Positions 1 to 64,000 of a stretch of DNA of 64,000 bases are shown here, one piece after another. The notes under the pieces are model-generated. The model was not told the origin of the DNA. It made no database searches and worked only from the letters and a program-made list of their open reading frames with translations. The DNA is from Ophiura sarsii (Eukaryota > Echinodermata > Ophiuroidea > Amphilepidida > Ophiuridae). The position numbers and the translations under genes were made by a program. How positions within the stretch are numbered: position 1 is the first letter of the stretch; each line of letters opens with the position of its first letter. The stretch is taken from contig CM069447.1 in the NCBI GenBank assembly GCA_035610835.1, forward strand, positions 63,149,060 through 63,213,059, written 5' to 3'.

Positions 1-1469
1 AATGTAATCAAATATAGAACAAAATAAGTTTTAAACGTTAAGTATAAATTATCAGCTTTAATAAAATACTTACTCCATTGGTTTCCAACATTAGAGCTGT
101 CGATCGGTGTAATGACTAAGACATCGATCTCTATAAGCTGTTTTTTGTCTTAAAATACTAAGGAAGTATTCAACAACCACCAAAAAAAATGCACAAAAAT
201 TGACTCTTGGGGAACTCTTGGAATTAGGGTTTAAAGTTGGGTGTGTTTATTGCGTTTTTAGAAATATTGACACGATGGCTTTCCATAAAAATGACGATGT
301 GCTGTGTCTACACTTTGACTACGAGCTGTGTGTACATAAAATTCTCAATTCAAAATACACATCGAAGAGCATGTTGTGTGTATGATACGGTATACGATAC
401 ATTTCATAGATATTTGAGGCTTTTGATGATATTGGTGTCCTTGGGAAGGATATAATATATAGTATAATTAATGTATTGTAACTGTAAACTTGTTAAATGG
501 CCAATAAAGGTGTTTATCGTCAAATGATATAGGGAGGTTGTATGGTCGGCCACAGTGAGTAAAAATTACTAATCAACAGAAGACATTCTACCTCATTTAT
601 TAAGTGTTGCATTAGTGATGGACCAAGGGGTTCAGTGTTAACATTGCTTGTTTATATTGTTCGGTTATCATGGAACAAAATGTAAGAGTATTTGGAATAT
701 CAGAGGATTACATAAACAAGTTTCAGAAGTCAAGAATGGTCTTGGAATTCCAATAACGAATTGGCTTGTGGTACATTTATAACTTTCCCCAATCAACTGA
801 TTATCTTTATAAGTGTTTGAAATGTGTCGTTTCCACGATGTAGGAGTTAATTTGGGCGGGCACTCACATTACTAATTGTCGATGGGATGTGCGTTGCACA
901 ATACATCTCACGCCTCTGTTCAGATCCGTAGGTTCTACTTTTACACCTCAACTGCGACCCCAGTTGAGCCTCAAACGTCGAGTTTTGAGTTCACTTTCGG
1001 ATGGTTTTTTTGCCTATCGTTTTGATAAATTAAAACCTGTTATAATTAACGGGGAGGGGGGGGGGGGGTTGCGTCGTCAATTTCACAAGAACCATGTAAA
1101 CTCCATTTGAATATGATATCAGTTTGGTAAAAGCACACCCCGTTGAACAATTGATCAATGAATAACGGAGCCTCTTGGCCTCTTGGCTATTCCTCTCTTA
1201 AGGGAGGGGATTCCTATTTGGGGGCGTCTCGTTCAGATGGTAAAACGGGCAAATTAAAATTGTTTCAAATTCTTTTTAGTTTTTGGGAAGTAGTTTAAAA
1301 TGTTACCTTTTATCCATGATTATTTATAATAGTATAGCAGAGATAGGCCTACTCATGATCAGAAACATCCAAACCCGGGTAAGGGGCTAGTGTCAAATCA
1401 AATTACGGATCATTTTAACCGGTCGGAACCCCGGTGGGTTCAGTTAACATCGACTTTGGGTATGCATGA

Positions 1470-1910
1470 TTGTTCCAAAATCGCGGAAAAGGGGGTGGGG
1501 GGGGGGGGGGTCAAAGTGACATTTATGTCCGCGATTTCACCAAATTAGGGGTGTTTTTAAAGCTTTATGTCCGCGATTCCCAAAACTAAGGGGTCATTTT
1601 GGATGATATTTCCGCGATATCAAAAATAAGGGGTGTTTTTTTTTAGAGGCTATGCCCGCGAAGAAATAAAATGAGTATTGTGTCATATCAAATTGGCCCG
1701 ACAATAGGAAAAATAGTTATTTTGAACCAGATGTGTCCTCGTTTTTGCGCAAATAGGGGGGACTATATACAAAATGGCCTTGAAATGGTGAAAAGGAAGG
1801 CTAATTTCAGTCATGTCAGTCAAAATGCCCGCGTTTTTGTGCGAAAAAGGGGGTCAAATTAGCCAAATTGTTCGCGAAACGCCGTAAAAGGGGGGGTATT
1901 TCAAGATCCT
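1470..1910. repeat. Degenerate cgcga / aggggtg repeats
   Basis: Roughly seven loosely spaced units, each pairing a cgcgat or gcgcaaa core with a G-run such as aggggtg or aaggggg. Cores are visible near 1481, 1529, 1573, 1612, 1656, 1747, 1830 and 1873. Spacing is irregular (about 40-90 bp), so this is a decayed tandem family rather than a clean satellite. It lies inside the 132-3660 element. Confidence 0.5.
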
Positions 1911-3549
1911 GGAACGATCATGTGTTTACCCCTCTGAAGACTAAGAGAGAACACCGGGTAGGTATAATGAAAATAAATTGTATTCACTGACAACTCAAAC
2001 AAGAGAACAGATCTGTTAATATTGGGTCAGTCAACATTCTTAATGAGTCCTTTTATTATTTTTCAATTTAACTATCGATTGAGAATTCCGGAAAATTAAT
2101 CTGTGGTTTTTTTAATTTATTTAAACTAATTTCATATAATCAACTTGTTGGTTTATATTGGAAACTGTCTTACGGATACCTTTTTAATCAAATGATATAT
2201 CATTTGCAGGAATTTTGTCTTTGCTGCTGTCTTTTCAAGTCTAAAAAAGAGACGATATTTTGTCTATAATTTCAACAAAGTTCAACTGCCATTTTGATTA
2301 TTTGGACATAGTTAAAGATGTTCATTGAACATGTTGAATGCAAATTACGTGCAAGTATAAGTTCTGTTTATACGACATTTCAGGGAAATACCCTTCCTTT
2401 TCATTTTGGTGCCATGTACTATTTTTAAAGCACTATATAGCGTGCAATTAAAATCTGACAACTTGCAATACAGTATTTTAATTTTACAAAATCACGATAT
2501 GCTATATTTTGGGTTGGGCTTACATTCCGACACATTCAAGTAATCATAAAGTATCACAACGCATATAGAAGATATTTGCAGAACATGTGAATCCTATTTG
2601 ATATCCTTTGATTAATGATGATGCAGCGTTGCCGAGCTAAAGGTTTGATTTCGCGGTGTTTAAGTATGTCATACTTAGCATTTTTCATAATTTTCATTAG
2701 ATTTTTACCTTGGACATTTTCATTAGATTTTTACCTTGGACATTTTCATATTTATTCTAAAATGGAGTGCGATAATGGTTTGTCGATTGAAAAAATGTAT
2801 TAGGCCCTATGTCAAATTGAGAACAGAAAATAACATACCATTTCTCAACAACGGATTTAACCTCAACTATTTTATTGACATGACATATATAACTAATTTT
2901 GTTAACATGTTTGGTTGCTATTATCTGTGTGTGATAAATTCCCATGAAGTGCTCAGACAATAAGTGTTGAATATATGACAGATATTCATATACTTAAAAT
3001 CTAGTTTTTAATATGTTCTCTTATGCACAAAACACACACCTAATTAATATCAAATCAAATCAAATCAAATTTATTTGTATGTACATGTTATCAACACTGT
3101 AAAGATTTGCAGTTGCTTCCAAAAAATAAAATCGCCTCATCAACATGAAAATGTATTTTAAATTATACACTTTACTTGAACAATGTTGTATTATGAAACA
3201 TTTATTTATTGTTGTTAAAAGGATAAACACAAAATAAAACAACACTGTAAACTAATAATAACTGTTTGTTTTAATATACCATATTGCCTAGCGAAGATAA
3301 AGCCTATACATTAGATAGGGCTATTTATTTTCATTTGAAACACACTGTATAATATCCAGTCTATCAGAACTAACTGGCCAGGCCTAATCCGTATTGAATT
3401 GTATTGTGCTCTATTGAGGTAGTATTATCTCTATGAATAGCAAGGCTTGAATATAATTTGATGGCTGATGAACTATTGAGTGTCCCAGCAGAAAAAAAGT
3501 CTGACTGAAACTTTCAAATATCGTATTTTGGGATTTTTCCCCTCACGGT
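1911..3549. other. Interior of the 3.5-kb element, no gene seen
   Basis: AT-rich sequence without a convincing reading frame or exon. A short (caaat)n run at 3052-3075 resembles the simple-sequence tail of a minus-oriented LINE, but no LINE protein is visible next to it. Bases 220-1470 are equally featureless. Confidence 0.5.
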
Positions 3550-4401
3550 TCCAACTTTAACCTATTATAAAAAGAGTTCCCCAATAGTACATTTTTGTGC
3601 ATTTTTTTTGGTGATTATTGAATACTTCCTTAGTATTTTAAAACAAAAAACCAGCTTATACCTTCCATGTCCGGGTATCACCAAATCGACTGTAATCCCG
3701 ACTGATCTACATTGCCAAGGTATTGATCGGAGTGGTTAAAAGAAGCAGCTTTTGTGAAGTGAACAGAAGGACGAAATGTAATCAAAAAGTATAATTCTTA
3801 TTTGGTCATTTTAAGTTAATTATTTTATATGATACACAAATCATTTTCATTGTGCTACTAGTTGTGTTAATTTGTAATGCTTGCGTTTAGTTCATTCATG
3901 GAAATAATTGTACTTCCATGGTGTGATGCACTACTCGGGAATACCCTGTTACGTCTGCATCAACTTCAAACCAGCCATACCCAGGATGTTAGGTCAAATT
4001 CCAAATTATATCATTAAACTACGCATCTTTGATATGAGACATAAATTGGGTTATATTTGTAAAGCAGAAATACCACGATTTATGTATTGTATTCACTGCT
4101 ATTTGTGTAAATTAACCATTGGGTCATCATGGATATAATTATTGACTAACTGTTCCAGTGACATGACAAGCTTGCAAATTATCAAGATGGTTTATCATGC
4201 TGATATTGATAATAGAAGTAATAAAAAACATTATGGGATGCACCATATAATATACCGGGGTCGGCATTTGAAGTAAAACACTTGACCCACTATCCAGGAT
4301 AAAAAAACAACTTGACCCAATGATGATTTAAAATAAAAAATCTACCCCACCCAACTCAAAATAAAGGAAAACATTAAAAATGAAAAATAAAAGGCGCTGC
4401 C

Positions 4402-5446
4402 TTTGCCGGCCAAAAAAAATAAAATGTCCGACCTAAACTTACATCCCCCCATAGATATAAAATGGTGCGTACCTTAACTATAGACAAACATAACGTTTTA
4501 TCTAAAAAAGTTAAAACCTTGCTTGCTTTATACTGGTCGCCTGTATAGCCCTTGTGTAATTTCCTTGTCAAAAACCGCTCCCATCTGAGAGCCGCCCAAT
4601 CCGAGTAAGATCAGAGGATGGGGAGCAGTCTGATTGGGAGCAGTCACAGTGAGTGAACCCTCTATCAGTTCATAAAAGGGTCCAACTTCAGTAGACTAGC
4701 TTTATACAAGCTGTAGTACCGTAAAACAGTGTGAATAGGGACATGAGGGTAAATAGGGACAAAAATAGGAATAGGGACATGGGGCCCCATGTCCCTATTC
4801 ACCCTGTTTTAGAGTACACAAACTGGCCGGGTGAAATTTAAAAAACGTTTCCCATGTTTGTCCCTATTCACCCCCATGCCCCCCTACTCACCTCGTTTTA
4901 CGGTATTACTGTTATTTACACATTAACCATGGAAATTGTTTAAAACATTTGAGACATGTGTCGGTTTTACACATTAAACAATATGTAAATATATTTGTTA
5001 AAAAATAGTGTGTCATTTTTTGATTTTTGTGTATTTTAACCATTTGAACATATGAGACCTGTCATCACAAAACAAGAGTTGCCCCAATGATGGGGTATCA
5101 GTGGTACACGCCAGGTAAACTTATCAGTTAGTGGTAATTGACATTTTCTTTAAATATTTCTTAACATGGGTGATATTACCATAGCAATTCCGTAAATGTT
5201 TACCCACGCTTAAATCTTTTATACCATGAAATAATATGCTTAACTGGACTAGTTGACCCACCCTCCCCTATGTCTGCCTCATATTTAAAATTGTTGTAGT
5301 AACATTTCATATCTTCTGATAAATTTATGTATGGCACACCACAGGTGTCATAAAATGGTGAGCTTAAAAACTGACCTCTAAGTCGTTTATATCTATGGGG
5401 GGATGTAAGTTTAGGTCGGACATTTTATTTTTTTTGGCCGGCAAAA
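4402..5446. repeat. Perfect 60-bp inverted repeat pair
   Basis: Bases 4402-4461 and 5387-5446 are exact reverse complements over 60 bases by eye, beginning tttgccggcc and ending atagatataaa. They are about 925 bp apart. The right member corresponds to a degenerate stretch in the opposite arm (near 22260-22310), so the left member looks like the added copy. Perfect identity in a decayed background suggests a recent insertion or gene conversion. Confidence 0.7.
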
Positions 5447-6050
5447 AAGAAAAGGATGGCACACAAAATTCTGGCGCAAAAAAACAATCTGGACAACATT
5501 TTAAAGCTTGCCACCATTTTGTTTAACTTTGCAGTTTTCTTAACTCCAAGGTATTGGTCATTATTTTAAACTGTATGCAATTATTTTTAACTCCGTTTAA
5601 TGACGCTTGTGATGTGTCATATTTATGTGCCTGTCTGTATAGATATGATATCAGTCATCACTGAATGGTATAAATCTGTTAGATGATACAGCTTTGTGTG
5701 ACCACTATTTATATGACGTTGTGTTACAAATGTTACATACATTCCTATCAAATATATGTAAATATACTTTTAAAATCATTGAAAGAGCTGTTCATAACTA
5801 TGAAATTTGATGGTACCATGTCTTGGTTATCACATACATGTAGAATACTTTATAGCAAATAACGTGTCCAAGAGAATTGGTGTTATTCGTTGTGTAAAGC
5901 ATTTTCTTCCACATCCAACTCTTGTGATGTTATCCAATGCTATTGTGATTCCTCATTTTGATTATGCCAGCACAGTATGGTCCAACTGTTCAAATTCATA
6001 TCAAGCAAGACATTTAAAAGTCTTACACAACCGTTAAGCCAGAACAATTT

Positions 6051-6400
6051 GTGATGCGATCTGTGAAAACCCGCCACATGTCGGGATTTTTCATATTGGA
6101 GATATTTGTATCATAAGAAAGCTGAATCTGTGCTGATTACAGAACTGTTTTGATCATTTTTCTACGATCACTACAAAAAAAGTTATGAGTGAATGATGGT
6201 TGTGATGTCATAAAAAGCTACAAAACAAGAAATCATGAAAACAGGCCATAAAAGATGCATAGTTCAATAGAATAACATTATAAGGCTAATTAGAAAAGTG
6301 ACTGAAGTAAGTTTTTGAAGGTGAAATTTCATAACAGGTGATGATATAAAGTATTAGAAATTAATTTTCTAAACAAAATATGAAAAAATAAAAATAAAAG

Positions 6401-6434
<34 letters not shown>

Positions 6435-6495
6435 TTACCCATAATCCCTATTTCACATTTTGCGACATCCGACGGGTTTTCACAGATCGCATCAC
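6051..6495. mobile_element. 445-bp MITE inserted in the LINE, TSD attt
   Basis: Terminal inverted repeats gtgatgcgatctgtgaaaac at the left and its complement at the right (6474-6495). It is flanked by attt at 6047-6050 and 6496-6499. Removing the element and one attt restores a continuous LINE reading frame across the site, which defines both ends. A 2-bp tt duplication with a one-base-longer TIR fits equally well. There is no coding capacity. Confidence 0.85.
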
Positions 6496-6539
6496 ATTTT
6501 ATCTGGTGATATCAGAACACCAATAAATGATATGATGAA

Positions 6540-6901
6540 CTTATTTTATTGGACAAAACTAAGTGATAGGTGGAAAATTCAAATAATTATTATCGTCAGC
6601 TTAATAAAATAATTGCCTAAATCATATATTTAACAAATTGAGATTTTTGCCTAAATCAGCTCTTTACCATCGTGCAGTTACAGTCCACGTAAATTGCCTC
6701 ACAACCTTTTGCAGTTTAAACTTATTTTATTGGACAAAACTAAGTGATAGGTGGAAAATTCAAATAATTATTATCGTCAGCTTAATAAAATAATTGCCTA
6801 AATCATATTTTTAACAAATTGAGATTTTTGCCTAAATCAGCTCTTTACCATCGTGCAGTTACAGTCCACGTAAATTGCCTCACAACCTTTTGCAGTTTAA
6901 A
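6540..6901. repeat. 181-bp tandem duplication, two copies
   Basis: 6540-6720 is repeated almost exactly at 6721-6901 (one visible substitution, atattt versus atttttt). The unit spans the junction between LINE sequence and the first 127 bp of the 6594-8331 element, so the duplication happened after that element inserted. Confidence 0.9.
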
Positions 6902-8331
6902 CTATGAACTAGATTAAATGGTGTTAAACCAGTTTTAAAACTTGTGCCAGAAAAAAACTGCATGGCTTCGAGTATCGCAAATTTATTTTGAAATATCATT
7001 TTAACACTGCCCGTGTAGAAAACAGGAATGATATGTAGAGAAAATAATTGTAGGTTCAGAAAAAGTATTTTCTCTGCTGGCTGATCATCTGAATTTCATA
7101 CTTTTATGTATTATTTTAGAGATAAATTTATCAATATTTAAGCCTTGTTGCAGGAAAAAAACTCTTGATAAATTGTGAGTGTAGCATTTTTCGGGAGAGG
7201 TATAATTTTATTTAAATAACACCTTTTGTACTTGCAGTCAATAAGTTGACAATAAAATACCAATTATCGCCTATCGAACGCCCAGAGTCACGCACACAGT
7301 CGGGCGTATTTTGGAAAATGGAAGATTTTTATTTTGGGATAGGGATATATTTGGGCCCTTTCGTAGCATTTACATATTAAATTGACCGCTAAATGTCCAT
7401 TGTCTAATCAGATTCCCTTTTGACATGCCAATAAAGGAGGGTCTTGGCAACACTTTAAAAAGAGTTACAGGTCTTTAGAACTACGCCATCATGAATATAG
7501 CGGTCTTCATATTGATCGTGAGAGTCAATTTCATGGACAGAAATTGGCCTGCTATTCCTTACATCTATGTACAAAAATAGAGCACCGCTACTGTTCCGGC
7601 TAACATTTCTTTTAAAAAATTGGATATAAGGAAGAAAAGTAAATACTCCCTGAGATGGTGAGGGTTATGGTGAATTTGAGCAAATAGTTTGGCTAAAACG
7701 AAAATAACTTGCAATCCTCCTATCCCTGTAGTACATAGTGTTTAGGAGAGGTCACGCACCAATTATGAGCTATGGGAGACACCTATGGTTAAAGTGTTTA
7801 TGTTAATATTCAACTCTAAATCGTGCTACTAAATTAAAAGGATTATTGCCTAAGTCATGCGTGTGACTTGGGCATATTTATTGCATTGCCTAAATCAAAA
7901 AGTGTGACTTGTGGGCAGTTTTGGAGACTAAATATTTAGACAGTCAAAGTGTTTTGTAAGTTTAGAAAGGTGGCTGTAGTGCCAGAGTCTGGATGTAAAA
8001 AAGGTAGAGTACTATAGTGAATTTCTAAGCACTTTTGTAATGTTAGAATGAGCGTAGATAAATTGCCTAAGTTAGTTTGTTGATGTAAAAGTGCCTAAGT
8101 AAAATAAACAACTGCCTAAGTCACAATGGTATAATGTTGTTGAAGTCATTTTAGTTGGTTATGTAATACTATTGAGACATGACAACATAGCCATAATTTT
8201 TGTCTTGTATCAACATGTTATTGTGCTTTAAATGGTTAATAAAAGTAACTAAGTAACAAAACTCTATTATTTTTTTTGTTTTTCTCAAAAGTAGTAAATA
8301 TCACGTAGGCAATTATTTTATTAAGCTGACG
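6594..8331. mobile_element. 1.7-kb TIR element in the LINE, TSD ttat
   Basis: The left end cgtcagcttaataaaataat matches, in reverse complement, the right end at 8305-8331. Both are flanked by ttat (6590-6593 and 8332-8335). LINE coding sequence resumes beyond it. The motif tgcctaa(a/g)tca recurs inside at about 6614, 6649, 7849, 7893, 8064 and 8115. No protein is visible, so it is non-autonomous. Confidence 0.75.
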
Positions 8332-9349
8332 TTATTTTATTCAAATGTTTAAAAGATATAAGTCCAACCTATTGATCATCCAATTTTGAATTTGTACATA
8401 CCTATCACAATCATACTACTAGGAATCGTTCAAGTAATTTACACTTTAATCATTCCTAAAATCAAATCAAACTCTGGTATGCGCACTTTTCTTTTCAGAT
8501 CTATTTATGGAACAATTTATCACCATCTATTCGTATTGATTTAGAAAATATGTCACTTGGTCAATTTAAATCCTATATTTCCACTGTATCATAATTGAAT
8601 AATATCATAATTTGTATTTGTATTATATTTAAACGCTGTAACATTTTTATTTTTATGTATTTATGTATGTATCGAAATGAGGGCCTGCTTAGAAAGCAGT
8701 GCAAGTCACTGAAGCATATTACCCTCAATAAAGAAAGCACAAATAAATAATATTATAATAATATGAAGTCAAAGTAGAAAATGCTGTTATTATAAAGTAT
8801 TTCAGTACATATTATATTCGGCATTCATCGGGTACCCAATGAAGGCCCATGTCCAAACATTCTGTACGATAAATACTTTGTAATCACAGTATTTTCTACT
8901 TGTGACTTCATATTATTTAATACCGACGCAGCTTAATACCGACGCAGCTTCTCTGTTATAAGTATACTTGCATTTTACTGTGAAATATACTGTTGTGATT
9001 AAAATATAGACAACGCTAACATTCGTATCTGTAGTGATTCTTTAAAATTGCAGCATGTGTGAATAAAATTGAATCTATTTACAAGACAATCTCAATATTC
9101 ATTGTCAGACAACTCTTTTTTCTTCTCATGGGCCTATTCGGCCACCAGTACATCTTTTAATCATTTTGACTCAACTGCTCAACTTGAAAATGTTAAATGT
9201 GATTCATTCTGACTCACATACTTTCATGTTACTTAAAACAGAGATAAATCCACATTTTGATCAATTTAATGCCACCCCCCCCCCCCCCCCCCAAAAAAAA
9301 AGAGGTTCTTTTGCCTATGAAATGTGATATTATTTTAAAATAAAGTGTA

Positions 9350-9802
9350 TATACAGGATGTGCCAAAAGTTTCAAAACCATTTTAAAGATTTGTATCCCT
9401 CTCTTTAAAATAAGTCACATTATTCACATTCCATTCATGTGGTATGGATTCAAAAAAGGTTTTCACTATGTTCATCGGGATGTTCATAATAAGGATTATA
9501 TCAATCTGAAATTAAAAATTATCCTTGTAGAGAACTCTTCTCTTCCCTACCACTTTCTGTTTGTCTCATTCTTGACTTTATTCAGCTCATTATGACGCTT
9601 TTATAGAAAGCGTAGTTTAACAATTCGGGAAACTTCCGCCTGTATTTGGACAAGACAGACAGCTGTTATTGTAAGTTGGGTACCAAAATAATCCTCAAAG
9701 TGTTTTCTATCCAAATATATATTCAATTTTATACTGCGAATTATTTCACCTGGGATACAAAGGATTGAAAAGGTTTCGAAACTTCTGGGACACCCTGTAT
9801 AT
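9350..9802. mobile_element. TACAGGGTG-ended MITE, ~450 bp
   Basis: The left end tatacaggatgtgccaaaag and the right end (9765-9802), read in complement as tatacagggtgtcccagaag, form a TIR of about 35 bp continuing into a tttcgaaacc block. Two other inverted pairs with the same termini but different interiors lie at 18286-18962 and 49199-50240. The interior shows no gene. Confidence 0.75.
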
Positions 9803-9803
9803 A

Positions 9804-10244
9804 AAGCAATGGAAATACCCACATGACTTTCCACCGTGTAGAACACCCGGGATGGACAAAAAATGCAACTTGGATTTTTTTTCTTCAGCTTTTCAGGACG
9901 ATCGCGTACACTTGTTCATAATGTTTACTGTTCACAATATAAGTTTTACGTTTTAAGAGGGAGTGGGATTCTTTGAACATACATGTATAGTCACCCCAGG
10001 GTGATGATCTTTGCCGACATAGTTGTTAATTAAGTTCATTTGTCAACTCTGGGTAATCACAGTCTGCTTAAATATCATATCCCAAAATGGTAATTGAACA
10101 TAGTCAACCAAGGGTGATTTTTGCAGTCATCTATCAAGTTCAATTTTGTCAGTCTAATTATGTGTAGCCATGCATAGGCGACATGCAAACACCTAAAACC
10201 AAATTATTACCGGATGGAGAGTCGTGTGGGTATTTCCATTGCTT
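9804..10244. mobile_element. 441-bp TIR element
   Basis: aagcaatggaaatacccaca at 9804 recurs in reverse complement at 10221-10244. The element starts 2 bp beyond the preceding MITE. The interior holds two or three loosely similar units around cc(a)agggtgat. No coding sequence is seen. Confidence 0.7.
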
Positions 10245-10887
10245 ACTTTCTTATCACTTAAAACCTTTTTTTTAAATGTTTGGGATTTTGTCCTACGCCC
10301 CTTTCATTTGTCTCTTTTTACCAGCCCAATTGTGTTTTACTTGTGTTTTGATTATTTTCTGAGTTGCAGTGAACAATTGATTGGCCTATCAAAGCTCTCT
10401 ACTTTTAAAAATGTTGGGAACAAAATTATGACATATTTTCGGCCAAAAAAAGGCTGATTTTACATGATTTATGAGAAAAATATCAGCTCAAATTAAATTC
10501 TAGAAAAATGCATTAAGTTGGTCAGTCGGGCCCATAGAACAGGGTTTTTTCTTCTTTTTTCCTCGCCTTTATTCAAATTTTTAACTTCCCGATTACTTTC
10601 ATATCACTTTAAACCCTATTTCAACGAGACATTTTGAGATATATCCACATTTTGCTCGATTTTACCCGCAAATTGGGGTTCTTTTGCTTCGATTTGATCT
10701 GATAAGACATTTTCACACAAAAATGAAGGGTATAATATATATTTTTCATTTACATAATAGTTCTAAAAGCAAACAGGTCCATTCGCAAACATTTACTTTC
10801 AGAAGTTTTGCTTTCCTTCACATTTAGACGTTGAATCCTAAATCTAGTATATTACAAATTCAGGCTGATATACAGCTACAGGCAATA
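10245..10887. repeat. Arm sequence with a degenerate satellite-like monomer
   Basis: 10560-10670 weakly matches the adjacent satellite: it has cgattactttcatatcactt where the monomer has cgatgactttgatatcactt, followed by gagatatatccacatttt where the monomer has gagataaatccccaattt. 10795-10890 matches the right arm at 21390-21480 inverted. This is the transition from arm to array. Confidence 0.5.
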
Positions 10888-13420
10888 TACAGGCAATTTT
10901 AATCAAAATGCACATTTCAAAATTTTAACAAGAATATTTCTTTGAAATGATTCATTTGGACTCGCCGATGACTTTGATATCACTTATAACCAATTGCAAC
11001 CAAAAAATGAGATAAATCCCCAATTTTTATGGGTTAACACTATAATCCTAAATCGAGTGAAATCGATCACGGACACTTTTCGGCAAGTTTAATCAAAATG
11101 CACATTTCAAAATTTGAACAAGAATATTTCTTTGAAATGATTCATTTGGACTCGCCGATGACTTTGATATCACTTATAACCAATTGCAACCAAAAAATGA
11201 GATAAATCCCCAATTTTTATGGGTTAACACTATAATCCTAAATCGAGTGAAATCGATCACGGACACTTTTCGGCAAGTTTAATCAAAATGCACATTTCAA
11301 AATTTGAACAAGAATATTTCTTTGAAATGATTCATTTGGACCCACCGATGACTTTGATATCACTTATACCCAATTGCAACAAAAAATTGAGATAAATCCA
11401 AAATGTTGATGGGTTTACACTAGAATCCTAAATCGAGTGAGATCGATCACGGACACTTTTCGGCAAGTTTAATCAAAATGTTAACAAGAATATTTCTTTG
11501 AAATGATTCATTTGGACTCACCGATGACTTTGATATCACTTATAACCAATTGCAACCAAAAAATGAGATAAATCCCCAATTTTTATGGGTTAACACTATA
11601 ATCCTAAATCGAGTGAAATCGATCACGGACCCTTTTCGGCAAGTTTAATCAAAATGCACATTTCAAAATTTTAACAAGAATATTTCTTTGAAATGATTCA
11701 TTTGGACTCACCGATGACTTTGATATCACTTATAACCAATTGCAACCAAAAAATGAGATAAATCCCCAATTTTTATGGGTTAACACTAGAATCCTAAATC
11801 GAGTGAGATCGATCACCGACACTTTTCGGCAATTTTAATCAAAATGCACATTTCACAATTTTAACAAGAATATTTCTTTGAAATGATTCATTTGGACTCA
11901 CCGATGACTTTGATATCACTTATAACCAATTGCAACCAAAAAATGAGATAAATCCCCAATTTGTATGGGTTAACACTAGAATCCTAAATCGAGTGAGATC
12001 GATCACCGACACTTTTCGGCAATTTTAATCAAAATGCACATTTCAAAATTTTAACAAGAATATTTCTTTGAAATGATTCATTTGGACTCACCGATGACTT
12101 TGATATCACTTATACCTAATTGCAACAAAAAAATTGAGATAAATCCAAAATGTTGATGGGTTTACACTAGAATCCTAAATCGAGTGAGAACGATCACGGA
12201 CACTTTTCGGCAATTTTAATCAAAATGCCCATTTTCAAAATTTTAACAAGGATATTTCTTTGAAATGATTCATTTGGACTCACCGATGACTTTGATATCA
12301 CTTATAACCAATTGCAACCAAAAAATGAGATAAATCCCCAATTTTTATGGGTTAACACTAGAATCCTAAATCGAGTGAGATCGATCACCGACACTTTTCG
12401 GCAATTTTAATCAAAATGCACATTTCAAAATTTTAACAAGAATATTTCTTTGAAATGATTCATTTGGACTCACCGATGACTTTGATATCACTTATAACCA
12501 ATTGCAACAAAAAAAAATGAGATAAATCCCCAATTTTTATGGGTTAACACTAGAATCCTAAATCGAGTGAGATCGATCACGGACACTTTTCGGCAATTTT
12601 AATCAAAATGCACATTTCAAAATTTTAACAAGAATATTTCTTTGAAATGATGCATTTGGACTCGCCGATGACTTTGATATCACTTATAACCAATTGCAAC
12701 CAAAAAATGAGATAAATCCCCAATTTTTATGGGTTAACACTAGAATCCTAAATCGAGTGAAATCGATCACGGACACTTTTCGGCAAGTTTAATCAAAATG
12801 CACATTTCAAAATTTTAACAAGAATATTTCTTTGAAATGATTCATTTGGACTCACCGATGACTTTGATATCACTTATAACCAATTGCAACCAAAAAATGA
12901 GATAAATCCCCAATTTTTATGGGTTAACACTAGAATCCTAAATCGAGTGAGATCGATCACCGACACTTTTCGGCAATTTTAATCAAAATGCACATTTCAA
13001 AATTTTAACAAGAATATTTCTTTGAAATGATTCATTTGGACTCACCGATGACTTTGATATCACTTATAACCAATTGCAACCAAAAAATGAGATAAATCCC
13101 CAATTTTTATGGGTTAACACTAGAATCCTAAATCGAGTGAGATCGATCACCGACACTTTTCAGGAATTTTAATCAAAATGCACATTTCAAAATTTTAACA
13201 AGAATATTTCTTTGAAATGATTCATTTGGACTCACCGATGACTTTGATATCACTTATACCCAATTGCAACAAAAAAATTGAGATAAATCCAAAATGTTGA
13301 TGGGTTTACACTAGAATCCTAAATCGAGTGAGAACGATCACGGACACTTTTCGGCAATTTTAATCAAAATGCCCATTTTCAAAATTTTAACAAGGATATT
13401 TCTTTGAAATGATTCATTTG

Positions 13421-14956
13421 GACTCACCAATGACTTTGATATCACTTATAACCAATTGCAACCAAAAAATGAGATAAATCCCCAATTTTTATGGGTTAAC
13501 AATTTAACACTAGAATCCTAAATCGAGTGAGATCGATCACCGACACTTTTCGGCAATTTTAATCAAAATGCACATTTCAAAATTTTAACAAGAATATTTC
13601 TTTGAAATGATTTATTTGGACTCACCGATGACTTTGATATCACTTATACCCAATTGCAACAAAAAAATTGAGATAAATCCAAAATTTTGATGGATTTACA
13701 CTAGAATCCCAATCGAGTGAGATCGATCACGGACACTTTCTGGTAATTTTGATCAAAATGCACATTTCAAAATTATAACAAAAATATTTCTTTGAAATGA
13801 TTCATTTGGACTCACCGATGACTTTGATATCACTTATAACCAATTGCAACCAAAAAATGAGATAAATCCCCAATTTTTATGGGTTAACACTAGAATCCTA
13901 AATCGAGTGAGATCGATCACGGACACTTTTCGGCAATTTTAATCAAAATGCACATTTCAAAATTTTAACAAGAATATTTCTTTGAAATGATTCATTTGGA
14001 CTCGCCGATGACTTTGATATCACTTATACCCAATTGCAACAAAAAAATTGAGATAAATCCAAAATTTTGATGGATTTACACTAGAATCCCAATCGAGTGA
14101 GATCGATCACGGACACTTTCTGGTAATTTTGATCAAAATGCACATTTCAAAATTATAACAAGAATATTTCTTTGAAATGATTCATTTGGACTCACCAATG
14201 ACTTTGATATCACTTATAACCAATTGCAACCAAAAAATGAGATAAATCCCCAATTTTTATGGGTTAACAATTTAACACTAGAATCCTAAATCGAGTGAGA
14301 TCGATCACCGACACTTTTCGGCAATTTTAATCAAAATGCACATTTCAAAATTTTAACAAGAATATTTCTTTGAAATGATTTATTTGGACTCACCGATGAC
14401 TTTGATATCACTTATACCCAATTGCAACAAAAAAATTGAGATAAATCCAAAATTTTGATGGATTTACACTAGAATCCCAATCGAGTGAGATCGATCACGG
14501 ACACTTTCTGGTAATTTTGATCAAAATGCACATTTCAAAATTATAACAAAAATATTTCTTTGAAATGATTCATTTGGACTCACCGATGACTTTGATATCA
14601 CTTATAACCAATTGCAACCAAAAAATGAGATAAATCCCCAATTTTTATGGGTTAACACTAGAATCCTAAATCGAGTGAGATCGATCACGGACACTTTTCG
14701 GCAATTTTAATCAAAATGCACATTTCAAAATTTTAACAAGAATATTTCTTTGAAATGATTCATTTGGACTCGCCGATGACTTTGATATCACTTATACCCA
14801 ATTGCAACAAAAAAATTGAGATAAATCCAAAATTTTGATGGATTTACACTAGAATCCCAATCGAGTGAGATCGATCACGGACACTTTCTGGTAATTTTGA
14901 TCAAAATGCACATTTCAAAATTATAACAAGAATATTTCTTTGAAATGATTCATTTG
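13421..14956 (+). repeat. 768-bp higher-order repeat, two copies
   Basis: 13421-14188 and 14189-14956 are near-identical four-monomer blocks. Shared marks include caccaatgac, the expanded junction gggttaacaatttaacacta (13493 and 14261) and matching monomer-type order. The second copy stops matching the next one where caccgatgac replaces caccaatgac. Confidence 0.8.
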
Positions 14957-15000
14957 GACTCACCGATGACTTTGATATCACTTATAACCAATTGCAACCA

Positions 15001-16140
15001 AAAAATGAGATAAATCCCCAATTTTTATGGGTTAACACTAGAATCCTAAATCGAGTGAGATCGATCACCGACACTTTTCGGCAATTTTAATCAAAATGCA
15101 CATTTCAAAATTTTAACAAGAATATTTCTTTGAATTGATTCATTTGGACTCACCGATGACTTTGATATCACTTATAACCAATTGCAACCAAAAAATGAGA
15201 TAAATCCCCAATTTTTATGGGTTAACACTAGAATCCTAAATTGAGTGAGATCGATCACCGACACTTTTCGGCAATTTTAATCAAAATGCACATTTCAAAA
15301 TTTTAACAAGAATATTTCTTTGAAATGATTTATTTGGACTCACCGATGACTTTGATATCACTTATACCCAATTGCAACAACAAAATTGAGATAAATCCAA
15401 AATTTTGATGGATTTACACTAGAATCCCAATCGAGTGAGATCGATCACGGACACTTTCTGGTAATTTTGATCAAAATGCACATTTCAAAATTATAACAAG
15501 AATATTTCTTTGAAATGATTCATTTGGACTCACCGATGACTTTGATATCACTTATAACCAATTGCAACCAAAAGATGAGATAAATCCCCAATTTTTATGG
15601 GTTAACACTAGAATCCTAAATCGAGTGAGATCGATCACCGACACTTTTCGGCAATTTTAATCAAAATGCACATTTCAAAATTTTAACAAGAATATTTCTT
15701 TGAATTGATTCATTTGGACTCACCGATGACTTTGATATCACTTATAACCAATTGCAACCAAAAAATGAGATAAATCCCCAATTTTTATGGGTTAACACTA
15801 GAATCCTAAATCGAGTGAGATCGATCACCGACACTTTTCGGCAATTTTAATCAAAATGCACATTTCAAAATTTTAACAAGAATATTTCTTTGAAATGATT
15901 TATTTGGACTCACCGATGACTTTGATATCACTTATACCCAATTGCAACAACAAAATTGAGATAAATCCAAAATGTTGATGGATTTACACTAGAATCCCAA
16001 TCGAGTGAGATCGATCACGGACACTTTCTGGTAATTTTGATCAAAATGCACATTTCAAAATTATAACAAGAATATTTCTTTGAAATGATTCATTTGGACT
16101 CACCGATGACTTTGATATCACTTATAACCAATTGCAACCA
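15001..16140 (+). repeat. 570-bp higher-order repeat, two copies
   Basis: Three-monomer blocks recur 570 bp apart. Variants unique to these blocks, tgaattgattcatttgg (15131 and 15701) and caattgcaacaacaaaattg (15370 and 15940), mark the correspondence. Block edges are approximate. Confidence 0.7.
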
Positions 16141-18285
16141 AAAATGAGATAAATCCAAAATGTTGATGGGTTTACACTAGAATCCTAAATCAAGTGAGAT
16201 CGATCACGGACACTTTTCGGCAATTTTAATCAAAATGCCCATTTTCAAAATTTTAACAAGGATATTTCTTTGAAATGATTCATTTGGACTCACCGATGAC
16301 TTTGATATCACTTATAACCAATTGCAACCAAAAAATGAGATAAATCCCCAATTTTTATGGGTTAACACTAGAATCCTAAATCGAGTGAGATCAATCACCG
16401 ACACTTTTCGGCAATTTTAATCAAAATGCACATTTCAAAATTTTAACAAGAATATTTCTTTGAAATGATTCATTTGGACTCACCGATGACTTTGATATCA
16501 CTTATAACCAATTGCAACCAAAAAATGAGATAAATCCCCAATTTTTATGGGTTAACAGTTTAACACTAGAATCCTAAATCGAGTGAGATCGATCACCGAC
16601 ACTTTTCGGCAATTTTAATCAAAATGCACATTTCAAAATTTTAACAAGGATATTTCTTTGAAATGATTCATTTGGACTCACCGATGACTTTGATATCACT
16701 TATACCCAATTGCAACAAAAAAATTGAGATAAATCCAAAATTTTGATGGATTTACACTAGAATCCTAATCGAGTGAGATCAATCACGGACACTTTTTGGT
16801 CATTTTGATCAAAATGCACATTTCAAAATTTTAACAAGAATATTTCTTTGAAATGATTCATTTGGACTCACCGATGACTTTGATATCACTTATAACCAAT
16901 TGCAACCAAAAAATGAGATAAATCCCCAATTTTTATGGGTTAACACTACAATCCTAAATCGAGTGAGATCGATCACAGACACTTTTCGGCAATTTTAATC
17001 AAAATGCACATTTCAAAATGTTAACAAGAATATTTCTTTGAAATGATTCATTTGGACTCACCGATGACTTTGATATCACTTACAACCAATTGCAACCAAA
17101 AAATGAGATAAATCCCCAATTTTTATGGGTTAACACTTATTAATTCTAAATCGAGTGAAATCGATCACGGACACTTTTCGGCAATTTTAATCAAAATGCA
17201 CATTTCAAAATTTTAACAAGAATATTTCTTTGAAATGATTCATTTGGACCCACCGATGACTTTGATATCACTTATACCCAATTGCAACAAAAAAAATTGA
17301 GATAAATCCAAAATGTTGATGGGTTTACACTAGAATCCCAATTGAGTGAGATCGATCACGGACACTTTCTGGTAATTTTGATCAAAATGCACATTTCAAA
17401 ATTATAACAAGAATATTTCTTTGAAATGATTCATTTGGACTCACCGATGACTTTGATATCACTTATAACCAATTGCAACCAAAAGATGAGATAAATCCCC
17501 AATTTTTATGGGTTAACACTAGAATCCTAAATCGAGTGAGATCGATCACGGACACTTTTCGGCAATTTTAATCAAAATGCACAATTCAAAATTTTAACAA
17601 GACTATTTCTTTGAAATAATTCATTTTGACTCGCCGATGACTTTGACATCACTTATAACCAATTGCAATCAAAAATGAGATAAATCCCCAATTTTTATGG
17701 GTTAACACTAGAATCCTAAATCGAGTGAGATCGATCACGGACACTTTTCGGCAATTTTAATCAAAATGCACATTTCAAAATTTTAACAAGAATATTTCTT
17801 TGAAATTATTAATTTGGACTCGCCGATGACTTTGATATCACTTATAACCAATTACAACAACAAATTGAGATAAATCCACAATTTTGATGGATTTACACTA
17901 GAATCCTAAATCGAGTGAGATCGATCACAGACACTTTTCGGCAATTTTAATCAAAATGCACATTTCAAAATTTTAACAAGAATATTTCTTTGAAATGATT
18001 CATTTGGACTCACCGATTAATTTGATATCAATTATAACCAATTGCAACAACAACAAAATGAGATAAATCCCCAATTTTGATGGGTTAACGTCAGTCACTA
18101 TAGAGTCCTTTTCATCAAAATGCATATTTCAAAATTGGGGGGGGGGGCTGGTCAGTGATCATACCAAGCGGGTATGCATCCGCATCCAAAAAGAATTGCG
18201 AAAGGTCCAGATTTCACCACACGACGTCATCGACGTCGACGTCTTTTCGAAAAGGGGTACTTAGGGGGCATTTGCACTTTAGGGG

Positions 18286-18962
18286 TATACAGGGTGACCC
18301 AGAAAATGTTGAACCCAAAAATCACAAACTTAAAAATAAAATAAAATATGGCATTCTGTTTTCAGAAGTTATGTAAACAGTTTATTCAGCTTTCTGGAGA
18401 ACTTTAGATCATGTAAATTAGCCTTACCAAACTAAAGATACACTTGATTGTGTGACAGGGGATGTTTTTGCCCTTTTGTAAAAGTGAAAAAATTGTAACT
18501 TGGTTCAGATATGAAACTTACGAGCGTAATTGTGCTATTTTTAAATAGCCCGCCCAAAACATATCGACTGAAAGTATCTGTTCAACTGGAACAGGTGTTA
18601 GTTGCTTTAAAGTGTTTGTATTGATCTTTAAACAATTCACTTCTGATATACATTACAGTCACAACAAAAGATCCCGATAAAAGTAAAAACAAATCGGAAA
18701 GAAATGGTTTCAAACAGGCACATGTTCTGCTCATGTATCATGAAACCATTTTTTTGCACTTCACTTACACTACAAAACAACACTTCTTACACACAAAATT
18801 ACACGTATTTTAAGTTTCGTGTGGCCTATTTTTATGATCTAAAATGTTTCAGAAAGTTAAATGTATGGTGCACATAGCTGGTGAACGAGTTATGCAATAT
18901 TTTGTTATTTTAATGGTAAAAGAGAAATATTGAATTTTGTGATTTTTGGGTCACCCTGTACT
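18286..18962. mobile_element. TACAGGGTG-ended MITE, ~675 bp
   Basis: The left end is tatacagggtgacccagaaa and the right end is its complement near 18935-18962; gttgaacccaaaaatcac on the left pairs with gtgatttttgggtcaccctg on the right. Non-coding interior. It lies just outside the right edge of the satellite. Confidence 0.75.
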
Positions 18963-19636
18963 ATATGTTGTATGTGTGACTTTTCAATAAACATGCATAT
19001 CTGTATGAATGTCACATGATTATGAATTAAGATTATTTTGAGCATTACTATATTACGCCATTAAGGGGTGCATTATTGTATTGAGTGTTAACACCGTTTA
19101 GGGTAGGGTTTCCCGGTTTGTACATGTATGTGTTATGCCATTTAGGGGTATCAAAATAGTGTTCTGGTTTACCATTCCATTTCAGAGGTGATTGGATGCT
19201 CATGTGAATCCACTTGGTATGTTCACTGACCCCCCCCCCTTTCGGGTCAAAATGAATCACTTCAAAACTATATGCAAGTTAAAATTTTATAAAATGTTTG
19301 CAAATGGACCAATTTGTGCAGATTATGGTGACATTTTAGGTAAAAAACCCAGACCGACCTTACTTGACAGGTCCGTCCGTCTGTGAAATAGGGTGGTTTT
19401 TTCGTCGCCTATAAACGGTACATTTGAGTCAAAATTATAACAAAACCTACAATCTTGGAAAAAAGTCCTTGGAACGCTTAACACATTTTGAGCATCATTA
19501 TGCAGATTTTTTTTGATCTTTAAATGATGTTTATTTTGTTAAGAGTGAATAGGACATCTTAGACAGCAATTCTTCCTTCCCCACACCCAATCGATCAATG
19601 TCGGGACAACTTGAACACAGCTGCTGAAGACATCAA
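18963..19636. other. Unassigned spacer
   Basis: No exon, RNA gene or TIR pair recognised. A few phrases of the type gtttagggtagggttt and aggggtgcattattg occur near 19060-19160, similar to the phrases at 25140-25560. Confidence 0.4.
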
Positions 19637-20151
19637 AGGGGCACTAAGAGATCCTTCATGTAGGAAGCCCTCAATTTTTCAGAAGTTCGGTTTTTCGCAT
19701 TATTATGTAATGCTTATATACGTTCTAACTACCACCCAAAATTATAGAGCTTAATTCGCAGTATTTCATGTGAAATTCATGGATTTGATAGCGTTTTGAG
19801 TTTCGATGTAATCACATTGAAACTCCCTAAATTCATCTAAAACGGCACAGATGGCTTCTTATTTATTTGTTTCATATTTATTTTAAATAACCTTGAAGAC
19901 CACCCATGGCTTGTTGCGTGATGCATAGTCATGATCTCCCCGATTCAATTGGTGGTGATTTTGAACCAAAATACAAAAAGAAAGAAAGTGGAAAGCACTA
20001 ATATACCCTCGGAAATGCTGAAAAAATGACTTCATTTTTTATTTTTACTGATTTTTTTGGAAGAAATCTTATATGAGAGGGTTTCTATTGCATCTATCTA
20101 AACAAGGTGAAAATATTGAATTTCATTTTTGAGAAATCTCTTTGTGCACCT
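19637..20151. mobile_element. TTAA-type MITE, ~515 bp
   Basis: The left end aggggcactaagagat and the right end (20130-20151), which reads in complement aggtgcacaaagagat, form the TIR. The right flank is TTAA (20152-20155); the left flank is tcaa, one base off TTAA. It abuts the next element and shares its TTAA. Confidence 0.65.
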
Positions 20152-20155
20152 TTAA

Positions 20156-21320
20156 AGGGACAAAGAGATGTGTTGGAGTCTGCGCCCTCAATTATGATAA
20201 CTGGGATTGGTATATTTTTACAATTATGTTAGGTACATGTATGAATTTACACCTACATGTATATAAGGATTAAGAAAAATCATGCAGCTCTCTTTGTACA
20301 ACAAAATGTTGATTAAAAAATGCTGATCTTACCAAGATCAGCATTTAACAGTCAGACAGTGTCCCCCTGCAGCACGCGTGATAAATAACGCGAACCATAT
20401 TTGTGACCATCCAGCCCAAAGTTGTAAAGTCGGCATAGCATGTACTGAGATATGGCTCAGTACAATAAACATTTCACTAAAAACAATAGGAAACGAAGGA
20501 ATTCTCAATGGATTTATTGATATTCTGCCTATTTTAACATAATAGGTCTTAAAATTGTCACATTCCAGAGTTTGAGTTGCGTAACTCCAATGGTTCTTAT
20601 TTTAGAAGCACAGAGGTCCCCACTCAGTTGTACACAAACTGGCGGGTGGTTAACCACCCATGTTTTTACAGTGTAATTCACCACATTTTAGCCTATAATT
20701 TCTAAGTGGAACATTTCCAGCCCCCAAGATTTTACAGACATGATGAAAAAAATATGGGGATTCATAGCCAAACAAAAGTGATCTGAACATACACCTTTAA
20801 ATAGAAGGCGCTTTTAAGAAAAGGTTCCATAAATAGTGATGGTATTGTTTTAATCAAGTTTGCTGTGGTTTTTTTGTGAGTAGAAACAACAATAATGGCA
20901 ATTTTAAAGGTAGATGACCCGATCACATTTTCGTAACACAGAATTATTTCAAACATACGGAGATTTTCATATTATATGAAAGCTCGTATTTTTCTCATCA
21001 TCATACTGAAATTTGACGGCCTAATTCGGTATAATGACAGAGAAATCGATGAAATAGCGTTGAATTACCGCGAATGGTGGTTACCAGCGATATAGTTTGT
21101 GTACTACTCAATGGGTACAGTTCACAGCATTTTGTGCGTCCAAAATAAGAACCATAATAGCTATGCATCTCAAATTTTGGGACACGACGTTTTTAAGGAT
21201 GACCTTTCATGTAGAATAGAAAACTTCAAGTTGAAAATCGGAACATCTACCTTTAATGTTCATCTTAAATTCTGAAGTAAATTAATTTAAAAAAAATCTT
21301 CAACACTACTTCGTGTCCCT
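20156..21320 (+). mobile_element. TTAA-type element with nested TTAA insertions
   Basis: Flanked by TTAA at 20152-20155 and 21321-21324. The left end is agggacaaagagatgtgttg; the right end in complement is agggacacgaagtagtgttg. A copy without the nested element lies inverted at 63001-63387. Comparison places inserted sequence at about 20405-20804 and 20908-21252. The first of these is a truncated relative of the element at 28770-29151. A 13-bp stem hairpin with a 3-base loop (20318-20346) lies in the left part. Confidence 0.75.
20908..21252 (+). mobile_element. 345-bp MITE with TTAA target duplication
   Basis: Ends aggtagatgacccgatcaca and, at the right, the complement of aggtagatgttccgat. 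TTAA flanks it at 20904-20907 and 21253-21256. The copy at 63001-63387 has a single TTAA at this point, an empty site. An inverted, slightly fuller copy is at 42640-42996. Confidence 0.85.
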
Positions 21321-21389
21321 TTAACATTCTTCAACATTGCACAGGTGTGTTAGTTTCCTGTTGCGTTCAAAGACTATTTTCCAGGATTG

Positions 21390-24010
21390 TAGCTCTATTT
21401 CAGCCTGATTGTCATACTAGATTTAGGATGTCTAGTGTTAAACGTCTTTAATTGTGAAGGAAAACAACACTTTAAAACAAAAAGATTGCAATTGACATGT
21501 TATGTTTGTGGATTTATCTCTGTTTTAAGTAATATGAAAGTACGAGAGTCAGAATGAACGACATAAAACATTTTCAAGTTGAGCATTTGAGTCAAAAATG
21601 TACTGGTGGCCGAATGGCCCATGGGAAGAAAAAGAGATGAGAATTGAGATTGTCTTGCAAATTAAATAGATTCAATTTTATTCACACATGCTGCAATTTA
21701 AAGAATCACTACAGATACAAATGTTTAGCTTTATCTATATTTTAATCACAACAGTATATACAAGTATACTCATAACATAGAAGCTGCATCGGTATTAAAT
21801 AATATGAAGTCACAAGTAGAAAATGCTGCGATTACAGTATTTATCATACAAAATGTTCGGACATCAGCCTCCATTGGGTACCTGATGAAGGCCGATTATA
21901 CATGTATGTACTAAAATACTTCACAGCATTTTCTAGTTATGACTTCATATTTGATACAAAGTATACTTATATACTTTATAGGAATGTACAAGTAGCATTT
22001 GTAACACAATGTCATATAAATAGTGGTCACACAAAGCTGCATCAGAACACAATAATATCTGCATAAAAGATTTATACCATTTAGTGATGACTGATATCTA
22101 TACAGAGAGGCACATAAATATGACACATCACAAGCGTAATGAAACGGAGTTACAAATAATTGCGTCCACCTTCGATTTAAAAGATCTGTCAAGCAAGCTT
22201 TAAAAACACGCTGCAAATTAAATGAATTGACACAGAGTTAAACAAATTACGTCCAGATTGTTTTTCGTGTGCCACCCTTTTATTTTTTTCTAAACTTTAG
22301 GTCATTTTTTAAACTCACCATTTGATGACATCTGTGGCATGCTATACATAAATATCAGACCATGTGGAATGTTACTACAATGTTCAGTTTTAAATATGGG
22401 GCAGACATAGGGGAGGGTGGGGCAACTGGTCCAGTTAAGCATATTTCATGGTATAGAAGATCAAAGCGTGGGTAAAAACTTACCGAATTGCTATGGTATA
22501 ATCACCCATGTTAAGAAATATTCAAAGACAATGTCAATTACCACTTACTGAAAAGTTCACAGGCATGGACCACTTATACCCCATCATTGGGGCAACTGAT
22601 CCAATATGAGACCTGTTACCACAAAAATCAATACAAAATAAAGGAACTTTAATTTGAATTTTGACATCTTGCATATCATTTTAATGCTTGTTTTCAGGGT
22701 ATTTTTAATCTGGACAAACCTGAAAATAAAAGCTTAAAGCTCACATCGACCATAGACGAACTGGTCATTCACTTGTTCACTTGATGACAGACAGTACATA
22801 GTTAACATGGGGAAATTGTTACCTTGGCCTTGTGGTAGCTCGTTTAACTCTCATTTTGTGATGACAGATCTCATATGTTCCAATAATTAAAAGAGGGGTC
22901 CTGCAAGCACAACATTATGCATTATATGTTAGACAAATGACTATCGAGCCCATCTTTAGTAATTATATAGAGCAAAACACCACACTTATGACAAAAACAA
23001 ATAAAAAGCCGCCATCTCTCAACATGCAATTTTTAAAATTCGCAGCAATACAAAGTCTCGGTGTCGATGAAGTCAAAGTTATACAATGCATATGCGCAAA
23101 TTTGAGCACCGATATCTTTATTCGTTTTTGTGACTAGTATGATGTTTAATTGTTCTATATAATAATTTAAACAAATAATGCTCAATGTTGTGCTTGCAGG
23201 ACCCCTCCTCTAAAATACACAAAAATCAGAAATTATATTAACAACACATTTACATATTATTTAATGTGTAAAATCAATACATGTATCATGAAATCCATAT
23301 TTTAAACAGTTTTCGTGGTTAATGTGCAGGCCCGTCAGATGGGGGGTGGGGGGCGATGGTGGCGATCACCCCCCCCCCGCCCCCCTTGAAAATCTTCCCC
23401 GGAAAATTTGACCAAAAACAGAGAAAATCCCCCCTCCCCAAAAAAATCCCCCTCAAAAATATCTCCAAAAACTACTTCCGGTATTTCTGTGCGTCGACCA
23501 ACAAGAAAGGTAAACTATGACACCATAATGGAACAGAAAAATTAGAAAATCAGCGTGTCCCCGACGGAAAAAAACTAGCTCTATCACTTCCGGTGATTTT
23601 TTTTGAAAACGCCCCCCCCCCCCCCCCCCTTTGAAAAAAGTGTCTTATGGGCCTGATGTGTAAATAGCAGTAATACTAAGCTTGTATAAAGCAATCAAAG
23701 TTTTCTACTACCTTTTTTAGATAAAACGTTATGTTTGTCTATATATAATACTTTTTTTTAAACATATTATCAATATCATAATTTAGTACTTATGATAAAC
23801 TATTTTGATAATTGGCAAGCTTGTCATATCACTGGAGAAGTTAGTCAATATAAACATGATGACCCAATGGTTAATTTACACAAATGGCAGTGAATACAAT
23901 ACATGAATCGTGGTATTTCTTCTTTTCACATATGGCAGTGAATACAATACATGAATCGTGGTATTTCTTCTTTACAAATATATTTACAGTACAGACACAA
24001 TTCAAATAAT
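21390..24010 (-). repeat. Right arm of the giant inverted repeat (element A, minus copy)
   Basis: Reverse-complement homologue of 4040-10890, lacking the LINE and the two 9.3-10.2 kb MITEs. Its inner end (21400-21550) includes ctagatttaggatgtctagt and gtggatttatctctgtttta. Both are complements of satellite phrases (aacactagaatcctaaatcg and gagataaatcc). A 48-bp tandem duplication containing atggcagtgaatacaataca lies at 23887-23980, and a C-rich low-complexity block at 23330-23640. Confidence 0.75.
22893..23210. mobile_element. 318-bp MITE, TSD taaaa
   Basis: TIRs gaggggtcctgcaagcacaa at the left and the matching complement at the right (23183-23210). It is flanked by taaaa at 22888-22892 and 23211-23215. 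The opposite arm at about 5030-5050 shows the uninterrupted site gtgtattttaaccatttgaa. The interior is repeated in diverged form at about 24940-25130. Confidence 0.85.
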
Positions 24011-24386
24011 AAAGATATCATTCCTAATAATAATATAGAGGTTTAAACCATCATAAAAGCAAGTTCATGTCATATTGTAATTATTCAATAGCAGAAATTG
24101 TGGTATTAGGCCCAAATTGTCTAAGACCCAGAAAGAATATCAATTTCTTCACATTCTATACAATTTCATTATTGAGTCAAGTTTCAATGACACTACATGT
24201 ATCAACTAATTTTCCAAATGAAAGGCATATTATGCGATCTATCTGTGATTTTTTCCTAGAATTGCATTATTTGTGTCAAATTACATTTATAACCATCATA
24301 AACCATGAAACTAAAATATCTTGTAAGGTTCTTAATTACTTTAAAATCACAGTTTGAATACATTGAAATAACCTGTCAGAGTCCAG

Positions 24387-24583
24387 GGTCAGAAGTTTGT
24401 CAAAGTTTGCGAGAATTCTTTTAGATTTTCGCAAAAAGATTTTGCAAGAATTTATGGATTCTTTTCCATTAAAATAATGTGTTAATAGACAGATTATCTA
24501 TGAAAATAAATTTGGATTCTCGCAACTTAACCGGCGGGAATCTTAGCGAGAGTGGATTCTTGTTGAATTTCTGACCCTGAGAG
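24387..24583. mobile_element. Small TIR repeat, ~200 bp
   Basis: gagtccagggtcagaagttt at the left and aatttctgaccctgagagtc at the right pair imperfectly. The interior repeats gagaattctt / ggattcttt phrases. It could be a MITE; no clear target duplication is visible. Confidence 0.45.
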
Positions 24584-25610
24584 TCTGCTCCAACAACTTA
24601 TTTCCTCATTTTTTCCATTCGTAAATAGAATTCCATGGTTTGACACCGTGTTGCCGCGTTTTACAGTGTTTCCTGCTACAATCGCAACTGTACACAAGTG
24701 GACAAAATACTATAATGCCTTAAGATGAAAATGAATGGAAATATGTTGAGAAATTCATCAGATTTCCATTATGAGTTAGTAAAGTTCTGTGATGGTTTAG
24801 TTTCATGTTTAATTCTATAATTTGACCAAAAGTCGCTGCAATGTACATCCGCAACTACGGAATTGCCCCTTTACGGTGGGCTGGTAGTTTTTGACAATTC
24901 ATAGACAAAAGAACTGGAAATGAAAAATATAATTATCGAGTCTAAATTACGTAATTATATACATTGTAGAACAAAACATCATGTACTTATGACAAAAACT
25001 AATAAAAACTGTCACTTCTCAACATGCAATTTTTAAAATGTGTGACGATCGAAAGACCCGGTCCGGTGTCCATGAAGTCATAGTTATACAATGCATGATG
25101 CACTTACGCAAATTTAAGCACCAATAACCATGACATCAACGACACTGGGAAAGGTGATGTATGCATGTACATCACTTAGGGTATCAAAAACTGCAAAAAT
25201 TGGGGAAAAGGGTATGTTTTGAGAACTTCCAATATGTGTTTAGGGTATTTTTTCAAGATATAAAAGGAACATAAAAATCCCCCTGTAAATCAAAACATTG
25301 ATTATACATTAAAGTATTAATTGACATGTGCATTTGATAAAAACACATGAAAATGTTAATTTAAAACATAAAAGAGTTTTGATGTATTTATTGATGGTCT
25401 GTAGGGTATGATAACAAACAAAATGGTTATATTTGTTTAGGGTATAAAAATGGCTGAATACTTGTTTAGGGTAGGACAAATTGTTAAAATACTTGTCTAG
25501 GGTGTCTGTGGCGCATGAGAGAAATACTTGTTTAGGGTCCATTTTCAGAGGGCATACATGAGCATTATATCCACCTTTGAATACAAGTGCCCCCCCCCCC
25601 CTCCCGGGAG
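24584..25610. repeat. Diverged MITE copy and tttagggt-rich low-copy repeats
   Basis: 24940-25130 is a diverged copy of the interior of the 22893-23210 MITE. From about 25170 to 25545 the phrase acttgtttagggt or close variants recurs at 30-70 bp spacing (for example 25239, 25435, 25462, 25493 and 25527). The unit resembles the plant telomere word but spacing is irregular and the sequence is internal, so it is not a telomere. A C-rich run sits at 25588-25600. Confidence 0.5.
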
Positions 25611-25611
25611 G

Positions 25612-26812
25612 TCAATGGAGATAAAGGGGAGGAATAGGCGCACACGACCACACTAGTTTCAATATACCCTCTTCTGTCTTCTTCAAGCCCTGCCCAGGAT
25701 CATAGGGCTTCGGGCACCGGTAGATTGGCTTATCAACTCGCTTACAGATAGCAAGACAACAGTGATTCACAAATTGAATGTGTGGGACAACAGTGTCTCT
25801 GCAAGGCAGAAGCTTAGAGAAATCGATCTTAGATTTGGTTGTCAGTTGCTCATCCTCTTCTACCATCTTCATCAGCATGCTGCTACGCACGGCATTGGTA
25901 GACTTCTCTCGGGTATGACCATACATCACAAATGATTTGATTTCATCCATCACCTCTGGCTCATCACCAAGTTTTCTAAAGATGAATGAAAGAAAACGAT
26001 TGGTACATTTTAATTGTGGCTGCAAAACTATTTAGAGAATAATGACTGCGTAAAAACTATTTTCGTGAATTTGTTTTGAAATCAGAGAATGTTGTTCTGG
26101 TCTGAGGAATAACCAGAACAGGTCTGAGGAATAACCAGAACAACCACCGAGGTTAAGCAGTCATTATTCTCATTCATTACTTTTCTGACAAAGATGACAA
26201 AGATGCATATTTATCCAAATCGTTGACTTGTACCTAATGGCGCTAATAATTAATTAGTTTTCTGTTTATAATTTTGTCCACCCCTTCTTAGTTATTGAAA
26301 CAGTCCAAGTCGAGTCATCCCCTAATTAACATTTTCATCATTCGACCAATCAGAAATAAGCTTTAATCGTGTTTCCTCATAACTGATTGAATATTTAGTT
26401 TAGGGCGTAAGGCTTTAATTTGATTGGTCGGTCAATGAGCAAAACAATCGAATACTTTGGCACAGTACTTTGGGGCAATTATTAGGAACCTGCGCTCGGT
26501 GTGCGCGTTCTCATCTAATGATTTATTTTATTGGAACGCACTTGGTAGCAGCTATCGCGATTATTCATGAAGTAATGAATTTATTTTAAATGTGAGAGGC
26601 TACTGAAATTATCATGTTAAAAAATGTTCTCACCTGAAAGCGGCTTGGTACTTGGGATTGATGTGCAGCTTCTTCAATGGCTCAACCTTGTCTTTCCCTT
26701 TGGCACTTGTAACATCTTCACCAGTGAACGTAAACAAATAATTATACAGGTCAAGTCTCGCTGTACAGTAATCTACCCTCTTTGCTTCCATCAATTCGGT
26801 GACATTGACAAT
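25612..26812 (-). pseudogene. Broken copy of an uncharacterised mobile-element-like protein, two exons
   Basis: The upstream exon (26634-26812) reads VNVTELMEAKRVDYC, then TFTGEDVTSAKGKDKVEPLK and KYQAAF, and ends at a GTGAGA donor. The downstream exon (25612-25976) follows a TTTAG acceptor and continues in frame with KLGDEPEVMDEIKSF, then LLPCRDTVVPHIQFVN and PKPYDPGQG with VWSC before a stop. The order of FTGxDxTSAxxGK, LGDxxEV, LPxRDxxxxHI and PxPxxxGxG matches, from memory, a family of long hypothetical proteins abundant in cnidarian, echinoderm and fish genomes. Its function is unknown and it is probably spread by mobile elements. Here the usual Cys after TG is Glu, the Phe after SA is missing, a stop (tag) precedes the upstream block, and the C-terminus runs into unrelated sequence. 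It is therefore a decayed fragment; the exon junction is still intact. Confidence 0.65.
26035..26170. mobile_element. 136-bp MITE-like hairpin in the intron of the pseudogene
   Basis: agaataatgactgc (26036-26049) and gcagtcattattct (26157-26170) are exact inverted ends. Inside, gaacaggtctgaggaataac is repeated in tandem. The phrase ttttcgtgaatttgttttga with ttctggtctgaggaat recurs at 47091-47141, right after the assembly gap. Confidence 0.7.
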
Positions 26813-27215
26813 CTACATGTAGCATGTTTCCCAGTACCTGTGTCAAGATAGATATCATTAAAAATAGTTTAATACATTGATTTGATTGAAGTTTACTCAT
26901 CATAATGGATTTTCAAAACTATGTATTATTCACAACCCCATCTGCTGAGACCATTTTATTCACCTTGCCACCCACCACTCACAGTCACAAGTAATTTTGT
27001 CCAGTAACAAGTCAAGTCAATTATCCTTTTATGCAACCGATCAATTGGTTCACTGCAACTCAGAAAATATTCATAATACAGGTAAACAAAAATGTGATGA
27101 GATTAAGCAAAATCAGTCTTGAAGTCAAAAATATTGAATTCAGTTTTCTACTTGATTTTCAAAAAAAGGTTTATTTACAGTTTCATTTTGCAGAAAACCC
27201 CATCTCAAATGGTGA
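26813..27215. other. Unassigned sequence
   Basis: AT-rich sequence. The reading frames here are short and carry no recognisable motif or splice-bounded exon. Confidence 0.4.
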
Positions 27216-27595
27216 CATATCGATAGTCCGACTGTTCTATAGTCAGATGGGTTCCATAGTCAGAAGGCTCTATAGTCTGAAAAAGGTTATATAGTCTGAA
27301 AAAGGCTCTATAGTACGAAGGTTCTATAGTCCTAATTTCCTAAAATAATTATGGTTTCGTAGTACGAAGGTTCTATAGTACTACGAACATTCTATCGTCC
27401 AAAAATAAAAAAGCCCAGTTCTTTAGTCAGAATACTATGTTCATGTTCTATCCGATTATTGAAAAAGGTTCAGTAATCCAAATACTTAAAAAGCTTCATT
27501 AGTGCGAATATTTAATGAGCTTCTTTAATCTGAATTTAAAAAAAGGTTTTTTAGTCCCGAACTTTAAACAGGTTTGATACTCCGAAAGTCATAAA
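27216..27595. repeat. Degenerate ~20-35 bp repeats of ggttctatagtcyga
   Basis: Units such as gttccatagtcaga, gctctatagtctga, gttctatagtacga and, more diverged, gttcagtaatcca and gcttctttaatctga follow one another. Similarity is highest at the left and decays to the right. Confidence 0.7.
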
Positions 27596-27599
27596 CTAG

Positions 27600-27745
27600 T
27601 GGAGGGGTATCGCCAGGTCAAAAATTTGAGCGGGGTAGGGTACCGCCGATTCAGAAACTTGAGCAGGGCAGGGCTAGCAGGGGTCCGCCGAGTCAGAAAC
27701 TTGATCGGGGTAAGGGTATTTGTCAGTTCAGGAAGTGCATCTCAG
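27600..27745. repeat. ~50-bp degenerate tandem repeat, three copies
   Basis: Three units share cgccgagtcagaaacttgag followed by a cggggtagggta-type G-rich stretch (27608, 27650 and 27697). It is distinct from the neighbouring repeat. The short open frame across it is a by-product. Confidence 0.6.
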
Positions 27746-27989
27746 CCGGCCGGTTGCACGTTTACATTTTGCAACAAAACTCCCCTTCAACAGACTCCCG
27801 GGTGAGCCCTGTGATTCCACGCATCATCATAATTGTTCTGTGAATTTGGTTGAGGCAGTGTTTTGACAGCGCTTAGGAATAAAAGATCCCCACCCTCCCC
27901 CTCACAAACGGTCTGGTTTTATTTGATCTATACTTAATACTTATTTTATAATGTATGATTCATTGTAAGAGTATTTCACAAAGTCAATA

Positions 27990-28507
27990 CTTAGGCCAAA
28001 TAGAAAAATATAGTAGTTTCTCGTCCCTGCGCGCATCCGTTTTGGCTGCCGCATCCAAAAAAGGTATTTTTAAAATTAAAAAAATTAAAAAATATTCTTA
28101 ACACTTTCCACGCGGCAGGCGGCTGCAGACGACATTCCAAAATTTCACAAAATGTTTCAAAAATTTAAAAATGAGAAATGCATTGACATAAGTACAAACA
28201 TGCCTAGTATTGGTCCAGAATCCTTGCGATAGACCCTGAAAGTTGGGAAAGGTTTCTGAAAATTCTGTTTTGTATATAGTAAAAATTACAGCCGCGTGGA
28301 AAGTGTTAAGATCACACTGATCTTAGAAAAGTGGCGGCCATTTTGAAGCAAAACATTTCCACCATGTTGGAAAAAGCGAAACCAGTTTTGGAAAAAGGGG
28401 CATCCGCCTTCTTGGATCCGCCATTTTGGAAAGAAAAAAAAGGCCCTCATCCTCCATTTTTCAAAAAGTTAGGACGAGAAACTAGTGGTTTTTTTTATTT
28501 GGCCTTA
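27990..28507. mobile_element. ~520-bp TIR element
   Basis: The left end ttaggccaaatagaaaaata followed by tagtttctcgtcc matches the complement of 28466-28507. The interior carries catccgcc / ccgcatcc phrases. It contains a complete nested TTAA MITE at 28102-28305. Confidence 0.65.
28102..28305. mobile_element. 204-bp MITE with TTAA target duplication
   Basis: TIR cactttccacgcggc, with gccgcgtggaaagtg at the right. Exact TTAA flanks lie at 28098-28101 and 28306-28309. It is nested inside the 27990-28507 element. Confidence 0.8.
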
Positions 28508-28769
28508 TTTGATATTAAATGTACAAATCATTTTATCTAAGAGTATTCAAAAAGTTAATGCAAATTGTGTGCTTTTCTCAAATGAGTCAAAATGTGTTAT
28601 AATATATATTAAACAAGTGATTGATGCTAAATCGGCTGGAGTAGTGAGTTGACCGGTGACTGAAAGGGCAAGGAGATCCTGTCCTGCTTTATGGATCTAG
28701 AGAGATGTCTAAATTGTCTACATTTATCAAGTGGGCTCCAATCTATCCGGGAATATATCTATCTTTTAA

Positions 28770-29151
28770 AGGTATGTTCCGATTGCTGGCCCGATTTTCA
28801 ACTTGATGTTTTCTATTTTACATGAAGGTCATCCTTAAAATTGTCGCATTCCAAAGTTTGAGTTGCATAACTCCAATGGTCCTATTTTTAGAATCACAAG
28901 GTCACAAATATTTGCCCATTGAGTAGTACACAAACTGGTTGGTGGTTCCATTGAGTAGTACACAAACTGGTTGGTGGTTAACCACCTTGGCAGTAATTCA
29001 CCACATTTTAGCCTATAATTTCTAAATGGAACATTTTTGGCCCCTAAGATTTTACAGACATAATGAGAAAATATGGGGATTCTTCTGGTATCAAAATATC
29101 TTGATGTGAAAAAAAATCATAGCCCCCAAAAAGTGATCGGAACATACACCT
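28770..29151. mobile_element. 382-bp TTAA-type MITE
   Basis: The left end is aggtatgttccgattgc and the right end in complement is aggtgtatgttccgatcac. TTAA flanks lie at 28766-28769 and 29152-29155. Inner phrases (gagtagtacacaaact, ccacattttagcctataatt) are shared with 20550-20800 and, more distantly, with 20908-21252 and 42640-42996, so these form one superfamily. A 31-bp internal tandem duplication (ccattgagtagtacacaaac) is seen at 28917-28980. Confidence 0.8.
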
Positions 29152-29155
29152 TTAA

Positions 29156-30150
29156 TACTTTGTCAACACTAGAAAGTTTATGCTGATTGTATGTCACAAA
29201 CCCAGCGCTATAAAGGGCAGCCAGTCTGCATTATGCGTGGATTCCATACTATAATAGTTTTTATACTGAGACTGAGGCCTGAGAAGGAGTAAAAATCAAA
29301 TATATAAAGGATGGACTACACGAGCATGGGCTATCTCAGATGAAGCCCTGTGATTTGCTATCAAATAAATTAATTTTGATTGTATGTGAAAGATCATGAG
29401 GTTAATTGTGATATGGACTCCAGTCCAACCCAACAATGTGTGTCTGTAATGTAAGAGCAGGCAGCATGTTCATCATTAGTTCTAAATCCTGGCTCTCTGT
29501 GGGAGAGCTATAGAATGAAAGCATGAGTTGACATCGCGGATAGTTGAATATTAATATTATCATCATGTTCACTGTTTTTCAACTTTTCTGAATAAGATTA
29601 GTAAAACTTTTGCTTCAAATATCTTAATGTTCAAAACTTCAAATATTAATATACCTTGGTTAAATATCTCAACCGGCAACTATTTCCAAAGAAATACTGG
29701 CTTGAATTTTGACCACCTATTCTCCTAATATTAAATATGTGGACGTCTGAAAATGTGACTGTCTATGATTCGTCTTGTAATCATTAGCTTATTTACATGT
29801 CGCCATTTTACTGTAGCGGGAATAGGCCCGCAGCCTATATAGGGCGATCGAGATTCAAGCCAGTATTTCTCGGAAATCAAATATGTACATGTAGGTCAAG
29901 ACCAGGGCTGTACTTTAAGTACCCGCCCGCACGCCCGTGGCGGGTAACTTTTGCGTCGGGCGGGTACCTTTTCAAATATACACGCCCGGCTGAACGGTAA
30001 GAATTATGAAGATTACTTGTTTGGCTGTTAAGTTTACAGTCGGGCTGGTAACTTTTACATGCTACCAGCCCGGCTGGCTGGTTGGAGAATGAAGTACACC
30101 CCTGGTCAAGACTAGAGATATTTAACCAATGTATTGTATACATTTACTTT
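29156..30150. other. Unassigned sequence with a short gggcgggta repeat
   Basis: No exon recognised from 29156 to 29800. At 29915-30085 phrases such as gcgggtaacttttgcg, gggcgggtacctttt and gctggtaacttttac recur three or four times, a small degenerate GC-rich repeat. Opposed open frames over it are a consequence of the repeat. Confidence 0.45.
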
Positions 30151-30363
30151 AGGGTATTAAAAGTCGCCAGTTTTCGGTCAGCGCCTATTTTCGGTCAATT
30201 CGCCCAAATCGTGTAATGAAAATGACCTCGTCGTTATAGGCTATACTGAAAGCTAGAAAACCGCCGCAATTTAGTTGATGCCCGGCAATGCTTTAAAATG
30301 GCGACGACCGATGCAATTACACGATTTTGGCGAAAGTGACCGAAAACTGGCGACTTTACCCTA
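30151..30363. mobile_element. ~213-bp MITE
   Basis: agggtattaaaagtcgccag with ttttcggtca at the left pairs with gaccgaaaactggcgact and ttaccct at the right. A second inner pair is cccaaatcgtgtaat with attacacgattttgg. Small hairpin-forming, non-coding element. Confidence 0.75.
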
Positions 30364-30383
30364 TTGAATATTAAGACAAGGTA

Positions 30384-30800
30384 GGGAAAAAGTGTACTTT
30401 AGGTCCCAGATTCTGGACTGTACTAGTATCGTCCGATACTGGAACACCCAGTATCGACCGATACTGGTACAAACTCAGTGTCCCAGTATCGGTCGATACT
30501 GGCACCAATACAATGTCCCAGTATCGGGCGATACTGGAACAAAATTATGTACCAGTATCGTTTGATACTGGGACAAATCTCACTGGTATATCATGTGTAC
30601 CAGTATCGACCGATACTGGAACATAAAAATGTTCCAGAATCGGTCAATACTGGAACACAATTTGGTGTTCCAGTATCGACCGATACTGGAACAGTAAAAT
30701 CGTACCAGTATCGACCAATACTGGCAACTTTTATGTTCCAGTATTGAACGATTCTGGTATACCAGTATCTGGGACCTAAAGTACATGTACACTTTTTCCC
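30384..30800. mobile_element. 417-bp element made of ten 20-bp palindromes, TSD aaggta
   Basis: TIR gggaaaaagtgtac followed by tttaggtcccaga at the left, complemented at 30768-30800; the right arm carries an extra atgtac. Exact 6-bp flanks aaggta lie at 30378-30383 and 30801-30806. The interior is an array of palindromes with consensus CCAGTATCGACCGATACTGG starting at 30423, 30448, 30483, 30518, 30552, 30600, 30634, 30670, 30705 and 30738, mostly 33-36 bp apart. Many half-site changes are matched on the other half. No protein is encoded. Confidence 0.85.
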
Positions 30801-30806
30801 AAGGTA

Positions 30807-32590
30807 GGCCTATTTATGTGTATACATTGTGTATCTGAAGCAAATGTTTTACTAATTTTATTCAGAAAAGTTGAAAATATTTTAATGATGGATTCAACCA
30901 TCCGTGATGCCGACTTACAATTACATGTATACACTTTCATTCCATAGCTACATGTAGTCCATCATGTTGTACATTATTGAGCAAACAGTCACTGCTGTCT
31001 GTCTGCTGAAGTGCTGATGCTACGTACCATTTAGGTATTTTACCATCTGGGTATGGCGTATTAATATATACAATGATATAGGTAAGGTGGAAATAAGGCG
31101 GTGATCAGGGCTATGGTAGGCGGAGCCTAGAGTGTTTTTGCTCTATAAAAAAGTGTTTACAGATACACAGCAAGAATGGCATGTATTAAATGGCCATCCC
31201 ATATGTAATGCAGGTTTATTATTTATTTTACTAATGGTCTCAGTCCAAACGATAAAGTAAGATACACTCAACATAAAGGAAAATTACAGTATTAATACAA
31301 ACAAAAGAGAGAAAAGAAATCATACACTCATGAATATCCCGACAAATGATATAAATTATTTACACCGAGATGGGCTCAAGTCATGACGCGTGGAGCGTGA
31401 TATTATTGATTAATGATCATAATATTATTTAATAACGGTATATATAAACTTAACTTAAGTCCATGGTAACACTGTTCTACAACATGACCATGCTAGTTTT
31501 AAATGTAATACATGATTTACAAACGCATCAAAATGTCTATCGATTAAGGCATTTTATGAGTAGTTATAAAGGGGTGACAGACAAACAAATAAACTACCTG
31601 GGGGTAAAGACAATACATTAATTTCGATAACATACATTTCGATAATATTAACCGATTACTTTACCATAATCATGATAAATGGACTAAGCATCCAATCAAT
31701 CTAGGTCGTTTGAATGAGAAGCTTGTTAGGGAGGGGAGGGGGGGGGGGGGGGGTAACACAATGCATTTCAATAACATAAACACAAAAGAATAGCTGCACG
31801 TGACATGTTCACTTTTATTACATGTATAATTAATGTGGTTCCGCGGTTGTCATTCAAGTCTACGTCTGCAGCGGCAAGTCTGCAAATAATCATTGCGTGC
31901 AGTCGTAGTATAGTAATTTGTATTCAATGACAAATCGGCTATTTGAGGACGGTAGTGATGGAAACAACCCGCCAGTAATGACGACAGTGTTATTTTCCTT
32001 GATTTAGCCAACTGCTGAATAAATTTGGAGTCTTATGTACAAATTTTACGACTATTTTACTATTTTTCTGTCACTGGTTGGGCAACTGCCCGACAGTACC
32101 AATCTCGACCGACAGTGTCGAGTCTCAACCGACACGACTCTAATATTGCATCCCCTGGCTACGCCACTGATTTATATAACCGTATTGACATCTCACATTC
32201 AACTGTCGAGCGAAAATTGGGAAAGTATAGCATTCTGGAAGATGCCACCTTCATGACGGCGTTTTTTTGTCTTCGGTTATCGGATATTATAGAAGTTAGA
32301 AACCAGCCCGGAGGCGGGCCCAGTCTTGATTACGATAGCAAACACTATCATCCAAATGTTGGTAGATTGAAATTCGGATTTAGAAGGAATTAACAAGATG
32401 CGTCGATCAATGTTGCATCGGGACAAAATGGTCCTAAATGTGATGTAATGCCTAATTTGAACAACCAATAATGACAATGCTGTCTACTGACGATAGCAAA
32501 CATGGTATTCCAAAATGGGTTGATTTCAACTCGGATTTCGAGGCAATTATTCATACACTCTATGTAGTGTTGAACCAATCAGGAAGCAGG
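30807..32590. other. Unassigned AT-rich sequence
   Basis: No supported gene. A 122-codon open frame at 32025-32393 has no recognisable motif, no splice context and biased composition. A G-run lies at 31736-31753. The phrase gatagcaaacaytatcatcc or a variant occurs twice (32334 and 32493). Confidence 0.4.
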
Positions 32591-32598
32591 AATTACAA

Positions 32599-32637
32599 AT
32601 ACGCGGAGTGCATTGAAAGTGTCCACTGCACTCCGCG
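32599..32637. repeat. 12-bp stem hairpin
   Basis: acgcggagtgca and tgcactccgcgt are exact complements around a 14-base loop. More GC-rich cgcagtgcgcg sequence follows. It may be part of a decayed element. Confidence 0.6.
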
Positions 32638-32817
32638 TGTGCGCCGTTCAAATCACGCAGTGCGCGTTTTGTTTTGATTCGTTGTTCAAAATTCGCGGGT
32701 TCACCGATTTTCACTGCGGGTGTTAGCAAACTTGTTAAAGTGTTTTTAGTCGTTTTACATAGATCAAAATTATGCTTAAATTGTGAATTTTTATTTGTAT
32801 AGTGTCGTGTATGAATT

Positions 32818-32953
32818 AGGTCAATGCATGCGTATGTTTTGTTTCTCGAAAAATTAGAAAAATCAATGCACTTGCGCAAATGTTGATACATCAGCGCGCG
32901 TGCATTAATTTGTCTAATTTCTCTCGAAACAACACATACGCATTTATTGACCT
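32818..32953. mobile_element. 136-bp hairpin (fold-back MITE)
   Basis: aggtcaatgcatgcgtatgt with gtttctcgaaaaattaga pairs with tctaatttctctcgaaac and acatacgcatttattgacct. The arms are about 53 bp with a few mismatches and a short loop. It ends about 15 bp before the first monomer of the 123-bp satellite. Confidence 0.75.
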
Positions 32954-33016
32954 ATAAACAATGTATGTGTAAATAATGAAGAAATTGTTATAACAAGGAT
33001 TTGGCATCATTTACCG

Positions 33017-33785
33017 TACTCTTAAAGTGCTATAGAGAGAAAGCTATCCTACTTCCAAATGAAAGCTACGTTTCTTAGCTACATAACCCCCATAGTTTCA
33101 GCACTCTAGAACTGTTAGTAGCCTAAGTGCAGGAGTAAGGAAAATAACCAACAGGGCGGACTTACCCCACACTCACGCCGGGGCAGGTTCGCCCTCATAG
33201 TGATAGGCAAGCTCATCCGGCTTCATAGGCAAGTTAAATATTGCAGAAACTATCAGTTGTTCCAAGTAAAGAATGATTAAAAGTCAACTAGACACAACTA
33301 TGACAAATTAGGCCATGTGGCCCCAACATATGTTGGGGCGAGTCCGCCCGTTCTTAGCGTGTAATTGGGCATGGGCGGACTCGCCCCGGCGAAATTGGGC
33401 GAACTCGCCCCACCCAGGGCTCATTTTTTGTAAATCTCATGGTATACCTACTAAACACGGAATGGGAAGTTTTTAACTGCATAATATGTCAGGCAAAAAC
33501 CTTACCTTTTGAATGACTATAAAAGTTAGTACCATCGCTGCGATGTCTTTAGATTTATGCAACATTTTTAATGACAAATAATTTTACTTATTTAAAAACA
33601 ATTATTCAAGATAAATCCGTATGGGAGATGTATCCGGGTCTGAAGTTTTTATTTATTAAAATAGCTACTTTGCTATGACCGGTCGGTACAACCGAATTAC
33701 ACCAGTCTGATACTTGTTCAGCAGTCACGTGATGAGAAACACGGGTGGGCGGACTCGCCCCGCCGGGCGGACTAGCCCGCTCTCC
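33017..33785. repeat. Interruption carrying gggcggactcgcccc motifs
   Basis: Foreign sequence between the first partial monomer and the main array. The near-palindromic GC-rich word gggcggactcgcccc or close variants occurs at about 33156, 33335 (inverted), 33375, 33398, 33747 and 33763, against an AT-rich background. No TIR or protein is recognised. Confidence 0.6.
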
Positions 33786-35486
33786 CCTACTTTCGTGACA
33801 TCATTCCCCAATTAAATCCTAGTGACATCTTGTAGTAGGTCGGCAACATTTACAAAAGAAGAAAATGTTACAACAAGGACTTGGCATCATACATGTAGTA
33901 TAACAGCTATAAGTCGTGCGTGACATCATTCACTTAGTAGGTTTAATATAGTTAGGGTATACGGGTGTCATTCTCCAATTGACCCTACTAATATCCTGGA
34001 GGACGGCATCATTTACAAATGAAGAAAATTACAACAAGGACTTAGGATCATTATAGTGTATCTTCGCTAACGTGGTTGACATCATTCCCCAATTGACCGT
34101 TCTGATATCCTGGATGGAGGTCGTCATCATTCACAAATGAAGAAAATGTTACAATAAGGATTTGGCATCATTTACCCTAGAAGATATAACAGCTATACGG
34201 GTGTGACATCATTCCCCAATTGACGGTACTGACATCCTGGAGGTAGGCGTCGGCATCATTCACAAATAAATAAATGTAACAACAAGCATTGTTATTGGCA
34301 TCATTTACCTTAGTAGTAGGTATAGCAGCTATATTTTCCTGACATCATTCCCTAATTGACCCTACTAATACCCGGAGGTCGGCATCATTCACAAAGGAAG
34401 AAAATGTAACAACAAGGACTAGCATCATTTACAATAGTAGGTTAATAGCTATACGTGCGTGACATCATTCCACAATTGATCCTACTGATATCATGGAGGT
34501 CGGCATAATTCACAAATGAAGAAAATGTTCCAACACGGACTTGGCATCATTTAGCTTAGTTGGTTTAATAGCTACTATACGTGCGTGACATAATTCCCCA
34601 ATTGACCCTACTGACATCCTGGTAGTCGGCTTCATTCACAAATGAAGAAAATGTTACAACAAGGACTTAGTATAATTTACATTAGTAGGTTTAAGAGCTA
34701 TACGTGCGTGGCATCATTCCCCAATTGACATACTGACATCATGGTAGTCGGCATCATTCACAAATGAAGAAAATGTTACAACAAGGACTTAGCATAATTT
34801 ACATTAGTAGGTTTAAGAGCTATACGTATACGTGCGTGGCATCATTCCGCAATTGACTCTACTGACATCCTGGTAGTCGGCATCATTCACAACGAAGAAA
34901 ATGTTGCAACAACAAACACTTGGCATCATTTAACTTATAATAGCTACACGGGTGTGACATAATTCCCCAATTGACCCTACTGACATCTTAGAAGTCGGCA
35001 TCATGTCGTAACAAGGGTTTGGCAATAATTTGTATTATTATCTCCAACAGCTAACCGGCGAGACATTATCTCCAATTGATAATACCGACATCATAGAAGA
35101 CAAATGAAGGAAATGTTACAACAAGCATTGGGCATCATTTACCTTGGTTGATTTAGTAGCTATAGGTGCGTGACATCATTCCCCAATTGACCCTACTGAT
35201 ATCCTGGATGTCGGCATCATTCACAAATGAAGAAAATGTTGCAACATGGGTTTGGCATCATTTATATTAGTACCTATAACAGCTATACGGGCGAGACATC
35301 ATTCTCCAATTGATAACACCGACATCATAGAAGTCGGCATCATTTACAAATGAAGGAAATGTTACAACAAGCATTTGCCCCACATAACTTAGTAGGTTTA
35401 ATAGCTTTACGTGGGTGACATAATTCCCCAATTGACCCTACTGATATCCTGGATGTCGGCATCATTCACAAGCGGCGAAAATGTCA

Positions 35487-35876
35487 TGGCATGTCATATC
35501 GTGTCATGTCATGTCGTGTAATGTCATGTCGTGTCAGGGTCATGATGTGGGTGTGTCGTGTCGTGTCGTGTCGTATCGTGTCATGTCGTGTCGTGTCATG
35601 TCGTGTCAGGTCATGAGTCGTGGCGTGTCGTGTCGTGTCTTGTTATGTAAGTGCCACGCCGTGCCATGTCGTGTTGTATTGTGTCGGGTCATGTCCCGTC
35701 ATGTATTGTCTTGTTTTTGTCTTATACTTGTTTGATTTTCTCTGGTTAAATGTACATTGTCTTCTGTGTCAATATAAATTTGTAATATATCATTACACAG
35801 GTATCATTGAGTTACCTTAATATGTTTTTTTTATATTATTATTATGTTGCAAACTAAAAGAAAAAAGAAAGAAAAA
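35487..35876. repeat. TGTCR pentanucleotide microsatellite and flank inside the satellite
   Basis: 35487-35715 consists of tgtca and tgtcg pentamers in varying order (catgtcgtgtcatgtcgtgt and so on). It is followed by about 160 bp of unrelated AT-rich sequence before satellite resumes at gtcggcatcattcac (35880). The Cys/His/Val/Ser-rich frames here are translation artefacts. Confidence 0.8.
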
Positions 35877-38800
35877 CAGTCGGCATCATTCACAAAATGA
35901 AGAAAATGTTACAACAAGGATTTGGCATCATTAACCTTAGAGGGTATAACAGCGTGGCATCAACCACAAATTAACCCTTACTGATATCCTGGCGGTCGGC
36001 ATCATTCACAAACGACGAAAATGTTACACCATGGATTTGGCATGAATTCCCTTAGTAGGTTTAATATAGTTGTAATACGGGTGTGACATCATTCCTCAAT
36101 TGACCCTACTGACATCCTGGAGGTCGGCATCATTTACAAATGAAGGAAATGTTACAACAACGACTTGGCATCATTAGCTAGTAAGTTTAATAGCTTTACG
36201 TGCGTGGCATCATTCCCTAATTGAGCCTCTACTGATATCCTGGAGGTCGGCATCATTCACAATGAAGAAAATGTTACAACAAGGACATAACATTAGTAGA
36301 TTTAAGAGCTATACGTGCGTGGCATCATTCCCCAATTTACCCTACTGACATCCTGGTAGTCGCATCATTTACAAAAGAAGAAAATGTTACAACAAAGACT
36401 TGGCATCATTCACATTAGTAAGTTTAATAGCTTTACGTGCGTGGCATCATTCCCCAATTGACTCGACTGATATCCTGGAGGTCGGCATCATTCAAAAATG
36501 AAGATAATGTTACAACAAGGACTTGGCATAATTTACCTTAGTAAGTTTATTAGCTATAAGTGCGCGACATCATTCCCCAATTTACCCTACTGACATCCTT
36601 GTTGTCGGCATCATTCACAAAAGAAGAAAATGTTACAACAAAGACTTGGCATCATTTACATTAGTAAGTTTAATAGCTTTACGTGCGTGGCATCATTCCC
36701 TAATTGAGCCTCTCTGATATCCTGGAGGTCGGCATCATTCACAAATGAAGAAAATGTTACAACAAGGACATAATTTACATTAGTAGATTTAAGAGCTATA
36801 CGTGCGTGGCATCATCCCCCAATTTACCCTACTGACATCCTGGTAGTCGGCATAATTTACAAAGAAGAAAATGTTACAACAAAGATTTGGCATAATTTAC
36901 CTTAGTAAGTTTAATAGCTATAAGTGCGCGACATCATTCCCCAATTGACCCTATTGACATCCTTGTTCGTCGGCATCATTCACAAAAGAAGAAAATGTTA
37001 CAACAAAGACTTGGCATCATTTACCTTAGTAAGTTTAATAGCTATACGTGCGTGACATCATTCCCCAATTGACTCTACTGATATCCTGGGGGGTCGGCAT
37101 CATTCACAAATGAGAAAATATTACTACAACAAGGACTTGGCATAATTTACATTAGTAGATTTAAGAGCTATACGTGCGTGGCATCATTGCCCAATTTACC
37201 CTACTGACATCCTTGTTGTCGGCATCATTCACAAAAGAATAAAATGTTGCAACAAAGACTTGGCATCATTTACCTTAGTAAGTTTAATAGCTATACGTGC
37301 GTGACGTCAATCCCCAATTGACCCCCTGACATCTTGGAGGTTGGCATCATTTACAAATAAAGAAAATGTTGCAACATGGGTTTGGCATCATTTATATTAG
37401 TAGCTATAACAGCTACGGGCGAGACATCATTCTCCAATTGATAACACCGACATCATAGAAGTCGGCATCATTTACAAATGAAGGAAATGTTACAACAAGC
37501 ATTTGGCATCACTTACCTTAGTAGGTTTAATAGCTTTACGTGCGTGACGTTATTCCCCAATTGACCCTACTGATATCCTGGATGTCGCATCATTCACAAA
37601 TGACGAAAATGTTACAACATGGATTTGGCATCCTTAGTAGGTTTAATAGTAATACGGGCGTGACATCATTCTCCAATTGACCCTACTGACAACCCGGAGG
37701 TCAGCATCATTCACAAACGACAAAAAATGTTACAACATGGATTTGACATCAGTTTCATTGGTACGTTTAATAGTTATACGGGCGTGACATCATTCTCCAA
37801 TTGACCCTACTGACAACCCGGAGGTCGGCATCATTCACAAACGACAAGAAATGTTACAACATGGATTTGACATCAGTTTCATTAGTACGTTTAATAGTGT
37901 ATACGGACGTGACATCATTCTCCAATTGACCCAACTGACAACCTCGATATCCTGGTGGGCGGCATCATTCACAAATGAAGGAAATGTTTCAACAATGACT
38001 TGGAACCATTAACCTTAGTAGGCCAACTATACGGGTGACATCATTCCCCAATTGACCCTACTGACATCCTGGAGGTCGGCATCATTTACAAAGGAAGGAA
38101 ATGTTACAACAAGCATTTGGCATCATTAACTAGTATGTATAACAGCTATATTCGCGTGACATCATTCCCCAATTGACACTACTAACAGCCCTGAGTTCGG
38201 AATCATTCACAATGGAAGAAAAGATTACAACAAGGACATGGAATCATGTACCTTAGTAGGTTTAATAGCTCTACATGCGTGACATCATTCCCAAATTAAC
38301 CCTACTGATATCGGAGGTCGGCATCATTCACAAATGAAGAAAATGTTCCATAAGGACGTGTCATCATTTACCTTAGCAGGTTTAATAATAATAATGTATA
38401 CGGGCGTGACATCATTCCCCAATTGACCCTACTGACATCTTGGAGGTTGGGATCATTTAATAAAGAAAATGTTGTAACATGGGTTTGGCATCATTTATAT
38501 TAGTAGCTATTAACAGCTATACGGGCGAGACATCATTCTCCAATTGATAACACCGACATCATAGAAGTCGGCATCATTTACAAATGAAGGAAATGTCACA
38601 ACAATAATTGGCATCATTTACATTAGTAATAGCTTTACGTGCGTGACATCAATTTCATTAGTACGTTTACATGGTTTAATAGTGTATTCGGGCGTGACAT
38701 CATTCTCCAATTGACTCTACTGACAACCTGGAGGTCGGCATCATTCAGAAACGAAGAAAGTGTTACAACAAGGATTTAACAACAAGGATTTGGCATCATT

Positions 38801-41800
38801 TACCTTAGTAGGTTTAGTTGCTTTTCGTGCCTGACATCATTCCCCATTTGACCTGACCCTGGAAGTCGGCATCATTCACAATTACAAATGAAGAAATGTT
38901 ACAATAAGGATATGGCATCATTTGCCTTAGTAGGTACTGAGCTATACGGGTGTGACATCATTCACATAGGAAGAAAATACAACAAGGATTTGGCATCATT
39001 TACTTATACGGGTGTGACATCGTTCCCCAATTGACTCTACTGACATCCTGGAGGTCGGCATCATTCACAAATGAATGAGATGTTACAACAAGCATTTGGC
39101 ATCATTAATCTTAGTAGGATATTTAGCTATACGTGCGTGGTATCATTCCCCAATTTACCCTAGTGATATCCTGGTGGGCGGCATCATTCACAAATGAAGG
39201 AAATGTTCCAACAATGACTTGGAACCATTAACCTTAGTAGGCCAAGTATACGGGTGACATCATTCCCCCATTGACCCTACTAACAACCTGGAGGTCGGCA
39301 TCATTCACAAAGGAAGAAAATGTTACAACAAGGACTTGGCATCATTTACCTTAGGTTTAATAGCCATACATGCGTGACATCATTCCCCAATTGACCCTAC
39401 TGATATCCTGGATCCATTACTCATTCACAATCGACGATAATGTTACAATATGGATTTGGCATCAATTTCCTTAGTAAGTTTAATAGTTATAAGGGTGTAA
39501 CATCATTCCCCAATTTACCCTACTGACATCCTGGAGGCTCGGTCGGCATCATTTACAAATGAAGAAAATGTTACAACAAGGACTTGGGATCACAGTATAA
39601 CAGCTATACGTGACTGACATCATTCCCCAATTGAACCTTCTGATATCCTGGATGTCGGCATCAGTCCCAAATGAAGGAATGTCTACAAAACAAGCATTTG
39701 GCATCATTTACCATTACCGTAAACAGCTATTATTTACGTGGAGTGGAATCATTCCCCAATTGACCCTACCAACAGCCTAGCTTTACGTGCGTGGCATCAT
39801 TCCCTAATTGAGCCTCTACTGATATCCTGGAGGTCGGCATCATTCACAAATGAAGAAAATGTTACAACAAGGACATAATTAGATTTAAGAGCTATACGTG
39901 CGTGGCATCATTCCCCAATTTACCCTACTGACATCCTCTACTGACATCCTGGTAGTCGGCATCATTTACAAAAGAAGAAAATGTTACAACAAAGACTTGG
40001 CATCATTTACATTAGTAAGTTTAATAGTTTTACGTGCGTGGCATCATTCCCCAATTGACTCGACTGATATCCTGGAGGTCGGCATCATGCACAAAGGAAG
40101 AAAATGTTACAACAAGGACTTGGGATCACAGTATAACGGCTATACGTGACTGACATCATTCTCCAATTGACCCTTCTGATATCCTGGAGGTCGGCATCAT
40201 TCACAAATGAAGGAAATGTCTACACTAAGCATTTGGCATCATACCATTACCGTAGTAGGTATAACAGCTATTATTTACGTGGAATCACTTCCCCAATTGA
40301 CACTACTAACAGCCTGGAGGTCGGCATCATTCACAAGGAAGAAAACATTACAACAAGGACTTGGCATCATTTACATTAGTAGGTATAACAGCTATATACG
40401 GGTGTGACATCATTCCCCAACTGACCGTGATGACATCCTGGAGGTTGGCATCATTCACAAATGAAGGAAATGTTACAACAAGTATTTGGCATCATTTACC
40501 TTAGTATGTTTAAAAGCTTTTACTATACATGCGTGGCATCACTTCCCCAATTGACTCTACTGATATCCTTGAGGTCGGCATCATTCACAAATGAAGAAAA
40601 TGTTACAACAATGTTTAGCATAATTTAAATTAGTAGGTGTAAGAGCTATACGTGTCATTCCCCAATTGACCCTACTGACATCTCGGGTAGTCGGCATCAT
40701 TCACAAAAGAAGAACATGTTACGACAAAGACTTGGCATCATTTACCTTAGTAGGTCTAACAGCTGTACGTGCGTGGCATCAACCACAATTGACCCTTACT
40801 GATATCCTGGCGGTCGGCATCATTCACAAACGACGAAAAATGTTACACCATGGATTTGGCATGAATTCCCTTAGTAGGTTTAATATAGTTGTAATACGGG
40901 TGTAACATCATTCCCCAATTGACCCTTCTGATATCCTGGAGGTCAGCATACTTCACAAATGAAGAACATGTTACAACACGCATTTGGCATCATTTAACTT
41001 GTATGTATAACAGCTATATTTGCGTGACATCATTCCCCAATTGACCCTACTAACAATCTCGAGGTCGGCATCATTCAGAAAGGAAGAAAATGGTACAACA
41101 AGGACTTGGCATAATTTAACTTGTATGTAAGTAACAGCTATATTTGCGTGACATCATTCCCCAATTGACCCTACTAACAATCTCGAGGTCGGCATCATTC
41201 AAAAAGGAAGAAAATGTTACAACAAGGACTTGGCATCATTTACCTTAGTAGGTTTAATAATAATAGCTGTACATGCGTGATATCATTCCCCAATTGACCT
41301 TATATCCTAGAGGTCGGCATCATTCACAAATGAAAAAAGAAATGTTCAAACAAGGACTTGGTATAATTTACATTAGTAGGTTTAAGAGCTATACGTGCCT
41401 GGCATCATTACACAATTGACCCTACTGATATCCTAGAGGTCGGCATCATTCACAAATGAAGAAAATGTTACAGTAAGGATTTGACATCATTTACCTTTAG
41501 TAGGTATAACAGCTATACAGGTGTGACATTATTCCCCAATTGACCCTACTGACATCCTGGTTGTCGGCATCATTCACAAAAGAAGGAAATGTTACAACAA
41601 GGACCGTTGGCATCATTTACCTTAGTATGTTTAATAGCTTTACGTGCGTGACATCATTCCCAACTTAAAACCCTACTAATATCCTTGAGGTCGGCATCAT
41701 TCAAAAGTGAAGAAAATGTTACAAGGGTTTGGCATCATTTATAGAGCAGCTATTACAGCTATACGGGCGAGACGTCATTCTCCATTGATAATACCGACAT

Positions 41801-42639
41801 CAAAGAGGTCGGCATCATTCAAAAATGAAGGAAATGTTACAACATGCATTTGACATCATTTACCTTAGTAGCTTAAATAGCTATACGGGCGTGACATCAT
41901 TCCCCAATTGAACCTACTGATATCCTGGAGGTCGGCATCATTTACAAACGACGAAAATGTTACAACATGGATTTGGCATCAATTTCATTAGTAGGTTTAA
42001 TAGTAATACGAGCGTGACATCATTCTACAATTGACCCTACTGACAACCCGGAGGTCGGCATCATTCACAAACGACAAAAATGTTACAACATGGATTTGGC
42101 ACCAATTTCATTAGTACGTTTAATAGTTATACGGGCGTGACATCATTCTCCAATTGACCCTACTGACAACCTGGAGGTTGGCATCATTTACATTAGTAGG
42201 TTTAATAGCTATATGGGTCTGTCATCATTTCCCAATTAACCATTCTGATATCATGGAGGTCGGCATCATTCACAAATGAAGAAAATGTTACAACAAGGAT
42301 TTGGCATCATTTACTTAGAGGGTATAACAGCTATACGGGTGTCACATCATACATGCGTGACATCATTCCCCAATTGACCCTACTGATATCCTGGAGGTCG
42401 GCATCATTTAAAGGAAGAAAATAATCCAACAATGACTTGGTATCATTAATTACCTTAGTAGGTAGCAATACGTGTGTGGCATCATACCCGAATTGACCCA
42501 ACTAACAACCTGGAGGTCGGCATCATTCACAAAGGAAGAGGACTTGGCATCATTTACCTTAGTAGGTCTACTATTCATACATGCGTGACATCATCCCCCA
42601 ATTGACCCTACTGATATCCTAAAGGTCGGCATCATTTAA

Positions 42640-42996
42640 AGGTAGATGACCCGATCACATTTCCGATTTTCAACTTGAAGTTTTCTATTCTACATGAAAG
42701 GTCATCCTTAAAAAAGTCGTGTTCCAAAGTTTGAGTTGCATAGCTCTAATGGTTCTTATTTTAGACGCACAAGATGCTGTGAACTGTACCCATTGAGTAG
42801 TACACAAACTATATCGGTGGTCACCACCATTCGCGGTAATTCGACGCTATTTCATCGATTTCTCCGTAATTATACCGATTTAGGCCGTCAAATTTCAGTA
42901 TGATGATGAGAAAAATACGAGCTTTCATATGATATGAAAATCTCCGTATGTTTGAAATAATTCTGTGTTACGAAAATGTGATCGGGTCATCTACCT
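42640..42996 (-). mobile_element. 357-bp TTAA MITE inserted in the 123-bp satellite
   Basis: Ends aggtagatgacccgatcaca, complemented at the right. TTAA flanks lie at 42636-42639 and 42997-43000. Removing it with one TTAA restores the satellite phrase ggcatcatttaaatgaagaa, which also occurs uninterrupted at about 43347. It is an inverted relative of 20908-21252. Confidence 0.9.
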
Positions 42997-43618
42997 TTAA
43001 ATGAAGAAAATGTTCCAACAAGGACTTGGAATCATTTACCTTAGTAGGTTTATCTATACGTGCGTGGCATCATTCCCCAATTGACCCTAGTGATATCCTG
43101 GTGGGCGGCATCATTCACAAATGAAGGAAATGTTCCAACAAGGACTTGGAACCATTTACCTTAGTAGGCCAACTATACGGGTGACATCATTCCCGAATTG
43201 ACCCAACTAACTACCTGGAGGTCGGCATCATTCACAAAGGAAGAAAATGTTACAAGGACTTGGCATCATTTACCTTAGTAGGTTTAATAGCCATACATGC
43301 GCGACATCATTCCCTACTGATTGACCCTACTGATATCCTGGAGGTCGGCATCATTTAAATGAAGAAAATGTTCCAACAAGGACTTGACATCATTTACCTT
43401 ATTAGTAGGTTTAGCAATACGTGTGTGGCATCATTCCCCAATTGACCCTAGTGATATCCTGGTGGGCGGCATCATTCACAAATGAAGGAAATGTTCCAAC
43501 AAGGACTTGGAACCATTTACCTTAGTAGGTATGAAAGCGATACTTGCGTGACATCATTCCCTAATCGACCCTACTAACAGCCTGGAGGTCGGCATCATTC
43601 ACAAATGAAGAAAATGTT

Positions 43619-44596
43619 GCAATTTGGAGATAGATTTAAAAAAATTAGGGCCCCAGTTTTAGCTATTTGGAGCACCATTTTGCAGCCTACCACTTGTAGA
43701 CAACTGCCATTTTGCATTATCTAGGTGTCAACTTGTTTTGTCCATAAATCAGTCGTTTATATGTTACTATTATTTTCATTCACACATTTTGTCTACTCAT
43801 TCGGTATACACTCATAATATAAGAGGACAAAACTACAAATGCTTTTAATCAATGCAAGTACACGAGTTGGAGAATAAACGTTCTGTTTAAGATATGGCCA
43901 TGTCTTACAGACGCTACCATTACGTAAACATGATGGGTCTCTTATGTTACATGAGGAGTAAACACAATGCCGGGTCTAAAACAAAACATTTATTCACATT
44001 AGCATCACTAAATTTGTCATATAATTTAATTTTCGAACAATTCATTACAATGCAATTATTTGTTTCCTTCACCTGCCACATTTCAAACAACTCAGGATAA
44101 TTAACCAAAATATCAGTCTTCTCAAGTTCTCACCACAATTAAAATATAGTGATTTACGGTGAATGCAATTATTCCTGTAAACAACATTAAACACGACTTT
44201 TCAATTGTTATTAGCATCATTATTTTATTTTAATGCAGGCTAAATAATTGATTCATAAAAGAATTACCCGGTGAAAACGTTGAACTCTAGATGGAACATT
44301 TGTTATTAACTACATCCCTAGTATATTATTTTGAAGATGCTCTCCCAGCAACCAGAGCGTCGCTTTACCATCGCAGGTACGTGGCCCTACATCCCATCCC
44401 AACTGTTATATTGTCTCATATAATATGTAGCAATCAATCTGATGAAACTGCAAAATCATCACAGCTGTTTACAAAATTAATAACACACACATTTAGGCGG
44501 GTTTACCATTAAAACAATTTATTATTTCTTTTTTATCCAGTAAACATAACCATATAAAACAAGGCAAATTACAAACAATCAGAAATGCTGCTAATG
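43619..44596. other. Unassigned sequence right of the satellite
   Basis: AT-rich. Open frames at 43894-44100 and 44291-44512 show no motif or splice context. Nothing else recognised. Confidence 0.4.
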
Positions 44597-45585
44597 TACG
44601 AGGGTCATTCAATAAGTTCTACCTCCTACCTGATAACTTTGTTATTATATAAGCCAGTCTTATGAAATATTACACAATTGCAGCTTGGAATCTCAGCTAC
44701 AAATCCATAGTACAATAATCTGAGTAATGGTTTACTTTTCTGTATATGCAGAACCTATCGGTCAATTATATCCGTCCTAAATGTCAGATATCTCTTGAAC
44801 AGACTATTAATAATAAAGGTGACTGATTTTTCAGAAAAAATATGCCCTTTGATTAGCCAGAACCAAATCCGGACAACCATTAATTTTACCCTCCCTTAGA
44901 GAACCCTGCAAAAGTCATATTTGAATTTCATAAGAAGTAAGAGATCTTCAATATACAGGACTAAAGGAGGGATTATAAGTCTCTCAAAGAGATAATTTTA
45001 TATTATTGCCTACCTGATTGTCCATTCTGAAGGTTGTACATAAGGAAAACGCAAAAGGTACCTATTATGTTAAAGATTTCACATACGAGGCATCACCATG
45101 ACTTAACTGGTAACAATGAAAATTTGCCCAATTAGCAGTATTCCAATATGCCAAAGGCATATAATCAATACATTCGAGTTGATTTACACAATTTGCAAGC
45201 CCGCAGGTGTTAATATTGCTTACAATCTCATGTATACATGGATAATACTGTAATATATTCAGATACCATTTATGGATTTCCATTTTAAATATTTAAACCA
45301 TGCTTTTATATCTAACCACACACTACCCCCCCCCCCCCCCCCCCCCAACAACAACAACAAAAACGACCCATGTATTTATTTTTAAGGTAATTTTCCGTTT
45401 CCGTTGTCCAAAATCTCTCTCTGGCTTTGACCCCATTGTAACAAAAGTGAGACAGGTATCAATTATAATTTACCATAAATGTGTAGAAGATGATTACGAG
45501 CTATAATCATGACAATGTCATAAGGCTGACATTCATATAGCGATGTTATGAGTAAGGAGGTAGAACTTATTGAATGACCCTCGTA
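44597..45585. mobile_element. Mariner-like non-autonomous element
   Basis: Exact TIR cgagggtcattcaataagtt continuing ctacctcct, complemented at 45553-45585, with TA at both flanks. TIRs starting cgagggtcattcaa and TA targets are typical of mariner/Tc1-type elements. Inner arms continue with weaker similarity (cagtcttatgaaat versus cagccttatgacat). About 990 bp long, near full mariner length, but no transposase frame or D,D(34)D pattern is readable. A C-run plus acaacaacaa microsatellite lies at 45327-45361. Confidence 0.75.
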
Positions 45586-45593
45586 TATAAACT

Positions 45594-46095
45594 GCTCAAA
45601 AAAAGTTTGGAAATTTGTATTCAATCGCCATTTTTTTGAATATTTTGTGATATATTCATATTGTGAATCATATCAATGTAAAGCTGATAATGTTCTTCTT
45701 TTTAATGATATCTTCTTTTGTAGCAATCACTTGTTTCAGTGCTTAGCCATATGCTTGAGAATGGGGGGAGGTCGCATTCAAAATGTGCCAAATTCCCCAC
45801 TATTCTGCGCTCTTTGCCGTCTGATAAATGAAGTGTTACATTGACCACACAGTGTAAAGTGATGCTCTATTGACTTTTAAGCATAAATAGTGCTGATTTT
45901 GGCACATTCAAATTGAGACCTCTGTATGTTCTCAAGCAAGTGGCAGAGCACTGGAACAAGGCATTGCTATTGGGTATCATCGTAAAGATGAACACACTCA
46001 GCTTTTCATTGATATATGTAACACAGTATGGAAATATCCCGAGATATTTGAACATTTTGTGATTGAAAACAAATTCCGAACTTTTTTTGGGCGGG
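45594..46095. mobile_element. ~500-bp fold-back element
   Basis: gctcaaaaaaagtttggaaa at the left pairs with ttccgaactttttttgggc at the right. An inner pair (45722-45812 with 45880-45970) shares cagtgcttagccatatgctt versus cagtgctctgccacttgctt. Arms are long and imperfect. It starts 8 bp beyond the mariner-like element. Confidence 0.65.
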
Positions 46096-46986
46096 TTAAT
46101 TTGCTTAAAAACATTCACGGTTCTAAATTATACAGAGTTTTGGCAAAACCCTTACTTTTGGACAGGTTTCAATAAAGTATTTGATCGGTCAGCAAATGAG
46201 AATGTTATATTTACAATACATTACTGCAAGAATGGAAAGCACTGTTATTTGTTTTGTATTTCATGCAAATCGATCTTTGTCATTTAGAGGATATGAAAAA
46301 TCACATATTTTGAAATTTACTCTTTTCTGACTTGTCAAACAAATCCAATGTTAATTCAGCGTAGGTCTTACTTACGTTGCACCTAGCGTGTCCATAAGGC
46401 TATCGGTAATGAATTCAAAGTTTCCTGTTGGAGGTTTTGAAAACCTGACGAGGTCGCTATTCATTATTCATTATTTAGCATTATTCATTATTTAGCATTA
46501 CATTAAGATTTGCCGTAATTCAACTTACGATAAGCGACTATTTCATCAAGTACCTTTTATTTTGCATAGTATATTAAAGAGGGGTCACCCAGACCATTGA
46601 TGAATTATCTGCTGCAATAGACAAATACAAATCATGGACTATGGGTGAAAAAATTGCTCTGGCCCACGGCGTATGCTAAAAGTAGCCCAAAATTGCCAAG
46701 TCAAGGAAATAAGCGGGCGACAGGCGCCGTTCAGCGCCCGTCGGACGGCAAAAGGCGCCCGTATTGGCAAAAAAATGAAGAGTACAGGCGCCTATAATTT
46801 CACCATTTTGGCGCCCGTTGTCAGACCTGGTTTGACACGAAGGAATTCATAATTGTTTGTTTACATCTTCTTACGATCGCGCGCCATTTTGTTATGATTC
46901 CTCGTGTCCGTGGTGCACCACTAGTTTTTTTGTTGGCGCTTTTTCGTAACACTCAGCGACATGGAAACAAGACTAGCATCAAATGT
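46096..46986. other. Unassigned sequence up to the gap
   Basis: No supported gene. A small cluster of ggcgcc(c) words at 46718-46815 suggests a decayed GC-rich repeat. Confidence 0.4.
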
Positions 46987-47086
46987 NNNNNNNNNNNNNN
47001 NNNNNNNNNNNNNNNNNNNNNNNNNNNNNNNNNNNNNNNNNNNNNNNNNNNNNNNNNNNNNNNNNNNNNNNNNNNNNNNNNNNNNN
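46987..47086. other. Assembly gap of exactly 100 N
   Basis: A run of exactly 100 undetermined bases, the usual placeholder for a gap of unknown size. Any reading frame across it is meaningless. Sequence just after it (47087-47141) matches the 26050-26115 repeat. Confidence 0.99.
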
Positions 47087-47179
47087 ACTGTTTTCGTGAA
47101 TTTGTTTTGAGATCAAAGGTTTTTGTTCTGGTCTGAGGAATTGCGCCCCTTCGGGACAATTCCGATTGATCATGTTTCC

Positions 47180-48220
47180 TTAAATTTCAAAAGTCGTTGT
47201 AAACAGTTGGCACGACCATTCCAAAAACAACACACACTGCGGTTGCGGCATCGCGTAGCGCGTAAATACACTATCCGCGTGGTGCGGTTCGATCGGCGTG
47301 CTGGTTGCCCATAGCAGCGTTGTTTTACTCAAATTTGCTACTGTACTTAAGGTATGGGGGAGTTGTTGAAAAATCCATAACTGGAGGAGATCATAATTTT
47401 CCTGGAATGACAAGGTGGCCTGTTCTTGGTTTAATGGGTCAAAGGAGTTGCTAACTTTGATGGCATACTGTTCCTGCAGGTCTTTGTCATGGCACAGCGC
47501 TTTGAAGTTCAACCGGAGTTTAACTTTTGCTGTGATGGTTCTATCGTCTAATCCTACAGTTGCAAGTGTGCTATCAGCTTTCAACATTTTGAACGGAGTT
47601 GATCCATTTCCTTCTTTACTAAGATGTAATCTAGTTGAGCCCTTGAAGAATATTCTTCTGTGTGGTTTCCTGAATTTGGTGTTCGTTACAACAAGATTGA
47701 AGCTATTCAGAAGGTAGGAGCCATTCCAATTGGTTGATTGGTCGAATGAAAACAGGACGTCATCAGCATGGTCAGTGATTAGTTTAGCATTAAAGTAATA
47801 TCAGTACCATATTATGAGCAGGAATGTTTCTAAGGGCGTCAGACAGTTTTTTGTAGAAGGTGATCACATCCTCCTTCATTGGAACAGTTTGTTGGGCTGT
47901 AAAAAACTTATGATAGTGGTGGCTGAACTCCAGTGAATGAGGCAGTCATGATTCTTTGACTGCATCTCTTAACGGATGTCAGGCATTTACGTGAATAATT
48001 GTTCATCAGTAGTCCTACTCCTCCGTTGGCAGCTCCGTTTATGTTCTTTGTAGCAAGGGTCAAGTGTTTTGGATACTTTTGCGTAGGCTCTTTGTCACCC
48101 TCATGCAACCAAGCGGTGTTCCTGGATGCAGATAACATCGATGCCAAACTTTCACCCGCATTATGTGGCTGTTTAAGGGTCCTGGTGTTAAAGGACTGAC
48201 TTTGACTTTGCAGGGGTTTT
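47180..48220 (-). pseudogene. Decayed LINE endonuclease (EEP) and linker
   Basis: Reading the minus strand from 48220 down, pieces of an apurinic-type LINE endonuclease appear in shifting frames. FGIDVICIQEHRLV lies near 48105-48150; GAANGGVGLLMN and RIMTASFTG at 47935-48035; CSNEEDVITFYKKLSDALRN near 47825-47885. NTKFRKPHRR and the catalytic-loop region are degraded near 47650-47700. KVKLRLNFKAL and the NSFDPLN linker, which in intact elements leads to the reverse transcriptase, follow at 47430-47530. The CIQEHR and GGVG blocks are characteristic of this LINE endonuclease class. Several frameshifts and stops make it dead, and the reverse transcriptase is absent. Confidence 0.75.
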
Positions 48221-49198
48221 GACCCCGGGTGCTATAAGTTTGCTACCATCATTCTTTCTTGGCTAGTGGAGTTTTGTCGCATATCCTCTTGTAGACCGAA
48301 ACAGCAGAAGTACCACTAAAACCATTGAATAATATATCCTCGATATAGAAGAGGGAGGATTCATTCCGAAAGTTCGTCAACAGAGGGCATTATAACTCAA
48401 GATTGCTCATAATTTATCTTTCTTTTATTGCAGGACATTGTGATATAACAAAAAGACACCACAACTGTCCATGTATTATCTATATAGAAATCCTAATATA
48501 TCAGAAGAAAAGTCTCGAAAATGACATATTTTGAGTGGCAACAATATAAACACCATATATTTCAAATACATACAAACTACTACGCTTAAAATAGCGACAA
48601 AACAACCTTTCAAGTATTATATACTATGTAGTAAATTAATGTTAGAGGGATGACATTATAATTATACTTATACCTAAATCATTAGGACACTTGGTTACGG
48701 TGTACGATTCCTCCAAGATATTTAATTAGGAGTGTATTATGTATTATGTGTATCATGCTTTCAGTTTAATAAATGTGTTGCCGGATCCCTTCTCATTAAT
48801 AAGTTCCATGTGAAATTGAAGAAAGTTTTGAATTTTGAGTTTTATTTTGACACCATGACTGTCATATTATAAATGAAAACCATCAACCTTTTCTATACTT
48901 TTTCAATGCACATGGTCTGGCACACTTCACAGTTCTTTCATTTCATTATATTATTTCATCGACATATTAATCAACTGATTACAGACCGTTCGACAATTTA
49001 TAAACCAAATATTGCATGCCAAATTGTATTTAAAGAAAGTTAAACTATAGCCTATCACTCGGCCAAATCTGGATTGTTCCATTACCCTCGTGCAATGAAG
49101 AAGATCATTCTTTGACATTATGATAAAGTATTTATTCTCGAACTCAAAGGCATACAATCACATGGCTCAAACCCAGGGCTCAAACGAATCATTAGGTT
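48221..49198. other. Unassigned AT-rich sequence
   Basis: No exon, RNA gene or inverted repeat recognised. Confidence 0.4.
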
Positions 49199-50240
49199 TA
49201 TACAGGGTGTCTCAAAAAAAACCGTGCACGTGTTTACCCAACTTATTGACCATGAACTTCTAAAATTTAGTGTAACAATTGTATACATATTGATAGACTA
49301 AACACTTAGCTTTCATATGCCGTTTACTTCATCTGATTTGGTTTTGTCAATCTTGAGATATGACCAATTAACTAAAGCTACCTAAAATCGACTTTGTGCC
49401 ACTTTACAGTTTACAATGAATAGAAAGGGTTACTCCGGAGAGGAGGTGGGTTGTTACCACCCCCTAAAAATCCAATCTGAAATGCAGAGTATGCTCATTT
49501 GGATACCATGGTATAGCTAGAGGTTCCCTCTATCCATACATACCAAAACAAGTACAAACATCCCACGCATGACGTCATAATGACCCCTGTCACCAAACAT
49601 GGCCGACCTCAAAATCCCGCCGAATTCGCTGAACAGTGAAATATAGGCCAAAATAGAAATATTCTCTAAAAAAGTTCAAAATATCGTAATTTCACCCGGT
49701 TTTTTGCTTATAACTGAGGGAAATGGTGTTTTTAACATAGGCCTATGCTATAATATTCAGTACCATACAATTCAAACATTTTTCAAAATGGCGATTTAAT
49801 TTTTTTTAAGGTGGCAACCACCCCCTCCCCTACTATCGGACTTTGACGGCTTACCCTACCCTCGGATAAGGTGGCACCTTAATTTTTTTTCACGTCAAAA
49901 TGAGCACAGGGGATGTAAAAGCGATCACCTGTACGCCCTAGGTCACTGTTCTTTGCGTTTTAGTGCAATCGGCGACCACCCTCCCTTAGGAGGACGAGGA
50001 TTTAATGCTTATGACTTAGGCATTCTTCTGTAAAAGTGGCACAAAGTGGATTTTAGGTAGCTTTAGTTAATTGATCATATCTGTGGATTGACAAAACCAA
50101 ATTAGATGAAATTAACGGCATATGAAAGCTAAGCAATTAGTCTATCAAAATGTATACAATTGCTACACCACATTCTAGAAGTTCATGGTCAATAAGTTGA
50201 TTAAACACGTGCACGGTTTTTTTTGAGACACCCTGTATAT
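49199..50240. mobile_element. TACAGGGTG-ended fold-back element, ~1.04 kb, ~215-bp TIRs
   Basis: tatacagggtgtctcaaaaa with ccgtgcacgtgttta at the left pairs with the complement at 50195-50240. Similarity continues for about 215 bp on each side (gaccatgaacttctaa; ctaaagctacctaaaatc; gtggcacaaagt). The interior has C-rich runs but no protein. It lies about 130 bp beyond the 3' end of the minus-strand host gene. Confidence 0.85.
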
Positions 50241-50371
50241 GGTCACATAAAATACTACATGTAGTTTTAGAAATTGCTTGGTTCAATTGTGATTGTTCAC
50301 CATTGAATTCGACTTGGCCTCGTGCAATAGACCAGTTCGAAATAATACTGTGATATAGTTTTGCACTTAAG

Positions 50372-50769
50372 TTAATTATTTGTATAGTATTGTCCTCTAC
50401 AGATTTTTATCATATACTTTTTAAGATACTTGCCAATCGAGTCCTGACAGAGATCAATGTACGGACAACCCTCTATGTGTACACCAATTACATTGTGCCT
50501 CATCAACCATTGTATATTGGCATTTACAAGTTGTTGCAGATGGTCAGCCACATGTATCACTTGAGATGTGCCCGAGTCGTGTTTAGATATCCACTGTATG
50601 GGTAGTTGAAATATCAAGACGACACTGCCTTCTCCAATTCCAGTCAAACTGATTGTTCGAGGGGGTAGATGCATTCTTTCGATGAATTGACGAATTTCAG
50701 CAACATCTTTGAATCCATAGTCTTTGGGTCTTCCGTTCAAGACAACTTCTGTTTGAATAGTCCCATTTG
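50372..50769 (-). CDS. Terminal exon: alpha/beta domain
   Basis: Acceptor gatattgcag before caaatggg (50769). Codons run ANGTIQTEVVLNGRPKDYGF to YYTNN and a stop at 50372-50374, about 132 residues. Predicted layout: strand TEVVLNG; helix DVAEIRQFIERM; strands ISLTGI and GSVVLIFQLP; helix ADHLQQLVNANIQWL; strand VIGVHIEG; then a basic tail. From memory, a domain with a GSVxxxFxLP strand followed by a helix ending G-hydrophobic-x-hydrophobic recurs beside death-fold domains and NACHT-type ATPases in uncharacterised invertebrate proteins. That link is unverified. Confidence 0.75.
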
Positions 50770-51232
50770 CTGCAATATCACATAAAACAAGAGGTGGCTT
50801 ACTTTAGAAACAGGTGTTGGGTTATATATTGTAATGTTCATTGTGTTCGCCTTCAAAATGGCGTTAATCAAACAAAATATTTCCTTAATAAAACGTATCA
50901 TGCTTAGTAAATCATAATCGGGACTGGCGTTGTATTGACCATTTGTTGACGTTGCATGTCACTTTCACCGGTGGTAATACGTCGAATCAATCAAATTAGT
51001 GAGAACGTGGCGGCGGAAGCAAAACAATAGCATAGGGGGAGACGAGCCCCAAAGTATAATGTTAAAACATGTAGATAAATGCGTAAACTTTTTTTAGTTT
51101 TTTAACTACAATGGTCTGGAAAAACGTTCCATCTTGTGTGATAAATTGATCTTATTCAATAGGAAGTTAAAACACGTCATTTGTAATGTTTTGAGGGGGC
51201 GTCCACACATGAAATTTTAGGGGAACGTCCCC

Positions 51233-51278
<46 letters not shown>

Positions 51279-53347
51279 CTTCCACGCCTATGTTTGGTAA
51301 CCGAATGACATTTTAAACACGATTGCCTCGGCTCGTACCGTGCTTACGGCATTTAAGGAAGTACAACCATCTTCTACTTATCAGGCCCTACTACTGTAAA
51401 ATAATAATAGCCACGAAACGTGAATAAATTGATTGTTTTCATACCTATCCTTGAATTATTTTGCGGCTGAAAGTGAAGTGGTAATGTATTTTGAAAGTTA
51501 ATGTACTTCTTCAACCCGTCCAGCAGATATGCTGGCGCCTCGGCGTTTTCTAATAGATATGACAGGTAGAAGACATGGTTTGGTCCTAAAAGTTGACATT
51601 GTTCTAGGCACTCAATAAATGCTTCTGGTTTTTCGATTACATGTGCAACTTCACCAGGAATTCCACATCCCGATTGATGATCTGTTATAAAGAGAACAAG
51701 TAACGTGGATCTTCTAATTATTATTGCTTACGATGTCAATCTGAATTCAGCTCTACTGTATCGCTCAGATTTCCCATATTTGCCCACCCCATATTTATCT
51801 TGTATCATATCCAAGCTCTAGAAATATTTACAGATCAACTACATGTATACCATCAATCTCTCTAGGCAGTAACTAGGTAGTCTATTATACATGTTTGTGT
51901 TGTTATAAGGAAATTGAGCAGTTTGTCTTTGGTCTGGTCACTGGTGTCAGTAGAGGTGCAAGTGTCACAGCTTGTGATTGGCTATGGCTGTACGGAAGGC
52001 TGTACAGGGTGTCTCAAAAAAGTGTATCATGTAAAACATGATTTTTTTTTTTGGCCATGAAAAATATCTCAAAATTGTTCGCAAAATACTAGAAATGATG
52101 TTCAGCCATCTTTAATGTGCCATAGAAAACCGATTCTATCCGTTTTGGAGCTTCCGTTATGAAATTATGGCCAATCTACTCGGGCATGTTCAAATGCACC
52201 TTTGGCCACTTTTTGTGTGAAGAGAGCTCTTTTATTAGAATCGTCATTCAATGTGTAATTGAACATGATCAATGAAATCAATAATAATCTACCTTGCCAA
52301 TTGCTGCGAGACACCAGGATTACAATAATTAAAACATGGACGCATAAAAGTGATGTGAGCGTTGATCCGCCACATACCAGAAGTATATTTAATATTTGTC
52401 ATAAACAGGCTCAACCTTACTCCTGTCAAAAGGAGATGATAGATGCACATTTTATTTTATTTTAGATGAAAATGTATTTTCATGACATTTGTATAATTAC
52501 ATAACAGCAGGACGACCTTAATTGAAGGTCACATAAACAAATGTGTCTTTAAATTTGTAAAGTTCATGACACATATCTGCACATTTTAAATGCACTGTAA
52601 TTGTTGTCGGTAGATAACAATTGTAAAAAACTCATTGATTGACATCAAAATTGGAAATGTTAATCAGAGTAATGGACGATTGATTTTACCCAGGAGGACA
52701 GATGACAAACCTATAAAAACCTCGCAGGTGGACTACCTGATGAGGTATCAAACGACCATCTTTTTCATTTTCCAATGGTATTCATAGTAAGAATTCATAA
52801 GCCTACTAGATAAGTTTTTCCAAGGTAGAAAGCGATCTAACCCAAGTTCTTCCCTAGAATAGAAAATTCGAAGAGGAACCTAACTTGACATTATGAGGCC
52901 AACATTATTATTATTATTACAATGGTATTCATAGTTAGAATTCATAAGCCTACTAGACAAGTTTTACCAAGGTAGAAAGCGATCTAACCCAAGTTCTTCC
53001 CTAGAATAGAAAATTCGAAGAGGAACCTAACTTGACATTATGAGGCCAACATTATTATTATTATTATTACAATGGTATTCATAGTAAGAATTCATAAGCC
53101 TACTAGACAAGTTTTACCAAGGTAGAAAGCGATCTAACCCAAGTTCTTCCCTAGAATAGAAAATTCGAAGAGGAACCTAACTTGACATTATGAGGCCAAC
53201 ATTATTATTATTATTACAATGGTATTCATAGTAAGAATTCATAAGCCTACTAGACAAGTTTTATTAAGGTAGAAAGCTATCTAACCCAAGTTCTTCCCTA
53301 GAATAGAAAAATTCGAAGAGGAACCTAACTTGACATTATGAGGCTAA

Positions 53348-53380
<33 letters not shown>

Positions 53381-54509
53381 AATGGTATTCATAGTAAGAA
53401 TTCATAAGCCCACTAGACAAGTTTTACCAAGGTAGAAAGCGATCTAACCCAAGTTCTTCCCTAGAATAGAAAATTCGAAGAGGAACCTAACTTGACATTA
53501 TGAGGCCAACATTATTATTATTATTACAATGGTATTCATAGTAAGAATTCATAAGCCTACTAGACAAGTTTTACCAAGGTAGAAAGCGATCTAACCCAAG
53601 TTCTTCCCTAGAATAGAAAATTCGAAGAGGAACCTAACTTGACATTATGAGGCCAACATTATTATTATTATTACAATGGTATTCATAGTAAGAATTCATA
53701 AGCCTACTAGACAAGTTTTACCAAGGTAGAAAGCGATCTAACCCAAGTTCTTCCCTAGAATAGAAAATTCGAAGAGGAACCTAACTTGACATTATGAGGC
53801 CAACATTATTATTATTATTACAATGGTATTCATAGTAAGAATTCATAAGCCTACTAGACAAGTTTTACCAAGGTAGAAAGCGATCTAACCCAAGTTCTTC
53901 CCTAGAATAGAAAATTCGAAGAGGAACCCGACTTAACATTATGAGGCCAACATTATTAGTATTATTATTAACAAAGCCGGGACGCGATACCCAACCCCTC
54001 TCCATGGATAGTGGAAGAGGTTATTAATAAATGTTGTCAAATGTATTGTTCTCTGAAAAGTCAATAAAAAATGAACAAAAAGAATGATTTTGTGACACTG
54101 GTGATCAACAGGTGTGTACCAAACTGACAGGTATTTATAACACCCTGTGTAACCAAAGGACCACACTCCGCAGACCATTTGTAATAAGGGTGGGAAGGTG
54201 GGGAATTTTTGTCTGCTGAAACTGACAAACTGAATTGTAATATTTAATGAAAAATCTTTAACAGAATAACGGAAATGATTGGCACTGTTTGATGAGCAAG
54301 TACGATTAAAGAATGTTTTGAGGAGTGGATTGAAGGGGAAATATGTTCCCAACTTCGTGGCGTTTTGCCCGGCTAATTTGCATAAAGACAAAAGTCTAGC
54401 TTAAATCATGCAGCCCAGTACAATATGATATCAAATTATTGCCATACGTTACTTTATTGTCTTATTGTTTATATCATCGTCATCGTCACCGTCATCTTCA
54501 TCGTCATCG

Positions 54510-54541
<32 letters not shown>

Positions 54542-54714
54542 GTCAACGTCATCGTCACCGTCACCGTCATCGTCATCGTCATCGTCATCATCGTCAACGT
54601 TATCGTCATCATCATCGTCATCGTCAACGTTATCGTCATCGTCATCGTCATCATCATCGTCATCATCATCATCGTCATCGTCATCGTCAACGTTATCGTC
54701 ACCGTCATCGTCAC

Positions 54715-54749
<35 letters not shown>

Positions 54750-54778
54750 ACGTTATCGTCATCGTCATCGTCAACGTT

Positions 54779-54819
<41 letters not shown>

Positions 54820-57800
54820 ATAATATAACAGTATAACATCCACCACCCGATAGAATCACGTACCTTGTGTTGCTAAATAAATCAAATCTCGAAGCTCTTG
54901 TTTATCCCTGCCTCTATAATATTGAATCACGTTTAAGCACAGTTTTTTGTATGGTACGGGTGCAACTGCCTTCAATCCTTTCGGTAAAACAGGAGGTTCT
55001 TGTTGAACGTGTTCTTCGATGGTTCGGTCTGTCAATATTAAATATATATCAGGTGTGACGCATATCGAAAGTCAGGAAATATGCATCATTTTTTGTTTTG
55101 TTCTGCTTTGGGGGTGGGGGTTGTGTTTCTGTGGGGGGAGTGTGTTTGTGGGTATTTTGTTGTTGATAATTTGATTACAATTTTAAAAATAATTGTTAGC
55201 TTCAAGCAATACTACAGCAAAGAAGAAATCTGTTTAACGGGCCCGAATGACCCATAATTTAACATGTATTACTATTAATGAAAGTCTTGGGAGGAAATTG
55301 TTTTAAAATATTTGGAAAAGTTTGACAATTTTGGGATTTTTTAAAAATTGTTGAACTGACACCAATGCAATTTTTGTTCTAAAATATATTCTTAAACAGC
55401 TAAGAAAATGTAAGCAATCTCATTGGTTCTCAGAGAAATCGGCGACATTTAGATGAGACAATTGAACACGGGGAGGTGGAGCTTACGTTTTAACAGTGCG
55501 TCCGACCTTCACAATGCGTGGTTTGCTCCATAACGCGCACTTCTGCAGTGCGTCTTTGGCGCCTTTCCTGCGTTTATGCCGGCGCCGCGACGCTTACGCA
55601 TGGTGTACTCTTCGCATGGGATTGGATGGAATGTTTGTGGGTTATTCGATTCTAGCAGAGGTAAAAGTTGTCTAATGTGGACAATAAAATGAACTAATTT
55701 CTTTGATAAAATATCTTAAGTACGATTGTTTAAGAATGAGAATAAAGGTATTGTTTTTAGACCGTACCCGTGTTATATTGTCTGACATAAATACGTTCGG
55801 TAGTATTTTCTTTTGCGTAGAACAACTCCGCCTGATGCGTCGTTGTTCTATTTAAAATAATACTACCGTCCGCATTTATGTCAGACAATATAACACGGGT
55901 ACGGTCTAAAAACAATACCTTTATTCTCCAAATGGAAATATTTGCAACGGCCTCAGTTTACTTTTCATTTGTGTCTGTTTACGCTTGGTGATGCAAGATA
56001 TATCTGTTGCGCCTATCGTAAATATATTACGTAAAAGTCATTTATACGTATGAACTCTATGTACTAGATTTGCCATGCGGCCTTACCTGCCATTTGACAC
56101 CCTTCATGATTATGGACTGTGATATTGATAGTTTGCTCGTCACCTGTACACACAAAGTTGCCTGCTCCTTGCACCTGTTGACGTAAAATGTATGTTGATA
56201 TCATATGGTAATATTTCTGTTAAATATGATGAGGGTTCAGGGTTCTACTTCTATATAATATTATAATTTGCCACCCTTTTAAAACTCTTGTTGATAAGAT
56301 CAGGTCATCGCAATAAACATGTGCTTATACGGGTTGGACCGGCTACGTTTTTATCTCAAAATGATGTTAATCACAGTGAGGCCAAAGAAAAAAAGTTGAC
56401 TTGCCCTTTCAGGGTCAAAGTCAGGGTCGGACGGTCGGATTTTTTTTTGTGTGTGAAATTTTTTGAAAATTTACTGGACAAAAACACAAAAACACGTTTT
56501 AAAGATTTTTTTGTTATTGATTTTTTTGTTTTGATTTTTAAACAAGCAGATACTGCTCAAAAACACGTTTTCATCTTTCTTTATTGTTATGTGCTTCTTT
56601 CTATTTTTTTCTATTTTTTTTTTCTATTTTATTTTATTTTTTGTTGAAAAAAAAAATAGCGACCCTAGATTTCCGAAAATTCGGGTCGGTCGGAAAGGGC
56701 AAGTCAACTCTTTTTTGTTGTTGGCCTGATTGCAATCCGCCATCGTGCATCCCACTATCAATTCCATCATTAAATGGCGATCAGAACCATTGTAAGTCAA
56801 CAAATAGGTCAAAAAACAATGATTACCAAATCAATCGGTGTCAAAGATCTTTTCATGGTAAAGTTATACCATTTAGCGTTAAAAAAAGAAAAAGAAAGAA
56901 TAAAACCCCATAATATTCGTCGATCCAAAATCGTTACGATTTTGAAAACACGCATTGGAACACATGTGATCTTCTACCCAGTCAATGTCAATCAAGGATG
57001 TCCGCTTAGTTTTGAATTTTACCAACTTCAAACATCATGTTGGTATGTAACTCCCTGTGTCAGCCTCGGACTGGGACAAAACCCCTATGCTGTCCAACTA
57101 CTACATGTAGTGTGAAATTCTGGTCTGCCGTAGATCAGAATATTTTGATTGATGTTTTGTTGTACAAAGAGGGATGATTTTCATAGTCCTGTAAAGTGTA
57201 AATTCGTACATGATTTAATACAAATAAAAAATGTACATATCCTAGTTTGTATCAAAATTGAGGGCGCAGCCACCAAGACATTACTGAATAAACCTTAAAT
57301 GACCAAGATATTTCCCGTCCGCTGGTGCGCAAGGGGGAGTTACATTGGATCCCTGATAAGAGAACCACTTTTGGAAATTATAAAACTTGCACCACCTATA
57401 TATGGAAATAGGCTTTATCTAGACAACATATCAGAACTCAGTTTTGTATTTGTTATAGGAGCTTGTCATTTGCAAGTTGTACGTGATTATCGGCCGAGTG
57501 CACTAATGATGAGAAGCTGAAGAATAGCGCTACCTCGCTAGTAACTGAGGCGTAACCCAACATTTGGAGAGTACCAAATCGGGGTAAGCTACTAAGCTAG
57601 TATTATTAACTGGCGGGTAATTTCCGCTTAATGTTATACCTGGCCGGACCCAAGAGTAAGTTGTGGCATAACGTGTTATGCCACAAGTCAGTCGATTCTA
57701 GCAGTAGCGTAATTTTTTTGTGAACATTATAAAGTGCTCAACAACAAAAAGGCATACACTTTGTTTTGTTCTGTTTTTGACCAAACAGACTAAATAGACA

Positions 57801-58520
57801 TTGGGATGAATCTTACCGGCACAATTTGATACCAAAGTTGCCACCTACATGTAACAACAAAGATGAACCATGATTAGCACCATTTAAAGAAAATTTGTCA
57901 CTTTTCAAAAGTCACATTATCAATACACTACGCGGGAAGAAAAGACCACATGTTACCTGTTCATAATCAAATAGCCCGCTTGCTCAGGCACGACCCAACG
58001 CAGTTGCACTGTGTGATCAATATCCATTTCATTCCCGGCCATTCAAGTGCCACGCACATCATTTTCTCGCGGCTTGCGTGGGTTGAAAATGTGACTTTTG
58101 AAAGTGACTAATTTTCTTTAAATAGTGCTAATCATGGTTTATCTTTGTTGCAAGGTTGCAACTTTGGTATCAAATTGTGCCGAACAAATTCGTCCAAATG
58201 TCCATCTAATCTGTTTGGTCAAAAAAGAATCGGAAGTTACTCTAAAGGACCTAAACATAGTGTATGACTTTCTTTTGTTGAGCACTTTATATAAAAAATA
58301 ATTCGGAGTATTTACGAATATACATGTACATGTATATGGCACCTATCTTACATACAAATATACATGTATGCCAATGCCTACGTCCGTTATGATAACATTG
58401 TATTGATTTTGTTTCCATAACTTTCAATATGGATTTACTTACCGATATCTCTTGGTCCTGGAATAGCTGTTTCATCCCTCGATGTTTTAAGTGGTTGAAC
58501 GGCAGTTTCCGATTCAACTA
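50372..58520 (-). CDS. Death-effector-like adaptor gene, 3' part, five exons (span)
   Basis: Exons join(58443-58520, 56087-56167, 54864-55028, 51445-51681, 50372-50769), read on the minus strand. Each donor is GT and each acceptor AG. Every junction splits a codon after its first base (phase 1), and exons 1-4 are multiples of three (78, 81, 165 and 237 bp). The joined frame stays open to a stop at 50372. In order it encodes a linker ending PGPRDI, a GAGNFVCTGDEQTINITV segment, a death-effector-like six-helix region split over exons 3 and 4, and a C-terminal alpha/beta domain with GEGSVVLIFQLP. Death-fold domains act as cytoplasmic protein-interaction modules in apoptosis and innate immunity, so an adaptor role is inferred. 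The 5' end is not found and lies beyond 58520 or outside the window. No name can be assigned. Confidence 0.75.
50770..51444 (-). other. Intron with a 39-C homopolymer
   Basis: Intron between exons 4 and 5 of the death-effector-like gene. It holds an uninterrupted run of about 39 C at 51236-51274, preceded by ggggaacgtccccctg. Nothing else recognised. Confidence 0.6.
51445..51681 (-). CDS. Exon: second half of the death-effector-like domain
   Basis: Acceptor ctctttataacag, donor ATAG/GTATGA. It encodes DHQSGCGIPGEVAHVIEKP, AFIECLEQCQLLGPNHVFYL, SYLLENAEAPAYLLDGLKKY and a linker ending PQNNSRI. The pattern of a helix with FxxCLE, a short loop with LLGPNHVFYL and a final LL-x2-L-x2-Y helix matches helices 3-6 of death-effector domains. 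The RxDL motif of caspase-8/FADD-type domains is replaced by APAYLL. Confidence 0.75.
52001..52060. mobile_element. Solo TACAGGGTG terminus
   Basis: tgtacagggtgtctcaaaaa resembles the ends of the 49199-50240 element, but no matching inverted end is found downstream. Probably a truncated or solo end. The remaining intron to 52770 shows nothing recognisable. Confidence 0.5.
52775..53955. repeat. ~150-bp tandem array, eight copies, with (TTA)n joints
   Basis: Units start at caatggtattcatagtaaga near 52776, 52920, 53070, 53218, 53379, 53526, 53675 and 53820, and end ttatgaggccaacatta plus a (TTA)n run that varies from about 4 to 9 repeats. Inner copies are almost identical; the first and last are most diverged. 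Each unit contains an imperfect hairpin, gttcttccctagaat with attcgaagaggaac. It lies in the intron between exons 3 and 4. Confidence 0.9.
53956..54463. other. Intron sequence, no exon supported
   Basis: Contains the longest open frame of the window (150 codons, minus strand, 53939-54391). It has no recognisable domain, runs out of the tandem array and has no phase-1 splice sites, so it is treated as chance. Confidence 0.4.
54470..54822. repeat. CATCGT/CATCAT microsatellite
   Basis: About 350 bp of catcgt, catcat and caccgt trinucleotide-pair repeats with interspersed caacgt. Every frame is open and gives homopolymer-like proteins (poly-Asp, poly-Ser, His-Arg), which are artefacts. It sits 41 bp from the donor of exon 3 of the death-effector-like gene. 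Confidence 0.95.
54864..55028 (-). CDS. Exon: first half of the death-effector-like domain
   Basis: Acceptor atattgacag, donor CACAAG/GTACGT. It encodes RTIEEHVQQEPPVLPKGLKA followed by PYKKLCLNVIQYYRGRDKQE and LRDLIYLATQ. The last 30 residues look like helices 1 and 2 of a death-effector fold (hydrophobic Y-x2-LC-x2-V, then ELRDLIYL). The preceding acidic/proline part is a linker. The 3.2-kb intron that follows holds the 150-bp array and the CATCGT microsatellite. Confidence 0.75.
55738..55928. repeat. 191-bp near-perfect palindrome
   Basis: gagaataaaggtattgtttt onward to gacataaat (55738-55793) is matched exactly by the complement at 55873-55928. Inner arms continue with cggtagtatt and gaacaac around a 15-base loop. 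It could extrude as a cruciform or be a recent fold-back MITE. It lies in the intron between exons 2 and 3. Confidence 0.9.
56087..56167 (-). CDS. Exon: Gly/Asn-rich beta segment
   Basis: Donor ATGGCAG/GTAAGG is strong. The acceptor consistent with the frame is gtgcaag at 56168, with a weak pyrimidine tract; the nearer caacag would put a stop in frame. It encodes about 27 residues, GAGNFVCTGDEQTINITVHN then HEGCQMA. Alternating hydrophobic residues with G and N suggest a short beta-strand motif, perhaps self-associating. Confidence 0.6.
56380..56726. mobile_element. 347-bp MITE
   Basis: ggccaaagaaaaaaagttga with cttgccctttc at the left pairs with gaaagggcaagtcaactc and ttttttgttgttggcc at the right. 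Inside, a second pair with gggtcggacggtcgga and ccgacccgaattttcgga character is visible. It lies in the intron between exons 1 and 2. Confidence 0.8.
56727..57726. other. Intron sequence with a repeat fragment and a hairpin
   Basis: 57160-57285 matches part of 20160-20310 inverted (gtacaaagaggga; gagggcgcagcc), a fragment of the TTAA-type element family. A hairpin ttgtggcataac / gttatgccacaa lies at 57661-57686 with a 2-base loop. Open frames at 56774-57115 and 57299-57520 show no motif. Confidence 0.5.
57727..58305. mobile_element. ~580-bp fold-back element with ~200-bp arms
   Basis: attataaagtgctcaacaac at the left pairs with the complement near 58275-58305. The arms share gaccaaacagac, cacaatttgataccaaagtt and ctaatcatggttcatctttg types of sequence in opposite orientation. 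It ends 138 bp downstream, in gene direction, of the 58443-58520 exon. Confidence 0.75.
58443..58520 (-). CDS. Exon: linker
   Basis: Acceptor atgtgccttaaacag with a T-rich tract upstream; donor GATATCG/GTAAGT is near consensus. It encodes VVESETAVQPLKTSRDETAI followed by PGPRDI, a low-complexity polar linker. This is the most 5' exon I can support. Its in-phase junctions on both sides imply at least one more upstream exon. Confidence 0.6.
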
Positions 58521-58865
58521 CTGTTTAAGGCACATAAAAAATAAGTTAATGTTGATTATGCTTCATTTATAGTTGTTCCGATTGTTTTATTGCTTACTTT
58601 TAAATTCCAAACATTAACACTTTGTCTTTATAATTATTTTAATGTACAGGCATAGGGGACATTTCTATGTAATAATAGCCAATATCCTTACGAATTACAT
58701 AATCACGATGGAATCAGTTATTTTGTCCGCGTAATACTCATTTTACTCCTTCTTTTCAAATAGATACTGTTTCCAAGAAAAATAAACCGATGACATTCGG
58801 TATTCCATCCCTAAGGGGGGACGTCTGGGGTCAAATTTAAGCCCCTCGATTTTTTTTTTTGATTT

Positions 58866-59457
58866 TTTTTTTTTTTTAATCTGCTTTTCTTACAAATCAA
58901 ATATACAGGAAATACATCATTACAAATCAATTAGAATACATAATGAGTGTGGATAACTGTTGAGTAACATCAAAAAGTAGACTATATTATATTGCATGCC
59001 AAACTATGGTTAATATGCATAAATACAGGATAACGTGCTAAATCATACACTGAATTACAAAATATAAAGGCATTTATACAAAAAGCATGTGGAGGACGTC
59101 CCATTTTTTTTGTATAGAGGGTATTCTTTAGAGATTTTCCCACATGTGTTTTTCAGTGTTATGGTACTTAATGATATCATGTTGGATAGACGGTTTGAGC
59201 CATTGCACCTATTTCTGTATAAAGCAAATTTCGCGATCAACGTGATGTTATTAAAAGCAGGATGATTACTTATGGGGAATTTGCCAAAGAGAATGTCATT
59301 ATCGCACAGCGAAACCTTAATTTTACATTTGAATAGTATCCATCCTGCGAGCTTTCTCCAAATGGTATTAGTAATAGAACACTTACAGAATATATGATAA
59401 ATTGTTTCCTGGACCTGATTTTAAAAAAACCATCGATCGTCGCTGGAAAACTTTATA
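58866..59457 (-). pseudogene. LINE C-terminus, inverted copy
   Basis: Reverse-complement copy of 61817-62400. Readable pieces include MIAKFALYRNRCNGSNRL and the aggtccaggaaacaatttat zinc-finger region with frameshifts. The copy stops exactly at a TTAA (59458-59461) that is also present in the opposite copy (cttaagat), where a ggccctgtcac-ended repeat begins. Confidence 0.75.
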
Positions 59458-61400
59458 ATCTTAAGGCCCTGTCACACCATAACGTATCGCCTCAACGTAT
59501 ACCAACGTATGCGAAATATCGAAAAATACGTTGGTGTACGTTGGTGTACGCTGATATAAGTTAAGGGTACGTTGGGATACGTCGTTTACGTTAAGAGCAC
59601 GCTGTTATACGCTGTGACAATTTGGAACACGTCGAGCTCGCGAAAAAATATTGAACATGCTCAAAATTTCGCGACGTAACTCAACGTGTGCTTAATACGT
59701 TCTGCATAAGTTCCCGGTAAGTTTGTGGTACGTTAAATATACGTTGACATACGCTGACAGGCGTTAGTGGTACGTTACTCGTACGTTACTCGTAAGTTGG
59801 TATACGTTGATGAACGTAGGCTGACGGGGAAACGTACAGCCAACGTAGTGATAACGAGTTGATAACGTATATGTGCCGTATGTCTAACGTATGCCTGACG
59901 TATTTCCAACGAGTTTCGACGTATTCTCACGTATTCACCTTATGCCGGGCGATCGTGTAAGGCCCTGTCACGTATCCATAGCGTATTGAACGTATACATA
60001 GCGTATGACTAACGTATTGATAGCGTATCACTAACTTATAACATACTTATGACAGCGTATCACAGCGTATGCGAGCGTATGACTAACGTATGCTTAACGT
60101 AGCGTAGCGCATGATGATGGGTTGATGTGTTCAGCACGACAGACCATGAAGAAGTGAGGATGAGATACTCAAGGGACCCATTTATATACTCAAACCCTCC
60201 ATAAGTTCCCAAAACGCCGAATGCTCGCTAGCTGTACGGTACATACGCTAGCTGTATGGTAGCCCTGTCACACCATGGCGTATCGCCTGAACGTATGACA
60301 ACGTATGAGAAATATCGAAAAATACGTTGGCGTACGTTGGTGTACGCTGATACAAGTTAGGGGTAAGTTGGGGATACGTCGTTTACGTTAAGAGCACGCT
60401 GTGATACGTTGTGAAAATTTGGAACACGTCGAGCCCACGAAAAATTATTGAGCATGTTCAAAATTTCTCGACGTACTCAACGTGTGCTTAACTTACGTTC
60501 TGCATAAGTTCCCGATAGGTTCGTGGTACGTTAGACATACGTTTACAAACGCTGACATACGTTAGACATACGTTGACATACGCTGACATACGTTAGAGGT
60601 ACGTTACTCGTCGTAAGTTATAGGTTGGACCTATAGATTTACCCTTCTAGATATTTTAATAGTTATCATCTAGGTTGCGTTTACTTGAACTGGCAACACT
60701 TGTCCCGCCGTGTACGAAACTCAATTTTTGCAGAGGCATAAGTCACGTGTTCGTTGTACTCCGAGGATACGCTGAGGATACGTCGAACACGGCAAACATA
60801 CGCTACGAATACGTTAAGCATACGTTGGTCATACGCTCGCCGATCGCATACGCTGTGATACGCTGTCATAAGTTTGTTATAAGTTAGTGATACGCTATCA
60901 ATACGTTAGTCATACGCTATGTATACGTTTAATACGCTATGGATCAAAATATCAAAATAAATACGTTGGTGTACGTTGGTGTACGCTAATATAACTTGCG
61001 AGTAACGTACCTCTAACGTATGTCAGTGTATTTCAACGTATGTCTAACGTATGTCAGCGTATGTAAACGTATGTCTAATGTACCACGAACTTATCGGGAA
61101 CTTATGCAGAACGTATTAAGCACACGTAAGATAGGGGTAAGTTGGGGATACGTCGTTTACGTTAAGAGCACGCTGTGATACGCTGTGAAAATTTGGAACA
61201 CGTCGAACCCGCGAAAAATTATTGAGGATGTTCAAAATTTCTCGGCGTACTCAACGTGTGCTTAATACGTTTTGTATAAGTTCCCGATAAGTTCGTGGTA
61301 CGTTAGACATACGTTTACATACGCTGACATACGTTAGGCATACGTTGACATACACTGACATACGTTAGAGGTACGTTACTCGTAAGTTATAGGTTAGACC
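59458..61400. repeat. ACGTA-rich repeat block between opposed LINE copies
   Basis: Dense in tacgtt, acgtat and tacgct words. Three related ~400-500 bp segments start or continue near 59480, 60280 and 60960 (shared: gaaatatcgaaaaatacgtt, gttaagagcacgctg, aatttggaacacgtcga). An inverted pair lies at 59968-60110 and 60790-60950 (ccatagcgtattgaacgtat). ggccctgtcac occurs at 59463, 59961 and, shortened, 60264. This looks like nested copies of one TTAA-target fold-back family. No protein. Confidence 0.75.
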
Positions 61401-61402
61401 TG

Positions 61403-62400
61403 TTGGTTTCCTTTAATTTAATAATTTATTCTTCTAGGAGAAATTATGTTAATCTTAGAACAAACTTTCTTGAGTACCATGAGCTCAGACGTGCTGTTAT
61501 TGAGAGTTTTAGAAATGTGTCATTGTTTACTAATGTTAAGCCGGTTGCTAACCCATTTATTCCTATAAACATTGATATTCTATTGAAAGACAAAAAGGGC
61601 TGTAGGCGTATCTATAAAATCCTTTTACCCAATTTCAATAATAAAGCCAAGATAAAATGGTCGCAAAAACTTCAGTACATCGACGATAACAAAATGGAAA
61701 ACTATCTGCAACGCGCCATTTAAATGCACTGGGGATATCAAGCTAAGATAAGATGGTTTCAGTTTCGAATAACTCAGCGTATCCTGAGCACAAACTACTT
61801 CCTTAAGATGATAAAGGTTTCCAGCGACGATCGATGTTCTTTTTGCTATCAGGTCCAGGAAACAATTTATCATATATTCTGTATGTGTCCTATTACTAAT
61901 ACCATCTGGAGAAAGCTCGAGGAATTGATACTACGCAAATGTAAAATTAAGGTTTCGCTGTGCGATAATGACATTCTCTTTGGCAAATTCCCCATTAGTA
62001 AACATCCTGGTCTCAATAACATCATGTTGATTGCGAAATTTGCTGTTTACAGAAATAGGTGCAATGGTTCAAAACCGTAATTTCAAAATATCCAACTTGA
62101 TGATATCATTAAGTACCATAACACTGAAAAACACATGTGGGATTTTTTTGTTTTTAAGAATACCCTCTACTTAAAAAAAATGGGACGTCCTCCACATGCT
62201 TTTTGTATAATTGAATTTATATTTTGTAATTTAGTGTATGTTTTAGTACGTCATCCTGTATTTATGCATACTAACCTTAGTTTGGCATGCAATATATAGT
62301 CTACTTATTGATGTTACTCTAACAGTTATCCACACACATTATGTATTCTAACTGATTTGTAATCATATATTTTTTGTATACTTGATTTGTCATAGCAGAT
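61403..62400 (+). pseudogene. LINE ORF2 C-terminus with zinc-binding motif, one in-frame stop
   Basis: 61403-61723 and 61724-62080 are in the same frame, separated only by taa at 61721-61723. The second part reads QAKIRWFQFRITQRILSTNY, then a CxxC-x8-HxxxxC motif (CSFC, then H and C in YHIFCMC, about 61835-61885), and LIAKFAVYRNRC. This is the reverse-transcriptase-associated zinc-binding region at the C-terminus of L1/Tx1-type LINEs. The frame breaks after NGSKP relative to the inverted copy. The 3' untranslated region runs to about 62400. The stop and the frameshift make it inactive. Confidence 0.8.
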
Positions 62401-63000
62401 AAAACAAGGTATTTATAAAAAACTGGTCAACATCCTAAAATGAAATTAACAGACGACACAAAGGAAATATGAAAAGATTTAGACAGTGTATGATGTATTT
62501 TAACAAAAACTCTTTGTTTTAATGCTGGGCCCACTTTTCTCTCTGAAACCCTCCATCGTCTGACTCATTTATTCTATCCCATGAGGCCCCACCTGTGTAT
62601 CTCAACATTTGATGAGGTCGGGTTGAAAATTAACCCGACTAAAAAAACTAAGAATGTTTTAAGGTTATGAATATTAAATAAACAAGTTTGGGGTATAAAA
62701 ATAAAAACTGGTAAAAGTTGGAGAAAAAATGGAGAGATTGATAGGCCCTACAGGTAAATAAGAGTAAGCACATATTTTTTAAAATTAAAACAGGAACATC
62801 AAAACTTCAAATAATAAGTAACATTTTTTGAACAAGGAATAAAAATATAAGTTATGTTACATTTTATAAACATCACCAGCTTCGGAAAATATAGCAGCTT
62901 CCAAGATATATCCAACCATCCCATAGTAATCGCGACTTTCCACCACGTTGTTATCCCATAATAATCACCCTTGGACCCCGGTAGTTACATTTAGGCCTAT
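62401..63000. other. Unassigned AT-rich sequence
   Basis: No exon or repeat pair recognised. A short inverted phrase gttgaaaattaacccgac occurs near 62621. Confidence 0.4.
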
Positions 63001-63387
63001 AGGGACATTAAGTGGTGTTGAAAATGTTAAATGTTTAAAAATTTACTTCAGAATTCAAGATGAACATTAAAAATTGTCATTATGGTTGTTTAAACACAGC
63101 AAAACTTGATTAAAACAATATCATCGCTTTTTATTTAAAAACGCCCTATATGCAAATATGGTTCGCGTTATGTATCACGCGTACTGCAGGGGGATACTGT
63201 CGGACGTAAAATGCATGTTGCGGCTCTACGAGCATTTTTGAATCGACGTTTTCTTGTACAAAGAGGGCTATTTTTCTTAATCCTTATAGGTGTAAGTTCA
63301 TGCATGTAATACAATTATAAAAATATACTAATCCCAGTTTTCATCATAATTGAGGGCGCAGCCTCCAACACATCTCTTAGTGCCCCT
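63001..63387 (-). mobile_element. TTAA-type element, copy without the 345-bp insertion
   Basis: Inverted copy of 20156-21320. TTAA follows it at 63388-63391. The left end (agggacattaagtggtgttg) lacks a clear TTAA. It carries a single TTAA where 20908-21252 inserted in the other copy, and lacks the 20405-20804 insert. Confidence 0.75.
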
Positions 63388-63391
63388 TTAA

Positions 63392-64000
63392 TACATAACT
63401 CTCTATTCATAACTGAGCACCAGCGAAACAACGAGGTAAAATATTGCGCCATAATTATCCAATAATAATCGCAGACGTGCACTGCTAGGCATGAGCATTT
63501 AACATGTTTTGATGTTGATTAATTGAGAAGTCCAGGGTTTTATTTTAATTATCATTTAATTAATTTCGAAGAAGAAGAAACAAGGTATTTAAAAAAAACT
63601 GGACGGGGGAGATAGAAGACTGTTGAAAGTAGGCTTGAGTTATCCCGTGCTTTTTCTCTTACGTGACACGGGTCATTCTATACGTGCGTGTCACGGGTAC
63701 CCGTATCCCGTAAGTCTCACTCTCCGTGAATTCCCAAACCCAACCCACAGTAGAGCCCAAGCCGTAATAACCTGCATAGTGCATACCACCACGCAGCGTT
63801 CGATTTAACCAATGTAGCATCACGAAATACGACACACTTTTGAACACTAATGCACAAATATGTAGCAAAAAGTGCTACGCCAAAAGATTCCCTACTTGAT
63901 CTCTGATCACGTACCATCAAAGCCAAACCTAAAGATTGAGTGTCATCTTCAAATAACTAAAACAAAGTATGGTAAATCTTGAAATATCGGCGGTTCATTT
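63392..64000. other. Unassigned sequence at the window end
   Basis: Overlapping open frames on both strands at 63623-63926 are not supported by motifs or splice context. The phrase gtgcgtgtcacgggtacccg (63683-63702) includes a short palindrome, cgggtacccg. Confidence 0.4.

Follow-up and report, generated by a model that had tools for sequence, protein, structure and literature searches.

The stretch of DNA analysed here (the window, 64,000 nucleotides) raises the question of where a satellite begins: it holds a 190-bp tandem array between two inverted arms, and an earlier note on the same letters had proposed that this array grew from the inner end of an arm of a giant fold-back element. We find that the window contains one copy of a dispersed, non-coding, multi-copy element of more than 40 kb, in which the following parts are recognised.

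3811..31017, plus strand: element copy, up to the limit of homology with the short-array copies (BLAST against six copies and against the C12 and C131 copies including their outer parts; genome probe)
4053..5770, plus strand: left arm, outer blocks (inverted match to 23982-21958)
8760..9254, plus strand: left arm, inner block (80% inverted match to 21951-21507)
10772..10880, plus strand: left arm, innermost block (75% inverted match to 21501-21388)
10892..18089, plus strand: 190-bp tandem array, 38 units (repeat detection and unit cutting)
18094..18136, plus strand: partial monomer at the array's right edge (9.9 bits)
21388..23982, minus strand: right arm (inverted match to the left arm)
24941..26033, minus strand: outer right-arm blocks (inverted partners in the left parts of other copies, absent from the window)

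Self-comparison of the window bears out that homologous, collinear arms face each other around the array, the left (4053-10880) matching the right (21388-23982) in blocks of 75-96%, with 91.0% identity over 1326 aligned sites, gaps excluded. Divergence is K 0.087-0.099 between the arms and 1.1-2.9% between copies. The limits first given for the structure, 4040-24010, were wrong: the copy spans about 3811 to 31017, the arms of other copies extend further out, to the equivalent of about 27000 in window coordinates, and the right-terminal 850 bp of the element is absent from the window copy. We first read 5770-8760 as a retroelement insertion; parts of it recur in short-array copies (7778-8467 in four of five, and a smaller part in the fifth, 7778-8187, or in C131, 7834-8467), so that it is at least partly left-side sequence of the element. 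Likewise 9349-9803 and 9804-10244, each with inverted ends, were first read as later insertions; 9300-9600 is also found in other copies, and this stretch is thus the element's own sequence.

The proposed satellite of 38 monomers between the arms is present, with a period of 190 and 37.8 copies. Its units are head-to-tail and homogeneous, as in satellite DNA (mean pairwise identity of the 38 cut units 0.919, lowest 0.670, gaps counted). Satellites characteristically form very long arrays in heterochromatin; the longest array read here measures 7.2 kb. The intact array lies near the centre of the element, on its left side only. That it starts at 10892, in register, at first seemed to indicate that it had grown out of the arm; this was dropped, because the C7:8.46M copy, whose left arm is 98.9% like that of the window, has about 2.5 kb at that place, between its second decayed unit and its first monomer, and the start at 10892 is therefore secondary.

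Both of the old inverted arms hold decayed 190-bp units. The matches in the window are:

9173..9270, plus strand: decayed monomer, left arm (shuffles, profile scan; matching place in seven of seven copies)
10560..10720, plus strand: half-decayed monomer (shuffles, profile scan)
19244..19289, minus strand: monomer fragment, opposite strand (in the window, C7 and C8 copies; none in the five short-array copies)
21427..21587, minus strand: decayed monomer pieces, right arm (shuffles, profile scan, weak alone; matching place in seven of seven copies)

The monomer phrases at 9173-9258, 10560-10670, 19244-19289 and 21427-21587 exceed shuffled sequence, each on the strand predicted for its side; those claimed at the inner ends of the two arms, and the half-decayed monomer claimed at 10560-10670, are thereby upheld, and the arm ends are more like the monomer than shuffled AT-rich sequence is. 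The half-decayed unit scores 49 and 64 against a shuffle value of 30. The left arm at 9150-9262 scores 38 (shuffles 30), and 34 with the other unit type, which one of 300 shuffles equals; the right arm scores 40 with the commoner unit type (shuffle maximum 31) and 27 with the other, equalled by 15 of 300. The stretch 10760-10891 is weak when taken alone, its scores of 27 and 20 being equalled by 4 and 60 of 300 shuffles respectively. A profile scan of the array-masked window gave five matches, at 20.2, 14.2, 10.2, 9.9 and 6.7 bits, all inside the element and on the predicted strand, with a sixth at 1.5 bits; the right-arm match (6.7 bits, E 0.057) is weak alone, because the reversed window reaches 4.5 bits. 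A second decayed unit, further in, is present in six of seven copies and absent from the window. Decayed units stand at matching places in both arms of all seven copies, which shows that the repeat was already in the giant element before the copies spread, and bears out tandem repeats inside inverted arms. Chance likeness of AT-rich arm ends to the monomer, or an assembly artefact, to which the weak right-arm profile match might point, is refuted by the shuffle tests and by the recurrence of these units, at corresponding places, in all seven copies, which lie on several contigs, and can safely be set aside.

Arm copies do occur elsewhere, as the earlier note had expected of a multi-copy element. 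With 40 of 1297 candidates scored, an arm probe of the genome found the whole probe at no fewer than nine places, and at no fewer than eight places a second, opposite-strand match 12-17 kb away. An array occupies the same slot in eight of the nine other copies examined (six of the first six and two of the three later ones): five have 5-6 units, two have about 23 and about 36, and one is interrupted by an assembly gap. The expectation of copies with few or many monomers thus held; the C15 copy showed no array in the 10 kb read. These unit counts cover the nine other copies. Six further copies with the right end are at C10:60.98M, C5:3.42M, C2:80.74M, C747, C1:40.02M and C11:7.40M; the genome monomer search gave 19 matches at C11:7414790-7418832 and one at C1:39988660.

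Units at the same position in the five short arrays are 0.994 alike (50 comparisons), and those at different positions 0.948 (200 comparisons). In a monomer tree, exactly five units make up the clade of each of positions 2-5, and six that of position 1, which takes in an extra unit of C131. This unit-by-unit orthology shows that about five units already existed before those five copies spread, and that it was another lineage that expanded. The expanded arrays are those of the window (38 units), C7:8.46M (about 23) and C8:60.91M (about 36). Distinct units number 33 of 37 in the window array and 19 of 23 in the C7 array, the rest being identical; the C8 copy repeats a 2,590-bp block of 14 units, 97.6% alike; and unit order differs between the window and C7 arrays. 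The identical units, the repeated block and the differing order suggest unequal exchange or slippage between units as the likely means of expansion. When the tree is rooted on four units of a second family (described below), the clade of the long lineage also includes 21 short-lineage units, and under midpoint rooting neither the short nor the long lineage is monophyletic; from both rootings, the polarity of array size is not proven.

We think it probable that this non-coding element, dispersed, longer than 40 kb, fixed at its right end and with old inverted arms, had an array of about five units that was ancestral to five copies and expanded in a second lineage. An array of about five units, near the centre and on the left side only, was present before those five copies spread, and in the second lineage (window, C7:8.46M and C8:60.91M) the array in the same slot is expanded to about 38, 23 and 36 units. 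We infer that the element multiplied as a mobile or duplicating segment.

Beyond this element, the monomer is found in dispersed loci of at least two further groups, where its flanks differ; among the matches listed, these monomers are 88-92% like a window monomer. Across the genome there are at least 437 monomer matches (40 of 174 candidate regions scored); more matches form a cluster at C1:149.660-149.665M. Thus the giant element need not be the monomer's birthplace. The monomer could instead be native to a smaller dispersed family with a central array, and have come into the giant element through an insertion or an exchange, perhaps repeatedly; we give this explanation serious weight, somewhat short of an even chance. 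A piece of array and flank from C17:61.69M is matched over its whole 1,350 bp, at 97-99%, at seven other places (loci of this second family are on C17, C18, C14, C3, C9, C12, C10 and C11), and the flank matches nothing in the array-masked window. A third group comprises ten loci at 81-82%. Second-family units have a mean identity of 0.929 to short-lineage units and 0.916 to long-lineage units. However, the decayed units in both arms of seven copies place the repeat in the giant element before the copies spread, no insertion boundary of the second type of family is seen around the array, and the flank was compared with the C12 copy among the 12 matches listed.

A further possibility, on the doubtful side, is that the copies are segmental duplications rather than products of transposition, with the array carried along. 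The length of more than 40 kb is consistent with this, and we found no transposase frame and no long frame of the element's own; scanning five ORFs of the window against Pfam yielded two matches, both below the curated cut-off, and one protein search of the window gave none. No terminal inverted repeat was found at the ends compared, the left end not having been located, and no target-site duplication at the edges compared, which on the left side do not mark where the element truly ends. Of two candidates for the left end, an edge common to C12 and C131 was ruled out by C1 sequence that crosses it, and the next outward proved to be a high-copy 825-bp repeat. The window and C7 copies have a common left neighbour sequence (window 1127-3890), as expected from duplication of a larger segment, and this counts against the explanation that we prefer. 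Against segmental duplication, the right end is sharp, falling within one base range at 13 places on ten contigs (25 of 25 candidates scored), and the five flanks read there are unrelated. A shared end at dispersed loci whose flanks are unrelated is as in foldback transposons. The terminal arms of such an element find no support in the C12 copy, where about 12.6 kb separate the outermost inverted pair from the right end, and where no inverted partner of the final 200 bp was found in the sequence read; this sequence stops short of the left end, and a partner further out may exist.

That the monomer arose at an arm's inner end, all other loci deriving from there, as the earlier note held, seems unlikely. 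The decayed units in both arms are older than the array, and the divergence between arms (K about 0.09, where array units differ by about 5%) is in keeping with such an origin. Yet the monomer is spread among other dispersed families, which leaves growth of the satellite from the arm unsupported, and the decayed units are no closer to the monomers of the giant element than to those of the second family: in C12 their scores are 88 and 77 against the short array and 93 and 95 against the second family. Since all monomer groups match the decayed arm units about equally well, these units give no indication of which host came first.

Tetris of Drosophila virilis is a foldback transposon with terminal inverted repeats of up to 1,735 bp, of which its TIR-220 repeats are part, and with target-site duplications of 8-10 bp (PMC4079207). 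Our element is like it in being non-coding, with inverted arms, internal repeats of about 200 bp that vary in number between copies, and longer satellite-like arrays; it differs in that its arms appear internal and have a greater total length, only one side has the intact array, target-site duplications are not seen at the edges compared, and the monomer is common to other dispersed loci. Galileo of Drosophila mojavensis likewise has tandem repeats, of about 210 bp, that grow and shrink within inverted repeats, each arm of a copy changing on its own (PMC3573991); its arms are terminal, no longer than about 1.25 kb, and hold two or three repeats, whereas our arrays reach 38 units. The Helentron-type HINE elements of the Pacific oyster have arrays that mostly number five units or fewer (longest 29), a 3′ palindrome, inverted repeats in subterminal position, and no target-site duplication (PMC7492417). 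Insertion in oligo-T is a further trait of the type. Like them, ours are dispersed, non-autonomous elements with short satellite-like arrays between two flanking modules, and no target-site duplication is seen at the edges compared, but the giant element has long inverted arms and exceeds 40 kb; the second monomer-bearing family may be closer to the HINE type. We found no description of the element in the titles and abstract openings of open-licence literature, and no open-licence paper combining brittle star and satellite DNA.

Satellite beginnings are as a rule reconstructed from arrays that are already complete. In this element family, decayed units occur together with a static five-unit stage, copied to several loci, and with arrays that have expanded in the same slot; with all three stages in one family, the copies themselves provide a time scale for the step from part of a mobile element to a satellite. 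We tentatively suggest that the 190-bp unit may be a module carried and amplified by several unrelated large dispersed elements, different carriers seeding satellites at many sites; the giant element would be one carrier, its copies of about 5, 23, 36 and 38 units recording stepwise expansion. As the unit is in other families too, which carrier came first becomes a question for one rooted monomer tree.

Between the array and the right arm, and near the right limit of the copy, the window has four smaller features.

18140..18189, plus strand: left half of an inner inverted pair, adjoining a G run (also in the C7:8.46M copy)
19192..19239, minus strand: right half of the inner inverted pair (self-comparison of the window)
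18288..18957, no strand: insert with inverted ends (missing from four of five short-array copies, the fifth, C1:2.66M, having no alignment in that stretch; present in the C7 and C8 copies)
30384..30800, no strand: palindromic insert (missing from the other listed copies of the element; alone at six other places)

The inner pair scores 49, against 29 in 500 shuffles of base pairs; together with the monomer fragment at 19244-19289 it is an addition to the features listed earlier.

The earlier note claimed a 190-bp satellite array between collinear inverted arms. The array is present at 10892-18089 (period 190, 37.8 copies; mean pairwise identity of the 38 units cut from it 0.919, gaps counted), and the arms were recovered as inverted blocks by self-BLAST of the window, left and right being 91.0% identical over 1326 aligned sites:

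4053-4198 / 23933-23792, inverted: outermost arm block pair, self-BLAST
8760-9254 / 21951-21507, inverted: inner arm block pair, self-BLAST
10772-10880 / 21501-21388, inverted: innermost arm block pair, self-BLAST

These features belong to one copy of a giant dispersed element, and we regard it as a real, well-preserved case of a satellite expanding within a large dispersed element. Mobile elements carrying satellites are already known; the stages of satellite expansion are unusually clear here.

We searched the window's assembly (1,573,662,873 bases, 748 contigs) with a 601-bp arm probe, which matched in full at at least nine places including the window (86-100%), with a second, opposite-strand match to probe bases 1-255 lying 12-17 kb off at at least eight places (40 of 1297 first-look candidates scored in each case). 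Those eight are seven of the nine full-probe places plus C8:60.91M (contig C8, position in Mb), where the left match spans probe bases 300-601 only. The compared set comprised six fetched copies, 10-kb parts of three further copies and outer parts of two, and monomers occupied the same slot in all six copies first fetched. Counted by anchor motifs (n anchors being n-1 full spacings), the window has 38, C8:60.91M 37, C7:8.46M 24, C131 seven, and C1:2.66M, C12, C1:65.1M and C5 six each; C7:8.52M has six, after which the array directly enters a 100-N assembly gap. The C8 copy (L031:3483-8481) shows a 14-spacing satellite block, 2,590 bp, and then a block 97.6% like the first. At C15:65.72M there were no anchors in the 10 kb around the expected array place, and just two short matches to the window.

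Across the five copies with short arrays (C1:2.66M, C12, C1:65.1M, C5 and C131), identity is 0.994 between same-position units (50 comparisons), 0.948 between units at different positions (200) and 0.948 within a copy. A 127-unit tree groups positions 2-5 into one clade each, of exactly five units, and position 1 into a clade of six that includes the extra unit of C131. The same-position likeness and the position clades thus show that a five-unit array predates the separation of the five short copies. Arm-to-arm divergence K is 0.087-0.099 (three copies measured); between copies, right-arm divergence is 1.7% and 2.9%; for the window against C7:8.46M the figure is 1.1%. Setting arm K against these between-copy divergences suggests that the arms were duplicated before the short array arose, and that spread followed.

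A GGTAATTTTGA-like unit start is found in 25 of 26 short-lineage units and also in 4/4 units from a second, smaller dispersed family carrying the same monomer, but those were chosen by that motif. The long-array copies have the start GGCAA(G/T)TTTAA in 28/37 units (window), 20/23 (C7) and 33/36 (C8), as do 3/5 units of C7:8.52M. Because unit starts are common to the short lineage and the second family, the unit sequences favour the short array as the older state; for the long arrays the direction of change is less certain. When the tree is rooted on four second-family units, the long units share a 122-unit clade with 21 short-lineage units; under midpoint rooting, neither lineage is monophyletic. 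The array would have grown by unequal exchange or slippage, and the element may have spread by transposition, of unspecified type, or by duplication.

The satellite had been proposed to have grown from the inner end of the arm, on the strength of monomer phrases there. We aligned such segments locally to the doubled monomer, using two unit types and 300 dinucleotide shuffles each. The left arm at 9150-9262 scored 38 (shuffle maximum 30), or 34 with the other unit type (reached by 1/300); 9150-9340 scored 38 and 38 (maxima 35, 36); the right arm scored 40 (maximum 31), or 27 with the other type (reached by 15/300). Scores were 49 and 64 at 10530-10760 (maxima 30, 30), 48 and 43 on the minus strand of 19200-19330 (maxima 29, 29), and weak at 10760-10891 (27, reached by 4/300; 20 with the other type, reached by 60/300). 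A monomer profile built from 36 overlapping unit pairs and scanned over the array-masked window gave its top five matches all inside the element (20.2, 14.2, 10.2, 9.9 and 6.7 bits; the sixth 1.5), on the plus strand on the element's left and the minus strand on its right; the fifth is not strong alone, because the reversed window reached up to 4.5 bits. Wraparound alignment concurred for 9140-9348, 10531-10771, 19192-19400 and the right arm (0/100 shuffles as high), was weak for 10772-10891 (3/100 reaching the score), and found no monomer in 10245-10530 (17/100) or 19400-20158 (38/60); its opposite-strand controls had scores reached by 62, 42 and 5 of 100 shuffles.

Among the matches listed, left-arm, right-arm and half-decayed units stand at corresponding places in 7/7 copies, window included, and a second half-decayed unit in 6/7, the window being without one. 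A minus-strand monomer fragment (19246-19288) was seen in three copies (window, C7:8.46M, C8) but in none of the five with short arrays. It is 93% identical to the second decayed unit, 88-90% to the first and 80-82% to array units, so the right-side structure mirrors the decayed units, not the array. An inner inverted pair, 18140-18189 / 19192-19239, was seen only for the window and C7 among the matches listed. In C7 the first monomer lies about 2.5 kb beyond the second decayed unit; in the window only 12 bp lie between arm end and array start, a closeness that deletion between similar units would explain.

The monomer is also found elsewhere. One monomer gave at least 437 genome matches (40/174 candidate regions scored), and those listed include loci outside the element, 88-92% alike, on C17, C18, C14, C4, C12:38.97M, C10:20.70M, C3, C5:55.57M, C13, C9, C6 and C1:149.66M. 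Two outside loci compared have 1,069 bp of array in common at 99%; one dispersed repeat was the only match of their flanks in the array-masked window, and the comparison with the C12 copy covered 12 listed matches. The C17 piece with flank matched in full at at least seven other places (97-99%), and a third group of monomer loci numbers at least ten (81-82%; 40/1076 candidates scored for each). Decayed arm units score about equally against all monomer groups. Given this and the outside loci, the satellite expanded inside the element but may have been born either at the arm's inner end or elsewhere.

Homology between copies runs far beyond 24010, to 31017 in the window, 30993832 in C12 and 51760 in C131. 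A right-edge probe matched C131 and 12 other places from base 1-5 to base 758-771 (25/25 candidates scored), the remaining listed matches being partial, and the five right ends inspected read CACGACANACGT, then AC (three) or CC (two), then mutually dissimilar sequence. The window lies outside these 13 places and passes from 31018 into another dispersed family; 31018-33000, the beginning of that family, is 85-99% like pieces on many contigs and starts exactly where the element copy ends. The inverted pairs of C12 (coordinates counted from 30945001) begin at 7614-7899 / 36258-35956 and continue inward, this outermost pair being the only one found between outer left 2361-8000 and outer right 35900-48832; the right end had no inverted partner within the sequence compared. 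The element resembles Tetris (PMC4079207) in that a few internal units expand into arrays; since neither terminal inverted repeats nor target-site duplications turned up here, we make no claim of foldback membership.

C5:53525215-53525385, close to the left side of the C5 copy, matches the final 200 bp of the right end at 81% in the same orientation, which would make it either an adjacent copy or a direct repeat at the element's ends. The element's left neighbour, 1127-3890, is 97.9% like that of C7:8.46M. At 30384-30800 lies an insert, some 417 bp long, that is self-complementary and 96-99% like six other places; the other listed element copies lack it.

The six fetched copies contain no stop-to-stop frame above 188 aa. 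With its outer part, C12 has frames of 224 and 161 aa, far left, which may be reverse-transcriptase pieces. On the minus strand at 25615-26031, a 139-aa open frame that C131 also retains has nine protein relatives of unnamed function (60-69%); the DNA of this frame (25672-26033) finds its pairing partner in the outer left region of other copies.

Other repeats in the window include a 181-bp unit present twice at 6538-6903 (99% alike) and a second tandem array at 33900-43700 (123-bp units, 70-80% matches), broken by an element (42661-43001) that matches 20903-21243 at 95.6% on the opposite strand. Short-period ACGTATGTC-type repeats lie at 59466-62407, with direct copies 88-89% alike and an inverted copy at 61801-62407.
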